Origin: a virus
IMG/VR virus record: IMGVR_UViG_3300010430_000366
Coordinates: 1-28,760 of that record
Strand: one strand, 5' to 3'
Length of the DNA: 28,760 nucleotides
Made by a program: the position numbers and the translations under genes
In this document: positions 1 through 28,760 of the stretch, in pieces
Layout of the letters: each line of letters opens with the position of its first letter
Numbering within the stretch: position 1 is the first letter of the stretch
The notes under the pieces: generated by a model
The model's input: only the letters and a program-made list of their open reading frames with translations
What the model was told of the DNA's origin: nothing
The model's database searches: none

Positions 1-430
1 CAGCCCATGCCTGCGCGTCAAAGTTCGGACACGTCTTGCCGCTGTAAAGATCTCGATGGCCGACGACCTTGGCCTGTGGCGCATAGGCCAGACAGAACAG
101 TAGCGCCGTCTCCAGCGCCGCCATCTGGTCCTCGGTGAAGTTGTCCTCAGGCTCGCCGTCCTCGCTCATGCCGCCGACCAGACAGATGCCCAGTGCATGG
201 TGGTTATGCCCGGCCACATGCGCGCCCTTGGCGTCCAGTGGCCGGGCAATCTCGATCAGACCGTGCTGATCGTCGGTCGGCTTGCGCGGGATCACGATGT
301 TGTAGCCCGCGTCCGACCATCCACGCGCCAGATGCCATTCCCTGATCTCATCTTCATTGACGTGATCCATGCTCGGCTTCGTGTCCGCGCAGTGGATTAC
401 GATCAGATCTGTAAATTCACGATTTGCCAT
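1..430 (-). CDS. T7-lysozyme-like N-acetylmuramoyl-L-alanine amidase (endolysin), 3' end cut off by window
   Basis: Endolysin that would cleave the amide bond between muramic acid and the peptide stem of peptidoglycan at the end of infection. The 143 visible residues follow the Amidase_2 / T7 lysozyme pattern: zinc ligands H13 (in VIHC), H125 (in VVGHRD) and C134 (in GKTCPNFD), plus catalytic-type Y43 and K132 at the expected spacing. The conserved segments EIREWHLARGW, GHNHHALGICLVGG and NFTEDQM also fit. ATG at 430 overlaps the end of the membrane/coiled-coil gene by 14 bases, so the two form a lysis cassette. No signal peptide is visible, so release to the wall would need a holin. Only the C-terminal residues are missing. 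T7 lysozyme also inhibits T7 RNA polymerase; no such polymerase gene is in this window, so that role cannot be assessed. Confidence 0.92.
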   Translation of the reverse strand, partial: MANREFTDLIVIHCADTKPSMDHVNEDEIREWHLARGWSDAGYNIVIPRKPTDDQHGLIEIARPLDAKGAHVAGHNHHALGICLVGGMSEDGEPEDNFTEDQMAALETALLFCLAYAPQAKVVGHRDLYSGKTCPNFDAQAWA

Positions 431-854
431 GGCCGTTCCGTATGCTTCTCGCCAGCGAGTTGACCTCTTTCAGGATCGCGTTGTGCCCGGTATTGATCTC
501 CTGCCTGAGTTCCTTGAACTCACGGCTGACATCGGCCGCATGGTTGGCATCGCGGTCCCGCTCTTCTATTTCATGGTCAGCAAATTGCTTGTTCAAGTTC
601 AGCTCCGCACGATGTATCGCGCTCCATTGGTTGTCCTGTGTGTCCTCGATCTTCTTTATCCGGCCGCTGATGTGCTTGTTCCAGATCCCGAAGAGGGTCG
701 TCACCAGCGCCATCACGGCATAAAGTAACCATTCGATAACTCCCTGCTCATCCAAGTTCACATCCTTATTCTGGTGGGAATTATTTCCCAGTTTCCGATC
801 TCGGCCCGAAGGGCCCTTGCTGCTGATTTGTAAGTCTTTGACACCACGGCTCAT
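417..854 (-). CDS. Single-pass membrane protein with long coiled coil; lysis (holin/spanin-type) candidate
   Basis: A 145-residue protein with a polar N-terminus (1-38), one hydrophobic segment (about 40-58, EWLLYAVMALVTTLFGIW) and a charged, heptad-like helical region (about 63-138). The start at 854 forms an ATGA overlap with the stop of the preceding gene; a longer in-frame reading to 980 would run through that gene and is rejected. Position directly before the amidase, with overlap, suggests a role in lysis: a holin, or an inner-membrane spanin with a coiled coil reaching the periplasm. The 38-residue N-terminus is long for an i-spanin, and no lipoprotein partner overlaps it. Function is therefore inferred only from topology and neighbourhood. 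Confidence 0.7.
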   Translation of the reverse strand: MSRGVKDLQISSKGPSGRDRKLGNNSHQNKDVNLDEQGVIEWLLYAVMALVTTLFGIWNKHISGRIKKIEDTQDNQWSAIHRAELNLNKQFADHEIEERDRDANHAADVSREFKELRQEINTGHNAILKEVNSLARSIRNGHGKS

Positions 855-1339
855 GCTGTCCTTTGCAGCTCTATAAAGGTTGTTGCCCGGCGCCCCGTCG
901 TGGTTGATACTGGGTTGCGCGTCTCGGACATTAAAACCTGACCGGCGACGTATACGTTGTTGCTCTTTGTGATGCCCCACCGCGTTGTGCCGGGCGGCTC
1001 GGCGGCAAGGATGGTCAACTCTTCCTCATTGCTGCTGTCAGAGTCAAAAAACAGAATCATTGACGTATTAAACCGATCGACCCCCCAAGTCGCCTTCAAT
1101 GCCGAACTATCCACGGTATGATGCACAACGAAGCCGCATCGGGTGATGATGCAATTCCACGGAACCGCGAGATAACGCCTGTCGGTGTTGTTCGCGTCAC
1201 GATGCTCGAACTCCATCACGTAGCGGTTCATATCCTGAATGCCGGTTTCTATCAGCCCAAACTCATCGCGCATGAACTGCGACGACCCCGGACGGTTTCG
1301 CCTCGGATGTCCTGATGGTGTGTAGTGAGGGCTGCCCAT
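851..1339 (-). CDS. Decoration/head-fibre-like structural protein, paralogue B
   Basis: A 162-residue protein that I cannot assign to a named family. It is clearly paralogous to the next gene upstream: both open with MG(A/S)PHYTPSG, carry an R-x-E-x2-LIE-x-GI-x2-MN helix-like stretch, and then a D-A-N ... VPW-x-C motif that begins a beta-rich half. The N-terminal 40 residues look like a virion-attachment segment and the remainder like a small exposed beta-domain that has diverged more. ATG at 1339 overlaps the preceding TAA (TAATG). The place after the nozzle gene and before lysis genes fits a minor virion component such as a head fibre, decoration protein or tail tip. That role is inferred. 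Confidence 0.75.
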   Translation of the reverse strand: MGSPHYTPSGHPRRNRPGSSQFMRDEFGLIETGIQDMNRYVMEFEHRDANNTDRRYLAVPWNCIITRCGFVVHHTVDSSALKATWGVDRFNTSMILFFDSDSSNEEELTILAAEPPGTTRWGITKSNNVYVAGQVLMSETRNPVSTTTGRRATTFIELQRTA

Positions 1340-1788
1340 TACGTTCTCTTCAATACCAGTGTAATGCCCACCGGCATCACAGTGCTGCCGCCACCATCGG
1401 TCTCGATTTCAACAGCCCCGCCGGCAGAAACCGCGTTCGCCGCGGTCGGTGTGGTTGACACAATATCGGCTATCGCCGCCGTGTCTGGAATTGTTAGCGC
1501 GCCAGCAGTAATAGCAGTGCCTCCGATCTTGGCGGTTAGGATCGTGTCTGTAGTGCCATTGGCTGCCGAGACTGCTGCGTAAATTTTCTCGACAGTACAT
1601 TGCCACGGCACAGACACATAGATTTGGTCTGCAGCAGCATTGGCGTCTTCAAACCAAAGCGTGACCGGGAACTCATTCATGGCCTCTATGCCGGCCTCGA
1701 TCAGCGCCAGCTCTGCACGGATATCTGCGCTGGACCCACCACTACCCTCAGTCGGTGTCCCAGATGGTGTGTAATGCGGCGCTCCCAC
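1339..1788 (-). CDS. Decoration/head-fibre-like structural protein, paralogue A
   Basis: A 149-residue protein, low in charge and rich in Ala/Thr/Gly in its second half, which reads as a beta-sandwich (alternating segments such as IYVSVPWQC and TILTAKIGGTAI). It shares the MG(A/S)PHYTPSG opening, the LIE-x-GI-x2-MN segment and the DAN ... VPW-x-C motif with the following gene, so the pair arose by tandem duplication. The start is GTG at 1788, overlapping the nozzle stop (TAGTG), with AGGAG seven bases upstream. The pattern of a VP-x-C strand followed by TTDTILTA is also loosely seen in the decoration-like protein next to the major capsid gene. Virion surface protein is the most likely role. 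Confidence 0.75.
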   Translation of the reverse strand: MGAPHYTPSGTPTEGSGGSSADIRAELALIEAGIEAMNEFPVTLWFEDANAAADQIYVSVPWQCTVEKIYAAVSAANGTTDTILTAKIGGTAITAGALTIPDTAAIADIVSTTPTAANAVSAGGAVEIETDGGGSTVMPVGITLVLKRT

Positions 1789-4700
1789 TATGTTCTCCTG
1801 TCATCACGGCGCGGCGCCCACTGCATCGTTACGCCGCGTAGCGTATGAATATCATCTGTTGTTGATGTGCTGTACAAATAAACCGAAGCGTTGGTGCCCT
1901 CGCCCTCCAGCTTTTCTTGCGGGTTGCCTGTCTTGGTCTTGTCCCAGATAAAGCCGTCCCACGCAAAGTCGTCCCAGTACCCTCCAGCGCTATCGTTAGA
2001 AAAGTCCAGCTCGTCGCCAAGATTCCAGCCGGGATCTCCAAAGTCGAACTCGACACGGCCTTTGAGCGTCAGCGCCCCGCTGAAGGTTCCATCAACCCGC
2101 GCATGGCTGTATTTTTTCATCATGCCCGGGCTCTTCGAGTGATACAGAACGGTACGCATAAAGGCGTGTACGTTATCGCCATCAAAGGTCTTGCCGAACT
2201 CCAGCTCGAAAACCTCGCCATCATCAGTGCCGACGAATATCCGCTCCGCTCCGCTTACGTCCTCACCGGAATACGCGACATTTGTGATAAACGGGTACTG
2301 CAGCGTCATGTGGCCAGCCACCTTATGCTGGTCAAAACCAATGCTGACGATGCGGCCGTCCGCGAAATAGCAGCGGTAGATATTCTCGTCGCGAATCAGG
2401 TGGCTCGCCCGGACATTTGTTGTTCTGACCAGAGACTCGACAAGCGGCTGTACCAGCGCAGACTGGGTGTTCTCCTGAAAATTCACCGATCCCGATCGCT
2501 GCGTCTGCAGCATCGAGGTAAAGCCACGATCATCAAAGAACATGCCCAGCCCGATGCGCTGCACGCTCCACTCCTGAGCGCCTGCGTTGATATTGAAATC
2601 ATCGAGATCGAAATTCGCCCTAGTGTTGCCCTGCAGCACAAAACTCTTGTTACGGGTGAAAATAAACAGGCTGTTGCCAACCTCTTCGTTGTAGCCGGTA
2701 ATCTCGTCACCGACTGCTATCTCGCTGGCCCCGGTGATCACCGTCCAGCTATGTGGGTCGCCATCGCCACTGAGCTGAGTAGAGCCGCCACGGAAACTAT
2801 AAAATAGGTGGTGGTTGTGAATAGCCAGATGTGTTGGTCTGTCATCTGCCATGCCGGTAATAACCGGCGCAAAGCCCTCGTACAGGTCATAGTATTCGTA
2901 GCCGGTGTCCTCGCCGCTGACCCAGTACAGGCGGAATCGATCGGTGGCGCCGTACAGGTTGTCCTGCCTGAACTCGTACTTACCCCCGGGCGCAAGCGGC
3001 ACTGTTACGCCAGCCGCAGTGCCTGTCGCGAAATTCGAGCCACCAACAACCCCCATCACATTAGAATTAAAGATCGCGGTGTCGGTTGGGTCGAACTCAT
3101 TGACGTATAGCGTGCCAGCCGCATCAGTACCCCACGACCCTGAATCAGTCAGCACATAAATGACGTAAGCTGATTTGCCGGTGCTGGTGTCTTCGATAAG
3201 GTCGCCCGGGCTGGGTTCGGTGCCGGTGCCGGTGTCGTACTCGACGGCCTGCATATATTCACCAACCCTACGCCAGCCAGACCCCGAGCTTTTCCAGAGC
3301 CTGCCTGCAGTGCCATCGCCGCTATCCCTGAACGCCAGCACGAAACCCTTGTGATAACAGACGCCGCGAATAGGCCCGGAGCCCGGCGGTACTGTTGGCG
3401 TGGGCGCCCCAAACTCGTTGTCGTTTCCGGGGCCTGCGCGGCCATCGGTCGGGCCGGTGCCAGAAATAGCCAGAGCTGCAGCAAGATATTGGGCATCAAG
3501 GGTGCTGTCAGCCTCACCGTTGATGACGGCCTCGCCATGAGCGGCGCCAAACCGCGTATGCAATTCGTAATACTGGTCTGGCCCTGACAAACCATTCAGC
3601 CACCTGTCAATAACTTCCAGCTCTTCACCCTCGGTGAAGCTGCCGATCGTTGTGCCTCCCAAGATCAGCGCACCAGTATTGACAAACTTTGTTGCATCCG
3701 TGGTCACTACTTCGTCCAGCTCTGCCTCAGCACCGCCCGCCGGCATAACAATGATGCGCAGGCCAGTGATATCCAAGAACTCACTGGTGCCGAGATAGAA
3801 CGTATCAATATCAGTCGAGGTTATTTCCTCGGCCATGCCGATCCAAAGTTCGCCCTTCCAGTGATGATCAAATGGATCGAACGTCACCGTGCATTTATAA
3901 ACATCCGCGCTGATTAGCTCAATCGTTTGACTCTCAATGCCACCCGGCGCGCTGCCGTTTATCAGGCTACAGACCTCACCTGAGCTAATGTTCCAGCCTG
4001 CTGTCGTGCTGTCGTGGTGGTCCCATCCAGTGCTTGTCGTTCCAGCCGTCTGAACATAGACCCCCTCACGATTTGCTGCCGTGAATTGCGTGTAGAACTC
4101 AACATAGAGCCTGTCACCCTTGCAATACCGGACCCATGCAGGCTTGACAGAGGTTATATCCATGCCCAACCAGTGGGCGGTGCTGGCGGTGTCCTCGGTG
4201 AGACGAGTAAAACTTGGGTAGATGCCAGATGTCCACGTTCCGGCGCCATCGACCGCGGTCAGGTTTTCTTGATCCCAGTAGGTTGTATTGTCGAGGTCGA
4301 GGCCATCGGTGGCGTTATGCGGGCTGGTAAATTTTTTCCACACCACCGCCATTGTGCCGCCACCATAGAATCGCTGTGAGCTAACGCCGTTCAGAACATG
4401 CCAGCTCATCGTCATGGTGGCGTCAGCCGTTGTGCAAATTTTCGTTCTCGCCCAGAGCCGCATCACGCCATCGGACAAAATCGTTACCCCGGCCGCCTGA
4501 AAGTGATCGGTCTTCGAGGTCACTACGGCATCAACCAGATTAAACTCCACCGTAGGCGCCGAGCTTGGCAGACCAAACGGATCGCCCACAGCGTTGTCAA
4601 CGGTGAACTGCATGTCTGTAGCTGAGACTCCGAAACCGCCTTTTTCATATCTTCGGACCAGCATGGACAGGTACAGAATGTCGCCAGTGGCGCAGCTAAT

Positions 4701-5291
4701 CGGATTATTCAGGGCCTGTGCCTGCCAGCCCGTGCTTGAAAAAAGCTCGATCAGTGGCAGGAAATCGAGGGTGCGGTTTTCTCCCTCCCAGTGATAGCCG
4801 AGCGATTGATCTTGAGTAACGTATAATTGGGCCGCACCGGCATTCAGGTCCCACTCGCTCGAATCAAAGGTCATGTTATGCAGCAGCACGTTCTCGCCAT
4901 AGCCGCCGCCCTGATCGGTATCAACGAGCGTGCCCATGCCACCACTCGATTTACCGCGGATCAGCCCTTGTTCCAGTGGAAACAACTTTCCGCCATGAAA
5001 CACGCTATCTTCGTAGGTTGGCTTCTCGTCGGCGCAAAATGGTAGCTTCCAGTACGCCGTTTCAGCGGCGCTGGGCCTGCCGTCGCGTGTCTCGTAGCCA
5101 CCGATGCGCTTGTAGCCGCCGGCAAAGCCAATCTCGTAATTGAGGGCGTTCTGCACCTGCCCGGGCTCGGAACTGAGGGGGCTGTCGATAAGGTTGAGGC
5201 CACCCCCGAAAGGGTAGAAATCAGAGTCCTGACGCGGAATCTGTACCAGTCGGCGCGTCTTTTCCTTTCTGGCTCGGACAAGGTTGCCCAT
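1788..5291 (-). CDS. Tail nozzle / tail-tubular-B-like protein with large inserted modules
   Basis: Large (1167 residues) virion protein. The N-terminus (FYPFGGGLNLIDSPLS, then GQVQNALNYE, GGYKRIGGYETRDGRPS) is the signature of podovirus nozzle-type proteins that sit below the adaptor and form the distal tail tube. The C-terminal half (about 640-1167) has beta-propeller-like segments (HLAIHNHHLFYSFRGG, GNSLFIFTRNKSF, GRIVSIGF, ERIFVGTDDGEVFELE). Between about 115 and 640 lies extra sequence with two modules (about 133-325 and 328-530) that resemble jelly-roll carbohydrate-binding domains, with YLSMLVRR- and RLYVEFYT-type strands. The fibre protein has similar modules. The gene begins directly after the adaptor stop (TAG-ATG). 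Assignment of nozzle is by signature and gene order; the insert function is inferred. Confidence 0.8.
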   Translation of the reverse strand: MGNLVRARKEKTRRLVQIPRQDSDFYPFGGGLNLIDSPLSSEPGQVQNALNYEIGFAGGYKRIGGYETRDGRPSAAETAYWKLPFCADEKPTYEDSVFHGGKLFPLEQGLIRGKSSGGMGTLVDTDQGGGYGENVLLHNMTFDSSEWDLNAGAAQLYVTQDQSLGYHWEGENRTLDFLPLIELFSSTGWQAQALNNPISCATGDILYLSMLVRRYEKGGFGVSATDMQFTVDNAVGDPFGLPSSAPTVEFNLVDAVVTSKTDHFQAAGVTILSDGVMRLWARTKICTTADATMTMSWHVLNGVSSQRFYGGGTMAVVWKKFTSPHNATDGLDLDNTTYWDQENLTAVDGAGTWTSGIYPSFTRLTEDTASTAHWLGMDITSVKPAWVRYCKGDRLYVEFYTQFTAANREGVYVQTAGTTSTGWDHHDSTTAGWNISSGEVCSLINGSAPGGIESQTIELISADVYKCTVTFDPFDHHWKGELWIGMAEEITSTDIDTFYLGTSEFLDITGLRIIVMPAGGAEAELDEVVTTDATKFVNTGALILGGTTIGSFTEGEELEVIDRWLNGLSGPDQYYELHTRFGAAHGEAVINGEADSTLDAQYLAAALAISGTGPTDGRAGPGNDNEFGAPTPTVPPGSGPIRGVCYHKGFVLAFRDSGDGTAGRLWKSSGSGWRRVGEYMQAVEYDTGTGTEPSPGDLIEDTSTGKSAYVIYVLTDSGSWGTDAAGTLYVNEFDPTDTAIFNSNVMGVVGGSNFATGTAAGVTVPLAPGGKYEFRQDNLYGATDRFRLYWVSGEDTGYEYYDLYEGFAPVITGMADDRPTHLAIHNHHLFYSFRGGSTQLSGDGDPHSWTVITGASEIAVGDEITGYNEEVGNSLFIFTRNKSFVLQGNTRANFDLDDFNINAGAQEWSVQRIGLGMFFDDRGFTSMLQTQRSGSVNFQENTQSALVQPLVESLVRTTNVRASHLIRDENIYRCYFADGRIVSIGFDQHKVAGHMTLQYPFITNVAYSGEDVSGAERIFVGTDDGEVFELEFGKTFDGDNVHAFMRTVLYHSKSPGMMKKYSHARVDGTFSGALTLKGRVEFDFGDPGWNLGDELDFSNDSAGGYWDDFAWDGFIWDKTKTGNPQEKLEGEGTNASVYLYSTSTTDDIHTLRGVTMQWAPRRDDRRT

Positions 5292-6044
5292 CTACAGCCA
5301 CCACTTGTTGCCGCGACCCTGTGTTTCGTCAAATCCCGGGATGTCTTGAACCAGTGGCAAGTCTTGGCTGTGCTGGTTGTCGTATTCGTGACCGATGAGT
5401 TGGTCGCCTTCGAGCTTGTCCAGCAAGAACTCGTATTCGGCTTCCATGCCGTTGATGACTTCGAGCGCCGCTTCCTTGTTGCCGTACTTAATGGCAGCCT
5501 CGCAGACGATCAGGCGATGATATTCGGCTGGCATGTGTGGCACCTGCGCATCCGTTGTTAGCAGGAGTGGAACCCTGTAGAACTCCGCTCTGAGGTCGTA
5601 TGCCGAGTCTGCTGGCACATCCAAGTACAGGATGCCCTGACGATCCTGCGTGATGATGCTTGGCTTTGAATTGCTGGGCGTTGCCCCGGCGAAGATGTCG
5701 GACCTGAATTGCTCCCAGTCCATCCATGTCAGCGGCGCGGCATTAGCGTTGTTACGCTCCAGCCAGAAACTGCGCCGGTCCCACATCTTTGGGGTATCCG
5801 AGCCAACGTGAGCGGGAGCAACGCGGCTACCTACGATCAGGGCCTCGAAGTAGGTAGCCGACAGGAACTGCCAGTCGGTGTGCAGCAGGTTCAGGTTGTT
5901 CTCTGCCTGCCGGATCCAGTTCACGGCATTCCACATCTGGCCTACTTGCGTGGTCGTGTCGGTTGGGACAGTTGCCCCTTGGTTCGCGCCGCCTATTCCC
6001 AGCTCAGTGACGAGCTGTTGTGTGAGTTCGAGAAATGTAGACAT
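5292..6044 (-). CDS. Head-to-tail adaptor (tail tubular A / gp4-like)
   Basis: A 250-residue mostly helical protein that resembles phage adaptor proteins linking the portal ring to the tail: an N-terminal helix (MSTFLELTQQLVTELGI), a VGQMWNAVNWIRQAENNLNLL segment with a following W-x-FL, a beta-region around 90-150 (with YLDVPAD), and a C-terminal helix pair around 180-215. It sits immediately before the nozzle gene, as the adaptor does in T7-like and related podoviruses. ATG at 6044 is preceded by AAAGGA at good spacing. Direct family search is needed to choose between T7 gp11-type and P22 gp4-type, which share a helical-bundle fold; I favour the former because of the nozzle neighbour. Confidence 0.75.
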   Translation of the reverse strand: MSTFLELTQQLVTELGIGGANQGATVPTDTTTQVGQMWNAVNWIRQAENNLNLLHTDWQFLSATYFEALIVGSRVAPAHVGSDTPKMWDRRSFWLERNNANAAPLTWMDWEQFRSDIFAGATPSNSKPSIITQDRQGILYLDVPADSAYDLRAEFYRVPLLLTTDAQVPHMPAEYHRLIVCEAAIKYGNKEAALEVINGMEAEYEFLLDKLEGDQLIGHEYDNQHSQDLPLVQDIPGFDETQGRGNKWWL

Positions 6045-6058
6045 GACCGCGCATCCTT

Positions 6059-6394
6059 TTAACCGCTATCGTGTGCCAGCAGGATCTCGATGTTCTTGGC
6101 CTTCGAGCCAGATCCAGACACCGGCGTCAGGCCCTGTTTCTCCATGATCGCCTTGATCTTGGACGGATGCAGGGCCTGCAGCTGTTCGCGTGTCTCGCGG
6201 TCATCTGCGGGCTCTGGTGCCGGCTCAGGAGCGGGTTCAGCCGCAACTGGTGCAGGTGTAGGTGCCGGTGCTGGCGCAGGAGCGCCTACGGGGCTGCCGT
6301 CAGCTCGAAACAGGTTGCCGTCCTGATGGTAAGCGGCTCCAGTCTGGCCGCCCACAACTACGCCATATGGCCGTGCTTTGTCGAGGCTAGTCAT
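6059..6394 (-). CDS. Small protein with Pro/Ala linker and C-terminal HeH/LEM-like helix pair
   Basis: A 111-residue protein in three parts. Residues 1-38 (YGVVVGG, AAYHQDGNLFRADG) form a short compact-looking segment found in small phage head-region proteins. Residues about 39-70 are an AP/EP-rich flexible linker. Residues about 72-111 (LQALHPSKIKAIMEKQGL, then SKAKNIEILLAH) look like a helix-extended-loop-helix or SAP-like motif, known in some phage proteins for nucleic-acid or protein binding. It overlaps the preceding gene by eight bases (ATGACTAG). No enzymatic residues are visible. It is probably a minor virion or assembly factor; the HeH reading rests on pattern only. Confidence 0.65.
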   Translation of the reverse strand: MTSLDKARPYGVVVGGQTGAAYHQDGNLFRADGSPVGAPAPAPAPTPAPVAAEPAPEPAPEPADDRETREQLQALHPSKIKAIMEKQGLTPVSGSGSKAKNIEILLAHDSG

Positions 6395-6638
6395 CGTATG
6401 GTTCTCCCATTGGGGTCCGCCAAGCGATCCCCTCTGTCAGGTTGCCCTCGCCACAATTCGGGTGCATCTGAGCGATCGGACGCCTCTCGTTGATAGCAGG
6501 GTTTGGTGTGCCCATGTCAGCGGGCTTGGGTGGGCGTTTGGGTCCGTACTCGAACGGGTGAGGCATCGGTAACTGGTTCTCCCGAAACATCTCATCCTCG
6601 GAGCCGTTGCCAAGCGCGTGTCTGGTATCTTTATCCAT
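6387..6638 (-). CDS. Small acidic/proline-rich protein of unknown function
   Basis: An 83-residue protein, proline-rich in the middle (PMPHPFEYGPKRPPKPADMG), with no membrane segment or catalytic motif that I recognise. I chose ATG at 6638 because GGAGA lies at normal spacing before it; the longer form would need TTG at 6650, inside that ribosome-binding site. The gene is the first after a strong GC hairpin that follows the capsid module, and its stop overlaps the start of the next gene by eight bases, so it opens the connector (adaptor-nozzle) block. Similar short disordered proteins occur between capsid and connector genes of environmental podoviruses, which is the only hint to its role. 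Confidence 0.65.
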   Translation of the reverse strand: MDKDTRHALGNGSEDEMFRENQLPMPHPFEYGPKRPPKPADMGTPNPAINERRPIAQMHPNCGEGNLTEGIAWRTPMGEPYDD

Positions 6639-6648
6639 CACGTTCTCC

Positions 6649-6677
6649 AAAACCGGCGCCCGGAAACCCGGGCGCCG
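6649..6677 (-). terminator. Candidate intrinsic terminator/attenuator after the capsid module
   Basis: A perfect 10-base-pair GC-rich stem (6654-6663 with 6668-6677) closes a four-base loop. On the minus strand it is followed by G and then four T residues (6652-6649). The T-run is short, and the next gene's GGAGA site begins at once, so partial termination or 5'-end protection of the downstream message is more likely than a full stop. It lies between the capsid/decoration/59-residue block and the connector genes. Confidence 0.55.
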
Positions 6678-6700
6678 TTGTGGATTTACGGTCTCACGAT

Positions 6701-6880
6701 CTACTTGATCGTGTGCCCGCGGCTGACCTTGACGCTAGGATTAGCGCCCGGCTTCTCGTTCTTACCAACAGCGTGCATACCAAGATCAGCATCGCTGGCC
6801 TTAGCAGACTCCTTGTGGCAAGTACCGGAAGCAAGTCCAGCCTTTTGCTTGCCGTCTCGCGGCATCGATTTGAAACCCAT
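6701..6880 (-). CDS. Small basic protein, 59 residues
   Basis: An open frame of 59 codons begins MGFKSMPRDGKQKAGLASG and ends GHTIK. It was found by reading the gap between the decoration-like gene and the hairpin. ATG at 6880 is preceded by GAAGGAGA at ideal spacing, which strongly supports translation. The product is Lys/Gly-rich, has one Cys (CHKES), and shows no hydrophobic segment. It follows the capsid and decoration-like genes and is probably expressed with them at high level. I do not recognise a family; a small virion-associated or nucleic-acid-binding protein would fit the charge, but this is a guess. Confidence 0.65.
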   Translation of the reverse strand: MGFKSMPRDGKQKAGLASGTCHKESAKASDADLGMHAVGKNEKPGANPSVKVSRGHTIK

Positions 6881-6907
6881 GTCGATCTCCTTCAGCTCAC
6901 GCTGATT

Positions 6908-7309
6908 CTACCACCACGAAATGACAATGTTGGTGAAGCCAATGCCGGTCGTGGTTGAGGTCGTCAGCACTACTTCAAGCTGCGTGATGCCCTCGGTTGC
7001 GATATCGACCACACCCTTGCCGCCCTGACCGTTGTCAAACGCTTCGGTTTCCCGGTCCATGGCGATGCTATCAGTATCTGCCAGCGTACCAAGCGTCAGC
7101 TCGGCGTAGTGATTTGCATCACCAGCCGTGCCGATCTCGATCTTGCCACCAGTCGTGAAGACCTCTGTGGCCGTGCAGTTGATGTCATCGATCCGACATC
7201 TTGACATGCCATCAGGGACAGGAATTGCGAACGCATCACCGGCGTTAGCAAAGTCGTAATTGCCAAGACCGTAGGTTTGAACTCTCGGATTGTCGTAGCT
7301 GTTACTCAT
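6908..7309 (-). CDS. Capsid decoration-like beta-sandwich protein
   Basis: A 133-residue protein directly after the major capsid gene. I chose ATG at 7309 because it forms an ATGA overlap with the capsid stop; an upstream in-frame start at 7324 would lie inside the capsid coding region. The sequence is almost all beta-type (FAIPVPDGMSRCRIDD, GGKIEIGTAGDANHYAEL, ITQLEVVLTTSTTTGIGF) and ends ISWW, as expected of a small jelly-roll or Ig-like capsomer decoration or head-fibre protein. It resembles, in pattern rather than in clear identity, the two paralogues at 851-1788. Coupling to the capsid gene suggests a high copy number in virions. Confidence 0.72.
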   Translation of the reverse strand: MSNSYDNPRVQTYGLGNYDFANAGDAFAIPVPDGMSRCRIDDINCTATEVFTTGGKIEIGTAGDANHYAELTLGTLADTDSIAMDRETEAFDNGQGGKGVVDIATEGITQLEVVLTTSTTTGIGFTNIVISWW

Positions 7310-8292
7310 ACCGATGACTCCCACTTGCAGATGCGAGCTTGCACAGCATCAGCCAGATGGATAATGCCGAACCCGCCGAGGTAGTACCAAGCCACACCCC
7401 TTGACCGGCCAAAGTCCGTTGGAATCTTGCCCCGAATCTCTTCAGGGATTGCCAACGCTTCAGCTACCGTGTCCTCACCCAAGAAGAATACCCAGTCTGA
7501 CTTCGTGTTGTTCCACGGGTCCGCAGTGCGGAAGTTGTACGTTGTGGAGTCAACAGCGCCGCCCTTAGCGACATGGGTCTGCTCGGTGAAGCGAATGCCT
7601 TCGTAACGCCCGATTTCGCCGTTCATGATGAACGAGAAGCCGGTCTCGACATACTGGTGTACAGATTCGAGATCCTTGCGGAGCAGGCGGAAGGTTGTAG
7701 GACGGCCAATCGCGTAGTAGTCGTCATTCATGTACGGAGGCATATCCCGTTCTTTCATGCCGTCTACGATTGAGCCGATGTGGAGTTTCGCCATTGCGAC
7801 ATCGTTGGCGATCGTGCAGCCGCCTTCCTCGAATACGACTACTTCGACATCTGTGCCAGACAATGGCGTCACGGTTAGTGGCGTCAGGTTGAACTGGTTG
7901 AATGCCGCGCCGTCGAGCGTCTTTTTGGCGTCGTTCTTGAGTACCTTGTGAATGATTTCACTGACGGGCTGCTTCGACAGGTTGTCGAGTTTGCCGCTGT
8001 ACGGAACTGAATTACCGTATTCAGTGATCGTGAGCTGGCCTTGAGTGATCGTGTAGTTCGTCTCAGGCATTGCTTCTTGCTCGTCCAGAGCATCGCCGCC
8101 TGTCGCTACGTCGCTGTACACATTCCAGTGAAACAGCTCACCCTTGCCAAGCCCCTTGTCGGTAGCATCCTTTGCATCACAGAAGTTGCGAAAACGAACA
8201 ACGGGCTGCAGCGCAGTCCGCATGACGTTCGTCAGCTCATCCGTGTACATGTAGCCGCCGAGGGCGCTTACCGCCCAGAGTTGCCCAGCCAT
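7306..8292 (-). CDS. Major capsid protein, N4-gp56-like HK97-fold family
   Basis: 328-residue capsid protein. Recognisable segments for the N4-gp56 / HK97-fold group in environmental phages are MAGQLWAVSALGGYMYTDEL, KGLGKGELFHWNVYSDVATGG, ITQGQLTITEYGNSVPYSGK, KNDAKKTLDGAAFNQF, PPYMNDDYYAIGRPTTFR, MNGEIGRYEGIRFTEQT and the C-terminal EEIRGKIPTDFGRSRGVAWYYLGGFG. Length matches the family. It follows the scaffold gene and has a very strong AGGAGA site before ATG at 8292, in line with high expression. The stop overlaps the decoration-like gene. Nothing suggests N-terminal processing. Confidence 0.92.
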   Translation of the reverse strand: MAGQLWAVSALGGYMYTDELTNVMRTALQPVVRFRNFCDAKDATDKGLGKGELFHWNVYSDVATGGDALDEQEAMPETNYTITQGQLTITEYGNSVPYSGKLDNLSKQPVSEIIHKVLKNDAKKTLDGAAFNQFNLTPLTVTPLSGTDVEVVVFEEGGCTIANDVAMAKLHIGSIVDGMKERDMPPYMNDDYYAIGRPTTFRLLRKDLESVHQYVETGFSFIMNGEIGRYEGIRFTEQTHVAKGGAVDSTTYNFRTADPWNNTKSDWVFFLGEDTVAEALAIPEEIRGKIPTDFGRSRGVAWYYLGGFGIIHLADAVQARICKWESSV

Positions 8293-8327
8293 ACTTATCT
8301 CCTGTGGAGTACAGCCGGGGCGGTGTC

Positions 8328-9647
8328 TCAGCCGTATTGGCCTCTGGACTCCCGCCTCATCCGGTTGATGTACTCCGAATTAGACTCGGTTTTCTGCTCA
8401 TCAGCTGGTGTGTCTGTGAAGCGGCCCGAAGTCGGCAGCAGTGGCTGAACCACGGTTCTGCGTTTGAGTTCCATACGACCTGCCAGATCGACGGGCGGTG
8501 TGCCCGGGGCTGGCGTTGGTGCAGGATCTACAGCCGGTGCGGCGGCAGTGCCAAAAACGTCTTGTCTCACTCTTAGCCCTGCCTCTCTGGTGATTTCGGC
8601 CAGCGGCCTGCCATACATGACAGGTTCCGCGGCGACCGTTTGCACCATCGCGTAGGTTGCATTCCTGAGGACTCCAGATTTCAAATCCGAGAACTCATCA
8701 ACGAAAACACGGTTAGCCTCAACTCTCTCAGCTTGGGCAGCTGCATCGCGGGCATTTGCCGCGTTCAGATCTGCCTGCGTCTGAGCCGACGCTTCGGGCT
8801 GCGCAGCCGCACTGGCCTGAGCAGTCCTTTGAGCAGCAGAGTTAATGCTGCTCAAGACCTCCGCAGCTTCGGTAATAGCTGCCTCTCGGTCCCCGGTGTA
8901 CATCGCGCCGACCAGTTTTTCAGCCTGCGCCTGTACATCCACGCTTTCGTCCTGAGCGCCAGTAGGCGGTAGCTCGGACCCCGCAGCAGGTGCATCGGCC
9001 TGCGGTGACTGCAAATTCGCAGCGCGTTCCTGTAGCTGTTGATCGTAGCCCCGTAAACTCGCCTCATAGGTGGAGAGTCGTTGCATCCGTTCATCAGCTG
9101 CCAAATTCTTTTGGTAGTTGACGACCCCGCCGGCAGCGTCTACCTCTGCCCGTGGGACCTCTTGTTTCATACCATAGACAACGATGGTAACTGTTTCAGC
9201 GTCTGCGTCAAGGGTTGCGGGCTGTATTTGCGCGGCTGGTGCAGGTGCTGCTGATGGCTCAACAACCTGCGCCGGAGCGGCACCGGTGTCTACCCATCCT
9301 TCCTTGAGGTTGCCTTCACCATCATATGGGTCATCGTCAGCGTCCGGGGCCTGCCCGGCAGCTTCGAGCGTGGCTCGGGCTATGGCTGCTTTCTGCTCGG
9401 GGCTCTGCTCCTCAGCGTCGGCGGCGTCCTGTATGTCTCGGGTGGTTCTGGCCTTGTCGTAGATCTCATTACGGCTGGCCTCAGCCGGGCGCTCTGACAC
9501 CACGTTACCGGGCTCATGCACCTCGCCCTCGGGCTCGATGGTGTGGCCGGCTGACTGGCCATCAAGGTTGTCGACGTGATCGACAGGCTCGCCCTCGGTA
9601 ATAATCTCGCCAGTTCCTGAGTCGATGTCTTGCTGTGGTGCGTTCAT
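8328..9647 (-). CDS. Capsid scaffold / assembly protein
   Basis: A 439-residue acidic protein, rich in Ala, Gln and Glu, directly upstream of the capsid gene, which is the usual place for the scaffold. It has a disordered N-terminus with many Asp/Glu, a conserved-type core about 150-215 (TIVVYGMKQEVPRAEVDAAGG, then YQKNLAADERMQRLSTYEA) and a long Ala/Gln coiled-coil region (about 205-320). A Pro-rich stretch near 375-390 leads to a basic C-terminus (RMRRESRGQYG), where scaffolds typically contact the capsid protein. It overlaps the preceding gene by four bases (ATGA). No protease motif is seen. Scaffold role is inferred from composition and order. Confidence 0.78.
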   Translation of the reverse strand: MNAPQQDIDSGTGEIITEGEPVDHVDNLDGQSAGHTIEPEGEVHEPGNVVSERPAEASRNEIYDKARTTRDIQDAADAEEQSPEQKAAIARATLEAAGQAPDADDDPYDGEGNLKEGWVDTGAAPAQVVEPSAAPAPAAQIQPATLDADAETVTIVVYGMKQEVPRAEVDAAGGVVNYQKNLAADERMQRLSTYEASLRGYDQQLQERAANLQSPQADAPAAGSELPPTGAQDESVDVQAQAEKLVGAMYTGDREAAITEAAEVLSSINSAAQRTAQASAAAQPEASAQTQADLNAANARDAAAQAERVEANRVFVDEFSDLKSGVLRNATYAMVQTVAAEPVMYGRPLAEITREAGLRVRQDVFGTAAAPAVDPAPTPAPGTPPVDLAGRMELKRRTVVQPLLPTSGRFTDTPADEQKTESNSEYINRMRRESRGQYG

Positions 9648-10030
9648 AGGTCTTCCTCGGAGTCATGTTCCATCTGATCAACGGCTCTCAGTTCATTTTC
9701 AGCCTCGCGACCAGCCTTGATTGTGGCGTTGATGGTCGCCACCACCTTAAAATTCGCACGCATCTCGTGGTGCAGCGCTACAACGTGGTTCTCTGCTGCC
9801 AGATCCTGCAACGATGTGCAGTTGGTCACAGCATCAAAGAAGTCCGCGACATTGGCCCACATCAGGCTCATCATGACGCGAACCGACTCAGAATTGGCCA
9901 GTTCGCCGCGTATCCTCAGAGATTTGTTGACGATCTTGAATAACTCAATCTCGCCCTCTGACTTCATTGCCTGCTGCAGCTCTCGCTCCAGCACATCGTC
10001 ATCAATGATCGAGCCGACATCATCGGCCAT
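9644..10030 (-). CDS. Small acidic helical protein between portal and scaffold
   Basis: A 128-residue, mostly helical, acidic protein (ends DQMEHDSEEDL). It has no motif that I recognise. Position between portal and scaffold, with its own GGGAG site before ATG at 10030 and an ATGA overlap with the scaffold gene, marks it as part of the head-assembly operon. Similar small proteins between portal and scaffold in other podoviruses are minor head proteins or assembly chaperones, but no sequence feature here decides that. One hydrophobic helical stretch (MMSLMWANVADFFDAV) may be an oligomer interface rather than a membrane segment, since it contains Asp and Asn. Confidence 0.7.
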   Translation of the reverse strand: MADDVGSIIDDDVLERELQQAMKSEGEIELFKIVNKSLRIRGELANSESVRVMMSLMWANVADFFDAVTNCTSLQDLAAENHVVALHHEMRANFKVVATINATIKAGREAENELRAVDQMEHDSEEDL

Positions 10031-10040
10031 GTGGTTCTCC

Positions 10041-12362
10041 CTACTCGGCTCCCTCAGCCATTGACGGAATCATACCGTAACGATCACGAGTGATCACGCC
10101 CGCCTTGTCTTCACCGGGCAAATTCTTAGCGCCGCCCTCTTCCAGTGTCTGGCCCTGCTTTTCCATCTGGAACCTGCGCTCGGCCTCCTGAATCTCGTGG
10201 CTCAGTGCCTCACGCTGCAAGAACAGTTCCTGTCGCTTGATGCGGCTCAGTTCAACCTTGACCATCTGATCGATCTGGTCCAGCCGGTCCTGCATCTGCG
10301 CCAGCGCGCCCTTCAGGTTGCCCTCATTGGCCGCCAGTATCATCTGCGCTTCAGTCCTCATGCGCGTGTCGGCCAGTTTGATCTGTCCCTTCAACTGCTC
10401 GATGCCGGCCTTGCCTTCCATCTCGGCCTGCTTCTCGGCCTGCTTGCTCTGGATGATTTGCATCAACTGCTCGACCTGCGCCTCCAGCTCGGCTATACGC
10501 GGATCGTCAGCCTCAGACAGGTGCGGCCAGAACCTGACGCCATCGGCGTAGCCCAGCGCTCCGAATACTTCCTTCACCAGCTCGGCGCCGTCGATCTTCT
10601 CGGCCAGCTGCGGCGCGAACGTCTGGATAGCATTGAGCCCAAACGCCAGCCGCTGAATGCGCTTCTCTGGGTTGGTGGCGTCAAAGCCTACGTTGACCTT
10701 CACCCGGATCGGTTGCGCGATGACCTGCAGCACCTCTTGAACCTGCTGCAGCTTGGCGTTGTTGCCGGCAACCAGCAGCACAGCCTCATCAGTCTCGTAA
10801 GCCGCCTCCAGTTCCACGAGCTGGCGCAGCACGGGCTCATACCACGTCTCGGCAAACGTCCTGATATCGAACTCAGTGATCACGGAGGCGCTGGCGCCCA
10901 TCATTTCCATGCCGCCTACGGTCTCGTTCAAAGACTTGTTCGACTGCACGCTGCCTGCGTTGAAGTCGCCCAGCAGGTCATCGATGTCGACGTTCAGCCG
11001 GTCCTGCTCTTCGTAGCTGGAGCCCGTCACGTCGCGGGTCTCGTGGACCTTCACGTCAGACTCGGGATTGCTCATCATGGTCACGCTGCCGGCGACGTTG
11101 CGCACCAGCGAGCGGATATCGATGCCGGCGCCGCGCTTGGCAAACATGCGCTTGTTCAGTGCCAGCTTGACGTTATCGAGCCTCAGGTTGGCGACATCGT
11201 TGGTCTCTTCTTGCAGCGGGTCGATCAGCTCCGGCTTGCCGGCTGGGTAGATCTTGTGCGGCTCGATGTTCGAGTAGCCCATCACGTAGGGCCGCTTGCC
11301 AGTCAGGTAGACCTGCTCAATAGGCTGCATGTCAGACAGCAGGATCTCAGAGCCGATCGTATCCCAGCAGTAGTCCTTGCCGCCGATTCTCATAATGTGC
11401 TTATGGACCCAGACGGACTGATGAGCCCGGACCATGGTGTCATTGTCGTACTTGTCGATGCGCTCGCCCTCACGAGCCTTGCGCACGCTGTCCCAGTCCT
11501 GATGGATGCTTGCCGCCAGCATTCCTTGGATGATCGGCTTGTAATACGGCTGGCCGGTCATGGGGTTGGTGCGCTGCTGCAGCTGCTGGATGTCATCGAT
11601 GTACATCGGCACCAACTCGATCAGGTACGGGCTGGTATTGATCGGATCGCGCCAGTCACAGGCCGGGTCAAACCTCAGGTTTTCAACCGGCACCAGCGAG
11701 ATCTGTGGCCGGTCCTCAAGCAGCTCCTCTTCAGCCACCTGCTGCTGATGTTCCTGCCCCATCTGATCGATGTAGGTCTCGTTGTAGCGAACCTCGTGCG
11801 TTGTCATGCGCCAGTCTTGCTTGGAGATCACACAGCCAACCGTGTCGGCGTCGGTGATGGCACCCACCACGGTCTGATACCACAGCATCTCTTTTTGCTG
11901 AGTACGGAAGTTGACCAGCCCGTTCTGCACTTCAGCGCCCAGTACCTGCGCCTCATCGGCATCATTCACTGCCGAGCAATGCACGACATCCGAACTGGAA
12001 AAGAACGCTTTCGCGGTCGCTGCCGCTGACTTCCTGATGGCGGTGCGGGTCTTGGGCCGGAAGATCTTCGATTTCTTGCGGTACTGCTCGGTGTAATACT
12101 TGCTGCCCGGCGGATGCCGGTTGTTGAATGCTCTCAGGTTGCGCTCGAACTGGGCCCTGACAGAGCTGTCCCACCACGTTTTCGAGCTGTACCACGCCTC
12201 ACGGCTCATCGTGATGATGGAGTCTTCGTGTTCGCGCTCTGCGCCCAGCTCCTGCGGTGGCTGCTGGTTCCCGCCGAGGTTTTCGCTCTCTACGGGCCGG
12301 TCGCCCTCTACTACCGGGCTGAAGTGTTTGTCACCCCTAGTCAGTGCTGTCGAGCCCGCCAT
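10041..12362 (-). CDS. Portal protein, P22-type
   Basis: A 773-residue portal that forms the dodecameric ring at the packaging vertex. Landmarks include an N-terminal REAWYSSKTWWDSSVRAQFE segment, KTRTAIRKSAAATAKAFFSS (clip/wing entry), PVENLRFDPACDW, a central HKIYPAGKPELIDPLQEE (inferred stem entry) and DDLLGDFNAGSVQSNKSLNE, and a long C-terminal coiled coil (about 630-735, Gln/Glu/Lys-rich) like the P22 barrel. Length is close to P22 gp1 (725). ATG at 12362 has GGGAG upstream and overlaps the preceding gene by 26 bases. A 610-codon open frame on the opposite strand is an artefact of codon bias. Confidence 0.9.
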   Translation of the reverse strand: MAGSTALTRGDKHFSPVVEGDRPVESENLGGNQQPPQELGAEREHEDSIITMSREAWYSSKTWWDSSVRAQFERNLRAFNNRHPPGSKYYTEQYRKKSKIFRPKTRTAIRKSAAATAKAFFSSSDVVHCSAVNDADEAQVLGAEVQNGLVNFRTQQKEMLWYQTVVGAITDADTVGCVISKQDWRMTTHEVRYNETYIDQMGQEHQQQVAEEELLEDRPQISLVPVENLRFDPACDWRDPINTSPYLIELVPMYIDDIQQLQQRTNPMTGQPYYKPIIQGMLAASIHQDWDSVRKAREGERIDKYDNDTMVRAHQSVWVHKHIMRIGGKDYCWDTIGSEILLSDMQPIEQVYLTGKRPYVMGYSNIEPHKIYPAGKPELIDPLQEETNDVANLRLDNVKLALNKRMFAKRGAGIDIRSLVRNVAGSVTMMSNPESDVKVHETRDVTGSSYEEQDRLNVDIDDLLGDFNAGSVQSNKSLNETVGGMEMMGASASVITEFDIRTFAETWYEPVLRQLVELEAAYETDEAVLLVAGNNAKLQQVQEVLQVIAQPIRVKVNVGFDATNPEKRIQRLAFGLNAIQTFAPQLAEKIDGAELVKEVFGALGYADGVRFWPHLSEADDPRIAELEAQVEQLMQIIQSKQAEKQAEMEGKAGIEQLKGQIKLADTRMRTEAQMILAANEGNLKGALAQMQDRLDQIDQMVKVELSRIKRQELFLQREALSHEIQEAERRFQMEKQGQTLEEGGAKNLPGEDKAGVITRDRYGMIPSMAEGAE

Positions 12363-12867
12363 CGTCGTCTCCCGTTACCTTCACCGCAATCTCGCGGTAG
12401 ATTGTGCCATCTTCACGTTTTGTGTCACGGTGAACTATCTCGGCCTTACCTTCATCCACCGCCTGTGAGAATCGCTTGTCCCTGATCTTTTTCTGCTCCG
12501 CAGACAGCCGGTCAGTCACGTCAGGGATGAAATTGTCCCGCAGATCCTTCATCTTACCCTGCAGCAGCTCGCGCTTGTACTTGCCCCGGGGCAGGTTGTA
12601 GCGGTCCAGAATCTCGCCGCCGGCCATGATCGCCATCTTCTCATGAGTGTCGTTCTCGACCTCGCCGGTTTTAATCGTGTAGCCCCACTCGCCCGACAGG
12701 CGCAGTGAGTAGATGTACATGACGCCGCCCTCCTGATCCGGGTTGATCATCCACCACCACCCGGGGTAGTGCTTCTCCAGCGCCTCGCCGTAGCGCTTCG
12801 TCAGGTTGGCAAGGCTGCCATCTACCTGCAGCTGGTTCGGGTCAAGGATGTACTTGGTTTCGTTCAT
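12337..12867 (-). CDS. Conserved pre-portal phage protein of unknown function
   Basis: A 176-residue protein directly before the portal. The central region (EKHYPGWWWMINPDQEGGVMYIYSLR split by a WGY strand, then GGEILDRYNLPRGKY) matches a pattern that I recall from many phage genomes in exactly this place: a Trp-rich 'PGWxWxIN ... GGV' sheet followed by 'GGE(I/L)L(D/E)RY'. No enzyme motif is visible. The C-terminal 50 residues are charged and the end overlaps the portal start by 26 bases, so the two are likely translated together. A role in portal assembly or as a minor head protein is inferred from context only. Confidence 0.72.
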   Translation of the reverse strand: MNETKYILDPNQLQVDGSLANLTKRYGEALEKHYPGWWWMINPDQEGGVMYIYSLRLSGEWGYTIKTGEVENDTHEKMAIMAGGEILDRYNLPRGKYKRELLQGKMKDLRDNFIPDVTDRLSAEQKKIRDKRFSQAVDEGKAEIVHRDTKREDGTIYREIAVKVTGDDDGGLDSTD

Positions 12868-13412
12868 TGTTTGTCCTGATAGAAGCGGCGCCGGTTGGGC
12901 CAGTCATAGTCTGGCGTCTCAGGCAGGCCGCGGTTGAAGTTGTCGGCCAGCGTCTTGCCATCGACTGACCTGAAGGTTGGCCGCAATACAGGCAATATCG
13001 GTTGCGGCAGGAACGTCGACTTGTCATCGATTTTAGCGCTGTGGCTAAAGATGATGGTCTCATTGCCCAACATGTCGCCAAAGCGGAACGAATCGAGTAC
13101 AGCTGATTCGCTGAAGACAATGCCAGCTGTGCCGGCAATGTCACCATAAACGAACGCATCGAGCCCGCCTGACTCGCTGAATGTGATGACCTCGGCGCCA
13201 CTGATGTTGGCGTAGACGCCCGGGGCGGCTGTCTCGCCAAAGGTGATAGCGGCACTGCCTGTCGTTGACTTGAGGGCGCCCAGTGCTGCGGACTCCCCAA
13301 AGGTGATCGTCGCCGTGCCAGACATCTCGCCCGGCGTGGAGAACAGCAGTGGAACCAGAGCCAGCTGCAGGCGCTGACGCGGAAAACTGGGCCGTCTATA
13401 GACCCATGACAT
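12864..13412 (-). CDS. Protein with five short beta repeats (GxxxITFGES type)
   Basis: A 182-residue protein. After an N-terminal arginine-rich segment (residues 1-28, with LQLALVPLLF) come five tandem units starting near residues 31, 51, 71, 93 and 115. Each follows (S/G)G-x3-I-x-F-(G/S)-(E/S)-(S/T)-(A/G), spaced 20, 20, 22 and 22 residues. This regular spacing suggests a stacked beta structure such as a solenoid. The C-terminal 50 residues (FRSVDGKTLADNFNRGLP, then WPNRRRFYQDKQ) are unique and may dock it to the virion. It starts directly after the preceding stop (TAA-ATG) and overlaps the pre-portal gene (ATGA). Similar GES-type repeats are known in phage structural proteins of undefined role. 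Confidence 0.72.
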   Translation of the reverse strand: MSWVYRRPSFPRQRLQLALVPLLFSTPGEMSGTATITFGESAALGALKSTTGSAAITFGETAAPGVYANISGAEVITFSESGGLDAFVYGDIAGTAGIVFSESAVLDSFRFGDMLGNETIIFSHSAKIDDKSTFLPQPILPVLRPTFRSVDGKTLADNFNRGLPETPDYDWPNRRRFYQDKQ

Positions 13413-13862
13413 TTAGATCTCTTCCCAGCAGACCCAGCCTGACCAGCCTGTGGTGGCCCCAAGTGCTGACTGGATGTTCAGGCACAAGAATGCGCCGGCA
13501 TCCAGCGTGATCTGCATCTCGGGTGTCGGCAGGTACAACAGCGGGCCCAGTTGCTCCCACTTCCAGCCACATATGATGTCGCCTATCGTGCCCGGGGCCA
13601 GTGCCAGCTGTTCGAGAACTGCCAAACCAGTGCCCTGATCGGTGGCTGCCGGAACCTCGACCACGGCGCTGCCATTGCCGCCTGTCGATCGCCTGACCAG
13701 TCTCAGGTCAACAATCTCGGCAGTGGCGGCGTCTGATGTCAGCTCGAAGCCGTGCAGCCTGACCTTGTTAGTGACTGCGCTAATTTCCCAGACATCCTGA
13801 TCAGCATCGTTCGTGACCTGAATATCATCGAATGGCGCATAAAAGATTCTACCCTGTGCCAT
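13413..13862 (-). CDS. Beta-sandwich phage structural protein
   Basis: A 149-residue protein, nearly all beta-type: DVWEISAVTNKVRLHGFELT, then IVDLRLVRRSTGGNGSAVVE, a GLAVLEQLAL segment and a C-terminal strand set ending CWEEI. I chose ATG at 13862, with GAGG upstream and two bases after the preceding stop; the frame reaches 13931 but would overlap that gene. The 'WEI ... (F/V)EL ... R-R-S-T-G' pattern recurs in many phage genomes among head or tail surface proteins. It has no catalytic motif. Its place in a run of beta-rich genes between the fibre and portal suggests an adhesin or decoration component. Confidence 0.7.
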   Translation of the reverse strand: MAQGRIFYAPFDDIQVTNDADQDVWEISAVTNKVRLHGFELTSDAATAEIVDLRLVRRSTGGNGSAVVEVPAATDQGTGLAVLEQLALAPGTIGDIICGWKWEQLGPLLYLPTPEMQITLDAGAFLCLNIQSALGATTGWSGWVCWEEI

Positions 13863-13864
13863 GT

Positions 13865-15112
13865 CTACATCCTCAAAAGTGTGTTGTGCCGCCTGTTGTG
13901 GTACGGCAAATGTGGCTTTGCCAGCTCCCACGTAAACCAGCCCATGTGAGCATCGATTATATCCGGGGTCGGGATAACATCATTATTTTCTTGATTCTTG
14001 ATGTTTGCAACAAGGCTGGCGTGATGAGCCACTGCGGCATTTTCGCCAAAGCGAACATTGGGGACAATATCGGTATTACCGGCGTAGTCCTGCATCAGCC
14101 CGTCAGTAATATCTGAGCTGTCGCCAATGATGCGCGTCGTGTCGTCCCTGATGTGGTGACGATAAGTGCCGGCATTGTCGCCCTTGCTGATGACAGACGC
14201 GCCAAACAACATCCAGTCCCGGCTTGCGCCGCCAGTGTCAGTGGTGTGGCTGACGCTGATCGTGCCATAGTCGGTGTCCACTACCGCAATCTCGGTGTCA
14301 GTGGGATCGTGATCGATCAGGTAATCCTCGAATGCGTTCAGCCTGAGCGCAAAGATCATGCAGCGATCAATGTCATAGGTCCCTGCCACGGCATCGTCTG
14401 TCTGAAATTCCAGAGCAACGTCCGAGCTGGCAATGCCTTCGAGCGCCCACATAGAGCCCCACTGCCTGACTTCATCATTGTCCTCGCCGGTCATCTTGAT
14501 GGCCTCACCAACGATCGTGCCGTCATCGGTAAGCCTGAACAGTAGCGAGGCGCTGAAATCATCCACCAAAGTCCTGCCATAGCCGAACACCAACCAGTCT
14601 GACGCGCCATCACCGATCGTGATTGACACACCTTCAGTCCAGCCAGAATCATCCAGCCCGGTGAGGTTGGTCAGGTTCTCGGCGTCCTCGTAATCCCGGG
14701 CATCGAGATCATCGAGCTTGATTGCAACCCCATAGAAACTGATGCAACGCTGCACAGCGGACGTTCCATCTGTACGGCCTTGCATCCTGAGCCGGGCGGG
14801 TGTCGAAGGCGTCGTGTATCGATCCATCCAAAAATACATCTCACCCTTGAGACTGCTGCTATCTCTTGGCTCCAAGCGGGCCTCAGAGTCACCGATAGCA
14901 GTGCCAGTGCCGTCTTCCTCCATGCGAAAATGGAAGTCATTGCGGGCGGGGTCGTTGCCCATGATGAGCGCCGACACGATCACCATGTACTCGGTGTTCG
15001 CCTCCAGATCCGTTTCATCGATATAACAGAACGAAAAATCCGTCCAGCTATTGCTATCAACGAGTCTGCGCCACTCTTCAAACCCGATCGCATGTCCTAA
15101 CTCAGCCATCAT
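13865..15112 (-). CDS. Triplicated beta-domain structural protein (adhesin-like)
   Basis: A 415-residue protein built of three related domains, beginning near residues 42, 172 and 299. Each has a hydrophobic opening strand (YMVIVSALIM, WLVFGYGRTL, WMLFGASVIS), then a charged strand pair with DD-(G/T) and a GD/GE turn (MEEDGTGTAIGD, LTDDGTIVGE, IRDDTTRIIGD). The first two end in a C-x-(S/I)-F strand and a D/E-Y pair (RCISFYG ... DY, RCMIFALRLNAFEDY). The third lacks this end and instead has a Trp/His/Arg-rich tail (MGWFTWELAKPH). No enzyme motif was found. Repeated jelly-roll-like domains fit a host-binding or decoration protein. ATGA overlap with the upstream gene. Confidence 0.75.
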   Translation of the reverse strand: MMAELGHAIGFEEWRRLVDSNSWTDFSFCYIDETDLEANTEYMVIVSALIMGNDPARNDFHFRMEEDGTGTAIGDSEARLEPRDSSSLKGEMYFWMDRYTTPSTPARLRMQGRTDGTSAVQRCISFYGVAIKLDDLDARDYEDAENLTNLTGLDDSGWTEGVSITIGDGASDWLVFGYGRTLVDDFSASLLFRLTDDGTIVGEAIKMTGEDNDEVRQWGSMWALEGIASSDVALEFQTDDAVAGTYDIDRCMIFALRLNAFEDYLIDHDPTDTEIAVVDTDYGTISVSHTTDTGGASRDWMLFGASVISKGDNAGTYRHHIRDDTTRIIGDSSDITDGLMQDYAGNTDIVPNVRFGENAAVAHHASLVANIKNQENNDVIPTPDIIDAHMGWFTWELAKPHLPYHNRRHNTLLRM

Positions 15113-15432
15113 TCAAACCTTATGGTCCACGAGATGTCATTGGTCATGTGATCGCCCTCGGGGTTGTTTGGTGGCGTGCCGGTTGGGTAGCTGTAGCGCA
15201 GATGCACGCCGACTTCAGCGCCTGTTCGATAATCGACATAGACCTTGAATCGGTTGTCTGGCGCCGGCGGTACACCATCATCACCGAACTCGTTGCTGCG
15301 AATCGTGTCCTTGACGAACGTGCCACAGTTGTCCCACGCCGCATCGAACGCCTCGACCCCGGTAGCCCAAGAGCCCGCCGCGGTCTCAGTGACGTTCTGC
15401 AGCCGATTGAATCGATCGACACGCCAAGCCAT
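15109..15432 (-). CDS. Small structural-type protein of unknown function
   Basis: A 107-residue protein with an N-terminal helical part (FNRLQNVTETAAGSW, AFDAAWDNCG) and a beta-rich end (FKVYVDYRTGAEVGVHLRYS, then NDISWTIRFE). It has no membrane segment or known motif. ATG at 15432 follows the previous stop without a gap (TAA-ATG), and the stop overlaps the triplicated-domain gene (ATGA). Such tight coupling to two beta-rich virion-type genes suggests that it is part of the same tail or adhesin complex, perhaps a chaperone or a linking subunit. I do not recognise its family. Confidence 0.65.
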   Translation of the reverse strand: MAWRVDRFNRLQNVTETAAGSWATGVEAFDAAWDNCGTFVKDTIRSNEFGDDGVPPAPDNRFKVYVDYRTGAEVGVHLRYSYPTGTPPNNPEGDHMTNDISWTIRFE

Positions 15433-15729
15433 TTACCGTCTCTCGCCGCGTATCCCCACGACAAGCGTTGGCGACGTGGAGCCGTTGAGGTTCACGTACA
15501 CCCGCGTTTCCGATCTGGCCGGGAAGTCATAAATACTATCGGTAGCCGCGGTGAAGCTGGCGCCGGCTACATCTCGTGCCACACCATTACCATCAATCAG
15601 CACCAGCTTTGCCGTACCGCTATCAAAGTTGCCGCTCAGGTGTAAGTGCATTCTGCCGTAGCAGCTATGTTGGTTGCTGTTGCCATCGCCACTCAGCGTT
15701 TGCCACAAGCCGTCAGTTATCATTGTCAT
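15433..15729 (-). CDS. Small beta-rich structural-type protein
   Basis: A 98-residue protein that reads as one beta-sandwich domain: GRMHLHLSGNFDSGTAKLVL with an IDGNG turn, then ARDVAGASFTA, a short Tyr-Asp-Phe turn, TRVYVNLNGSTSPTLVVGIR. It has no catalytic residues. It overlaps the sulfotransferase-like gene upstream (ATGA) and directly abuts the next gene. The 'GTAKLVLIDGNG' pattern is common in small phage adhesin or fibre-tip proteins. The opening MTMITD matches the start of LacZ by chance only; the rest is unrelated. Confidence 0.65.
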   Translation of the reverse strand: MTMITDGLWQTLSGDGNSNQHSCYGRMHLHLSGNFDSGTAKLVLIDGNGVARDVAGASFTAATDSIYDFPARSETRVYVNLNGSTSPTLVVGIRGERR

Positions 15730-16283
15730 GTTAATCCCTCGTAGTAATCAATATCTGGCTGCAGGTAAGCGAGCAGCGCCGCCTCGGTTGCCGGGTCCAG
15801 TGATTTCACCAGCTTTGTCCACTTCACCTTTTTCCCCCCGCTAAGGTGCAGCTTGCCAAGTTTCTTGCCCGGCAGCTCCTGCCGCCACGTCTGCTTCAAG
15901 GTGTCAAACTTATACACATCGGTTGGTAGAAACTGGCCGTTATGCGTAAGCAGCTCCAGCTGCAGGGTCCAGTGCGGGTCTTTGTGGCCATCTATGATGA
16001 CCTGCGCCAGTCTCTCTGGCGTGTGGTAGCGGCGTGCGAAAAGTCGCATCATAGAGGCCATGCGGTCCCTTGGATCTCTGAACCACGCCAGTATATTCCA
16101 ACCCTCGCCGTGGCGTGTCAGCGCCTCATCGACACTAATCGATTTCGCGGCATTGTCACCAAAAACAGGCAACAAGCCCTGCACCATGCTAAATGACGCG
16201 CTGCGCCTGATGATACACACGACTTTCTGCTCGCTGGGAAGCTCGATAAACCGACCACCCGCCCTATTTAAGTGCCTTCTCAT
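15726..16283 (-). CDS. Sulfotransferase-family protein (PAPS-dependent type)
   Basis: A 185-residue protein resembling the Sulfotransfer_2-type family, which moves sulfate from PAPS to sugars or other acceptors. Visible landmarks are an N-terminal beta-strand and phosphate-loop-like segment (VVCIIRRSASFSM, about 21-33), the 3'-phosphate-binding motif WFRDPRDRMASM (67-78; R69, D70, R74 and S77), and the H-W-x-x-Q segment with VYKFDTL (about 104-129). The end (PDIDYYEGL) is also typical. The loop at 26-32 lacks the usual K-x-G-S/T-T residues, so activity is uncertain. I chose ATG at 16283, which overlaps the fibre gene stop (ATGA), so it is translationally coupled to the fibre. A glycan-modifying role on virion or host surface is inferred. 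Confidence 0.72.
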   Translation of the reverse strand: MRRHLNRAGGRFIELPSEQKVVCIIRRSASFSMVQGLLPVFGDNAAKSISVDEALTRHGEGWNILAWFRDPRDRMASMMRLFARRYHTPERLAQVIIDGHKDPHWTLQLELLTHNGQFLPTDVYKFDTLKQTWRQELPGKKLGKLHLSGGKKVKWTKLVKSLDPATEAALLAYLQPDIDYYEGLT

Positions 16284-18934
16284 TGCACGCCCTCGTGGAT
16301 AGCTGTGCCTATGCGGTTGCCGATAGCCCGCCCAGACGAGCGGCCAAACCGCCGCATGTCGCCCGTCCTGCTGGTGACAGACCACTCGCTTAACGTCGCG
16401 TTGCTAACGCGCTCGTTGAATATCTGCAGCCTCACCAGCAGCGTGTTGACCTGCTCCAGATCCGCGTGATCACTGCCGATATTCATATCCGTGACAGACG
16501 GGATGCTGGCAGCTCCGTCGACACCCATCTGCACGCCATTGAGATAAGCCGCGATGTCGCCTGTGTTCCAAGCCACGGCAATCACAAGGCGTGTTCCCTC
16601 CAGCCCGGTCAGGCTGGCCGTGATGTCCCACTGCGTTGTGGTGTTAACGCCGATGAAGTGCAGCGTTGAACCGATGACCTCCAGTGCAATGCGGGCCGTG
16701 GCCGAACTGTACAGGCTGACGATCGTCTTGTCGTCGTAGAAATACTTCGGGCACTCCAGCTCTATGAGTAGCGAATGCGCGCTGCCGCTAAGATCTGACA
16801 GGTCATCGGTTGTGACCACATCAGGCTCCGTCGTGTAGTTTGTCGAGCCCGTCAGAAACTGGGTCACATACAGGGGCTCACCAACATAAACCTGCCAGCC
16901 GCCCCACGTATTAGCGTAGTCATCAGAGTATGGCATCACCCGGTCGCCATCGGCTTCCGCGAGGGCCACAACCCAGTCTGCCGTCGTGTCTACGCCGTCT
17001 GACGTGAACACGGTCTCAATGCGATAAAAGCGATCGATCTCTCTGCTGACGTTGATCTCGGTAACATCAGCGCCAACCGTGCCAAGGTTGCCGTCGGCGT
17101 ACTGAAAATAAAAGCCGATGTCCGAATCGTAGTTGTCCAGCCCGATATAACCCCAGTCCGTCCACCCCGGGATAACCAGAATGTTCGGGTCGAATACCCA
17201 GACGTGGCCGCTCATGGTGTACAGCGTGGATGTTGCCAGCGTCAGCGGTTGGGCAACCTTTGACTCGCCCGGCCCGCCAACATCGAGCGGGTCAAGTCTA
17301 TTGCCACCGTAAAACGGCTTTGCCTGCCACGTACCGTCATCTTGGATAGTGTCAATACCGACAGCGGCTGTCCACGGCGCAATGCTTGGATTCACGCTGT
17401 TTATGATGAGCGTCGTGCGGGCTGGCTCTACGATCAGACCCTGCCCAAGGTGGCTGATGCCTTGGCTGAAATCACACTCACTCTCATACCATGTTAGGCC
17501 ACTGTCGCGGATATATGGGAGCTGGGCCTCACCGCCCACAATCATTAGCGATGACAGTGTAAAGTTGCCAGTGCTGGGCGTGCCATCAGCACCGAGCCCA
17601 AAATACACCCCGGGTAGCGCGGCGGGCGCAATTACCCTGAAGTCCAGTCGGCGCTTACCATCTGGCTGCAGCCTGAAGTCCTTGATGTAGAACTTCTGGC
17701 CATCGGGATAGAAATAGTCGTCACCCCAGCCCCAGTAGAAATTGTCCACGAAAACAACTGGCGTGCCCGGGTCTTCGACGCACTCCTCCAACCAGATCGA
17801 ATACAGGCTCGTGGCGAACATTGGGTGTGCCCAGTCATAGCCGGGCGCATACCAGTGATAGGCCGTTTCGTTGGTGCCAACAAACCTCATGGCATTCTGA
17901 TCGTGGCCATCGACGCCACGCTTTGACCCCTGAAACAAAAACTGGGTGCTGGGTGGTTTGCCGTTGACCGGCCAGCCCAGCTTGCTGGCAACAGGAATGG
18001 CATCGCCCGTCTGGCCTGCTGGGTAATCCCAGTAATATCCGTAGTAGTCACTTGGTACTGCGGTGTTTTGCACCGCACCAAACATCTCGCTGTTAATTAC
18101 CTCGTTTCTGGTGTGCCGCGTGGTGTAGTAGACGTGCTGCCGGATCGCGCCAGTGTGCCCGGGCCACAGCCCGCGCTCGTTGTAAGAGTGGTCGGATGAG
18201 CCAGAACTTGACCAAAGCTCATCGATGACCAGCGTATCACCACTGCCGATATACTGCTGATCGGCAAGATCCGGCCCGCCCGCAATACCAAGCCTGTAGT
18301 TGAGCTGACCGCCCCGAAAAGTCACACCAATCCGGAGAAATATCCAATCGCCAGCCGGGTCTGGCTCATAGATTGCGCTGTTGATCCCCCATGCGTCCCA
18401 GTTCTGAGCGCCTATACCTGAATCTACGGTAAATACCCGATCCTGCAGGTCGAAAATAAACGTCCGATCCGACCGCGACGGCACGGTGTCATCGTTTGTG
18501 ACAAACACGTACCGGGCCGTGCTGGCGGTGCGGTTGATCTTCAGGATGATATCTTGGCTCATAAACTTCAGCGTAAGACTCGTGAGGTAGTTGATGGGTT
18601 GTGTTAAGACATGCTGGGCGTCGGTAGCATCGTCGGTGATGGTCCATGCCGCGTTCGCACCACCCCGATAACCTGTTTCGTCCTTGGCAACGGTGACATT
18701 GGTCTTTGTCCATAGCACGTCATTCAGATCATCTGAGTGCCGGAACCAGTTGTCGCTCATGTGGAAGCCCTTAAACTTTGGGATGTTCTCGGCTACATAA
18801 TGGTTGTACTTAGAGTGATCTGGACACCAGCCAAACTGATCGTTGCGCGTGAAGGTCAGCGTGGGTCCGCGGCCTGCAATGGATCTAAGGTCAGGTTGGA
18901 CGGTCCAATCGTACTCGATCGCAGGTACTGGCAT
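16280..18934 (-). CDS. Tail fibre / adhesin-like protein with C-terminal LamG-like domain
   Basis: An 884-residue modular protein. The N-terminus (FTRNDQFGWCPDHSKYNHY) resembles the start of phage fibre proteins that carry repeated jelly-roll modules. Several such modules follow (for example NWFRHSDDLNDVLWTKTNVT, near 62, then NEVINSEMFGAVQ). Residues about 510-535 (LGQGLIVEPARTTLIINS) match the 'LIE-x-xRTNL' linker pattern of many phage fibres. The C-terminal part (about 712-850; IALEVIGSTLHFIG, RLVIAVAWNTGDIAAYLNGV) is a LamG/concanavalin-like sugar-binding domain. ATG at 18934 has AGGAG upstream. It lies before the sulfotransferase-like gene (ATGA). It probably recognises host surface glycans; polymerase or depolymerase motifs are absent. 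Confidence 0.8.
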   Translation of the reverse strand: MPVPAIEYDWTVQPDLRSIAGRGPTLTFTRNDQFGWCPDHSKYNHYVAENIPKFKGFHMSDNWFRHSDDLNDVLWTKTNVTVAKDETGYRGGANAAWTITDDATDAQHVLTQPINYLTSLTLKFMSQDIILKINRTASTARYVFVTNDDTVPSRSDRTFIFDLQDRVFTVDSGIGAQNWDAWGINSAIYEPDPAGDWIFLRIGVTFRGGQLNYRLGIAGGPDLADQQYIGSGDTLVIDELWSSSGSSDHSYNERGLWPGHTGAIRQHVYYTTRHTRNEVINSEMFGAVQNTAVPSDYYGYYWDYPAGQTGDAIPVASKLGWPVNGKPPSTQFLFQGSKRGVDGHDQNAMRFVGTNETAYHWYAPGYDWAHPMFATSLYSIWLEECVEDPGTPVVFVDNFYWGWGDDYFYPDGQKFYIKDFRLQPDGKRRLDFRVIAPAALPGVYFGLGADGTPSTGNFTLSSLMIVGGEAQLPYIRDSGLTWYESECDFSQGISHLGQGLIVEPARTTLIINSVNPSIAPWTAAVGIDTIQDDGTWQAKPFYGGNRLDPLDVGGPGESKVAQPLTLATSTLYTMSGHVWVFDPNILVIPGWTDWGYIGLDNYDSDIGFYFQYADGNLGTVGADVTEINVSREIDRFYRIETVFTSDGVDTTADWVVALAEADGDRVMPYSDDYANTWGGWQVYVGEPLYVTQFLTGSTNYTTEPDVVTTDDLSDLSGSAHSLLIELECPKYFYDDKTIVSLYSSATARIALEVIGSTLHFIGVNTTTQWDITASLTGLEGTRLVIAVAWNTGDIAAYLNGVQMGVDGAASIPSVTDMNIGSDHADLEQVNTLLVRLQIFNERVSNATLSEWSVTSRTGDMRRFGRSSGRAIGNRIGTAIHEGVQ

Positions 18935-18936
18935 TT

Positions 18937-19179
18937 CTAACTCCTGTTGGCATCATCCATCACGGCAATGGTGGACCAATGCCTGCCGGTGTCGCCGGCG
19001 TTCGTCTTCGCCTCTTTGGCAGCCATGCGAATCCACTGCTGCAGCTTGAGGGCGTCGGTGTAGTGCATCCTGAGCGTGCTGTTGCCGATCTGGATGACGG
19101 TGGTCTCACCCTCGGCATAGGCTTTGACGTCCTGCCTGTGCCTGAGCCCGCCAGTGAACTCGTGGCCGTTCTGTTTCAT
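18937..19179 (-). CDS. Small basic protein of unknown function upstream of the fibre
   Basis: An 80-residue charged protein (HEFTGGLRHRQDVKAYAEGE, then a short beta pair TTVIQIGNSTLRMHY and a helix ALKLQQWIRMAAKEAK). It has no membrane segment. ATG at 19179 shares bases with the preceding stop (TGATG), and its own stop lies two bases before the fibre ATG, so it is coupled to both. The strand-strand-helix layout, with 'IGNSTLRMHY', occurs in small phage proteins near fibre genes. A fibre assembly helper is possible, but nothing in the sequence proves it. Confidence 0.65.
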   Translation of the reverse strand: MKQNGHEFTGGLRHRQDVKAYAEGETTVIQIGNSTLRMHYTDALKLQQWIRMAAKEAKTNAGDTGRHWSTIAVMDDANRS

Positions 19180-19445
19180 CAGCTCGGTGTGACCTGCGTA
19201 GCTCCAAGTCCGTCAATCAGGGTCCAGTCATCAGTAGCGTCTGGGCCATCCGCCACGTACATCAATTTGAGCGTAGATTCATACACCCGCCTGCCGAGAA
19301 ACTTGTCCAGCGTGTTGATGCGAGCAGTCGCGTCAGCCAGTTCCGCGGTCGTCGCGGTCGGGAACATCACCTCTTCAAATTCCTCTTTGTTGACGGTGAC
19401 ATACGCTGCGATCGTTTTCAGGTCTAATCTGCTTCCACTTACCAT
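19179..19445 (-). CDS. Small tail-region protein with NT-x-KFxGRxV motif
   Basis: An 88-residue protein with an N-terminal helical part (TIAAYVTVNKEEFEEVMF) and a C-terminal beta part (INTLDKFLGRRVYESTLKLM, DDWTLIDGLGATQVTPS). The 'NT-x-x-KF-x-GR-x-V-x-(D/E)-(S/T)' pattern, followed by W-x-(L/I)-x-DG ... TP, is one I recall in short phage proteins adjacent to fibre genes, where it may form a trimer or linking segment. It begins 12 bases after the preceding stop and ends in a one-base overlap with the next gene. Its function has not been assigned. Confidence 0.65.
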   Translation of the reverse strand: MVSGSRLDLKTIAAYVTVNKEEFEEVMFPTATTAELADATARINTLDKFLGRRVYESTLKLMYVADGPDATDDWTLIDGLGATQVTPS

Positions 19446-19457
19446 TGCGCTCTCCTG

Positions 19458-19901
19458 TTATGTGACGCTGATGTCGAGCTGGCCAGCCTTGAATCGTGGC
19501 TGCACGCCTGAGCTGACATCGAGGGATGGGGATACGGCGCCATAGATCTGCAGGTATCCGGTCGAGGATGCCGCGGAGCCCAGCCCGAAGTAGGTCTCAG
19601 TCTCAGAGCCGCCCGTGGCCTCGGGGAACAGGATCTCGTTATCGTTGTCCACGTTGCCCGTGGCGACCGTCCACTCAGCAACCGACCTAGCGACCGCCAC
19701 CCGGGCGTAAGACGTGTAGGCGGCCTCTGACTGGTCCTGATCAGTGTGTGCGTCATTGAGTGTGGCCGTGTGCAGGCTGGCGTAGATTGAGCCGACCGTG
19801 CCGGCAGGTTGCAGGCCACTGGCATCGCCCCAGTTCGGCGCCTGAACATTGGTGAACATCAGGTCAAGCAGGTCGTCTTCGAGCTGGTTAGTGGCTGGCA
19901 T
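19458..19901 (-). CDS. Phage tail/fibre-associated beta-sandwich protein
   Basis: A 147-residue protein with a widely seen phage layout: an N-terminal helix (NQLEDDLLDLMFTN), then SIYASLHTATLND, an E-AAYTSYARVAVAR segment, a W-TVATG ... NDNEILFPEATGG segment, a YFGLG strand, and a C-terminal GAVSPSLDVSSG ... P-x-FKAGQLDI end. This is the layout of small fibre-like or tail-tip proteins ('YARV ... W ... N ... I-x-FP-x-A ... P-x-F-x-x-G-x-L'). It starts inside the last codons of the preceding 39-residue gene and leads the fibre gene cluster. A host-recognition or connector role is likely. Confidence 0.75.
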   Translation of the reverse strand: MPATNQLEDDLLDLMFTNVQAPNWGDASGLQPAGTVGSIYASLHTATLNDAHTDQDQSEAAYTSYARVAVARSVAEWTVATGNVDNDNEILFPEATGGSETETYFGLGSAASSTGYLQIYGAVSPSLDVSSGVQPRFKAGQLDISVT

Positions 19902-20007
19902 TGGATTTCCCCTTGGCCTTGGGTGGCTTCCAGCCTTTCTTGGCGAGACGTTTCAGCTGATTATCCTTGCGAGCAAGGCGCTCCTTGGGATCGGTGATGG
20001 TGGGCAT
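19888..20007 (-). CDS. 39-residue basic peptide
   Basis: A short frame (MPTITDPKERLARKDNQLKR at the start, ending KSNASH) with ATG at 20007 preceded by CCGGAGA at good spacing. It overlaps the following tail gene by 14 bases, in the manner of other gene pairs here. The product is strongly basic (Lys/Arg-rich, KKGWKPPKAKGK) and has no hydrophobic segment. The stretch between the HTH gene stop and the tail gene is otherwise empty. The ribosome-binding site and the overlap support it as a real gene, perhaps a nucleic-acid-binding peptide or a leader coupling translation to the tail operon. Confidence 0.55.
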   Translation of the reverse strand: MPTITDPKERLARKDNQLKRLAKKGWKPPKAKGKSNASH

Positions 20008-20039
20008 GGCGGTCTCCGGTGCTAACTGAGCGGAGTATA

Positions 20040-20255
20040 TCAGCCTGCGCCTATGGGTCGAGCCTCACTCAGCTCCAGTTCCAGCAGCCTCAGGTAAGAC
20101 GACTTCATCGGCATAAAGGTAGGGTCAGTCGGCTCGCGGGTCCAGTAGTGAACCGTCGAGCGACCGCAGCGGCACAGCTCTACAACGCGCTTTTGCGTCA
20201 GCTTGTGCTTTTTCATGAGGCGCAGCAGGCGCCTGTTGGGATTCATTTTGGCCAT
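20040..20255 (-). CDS. Cro/CI-like helix-turn-helix regulator (71 residues)
   Basis: A small DNA-binding protein. Residues about 12-40 (RLMKKHKLTQKRVVELCRCG then RSTVHYWTRE) form a lambda-repressor-type helix-turn-helix. The C-terminal half (SSYLRLLELELSEARPIG) could be a dimer helix. I chose ATG at 20255; ATG at 20246 (MNPNRR) is an alternative, and the longer frame to 20309 would run through the control elements. It is divergent from the plus-strand operon at 20451-21199 and is separated by inverted repeated elements, as expected for a repressor that controls itself and the operon. No Shine-Dalgarno is clear, which fits a leaderless message (see the promoter entry). It lacks a peptidase domain, so no RecA-induced cleavage is expected. 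Confidence 0.8.
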   Translation of the reverse strand: MAKMNPNRRLLRLMKKHKLTQKRVVELCRCGRSTVHYWTREPTDPTFMPMKSSYLRLLELELSEARPIGAG

Positions 20256-20262
20256 GTGACCC

Positions 20263-20306
20263 ATCATATCTGAACAATGCGAGAATATCCACCCGCATAG
20301 GTAAGC
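20263..20306 (-). promoter_or_regulatory. Putative promoter and operator of the HTH gene
   Basis: On the minus strand, TGGATA (20291-20286), 17 bases and TATGAT (20268-20263) form a plausible sigma-70 promoter. TATGAT ends seven bases before the HTH ATG at 20255, so transcription would start at or next to the ATG, giving a leaderless message like lambda cI from PRM. Two elements shared with the opposite promoter are present: CATTGTTCAGATATGAT (20279-20263), covering the -10 box, and GCTTACCTATGC (20306-20295), just upstream of the -35 box. These are likely operators for the HTH protein. Confidence 0.55.
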
Positions 20307-20390
20307 CATTTAATCTGCGCAAAACCGGATCTGGCCGGCGGCAATCAAGCACTTAGCCACGTATTTCCGATAAATCCTTATAAATCAACC

Positions 20391-20424
20391 GCATACCTAT
20401 GCCATTGTTCAGATGTGATATAAT
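20391..20424 (+). promoter_or_regulatory. Extended -10 promoter with two operator-like elements for the plus-strand operon
   Basis: TGATATAAT (20416-20424) is a perfect extended -10 box; the -35 region is poor, as is usual for such promoters. The dyad GCATA-CC-TATGC (20391-20402) covers the -35 position and CATTGTTCAGATGTGAT (20403-20419) covers the spacer and the start of the -10 box. Both occur again, in opposite orientation, before the divergent HTH gene (11/12 and 16/17 identical). Transcription would begin near 20431, followed by AAAGGAGG (20437-20444) and ATG at 20451. Confidence 0.65.
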
Positions 20425-20450
20425 ATGTATGTAGAGAAAGGAGGCAAACA

Positions 20451-20711
20451 ATGCAACTGCAACGATACCGCGAAGAACTCCTCAAGGGCGCCCGGCCTGC
20501 GCTGGTCGTCAATGAGGGTCGCAAGTGGATGCAGGTGCTGGTTGTCGATCACGGCAAGCTACGGATGGTCCGTCGCCCGTTGACTGAGAAACAGCACATG
20601 ACACCATTGGCAACAAATGAGCGCAAAGCGAAAGCGAGCTTCAGACGCATGGCCAAACGCCGCGGCACGCCGCGCAAGGTAAGAGAGTTTCTAAAGGAGG
20701 CGCTTGCATGA
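20451..20711 (+). CDS. Small basic protein, first gene of the plus-strand operon
   Basis: An 86-residue basic protein. The first half has beta-type segments (ARPALVVNEGRKWMQVLVV, then GKLRMVRRPL); the second half is a charged helical region (NERKAKASFRRMAKRRG, then RKVREFLKEALA). No catalytic motif was seen. ATG at 20451 has a near-perfect AAAGGAGG site, and its stop overlaps the next ATG (ATGA), so the two products are made together. The basic helical end could bind nucleic acid. As part of a regulated cassette with a peptidase-like partner, it may be a cofactor, substrate or inhibitor of that partner. I do not recognise a family. Confidence 0.75.
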   Translation: MQLQRYREELLKGARPALVVNEGRKWMQVLVVDHGKLRMVRRPLTEKQHMTPLATNERKAKASFRRMAKRRGTPRKVREFLKEALA

Positions 20712-21199
20712 AGCTACACCCCACCAAGACCACCGGCAAGCATCCGCTCTGGTGCGGGCCGTCTGCCCTGTCGATCATGACCGGGCGCACGGTCAACTAC
20801 TGCGCCAAGCTGGTAGCTGATCGCCGCAACCGCCGCGGCTGGCACCGAGGCCGCGGCACCTCCAAGCAGGTCAAGGGCGTCGACAACCTAGAGATGCGGC
20901 TGGCCCTCAAGAAGATGGGCTACCGCATGGTGGTTGTTGATGTGCCGAAGCTGAATCATCGCCATCAGGTCATGAGCATCAACCCCGAGCCCTTTGTGCA
21001 GCCAACGCTGTTCCAATACATGAGCGCCCGGGGCGGACCCAACTGGAAGAAGACCATGCTGCTCGAAGTCACTGGTCACTATGTCGTGGTCAACCGGGAC
21101 ACCGTGGCCGACAACCGCACGCCGCTGGGCTGCCACTACAGCAAGTACCGCTGGAAGAAGATGCGAGTGCGGGAGGCTTGGTTAGTCACCTCGATGTGA
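20708..21199 (+). CDS. C39/papain-like cysteine peptidase candidate
   Basis: A 163-residue protein with a cysteine-peptidase layout: the nucleophile motif WCGPSALSIMTGR near the N-terminus (C16), a later TGHYVVV strand (H124), and a VADNRTP segment (D135/N136) as the third residue. This Cys-Gly-Pro-Ser/Ala ... Gly-His-Tyr ... Asp-Asn order is the C39-like and papain-like pattern, and short phage proteins of this kind are known to me only as uncharacterised. A usual oxyanion Gln before the Cys is not obvious (H12 is at that place). The core is basic. No signal peptide is seen, so it would act in the cytoplasm. It could cleave a host or phage protein, or be an inactive fold. A strong GGAGG site overlaps the previous gene and a terminator follows at once. 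Confidence 0.65.
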   Translation: MKLHPTKTTGKHPLWCGPSALSIMTGRTVNYCAKLVADRRNRRGWHRGRGTSKQVKGVDNLEMRLALKKMGYRMVVVDVPKLNHRHQVMSINPEPFVQPTLFQYMSARGGPNWKKTMLLEVTGHYVVVNRDTVADNRTPLGCHYSKYRWKKMRVREAWLVTSM

Positions 21200-21242
21200 G
21201 GTAAGCTGCCCCTGAGTAAAGCGGGATACCCATCCCCATCTT

Positions 21243-21269
21243 AGCCCCGGTTCGCCGGGGCTTTTTTTT
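21243..21269 (+). terminator. Strong intrinsic terminator of the plus-strand operon
   Basis: An 8-base-pair stem (AGCCCCGG with CCGGGGCT, 21243-21250 and 21255-21262) closes a TTCG tetraloop and runs into a tract of eight T residues (21262-21269). It ends the two-gene plus-strand operon 43 bases after its stop codon. The T tract also contains the TAA stop of the convergent large terminase gene. On the minus strand the stem is not followed by T residues, so it should not stop late transcripts. Confidence 0.9.
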
Positions 21270-22737
21270 AATCTATCTCGGGCTCCAGATCTTCCAGACT
21301 CTCCTGCGCCATGGCGACAGGCACCGGATGTGCGAACGTCATCGCCAGTGCGTCACCCTTGTCCGGGCTCGGCAGGCCACGCTTGCTCATGTCTTCCTTG
21401 GACTCCAGCCGCATCCGCATACCGATGTCAAAGTGCAGCTCAGGCCCAATCAGGTCCTCGAACAGCTCGTTGTCATCAGGGATGGTGCCTGACTCCAGCC
21501 ACTTGGCCATGCGGTGCCAGATCTCAATGCGCGGGTTGTAGTAGATCAGTGGCTCCATGACCATGGACCTGTCGCCCCAGTAGATCGGCGTCACCATGTC
21601 GAAGCCGTTCTGGATCAGCAGCAGGTAGACGCCGTGACCATAGCCAGTGGCATCGATGAACACCACGTCAGGATCATACTCGTTGATGGCCTTGCCGATG
21701 TGGCCGGCGATGACGTTGTGATTTGCATCCCTGATCTGGATGACCTTATCCGTCATGTAGGGTCCGTGACGCATGACGATCACCGTGCGCGCTGCGCCGT
21801 AGCTGCCGACATCGATGCCCATGACTCTGGGTATCTTGCGAGGGATCTGCCGAGGGTTGATATTCTTGCGCCTGTCGATCGCACCCTGCGTCACGTCATT
21901 GCTGATGAATTGCTTGGTGCCCGAGCTGGGGAACTCGCCCAAGATCCTGACCTTGCAGAAGTCAGAATCAATGCCGTAATCCTCGACCCACTCATCGAGC
22001 TGTTGCCGGTTGGCTTTCTTGGCCGTGCGGCTGTCTACCTTGTCGGTGATCCACCTGTGCCTGAACTTGGTCCAGCACTGCCTGAAGCGGCCTGTGTTGC
22101 TGGTCGGGTTGCCGAAGCAGAACCACATCGCCCCGGGCGTCGTCATGGCGCCCTCGCTGACTTCCCAGATGATGTCCTCGATCTCTGACGCCTCATCAAA
22201 CAGCAGCATGACGTGATTCTCATGCGTGCCGGCGAACGCCGAGCTATTGGCAGCAGACCATGGCACCGCGGTTGCGAACCACGTCTCCTTGCGATCGAAG
22301 AGTTTCAGCTGGGTAGCGGTGTAGATGAACCAGTCGCCGTGTATGCAGAGATCCTGCCACTTCGCCAGCTCACGCCAAGTCTTGGTCGTCAGCTGCTGTT
22401 GTGTATTGGCGGTAACGACGATCTGAGGCCGTGGGCGCGTGGAAATGAACCACAGGATTAACCATGACGTGAGCGCAGTCTTGCCGATTCCGTGGCCACT
22501 GGCGACCGCCAGCCGTATCGCGGGATCTCCAAGCGGTATACCTTTCCTGATCGCCGCCTCGATCTTGAGCATTGTTGATGTTTGCCATTCGTCTGGTCCT
22601 GTCTCGTGTTCGAGCGGCGTACCGGGCTCACCCCATGGAAAGAACTGCCTGACGAACCTCAGCGGGCTGGCAAAGCACTTGATCAGGTCGATCTGCACCA
22701 GCTCTTTGGCAGTGAACTTCTTGGCGGGCTCGTTCAA
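21268..22737 (-). CDS. Terminase large subunit
   Basis: A 489-residue DNA-packaging motor. The ATPase domain has Walker A GHGIGKTA (81-88), Walker B MLLFDEA (177-183) and a coupling-type CFGNPTS segment (207-213). The nuclease domain has acidic residues D309 (GIDVG), D362 (FIDATG) and D462 (KGDALAM). A second Asp often seen just after the first (G-D/G-D) is here GAA, which is unusual but not one of the core catalytic positions. The start is TTG at 22737, fixed by an in-frame stop seven codons upstream, with GGAGA before it. Sixteen genes lie between it and the small subunit, which is an uncommon separation. The gene runs convergent with the plus-strand operon. Confidence 0.95.
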   Translation of the reverse strand: MNEPAKKFTAKELVQIDLIKCFASPLRFVRQFFPWGEPGTPLEHETGPDEWQTSTMLKIEAAIRKGIPLGDPAIRLAVASGHGIGKTALTSWLILWFISTRPRPQIVVTANTQQQLTTKTWRELAKWQDLCIHGDWFIYTATQLKLFDRKETWFATAVPWSAANSSAFAGTHENHVMLLFDEASEIEDIIWEVSEGAMTTPGAMWFCFGNPTSNTGRFRQCWTKFRHRWITDKVDSRTAKKANRQQLDEWVEDYGIDSDFCKVRILGEFPSSGTKQFISNDVTQGAIDRRKNINPRQIPRKIPRVMGIDVGSYGAARTVIVMRHGPYMTDKVIQIRDANHNVIAGHIGKAINEYDPDVVFIDATGYGHGVYLLLIQNGFDMVTPIYWGDRSMVMEPLIYYNPRIEIWHRMAKWLESGTIPDDNELFEDLIGPELHFDIGMRMRLESKEDMSKRGLPSPDKGDALAMTFAHPVPVAMAQESLEDLEPEID

Positions 22738-22830
22738 TGGGGCGTAGTCTCCGATTCACAGCAAGGGAGAACCACCAACCTCGGCCCGAACCGGAGACCG
22801 CGCCCACCCGGGCAGTTTGCCCGGGCAGGC
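22738..22830. other. Non-coding gap with GC hairpin upstream of the large terminase
   Basis: A 93-base gap, the second longest on this strand within the 28.7-20 kb block. It holds a 7-base-pair perfect hairpin (CCCGGGC at 22807-22813 paired with GCCCGGG at 22819-22825, loop of five). No T tract follows on either strand, so it is not a standard terminator. It may protect or process the large-terminase message. The TTG start's ribosome-binding site lies at the low-coordinate end of the gap. No cos or pac site can be claimed from sequence alone. Confidence 0.4.
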
Positions 22831-23061
22831 TTATGATGCAAGCGCTATACCGCGGCCGTTGACCAGCCACAGGTAGGCCGGGCTCATGTACGCATCGTTA
22901 TCCCAGTGGGTGCCGGTCAGCACGATCTCATCGCACTCAGGATCGCAACCAGCCAGATCAGAGGCGCGCTTGATCTCCACAGCTGCCCGTGGGTTGGCCT
23001 TGTGCAAGACCAGCCAATCACGGTACTGGGCATGGCTGCCCGCTATGATCAACTTGCGCAT
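22831..23061 (-). CDS. Small Rossmann-like phage protein of unknown function
   Basis: A 76-residue protein (start MRKLIIAGSHAQYRDWLVLH). The pattern 'KLIIAG ... (Q/A)-x-RDW ... NPR', then a Ser/Asp segment, and 'EIVLTGTHWD' near the middle, is one I recall in small uncharacterised phage proteins; it suggests an alternating beta-alpha fold. I chose ATG at 23061, with AGAGACAAGA upstream, since homologues as I remember them start at this point. ATG at 23094, one base after the stop of the 31-residue gene, would add 11 residues and is also possible. No catalytic residues are obvious. Confidence 0.65.
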   Translation of the reverse strand: MRKLIIAGSHAQYRDWLVLHKANPRAAVEIKRASDLAGCDPECDEIVLTGTHWDNDAYMSPAYLWLVNGRGIALAS

Positions 23062-23095
23062 TCTTGTCTCTTTGGTGCGATTCATGTTCAGCATC

Positions 23096-23191
23096 TTACA
23101 TCATTACGAGGTGACTAAGGTAATAGGCCAGCAGCAGGGCTATCATCGCCACAAAGAAGGCCGCCCAGCCAAAGCATCCGGCACGCTTCAT
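23096..23191 (-). CDS. 31-residue single-pass membrane peptide
   Basis: A very short frame: MKRAGCFGWAAFFVAMIALL leads into a Leu/Tyr stretch and ends LSHLVMM. It is one hydrophobic helix (about 6-24) with a positive N-terminus, so N-in topology is expected. ATG at 23191 lies right after the preceding stop (TGA-C-ATG) with a GGGGA site upstream; its stop is directly before the start of the next gene. The spacing and ribosome-binding site support translation. It may be a small toxin-like or holin-like peptide, or a membrane anchor for a neighbour, but no family is recognisable. Confidence 0.6.
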   Translation of the reverse strand: MKRAGCFGWAAFFVAMIALLLAYYLSHLVMM

Positions 23192-23192
23192 G

Positions 23193-23627
23193 TCAGTTCC
23201 CCACCGTCGCCCACGGGCGCAGGCTTAGAGCAAAGTCAAGCTGAGGCGGGGCCGAGTCGATCTTCCAACCGAGATAGCATTCGCCGTACCTCGTCTTCGA
23301 GTATTTCCAGACCATTCTCACACTCGATAACACGCCGGCCACCTTGAACCGCCATACGAACGAGTTTGCCATCTGATGGGGCTCCATCAAGACATAGCCG
23401 TAGGTCTTCGATGTATCCGGGTGCTTCAGTAAGTAATCGAACCCACCGACGGGGTTGCGTACCGCTCTTTCCCAGTACGTGACCGGGCGCCCAGTCCCTG
23501 CCCGGTACAGGCCACTCGTCTTCGAGCTTATCGGCACGATGCCTAACCCCAAAACCACAAGCACGAGCTTGATCACTATCACGGGTATCCATAGCACTAT
23601 ACTCAGTAAGATTTTCAGGCCAGCCAC
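23193..23627 (-). CDS. Conserved phage membrane-associated protein (DUF7338-like)
   Basis: A 144-residue protein. It starts with one or two hydrophobic helices (about 3-33; ILLSIVLWIPVIVIKLVLV) and continues into a soluble domain with the pattern WERAVRNPVGGFDYLLKHPD, WRFKVAG, GWKIDS ... LDFALSLRPWATVG. This conserved 'RNPVGG ... GWK ... LRPWATVG' layout is familiar to me from small phage proteins of unknown role, and DUF7338 is the name I would check first. ATG at 23627 overlaps the preceding gene by 13 bases. A different minus-strand frame (23236-23745) of 169 codons overlaps this one but lacks such features and is rejected. Confidence 0.72.
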   Translation of the reverse strand: MAGLKILLSIVLWIPVIVIKLVLVVLGLGIVPISSKTSGLYRAGTGRPVTYWERAVRNPVGGFDYLLKHPDTSKTYGYVLMEPHQMANSFVWRFKVAGVLSSVRMVWKYSKTRYGECYLGWKIDSAPPQLDFALSLRPWATVGN

Positions 23628-23800
23628 TGGTCATACCCCACCAGCAGCAGCACGAAGATTGCGAAGGCAACAAACGGCCACAGCTTCCAGCCCTTGCCAC
23701 CGAAGATCGGAACCCACTCAGGGAAGGTTCCCTCGATGCCTCCACCCAGTTTGGTCATCGGGCGCAGTGCTTTGTGTAGCCATGCCATCAATTTATCCAT
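23615..23800 (-). CDS. Small membrane protein, 61 residues
   Basis: A short protein with an amphipathic N-terminus (MDKLMAWLHKALRPMTKLGG) and a C-terminal hydrophobic helix (about 39-58; LWPFVAFAIFVLLLVGYDQW). ATG at 23800 lies one base after the preceding stop and has GGAG upstream. With a single helix and a short tail, it might be a holin-like or membrane-anchor protein. It sits among four consecutive membrane or secreted products (24798-23096), which suggests a membrane-modifying module rather than a virion one. No homologue is recognised. Confidence 0.68.
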   Translation of the reverse strand: MDKLMAWLHKALRPMTKLGGGIEGTFPEWVPIFGGKGWKLWPFVAFAIFVLLLVGYDQWLA

Positions 23801-23801
23801 G

Positions 23802-24494
23802 TCATTTCTCCATGCAGCCGGCGATTATCCGGTCTTTAGACTCTTCGCAGGTATCACGATCGAATGCCCGCTCTTCGAGTAGCAATGCCACGCGGCGCTC
23901 AAGCTCGGCGTTACGCTCCGCAAGCGTGCCGATGTCTATGAACTGCGTCATCTTGGCGTGGCAAGCCTCAGTGGCCTGCTCCTTGCTCACGCCCTTGCCC
24001 TTGAATGGTTTGTAGATGTTGCGCTTGTGGCAGCGCCAGTACCAAGCTAGGCTGTGATCGCCCACGGCGCCGGCATCATCCGCGGCCTGCTCGTAGTCAC
24101 AGGCTGCTGATCGGTGCGGGTAGCCAATGCCACCACTGCCCGAGCTGGTTCCGAAGCTGATGCCCCAGATCCGCAGGCAGTTCTCGGTATTGTTGTTGGG
24201 CACCAGCACGACATTGCTGCTCTCGTTGGTGCTGTTGAATGTCGTGTCGCCGCCTTCGAGCGTCGTGGCCCCGGTAGACAGGGATGACAACGCGCCCTCA
24301 CCCTCACCACCACCGATATTTACGGTCACGTCCTGCTGGTTGGCCTGTGATTGCTTCTGGTGCTGGTCCTGCTCCTGCTCGACAGGTGGTGGCTTGTTGG
24401 TCGCATACGCCGGCCTCAGTGCAAACGAGAGGACAGTCAGGATCAGCAGCGTCATTGCCGCAGCCCACAGGATCTCAGTTGTCTTTTGTTTCAT
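23802..24494 (-). CDS. Secreted or signal-anchored Cys-rich protein with C-terminal coiled coil
   Basis: A 230-residue protein. The N-terminus is a signal peptide or anchor (MKQKTTEILWAAAMTLLILT, then a hydrophobic stretch to about 26, with a possible AYA cleavage at 29-31). A Pro/Gln/Asn-rich linker (35-60) follows. A middle domain (about 95-185) has paired-looking Cys residues (NCLRIWGISFGTSSGSGG, IGYPHRSAACDYEQAADD, WYWRCHK, ATEACHAK), a pattern I recall from phage proteins found near lysis or packaging genes. The end (about 188-215; ERNAELERRVALLLEERAF) is a coiled coil. GGGGAG precedes ATG at 24494, two bases after the lipoprotein stop. A periplasmic partner role, perhaps spanin-like, is speculative. 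Confidence 0.72.
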   Translation of the reverse strand: MKQKTTEILWAAAMTLLILTVLSFALRPAYATNKPPPVEQEQDQHQKQSQANQQDVTVNIGGGEGEGALSSLSTGATTLEGGDTTFNSTNESSNVVLVPNNNTENCLRIWGISFGTSSGSGGIGYPHRSAACDYEQAADDAGAVGDHSLAWYWRCHKRNIYKPFKGKGVSKEQATEACHAKMTQFIDIGTLAERNAELERRVALLLEERAFDRDTCEESKDRIIAGCMEK

Positions 24495-24495
24495 C

Positions 24496-24798
24496 TCACT
24501 CCCCTATCAGGTCGACCTCGATGCCGAGCATCACCTGTTGATTGTGCAGGTGGACGTTCTGGCACCATGCCGCCCGGCCCTCAACCTGCTTGTATCTCTT
24601 CTTGACGCCACCGCAGACCATATCCCAGCCATCGTTATTCACTGCCGGGTCGCTCAGGTGTGTGTACCCCAAGTAGGGCGTCACGCATCCGCTAAGGAAC
24701 AGACTTGCAGCTAGTGTTGCTGTCAGCCGACTGCACCGTGCTGTTCCATGCCGTGGCAACGAAGCAATGCTCGCCCGGGGTAAGCCGTGTAACCTCAT
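24496..24798 (-). CDS. Small lipoprotein, nested in the end of the LamG-Fn3 gene
   Basis: A 100-residue prelipoprotein with a hydrophobic stretch and lipobox LTATLAASLFLSGC; lipid would be attached to C38 and leave a 63-residue mature part (CVTPYLGYTHLSDP start, GIEVDLIGE end). A start at ATG 24798 (GTGAGG upstream) gives a 24-residue n-region; TTG at 24759 gives a more usual signal (MPRHGTARCSRLTATL). Either way the signal peptide is coded in another frame inside the last 107 or 68 bases of the upstream gene. The mature part has two Cys and a 'GYTHLSD ... DGWD' pattern. It is likely an outer-membrane protein; an o-spanin or superinfection-exclusion role is possible but unproven. Confidence 0.7.
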   Translation of the reverse strand: MRLHGLPRASIASLPRHGTARCSRLTATLAASLFLSGCVTPYLGYTHLSDPAVNNDGWDMVCGGVKKRYKQVEGRAAWCQNVHLHNQQVMLGIEVDLIGE

Positions 24799-25852
24799 AA
24801 GCGATGGCCTCACCGTCGAGGTGCGTGACCAGTTCACGCGGCTGCTCTCGGTAAATACTAATCCGGTCGGGTATTCCGGCTGGCAGTGCGTCTCCATCTT
24901 CGTCCTCGGTTGGGTTGATCCAGTTCAGCATCACGCTGCCATCAGGCATACCAAGCGGGTCGGCATAGATCGCCATGCTCACCGTGCCGTCTATTGGCCT
25001 GTCAGGGCCGATGGTCGCGTCGTTGGGGTCGTTACAGCGCGTACACAGTCCGCCGAGCGTCAGTGGCAGGTCATTGCCAGCCAGACTGAACGCATTAGGG
25101 TCCGACGCTTCCAGTGCGCCATCCAGATGGATAGAGATTCCCACACCCGCCTCGACACTCACTACAGCCACATACGCCACACCCGCCACAATCGCAGTCG
25201 TCGCCTGTAGCTGCACCTGCGGCAGCAGGTCGTCTTGATGCCTGACGATCAGCGTGCCGTTGTCGACCCAGATGCTCAGGTGTCCCGCGGTCCTTGTACC
25301 GTTCTCGTCCCGGCTCGCTAGTCCCTGAATCCCCGAGCTGGTGTTTAGCGTGAAGGTGATTTCCCATCTGAATGCGTCCCTCGCCAGAGCTGAGATAGTG
25401 TTCGGGTATTGGGTGATTGAAGTCACTGGTCCAAACGTGACCAGAGGTGAATCGTCCGGGGGCGGCTCGGGCGGCGGCTCCACAGGTGGAGGCTCAACGA
25501 CAGGAGGCAAATCCAGAGATGCGCTCACCCGATATGTGCCACCCCGGACGAAATAGGTTGCGCCGTCTTGCAGCGCTCTGTTCATGCAGGACTGAAATGC
25601 CTTGTCCTGTCTCGTGTGGCCGCTGATCATTGTGCCTGTCGCGGTCTCGCAGTACCACTCGTGCGAGCTGTCCCTGATTGAGCTGACCTCATCAGCAACG
25701 GCACCAACAGCGATCAGGACCAGCATCAGCGCCAGCGCTACACCGAACCACACACCGCGGGCAAACGCATTGCGCTCAACATCTTCAACCATCGACTTGG
25801 CCTTTTGCCAGTCCAGATGGCTTGGCCTCGATCCCGTGTGGATGCTTCCCAT
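24692..25852 (-). CDS. Membrane-anchored LamG-Fn3 protein
   Basis: A 386-residue modular protein. It has a cytoplasmic N-terminus, one membrane helix (about 34-53; WFGVALALMLVLIAVGAV), a small Cys-containing domain (about 57-112, with AFQSCMNRALQDGATYFVRG), a Pro-rich linker (116-134), a LamG/concanavalin-like domain (about 137-300; LSIWVDNGTLIVRH, ISIHLDGALEA) and a C-terminal Fn3-like domain (about 305-386; GSVMLNWINPTE, HCFVATAWN). The LamG part has a C-x-x-C pair (LCTRC). I chose ATG at 25852, with GGAGAG upstream. It is displayed on the periplasmic side if N-in. It could bind cell-wall or surface sugars, either for exclusion of other phages or for lysis. Confidence 0.75.
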   Translation of the reverse strand: MGSIHTGSRPSHLDWQKAKSMVEDVERNAFARGVWFGVALALMLVLIAVGAVADEVSSIRDSSHEWYCETATGTMISGHTRQDKAFQSCMNRALQDGATYFVRGGTYRVSASLDLPPVVEPPPVEPPPEPPPDDSPLVTFGPVTSITQYPNTISALARDAFRWEITFTLNTSSGIQGLASRDENGTRTAGHLSIWVDNGTLIVRHQDDLLPQVQLQATTAIVAGVAYVAVVSVEAGVGISIHLDGALEASDPNAFSLAGNDLPLTLGGLCTRCNDPNDATIGPDRPIDGTVSMAIYADPLGMPDGSVMLNWINPTEDEDGDALPAGIPDRISIYREQPRELVTHLDGEAIAYEVTRLTPGEHCFVATAWNSTVQSADSNTSCKSVP

Positions 25853-25972
25853 TGGTCTCTCCAAGTTAAGGCGAGCCGAAGCGGCTCCAGACGTGACAGA
25901 TTTTGCTGTCTACGAGTTTCCACGCACCTCGGCATATGTGGACGCCAATACCTTCTCCGGCTCACCAGTTCA

Positions 25973-26143
25973 TCATGTTCCTCGCGATTGTGCTTGGTAC
26001 GCGGCCTGCTCTTCGTTCTTGGCCTTGTGGCAGTCCTTGCATAACATGTCGAAGCATTTCATGCCAGTAATCACCGATCTCACCGAGCTGGGCATCAGGC
26101 CCACGATCCCGGGGAACATGACATCACAGCCGGCGCATTTCAT
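25973..26143 (-). CDS. Mini zinc-ribbon protein B (56 residues)
   Basis: A short protein with two Cys pairs: C3-x2-C6 and C35-x2-C38, plus C30 between. The second pair, in LCKDCHKAKNEEQ, resembles the zinc knuckle of HNH-type endonucleases ('LC-x2-CH-x2-K'), although the protein is too short to show a complete HNH domain. I chose ATG at 26143, which overlaps the stop of the nuclease-like gene (ATGA). The 120-base stretch after it up to 25852 holds only a short GAGCCG/CGGCTC hairpin without T tract. A DNA- or RNA-binding accessory to the nuclease is a plausible guess. Confidence 0.68.
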   Translation of the reverse strand: MKCAGCDVMFPGIVGLMPSSVRSVITGMKCFDMLCKDCHKAKNEEQAAYQAQSRGT

Positions 26144-26583
26144 GCCGCCACCGGCCTGTCGCAAAGCCTCATCCAGCGCACCGGAACCAAGAACACAGGC
26201 TCCACATCCTGATCGTCGTTGCGGTCGGTGCGGCCACGGTACTCGATGTCCCACTTGGCCAGAACCTTTGGCTCCAGCTTTTGGTAGTGGACCATGCCGG
26301 CCAGCCTGACCACATACACGACATAGATGCCCATGCGCTCGTAAGCCATCAGGGCGCGGGCCTTGGCCACGCTCAGGAATACGGTCTCATACTCTGGCCG
26401 CCAGCCCGTGCGATCCTTGACCTCAAAGAAGCACTGCACCTTGCCGCTACGGATCAGAGCGAAGTCTATCTCAGCGTATGCCCCGGGGAGTTTGCGAGCC
26501 TCACCGTTACAGTGGGTCGCGAAGATGTTAGCGATCTCTTGTTCAGCATCGCGGTCGGACTCTCGCTCATACCGTGGTCTCAC
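26140..26583 (-). CDS. PD-(D/E)XK-like nuclease
   Basis: A 147-residue protein with a PD-(D/E)XK-type core: E16 in an N-terminal helix, KLPGAYAEIDFALI (D40) and a CFFEVKDRTG strand (E54, K56), then helix KARALMAYERMGI and strand VYVVRLAG. This E ... D ... E-x-K order is typical of small phage nucleases such as VRR- and Holliday-resolvase-like folds. GTG at 26583 is preceded by AAGGAGG and overlaps the previous gene by 17 bases. It is flanked by two mini zinc-ribbon genes. It may act in DNA packaging, recombination or host DNA attack; its substrate cannot be told from sequence. Confidence 0.72.
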   Translation of the reverse strand: MRPRYERESDRDAEQEIANIFATHCNGEARKLPGAYAEIDFALIRSGKVQCFFEVKDRTGWRPEYETVFLSVAKARALMAYERMGIYVVYVVRLAGMVHYQKLEPKVLAKWDIEYRGRTDRNDDQDVEPVFLVPVRWMRLCDRPVAA

Positions 26584-26764
26584 CGGCAGCCTCCTTATGT
26601 TCAGTTCGGGTCATGGTACTCTCACACTCCTCACAAAGCCAGACCGTCCAGCGTGGTCCGAATCTCGGGTGTGGCCGGCGCACGGCGATGATCTTCTCGC
26701 CCGGCACCATGCGAAAGCATTCATCGCAGCAGCTGAACAGTGGCTTGGGGTTGTACTTAGCCAT
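26567..26764 (-). CDS. Mini zinc-ribbon protein A (65 residues)
   Basis: A short protein with two CxxC knuckles: C13-D-E-C16 (after another Cys at 12) and C44-E-E-C47, separated by 27 residues with a beta-type basic middle (GEKIIAVRRPHPRFGPRWTV). The layout is that of a zinc ribbon which may bind nucleic acid or another protein. I chose ATG at 26764; an ATG two codons earlier is also possible. It overlaps the previous gene by eight bases and the nuclease-like gene by 17. The 'VWLCEECE' end is often seen in phage zinc proteins near terminase genes. Confidence 0.7.
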   Translation of the reverse strand: MAKYNPKPLFSCCDECFRMVPGEKIIAVRRPHPRFGPRWTVWLCEECESTMTRTEHKEAAGETTV

Positions 26765-26960
26765 CAACATGCCTGCCGTGGTAATTGCGGGGGTCGACAC
26801 CCGGGCGGAAGAGCCAGCCATTGCGGTCAATATATTCCTCGTTATTTGGGTCGCCCTCGTGAATGATGCTGCAGCGCCTGACGGGCCCACCGGGCCAGTA
26901 GATCTCTGACGGCGGCGGGCTGGTCGCGCTAATCCAGAACTTGCTCTTGCGCTTGCTCAC
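26757..26960 (-). CDS. Small basic protein of unknown function (GTG start)
   Basis: A 67-residue protein (start MSKRKSKFWISATSPPPSEI). It begins at GTG 26960 in a GTGA overlap with the preceding stop; the frame extends to 27026 but that would run inside the previous gene. Features are a basic N-terminus, a W-P-G-G-P turn, a strand CSIIHEGD and a hydrophilic C-terminus (DRNGWLFRPGVDPRNYHG). The last part, with several aromatic and His residues, could bind metal or nucleic acid. I see no known motif. It is part of the tight accessory operon between the terminase subunits. Confidence 0.6.
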   Translation of the reverse strand: MSKRKSKFWISATSPPPSEIYWPGGPVRRCSIIHEGDPNNEEYIDRNGWLFRPGVDPRNYHGRHVDG

Positions 26961-27259
26961 GAATCCTCCAATGCGGTTAGTGCTTTCTTTAGCCACACAA
27001 TTGCTGCTGTTTCTTCCCTGCTGCACTGCTCGGCCCGCAGTATCCCATGTGCCGCCTCAACAACAACCTCCAATTTCTCGACGCGGGCATCGGCATCCTT
27101 GATGTCGTTCTGCAGCACATCAAACCCTTTGCTGCAATTTGTTAGCTGCTCCCGCAACCGCTCAATCTCGTCTTGCACTTCACAGAATAGCTGCCCATCC
27201 TCAGTGAATGGGCGAACGTGCTGGATGTAGTTCTCAATCCGTTCAATCAGGTCAGTCAT
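26957..27259 (-). CDS. Coiled-coil protein of unknown function
   Basis: A 100-residue helical protein. After a short N-terminus (MTDLIERIENYIQHVRPF), residues about 22-75 follow heptads with Leu, Val and Ile (VQDEIERLREQLTNC, FDVLQNDIKDADARVEKLEV), so it most likely forms a dimeric or trimeric coiled coil. The end (EETAAIVWLKKALTALE) is another helix. ATGA overlap with the gene before and GTGA with the gene after. Such proteins between terminase genes can be structural linkers or regulators, but no motif decides the matter. Confidence 0.65.
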   Translation of the reverse strand: MTDLIERIENYIQHVRPFTEDGQLFCEVQDEIERLREQLTNCSKGFDVLQNDIKDADARVEKLEVVVEAAHGILRAEQCSREETAAIVWLKKALTALEDS

Positions 27260-27564
27260 TGTCTTGCCTCATACCATGCTTCGATGATTGTTTGATGCAG
27301 GTTATTGCCCATTGCCTGCTTGCCATTGAACATCACAGACCACATGCCAAGCTGTGCGTCGTCGCAGTTCACAATCGAGCCTGAATCGATCACCTCCAAC
27401 ACCTTCATCACTACGCGCCCGTCGGTGATGAATTGTTTAGCACAGCCTACGTCCGTGTCTGCACAACGATAGACAGGTGTATTGTGCTGATTATGCTCGT
27501 CGCTGGACTTGGTGAGTATCCCCGCCTCTACCAGTGCGTCTGCTAATACGGTTGCGTCAGTCAT
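27256..27564 (-). CDS. Small protein, possible phage ABA-sandwich domain
   Basis: A 102-residue protein. The second half (ITDGRVVMKVLEV, GMWSVMFNGKQAMGNNLHQT, then IIEAWYEARQ) has the look of the phage ABA-sandwich domain: a 'W-x-V-x-F/Y-x-x-G' strand pair followed by a helix with A-(I/W)-(C/E)-A. The N-terminal half (VLADALVEAGIL, then a His/Asn-rich stretch and two Cys at CADTDVGC) is less clear. It overlaps the small terminase gene (ATGA) and the next gene (ATGA). I hold the domain call at low weight; the gene itself is well supported. Confidence 0.62.
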   Translation of the reverse strand: MTDATVLADALVEAGILTKSSDEHNQHNTPVYRCADTDVGCAKQFITDGRVVMKVLEVIDSGSIVNCDDAQLGMWSVMFNGKQAMGNNLHQTIIEAWYEARQ

Positions 27565-28262
27565 TTCACCTCCGCGAACTCAGCGTCAAGGATCACGTCT
27601 TTCCAGCCGTCCAGATCCTTGGTCTCCCTGATCCGGTTGATGCCACGCTCAAGCAGGTCGCCAATGCGCTCCACATCGTCGGCGTCCAGTTTGTCGACCA
27701 GCAGGCCCAGATGCTTACCGATCGTGTCTACGGCCTTTTGCTGGTCCACCACCTTGACCTGCACGTTCTGGTTGATGTACTCGCCATCGGCGCTCTTGGT
27801 GGTGGTCAGTTTGATCTCTCTGAGGTTGGTGCGCTGCGCCGGCGTCAGGTCATCGGTTGGCCGCAGGATCATGTAGCCGTCTTCGTCCACCCTGAAGTAA
27901 TCCAGTGGCGTGGCCTGTGCAAACTCTACCCAGCGTCGGAACACGTATTCAGTCTCGATGCCGGCCTTGATGAACAGGCGCTCAAGCATCGGCGTCAGGA
28001 TCTCGATGGTCTCAGTCGTTCTCAGCAGCTTGTGACCGTTAGCGGCTGCCGTCTTGTCCGTCACGTTAGGCTTGATCTCTTTGTACGCAGCAGTCGCATT
28101 CAGCTCGTTACGGATCAGTGCCTCAGCGAATAGACGATGTATTGCTTCAGGCTTACTGATGACCTTAGAGACAGCCTTCTTGGCTGGTGTTCTCTTCTTG
28201 GGTGCAGGCTTTGCTTTAGGCTTGTCTGCCTGTACTGCAGCGATGTCATCCTTCAGGCTCAC
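27561..28262 (-). CDS. Terminase small subunit (Terminase_2-like)
   Basis: A 233-residue DNA-recognition subunit of the packaging motor. A Lys/Pro/Ala-rich N-terminal tail (about 13-35) leads to a helix-turn-helix-type part (KPEAIHRLFAEALIRNELNA then TAAYKEIKPNVTDKTAAANG, about 37-76). A beta-region (DYFRVDEDGYMILRP, LREIKLTTTKSADGE) and helices (AVDTIGKHLGLLVDKL) follow, as in Terminase_2 proteins. I chose GTG at 28262: GGAG lies seven bases upstream and it forms a GTGA overlap with the previous stop. The longer frame (ATG at 28322) would overlap the previous gene by 64 bases. It is unusually far from the large subunit (about 4.8 kb). Confidence 0.82.
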   Translation of the reverse strand: MSLKDDIAAVQADKPKAKPAPKKRTPAKKAVSKVISKPEAIHRLFAEALIRNELNATAAYKEIKPNVTDKTAAANGHKLLRTTETIEILTPMLERLFIKAGIETEYVFRRWVEFAQATPLDYFRVDEDGYMILRPTDDLTPAQRTNLREIKLTTTKSADGEYINQNVQVKVVDQQKAVDTIGKHLGLLVDKLDADDVERIGDLLERGINRIRETKDLDGWKDVILDAEFAEVK

Positions 28263-28525
28263 TGGGTCTCCACTGTGACCAGCACCTTGACTGGGTAATT
28301 TGCTTTCCATTCGTGCGGCCATGAGCGCAGGTCTTTCCGCTCTCGTATCATCTTGTTATGTTTACGCATACGCACATCACAGCGAGCCTCGGCCCGCGTC
28401 TTGTAGAGCGTCGTCATGCCGGCCTCGATGTTTCCCATCAGGTAGTCAGGCGTCAATCTACTGCCCGGACTCAGGATTGCCCATCGCTTGTATTGTTTCC
28501 TCACTGGCCCCTCGATTGCGCTCAA
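28259..28525 (-). CDS. Conserved small phage protein of unknown function
   Basis: An 88-residue basic protein. The C-terminal part (TRAEARCDVRMRKHNKMIRE, RKDLRSWPHEWKANYPVKV, then TVETQ) shows a pattern I recall in phage genomes near terminase genes: a charged helix followed by 'R-x-DLR-x-x-P-x-x-W' and a 'V-(K/R)-V-x-V-x-V' strand. ATG at 28525 overlaps the previous stop (ATGA) and its stop overlaps the small terminase GTG. It may bind DNA, given the basic helix, but no role has been established for the pattern. Confidence 0.68.
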   Translation of the reverse strand: MSAIEGPVRKQYKRWAILSPGSRLTPDYLMGNIEAGMTTLYKTRAEARCDVRMRKHNKMIRERKDLRSWPHEWKANYPVKVLVTVETQ

Positions 28526-28734
28526 GTCTCACCATGCTCCACGTCTATCAGAGACATGCCAACACTGTTGTAAATAAGCACACGGTCGCCCTTGCTCTGA
28601 ATGTATTTGCCGTGGCCCAGTGGCTTCATCATTTTTCTTGCCGTGCCTCGGGCTAGTCTGGCCGCGTGTTCCATCTTCTTGGCACAGTAAACCAGTGCCA
28701 GCGCTGTATCGATAGTTAATTGCTTCTCGTTCAT
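28522..28734 (-). CDS. Small protein of unknown function
   Basis: A 70-residue protein with an N-terminal helix (TIDTALALVYCAKKMEHAAR), a basic middle (LARGTARKMMKPLGHGKYIQ) and a C-terminal beta pair (DRVLIYNSVGMSLIDVEHG). ATG at 28734 has AGAGGAAA upstream and forms an ATGA overlap with the stop of a gene that begins beyond the window. It is coupled to the next gene as well. No known motif was found; the mix of helix and beta pair is compatible with a small regulator or DNA-binding protein. Confidence 0.62.
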   Translation of the reverse strand: MNEKQLTIDTALALVYCAKKMEHAARLARGTARKMMKPLGHGKYIQSKGDRVLIYNSVGMSLIDVEHGET

Positions 28735-28760
28735 GCTGCTAGTTTCCTCTTCAGGTTCCA
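28731..28760 (-). CDS. C-terminal end of an upstream gene, cut by the window edge
   Basis: The last nine codons of a probable gene (WNLKRKLAA then TGA) reach the window edge. The stop shares bases with the next ATG (ATGA), the same coupling seen between most genes in this operon, which is the only support. The residues are basic. The rest of the gene lies outside, so its product is unknown. Confidence 0.4.
   Translation of the reverse strand, partial: WNLKRKLAA

Follow-up and report, generated by a model that had tools for sequence, protein, structure and literature searches.

A strongly diverged sulfotransferase-like gene within the spike/fibre operon of a podovirus-like phage

The DNA that we analysed, hereafter the window, comprises an entire IMG/VR record (28,760 bases) and represents part of a podovirus-like phage genome. 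Within it we recognised the terminase subunits, the portal, the major head protein and the adaptor. The portal and the head protein have relatives in environmental contigs, and distant relatives of the portal also occur in Vibrio and Escherichia phages. The late genes of the record lie on the minus strand, and one of their blocks contains a gene for a 185-amino-acid sulfotransferase-like protein that shares four bases with the gene on either side. The features of this locus are:

15726–16283, minus strand: sulfotransferase-like gene, 185 amino acids, start codon ATG at 16283–16281 and stop codon TGA at 15728–15726 (from coding statistics, profile–profile match and structure)
16280–18934, minus strand: upstream spike/fibre gene, 884 amino acids (NCBIfam NF048003, phage head spike fibre domain)
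15433–15729, minus strand: downstream 98-amino-acid gene, without family match
19458–19901, minus strand: gp80-like fibre I/head protein gene of the same block (PF23140, E = 3.1e-16; phrog_240 head protein, E = 6.1e-13)
16280–16283, minus strand: ATGA overlap between the spike/fibre stop and the sulfotransferase-like start (from sequence)
15726–15729, minus strand: second ATGA overlap, between the sulfotransferase-like gene and the 98-amino-acid gene (from sequence)
16290–16294, minus strand: GAGGG, likely ribosome-binding site of the sulfotransferase-like gene, within the 3' end of the spike gene

The minus-strand frame at 15726–16283 is a genuine coding frame. It contains no in-frame stop, the remaining five frames contain 4 to 11 stops each (the plus strand of the interval among them), and its codon log-odds are +0.10, compared with –0.14 to –0.73 in the other frames. 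Five small genes nearby, with codon scores of +0.07 to +0.29, are positive like the sulfotransferase-like gene. The original prediction, made from the sequence alone, had the coordinates of the gene right, and the gene sits on the minus strand. It had also reported an ATGA overlap with the tail fibre gene; this overlap, with the 884-amino-acid gene, is real, and the further one with the 98-amino-acid gene had gone unmentioned. Because residues 61–171 of the 884-amino-acid protein match the head-spike-fibre domain NF048003 with E = 5.3e-8 and 33.6 bits, slightly below the 36-bit cut-off, the 'tail fibre' is better named a spike/fibre protein. No relative of this protein was found in viral contigs or phage records, and it had no match among PDB sequences. 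Among the 23 junctions listed in the gene block, 5 carry a four-base ATGA of this kind, so the junction between the spike and sulfotransferase-like genes is not special and marks a compact late operon. We therefore rejected the overlap as proof of joint function, since an ATGA joins the gene to the 98-amino-acid gene as well. At 19179–19445 on the minus strand lies an 88-amino-acid late gene with a weak match (E = 4e-4) to phrog_2725, which carries an acetyl-CoA acetyltransferase label and is probably a mislabelled structural family.

The motifs on which a sulfotransferase identity had been proposed are all present in the 185-amino-acid protein:

16185–16208, minus strand: RRSASFSM, residues 26–33, counterpart of the 5'-phosphosulfate-binding loop (P-K-x-[GA]-x-x-S), aligned in register
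16050–16085, minus strand: WFRDPRDRMASM, residues 67–78, counterpart of the 3'-phosphate-binding motif (R69, S77)
15960–15974, minus strand: HWTLQ, residues 104–108, with Q108 invariant in the family
15897–15917, minus strand: VYKFDTL, residues 123–129, counterpart of the family [IV]-G-[RK]-x-E segment

Here we take the loop and the RxPxDRxxS motif to be the 5'- and 3'-phosphate sites, respectively. Library searches with the protein were negative: no sulfotransferase match was obtained in Pfam, PHROGs or NCBIfam, no sulfotransferase family appeared in Pfam at E-values up to 1, and a sequence search of the PDB returned one chance antibody match and no sulfotransferase. The protein falls below the gathering cut-off of PF03567 (22 bits), and for this reason we treat it as a diverged relative of the lineage and not as a member of the family. 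Searches for closer relatives gave a similar picture. A tblastn search of 50,697 phage records found no relative, and peptide-pattern searches yielded 4 candidates in viral contigs and 50 in genome contigs, with no confirmed homologue in either set. Two degenerate-motif scans of viral contigs returned, respectively, one match, at a place with no sulfotransferase-like frame, and eight matches, seven of them frames of at most 56 amino acids and the eighth an unrelated 523-amino-acid protein. Two sets of 398 genomes each, one drawn from the phylum to which a Lysobacter genome belongs and one from that of a Stappia genome, yielded no relative; the sets consist largely of the same genomes, and an empty answer from them carries little weight. 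Six further genomes or records gave weak matches alone, in three of the six (best E = 0.03). Across the record, contig and genome searches we found no homologue close enough for a test of selection on the protein.

We then compared the protein with a reference family gathered by a degenerate motif resembling its own. This motif occurred in at least 116 stretches, of which the 80 listed were used; of the 80 proteins extracted, 74 passed a length filter and 51 a redundancy filter, and all seven reference proteins that were scanned proved to be PF03567. In HMMER searches with the 51-protein profile, the sulfotransferase-like gene ranked first among the window frames but with E = 0.05, and in a wider frame set it came second, behind a chance match, with E = 0.75. 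When the single 185-amino-acid sequence was aligned to the 51 bacterial sulfotransferases with hhalign, the probability was 80% (E = 1.4e-5, score 39.5, 133 columns), and the phosphate loop, the RxPxDRxxS motif and HWxxQ...KFDTL all fell in register. None of 200 shuffled sequences reached this score (maximum 24.9), the reversed sequence scored 17.9, and 26 other window proteins, a control that omits the three of at least 600 amino acids, scored at most 16.4. Since a query-like motif had served to gather the reference family, we masked the RDPxDR block; the score was then 30.9, which none of 100 masked shuffles reached (maximum 17.8). Keeping the block and shuffling the rest gave at most 28.7 in 150 trials, and 20 unrelated frames with a similar motif gave at most 13.5. 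The 200 shuffles and the 26 window proteins show that the motifs exceed chance, and the masking and the further controls indicate that the resemblance extends along the protein.

To compare individual residues we used an alignment, A1, of the query with 50 of the 51 sulfotransferases, one truncated protein having been left out. R69, P71, D73, R74, S77 and Q108 are invariant in all 51 rows of A1. The 3'-phosphate-binding motif, RxPxxRxxS, is present, with R69 and S77 aligned to residues that are invariant in 50 of 50 homologues. The 5'-phosphosulfate loop had been described as non-canonical, and this description holds: the homologue loop is mostly P-K-[TV]-[GA]-x-x-S and the query reads R26-R27-S-A-S-F-S, with S32 kept, R-R in place of the usual P-K and the canonical Lys absent. 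Position 27 is Lys in 44 of the 50 homologues and Arg, as in the query, in the other 6. The family Gly is replaced by Y124 and the family Glu by D127. In A1, H58-G59 of the query lie at the HGH site of 25 of the 50 homologues, and the query lacks the second His; we take HGH to be the catalytic histidines of heparan 2-O-sulfotransferase. The spacing from loop to motif is 42 residues, compared with 38–75 (mostly 60–67) in the homologues, and that from motif to Q108 is 39 residues, compared with 46–75. Given the changes of the loop Lys to Arg, Gly to Y124 and Glu to D127, the enzyme could be altered or inactive; an enzyme that remains active but has changed in specificity is a plausible reading of these residues.

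AlphaFold, given the 185-amino-acid sequence alone, produced a model with a pLDDT of 38.2; with alignment A1 the pLDDT was 86.9 and the pTM 0.83. As the latter model leans on an alignment made of sulfotransferases, it shows compatibility with the fold and is not independent proof. In VIA-align the best solved chains for this family-guided model were two of heparan sulfate 2-O-sulfotransferase (Z of 8.8 and 8.7, rmsd of 3.7 and 3.8, over 155 and 158 residues), a Z near 8.8 being modest by that program's own note, followed by heparan sulfate 6-O-sulfotransferase (Z of 8.6, rmsd of 4.2, 163 residues). The remaining rows shown were sulfotransferase-type entries, one of them a retinol dehydratase, with Z of 7.4 downward. 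In a Foldseek search of the PDB the first eight rows were all sulfotransferases (best E = 0.076), and tyrosylprotein sulfotransferase first appeared at rank 40. Among viral models four reached E = 0.001, namely gp5.1 of phage SIO1, which was the best (E = 8.3e-5), a Ralstonia phage sulfotransferase-like protein, an uncultured phage sulfotransferase and one nameless protein.

An HMM search against the Sulfotransfer families had been suggested as a check on the identity, with a lack of any match in profile or structure comparison counting against it. The library profiles gave no match, which is literally half of that adverse outcome, and the matches in custom profile–profile and structure comparison, which are more sensitive, overturn it. 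With the standard libraries silent, the custom profile–profile test and the family-guided model support a sulfotransferase, and we consider it very probable that the product of 15726–16283 is a PAPS-dependent sulfotransferase of compact size, strongly diverged but of common descent with the Sulfotransfer_2 (carbohydrate sulfotransferase) lineage. With the bacterial PF03567 proteins and the heparan sulfate 2-O- and 6-O-sulfotransferases it shares the order and spacing of the loop, RxPxDRxxS, Q108 and [IV]x[RK]x[ED], and its family-guided model is compatible with their fold over residues 16–185. It differs from them in its low identity (12–20%), its lack of a Pfam match, its R-R for P-K, its Y124 and D127, and its shorter length.

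Our searches brought up sulfotransferases in six other phages, which are thus not a random sample, and we compared their gene contexts with that of the query. Two of the six lie near fibre or baseplate genes. One is gp5.1 of Roseobacter phage SIO1 (NC_002519, 4688–5254, minus strand, 188 amino acids), the second annotated gene after the tail fibre gene; the other, in P-SSM7 (NC_015290, 17127–17717), is annotated as galactose-3-O-sulfotransferase and overlaps a baseplate hub gene by one base. The remaining four lie elsewhere: those of Pelagibacter phage Mosig and S-SRM01 have glycosyltransferase genes nearby, gp47 of CBW1004C-Prop1 lies between a hypothetical gene and head genes, and that of Stenotrophomonas phage DLP6 lies in a replication block. 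The idea that homologues always neighbour a fibre gene is rejected on these six contexts. The genes of CBW1004C-Prop1, DLP6, Mosig, P-SSM7 and S-SRM01 (the last a Sulfotransfer_3/Sulfotransfer_1 protein) belong to the same superfamily as the query and likewise reside in tailed phages; unlike the query they are recognised by profiles, and their surroundings differ from its own.

SIO1 gp5.1 is the best viral structural match to the query. A tail fibre gene belongs to the same gene block, and we take the phage to be a podovirus, like that of the query. The SIO1 protein is annotated only as gp5.1 and is missed by a Pfam scan. By profile it is a sulfotransferase, with an hhalign probability of 97% (E = 1.8e-11) to the family profile and E = 5.5e-11 to A1. 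Unlike the query, it has a canonical PKTA loop and an RNP motif, and it is separated from the fibre gene by one other gene, with a gap in place of an ATGA overlap. A BLAST comparison of gp5.1 and the query was not significant (E = 0.19), and hence their closeness rests on the models and the shared profile.

The closest sister contig that covers this region, L002, has a portal 77% identical and a head protein 94% identical to those of the window. It carries a different spike cassette, preceded by a peptide deformylase gene, and has no counterpart of the sulfotransferase-like gene, which is accordingly dispensable for the lineage. When we searched the frames of 35 loci with phmmer, the 185-amino-acid protein found only itself. 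PF03567 was found in none of 14 and none of 19 contigs from relatives of the phage, many of them fragments; this absence from 33 contigs is weak, because PF03567 does not detect the window gene either. A Pfam scan of 52 open reading frames from the relatives' fibre regions, again with many fragments, gave no sulfotransferase, and single matches each to peptide deformylase, a polysaccharide lyase and PAPS-reductase. The suggestion that enzyme and fibre act together is not borne out by the overlap with the 98-amino-acid gene, the 5 of 23 like junctions, the sister phage that lacks the gene or the varied contexts in the six other phages; a functional link between the gene and the spike is unproven and not general. 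In L002 the deformylase gene (2183–2680) lies directly before the spike-position gene, forming another enzyme-plus-spike cassette. The spike/fibre-position proteins of L002 on the plus strand (2760–4985, 4988–5734 and within 5544–6749) start, by eye, with signal-peptide-like stretches (e.g. MKNSCFKYTFLACCFFVFSVACEA), which is unusual for virion proteins.

How might such an enzyme serve the phage? From the observed layout, the gene would be translated late as a cistron of the spike/fibre operon, through the overlap and its own GAGGG. No signal peptide is seen by eye in the 185-amino-acid protein, which is therefore expected to work in the cytoplasm, and because none of the window proteins that we scanned with Pfam could be recognised as PAPS-synthesising, PAPS would come from the host. 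Transfer of sulfate from PAPS is known chemistry, and the protein would bind PAPS and catalyse this transfer. The acceptor that we find likeliest, if tentatively, is a sugar of a host surface polysaccharide or of its lipid-linked precursor, because sugars are the substrates of the closest solved folds and because glycosyltransferase genes lie near two of the phage sulfotransferases (Mosig and S-SRM01). Late in infection, sulfation of the host glycan would alter the receptor for progeny or competing phages, and progeny would then neither adhere to dying cells or debris nor superinfect. Phage enzymes that modify receptors do exist, and a benefit of this kind is suggested by analogy with such enzymes in general. 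The whole explanation, a cytoplasmic, late PAPS-dependent sulfotransferase that modifies a host envelope glycan, is the reading that we favour, though at slightly less than even odds.

The gene might instead have an auxiliary metabolic or an anti-defence role, its enzyme sulfating a host metabolite or lipid or draining PAPS, and its place beside the spike would then be accidental. Phage sulfotransferases do occur in varied places, including the replication block of DLP6 and the head block of CBW1004C-Prop1, and we found no counterpart in the relatives that we examined, as cargo would predict; the gene, however, lies tightly inside a late structural operon and not in a cargo spot between transcription units, and we regard this account as unlikely. 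We judge it slightly less likely still that the same enzyme sulfates a component of the virion during assembly, such as the neighbouring spike, a small decoration protein or an attached glycan. Such a target would suit a gene flanked by the spike gene and by further small late genes and joined to both neighbours by ATGA overlaps, its product being made where and when spikes are, and SIO1 gp5.1 and the P-SSM7 sulfotransferase also lie by fibre or baseplate genes. Against it, ATGA overlaps are common here, four of the six other phage sulfotransferases lie elsewhere, and glycan sulfotransferases come first in VIA-align, with tyrosylprotein sulfotransferase only at rank 40 in Foldseek. The specific proposal that the enzyme made with the spike sulfates the virion itself (the spike or its glycan), the added sulfate tuning receptor binding, we consider very unlikely. 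If virion sulfation were true, other sulfotransferases linked to fibre genes, SIO1 gp5.1 among them, would count as additional examples.

An inactive protein, its sulfotransferase fold now serving the spike assembly in binding or as a structural component, would fit the change of Pro-Lys to Arg-Arg in the loop, of Gly and Glu to Y124 and D127, and the shortened core; the 3'-phosphate residues R69 and S77 are retained, however, and the fact that 6 of 50 homologues likewise have Arg in place of the Lys also speaks against it, making it quite unlikely. That the gene encodes an unrelated late protein with a chance resemblance in its motifs would explain the lack of matches in Pfam, PHROGs, NCBIfam, PDB sequences and annotated phages, but is highly improbable, as three separate blocks align with their order and spacing preserved and the shuffles, reversed sequence, motif-keeping shuffles and 26 neighbours score far lower.

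Phage sulfotransferases are already known, and the gene at 15726–16283 is a diverged variant. Passages of PMC10580990 (2023) report them as auxiliary genes and call their function in phage genomes unclear, and parts of PMC13079714 and PMC8290583 also treat them as auxiliary genes. Sulfotransferases acting on lipopolysaccharide exist in bacterial hosts, an example in a passage of PMC12445080 being lpsS of Sinorhizobium meliloti. The 'PAPS' genes of CSP3 and vB_PmaS_Y8A were rejected as comparators, as passages in their papers describe PAPS reductases. Our literature searches found no paper with the phrase 'phage-encoded sulfotransferase' and none that joined 'Roseobacter phage SIO1' and sulfotransferase. 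The divergence of the window gene, so great that standard annotation says unknown, suggests that such enzymes are undercounted, and gp5.1 of SIO1, a long-studied marine phage, is likewise missed by Pfam. The position in a spike operon provides a concrete, testable setting for what phages sulfate.

Two other genes of the window have counterparts in L002. The gene at 7324–6908 (138 amino acids) is represented there by two tandem copies (13186–14002), 87% and 78% identical to it. At 20708–21199 on the plus strand, in the orientation opposite to the late genes, a 163-amino-acid protein without a Pfam match contains WCGPSALS, GHYVV and a later Asp and resembles, by eye, a papain/C39-like cysteine protease; its gene is kept in L002 (1009–1608).

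Follow-up and report, generated by a model that had tools for sequence, protein, structure and literature searches.

A candidate moron-type cassette encoding a predicted cysteine-peptidase-fold protein beside the TerL gene of an epsilon15-like podophage

A small group of genes oriented against its surroundings raises the question of whether it is cargo carrying its own regulation, or a set of ordinary phage genes which have been reversed by chance. The locus studied here occupies positions 20040-21270 of a virus record which measures 28,760 bases, is a linear fragment and is called the window below. At this locus, a minus-strand gene encoding an HTH protein diverges from a plus-strand operon of two genes (86 and 163 aa), and the cassette thus formed is located between the TerL gene and a fibre/head-type gene. 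A previous sequence-only reading had attributed this layout to a moron equipped with a peptidase-like effector. The features involved are the following:

7306-8292, minus: major head protein gene, epsilon15-like podophage assignment
10041-12362, minus: portal gene, epsilon15-like podophage assignment
19458-19901: fibre/head-type gene (Pfam Gp80, E 3e-16), flanking the cassette on the side opposite TerL
20040-20255, minus: HTH regulator gene, 71 aa from the ATG at 20255; a longer ORF extends to 20309
20263-20291, minus: putative HTH promoter, TGGATA and TATGAT with a spacing of 17
20295-20306: GCATAGGTAAGC, imperfect palindrome, candidate operator
20309-20323: TTTAATCTGCGCAAA, intergenic block, identical in the sister contig
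20391-20402: GCATACCTATGC, palindromic candidate operator at the plus-promoter -35 region
20403-20419: CATTGTTCAGATGTGAT, inverted copy of 20263-20279, overlapping the plus-promoter -10
20416-20424, plus: putative extended -10 promoter TGATATAAT
20451-20711, plus: gene for a basic protein of 86 aa (pI 11.6) which matches no family
20708-21199, plus: gene for the 163-aa protein, predicted C39/papain-like cysteine-peptidase fold
21243-21270, plus: predicted intrinsic terminator, 8-bp stem with seven G-C pairs, T tract
21268-22737, minus: TerL gene, epsilon15-like podophage assignment
27561-28322: TerS gene

Genomic Setting and Organization of the Cassette

Based on its TerL, portal and major head protein genes, which are all on the minus strand, the window was placed with the epsilon15-like podophages. 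The TerL protein shows at most about 50% identity with those of known phages, and no DNA-level match was found between the window and any phage record. In the Pfam search, matches with DUF5320 and DUF7124 were under cut-off. The other annotated genes of the window all lie on the minus strand, in line with the previous description, and this orientation is conserved in the sister contig presented below; the plus-strand ORFs in these regions are antisense. The GC content of the cassette is 58-62%, vs approximately 57% in its surroundings. A base composition differing from that of the neighbouring genes is common in morons, without being obligatory.

The architecture of the plus-strand operon was borne out. 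The two genes share an ATGA overlap (20708-20711), and TGATATAAT is the only TGnTATAAT present on either strand of the window. The ribosome-binding sites, which had been described as very strong, have a duplex energy of -11.6 kcal/mol in both genes, ranking joint second among the 36 gene starts scored, so that they account for two of the top three Shine-Dalgarno sites of the window. The terminator consists of a stem (21243-21262) followed by T8 (-16.6 kcal/mol, z -3.4).

The HTH Gene and the Candidate Operators

The start of the HTH gene is probably at 20255 rather than at 20309, since the sister gene is homologous from this point on and the ATG is located 7 nt past the TATGAT element. No Shine-Dalgarno site precedes this start in the window (-3.1 kcal/mol). 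In the sister contig, the corresponding promoter reads TTGATA-17-TATGAT and the ATG likewise occurs 7 nt further on; in view of this spacing in both contigs, the HTH mRNA is predicted to be leaderless. As regards the protein itself, the best matches were obtained with PHROGs transcriptional repressors (E 1e-4 to 1e-3) and Pfam HTH_23 (E 0.005), all of which are under the curated cut-offs, and no match was found in phage records. The designation as Cro-like is therefore a soft one. A match with mad1 (E 0.0018) spans just an HTH stretch.

The repeats reported previously were also found. Copies of the GCATAsSTAwGC type occur at 20295-20306 and 20391-20402, and a 17-nt inverted repeat (94%) links 20263-20279, an arm overlapping the HTH-promoter -10, to 20403-20419. 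The length of this repeat is only modestly unusual, exact arms of at least 12 nt occurring in about 6% of the shuffled sequences. The repeats overlap or flank both divergent promoters, and the HTH protein would be expected to bind repeats over both.

A small HTH regulator, a strong promoter, repeats at the core promoter and small effectors are also features of the acr-aca operons, where they are associated with early-burst logic (PMC9410906), and the cassette might be an anti-defence operon of this kind, in which the pair of plus-strand proteins blocks bacterial immunity under the control of an Aca-type autorepressor, the HTH protein. Among PDB sequences, it is in fact Aca1 which matches the HTH protein best, but this match is non-significant (E 1.4) and no significant sequence relation with these operons was detected. 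In addition, the regulator is divergent here, whereas aca is located downstream in the acr operon, and neither of the plus-strand proteins matches the defence or anti-defence families of PADLOC or NCBIfam. We regard this explanation as rather unlikely. The role in superinfection exclusion or anti-defence suggested in the sequence-only reading is not supported.

Conservation of the Cassette in a Sister Contig

A profile search of viral contigs yielded one sister contig (G001, locus L017), which shows 94% identity with the window in the head protein, about 77-78% in the portal and 81% in the part of TerL present in the contig. The same three cassette genes occur there beside TerL, in the same order, orientation and position, and their products show identities of 48% (HTH), 53% (86 aa) and approximately 61% (163 aa), with an overall range of 48-62%. 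The dN/dS ratios, which are approximate since dS is above 1, amount to about 0.46, 0.29 and 0.22, respectively, and indicate at sequence level that all three genes are under purifying selection.

The regulatory elements have been retained to various extents. The sister contig carries exactly one TGnTATAAT, at the place equivalent to that of the window, and the TATAATATGTATGTAG block at the plus promoter is conserved. The longest stretch common to the two intergenic regions measures 16 nt, vs at most 11 in shuffles, and the common blocks cover the HTH -10, TTTAATCTGCGCAAA and TATAATATGTATGTAG. CCGCATAGGTAA, of the candidate operator at 20295-20306, was found again in the inverted orientation. 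The 17-nt repeats have not been retained as a pair at equivalent positions, TGTTCAG being the only part conserved. The terminator is a different hairpin, equally strong and in the same place.

The window genes at 12868-20040 have no counterpart in the sister contig, so that the cassette survives amid otherwise variable surroundings. Its flanks differ as well: in the sister contig, an HNH endonuclease gene (4546-5055) separates it from TerL, and its opposite flank is occupied by a peptide deformylase gene (2836-3336). Further scans of viral contigs with portal, 86-aa and HTH queries led back only to this same contig, and nothing was found in scans of bacterial genomes; the full cassette is known in only two phages. 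Since a related phage keeps the same gene set at the same place, the cassette is probably useful cargo.

The Junction Past TerL as an Insertion Site

In two other relatives (L003 and L005), TerL directly joins the portal gene and there is no insert. In epsilon15, TL-2011b, SPN9TCW and ST512-KPC3phi13.3, an opposite-strand gene follows TerL, accompanied by a tRNA in two cases, and these reversed genes show no mutual similarity; other epsilon15-like relatives carry inserts on the same strand after TerL. The genes in question (epsilon15 gp50, TL-2011b gp23, SPN9TCW_003 and the DUF2829 gene of ST512-KPC3phi13.3) resemble the cassette in their junction and in their convergence with TerL, but they are single genes with no divergent HTH gene, and are unrelated to the cassette proteins. 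Unrelated reversed post-TerL genes were recorded at 2181-2546 in L075, 3996-4343 in L079, 2190-2895 in L080 and 3984-4789 in L082, with tRNA-Arg in two of them. Judging from these comparisons of gene order, the post-TerL junction of epsilon15-like phages is a moron site, and the proposal that the cassette has a moron layout is strengthened both by this variability and by the fact that a second phage carries the three genes together at this locus.

A precedent exists in P22, where pid is an antisense moron of the late region with a terminator of its own (PMC3573128). Like the cassette, it is a reversed small-protein locus with a strong Shine-Dalgarno site, at a position where relatives have either nothing or other inserts (PMC3573128). 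Unlike the cassette, it is a single gene, with neither a dedicated HTH regulator nor a peptidase-fold partner. Its product also measures 86 aa, which is a coincidence of length: no sequence relation between the 86-aa protein and P22 pid was found, the former having no phage match. In a study on Salmonella prophages, a gene antisense to the lytic genes and provided with its own promoter was interpreted in the same way (PMC7067206).

Alternatively, these might be ordinary regulatory or early genes of the lytic cycle, reversed by chance and having no cargo role (serving in phage-protein processing, for example). The distant homologues of the 163-aa protein, such as Roseobacter CRP-901 gp28 and those of the Brevundimonas jumbo phages, are indeed usually co-oriented, ordinary accessory genes with no HTH or 86-aa partner. 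The cassette nevertheless forms one self-contained unit in reversed orientation, its junction differs among relatives, and it is absent from related phages having the same kind of virion genes; we hold this explanation to be improbable. The two plus-strand genes travel with the HTH gene in the sister contig, and the distant homologues usually occur without it. Since the nearest homologue sits in the same divergent cassette, homologues are not confined to continuous plus-strand operons.

The 163-aa Protein

No match above cut-off was obtained with the 163-aa protein in Pfam, PHROGs, NCBIfam or PADLOC, and none in plasmids, whereas iterated contig searches yielded about 30 distinct phage relatives. 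The isolates among them are all alphaproteobacterial phages: Brevundimonas jumbo phages, Erythrobacter XM05 and Roseobacter CRP-901.

An AlphaFold model based on an alignment of 32 sequences reached a pLDDT of 88.4 and a pTM of 0.84 (folding from a single sequence gave a pLDDT of only 29). The closest structures are the C39 peptidase domains of ComA (Z 10.6) and PCAT1 (Z 10.0), with an rmsd of 3.0-3.3 over approximately 118 residues, followed by staphopains and Josephin deubiquitinases. When PDB sequences were searched with the profile of the family, the matches were at chance level only, so that the assignment of the fold depends solely on structure comparison. The Cys16-Gly-Pro motif and His124 are invariant in the 32 sequences, and Asp135, which is kept in the short clade, is present in 12 of them, including the window protein, the other 20 having a Cys at this position. 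The model and these residues support a fold of the C39/papain-like type in which a Cys-His-Asp site is plausible, and the suggestion of a peptidase-like effector is supported by both the predicted fold and the invariant Cys and His.

In C39 and papain-type peptidases, the oxyanion-hole Gln is expected about six residues before the catalytic Cys. No Gln occurs at this position in the alignment, where the column contains G, L, F, T and other residues, and the sister protein has a Q at -5 only. Since this Gln is absent, the 163-aa protein might be inactive or use another chemistry. The likeness to the C39 domains of ComA and PCAT1 therefore extends to the fold and the order of Cys, His and Asp, whereas these domains form the N-terminus of ABC transporters and the 163-aa protein stands alone, with no Pfam match and no Gln at the expected spacing.

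The members of a long clade (about 250 aa, loci L021-L070) have Cys-Gly instead of Asp-Asn at the third catalytic position and an extra C-terminal domain.

The 86-aa Protein

The sister gene is the sole relative found for the 86-aa gene, with no match in phage records. A short motif, RKW..VVDHGKL..V..P, is common to this protein and the pre-portal protein of a relative (L004, 11512-11868); this similarity (23 residues; E 6e-5 in a tiny set and 0.007 in the locus set) was discounted because it is too short and the window's own pre-portal protein shows no similarity to the motif.

A small gene placed first, the ATGA overlap, and a promoter and terminator belonging to the operon itself would also suit a toxin-antitoxin-like addiction or exclusion module, with the 163-aa protein as the toxin, the 86-aa protein as the antitoxin and a divergent repressor; the same fold is found, at lower Z values (6.5-7.0), in papain-like toxins from CDI and polymorphic systems. 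Antitoxins are usually acidic, however, and the 86-aa protein is strongly basic. Furthermore, the 163-aa family occurs at about 30 other phage loci with no 86-aa partner, the genes being preceded by unrelated small genes or by none, so that the family does not require the 86-aa protein as a partner, which weighs against a toxin-antitoxin pair. This makes the module an improbable explanation, and it is weaker than a moron-type cassette, as is the anti-CRISPR explanation.

Possible Role of the Cassette

The interpretation which we favour, with somewhat better than even confidence, is that an epsilon15-like podophage carries, inserted directly past its TerL gene, a moron-type accessory cassette which delivers an HTH-autoregulated burst of a cysteine-peptidase-fold effector. 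The conservation of the cassette in only two phages, the loss of the 17-nt repeat pair in the sister contig, the absence of the oxyanion Gln and the occurrence of the distant homologues outside such cassettes weigh against it. A strong host-type promoter (sigma-70, extended -10) would drive the translationally coupled 86-aa and 163-aa pair, both members of which probably act in the cytoplasm of the host. Only a low level of the divergent HTH protein would be made from its probably leaderless mRNA, and this protein would bind repeats over both promoters and shut both down. Upon entry into a naive cell, an early burst of the pair would thus be followed by a low level of expression, independently of the late genes. 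The effector might act by catalysis, and its target might be a host or defence protein. Expression in lysogens, which the sequence-only reading had given as an example, is unsupported, since neither an integrase-like match in the scanned proteins nor a prophage in the bacterial genomes was found, both contigs being incomplete. A bolder proposal, which we consider distinctly improbable, is that the 163-aa family may consist of unrecognised phage-specific C39/Josephin-like cysteine hydrolases which cleave either a ubiquitin-like modifier or a protein of host defence, carried here in a mobile counter-defence cassette with a helper protein and an HTH-timed burst promoter.

Under the favoured moron-type interpretation, the cassette adds a regulated multi-gene member to the moron class, and the TerL-portal junction of epsilon15-like phages is a recurrent cargo site worth mining. 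A family which is unnamed in the libraries searched, and which occurs in phages infecting several alphaproteobacteria and in many metagenomic contigs, is linked here to a cysteine-peptidase fold with a conserved Cys and His, which makes its activity and targets directly testable.

Two further observations concern the genes outside the cassette. The region of the window between TerS and TerL (22831-27564, about 4.8 kb) contains mainly small unmatched minus-strand genes, one of which gave a weak match with a PHROGs "hemolysin" (holin-like) family. In the sister phage, a 1021-aa protein (L072, 3831-6896) partially matches the virion RNA polymerase and DarB-like PHROGs and is probably a large ejected virion protein.
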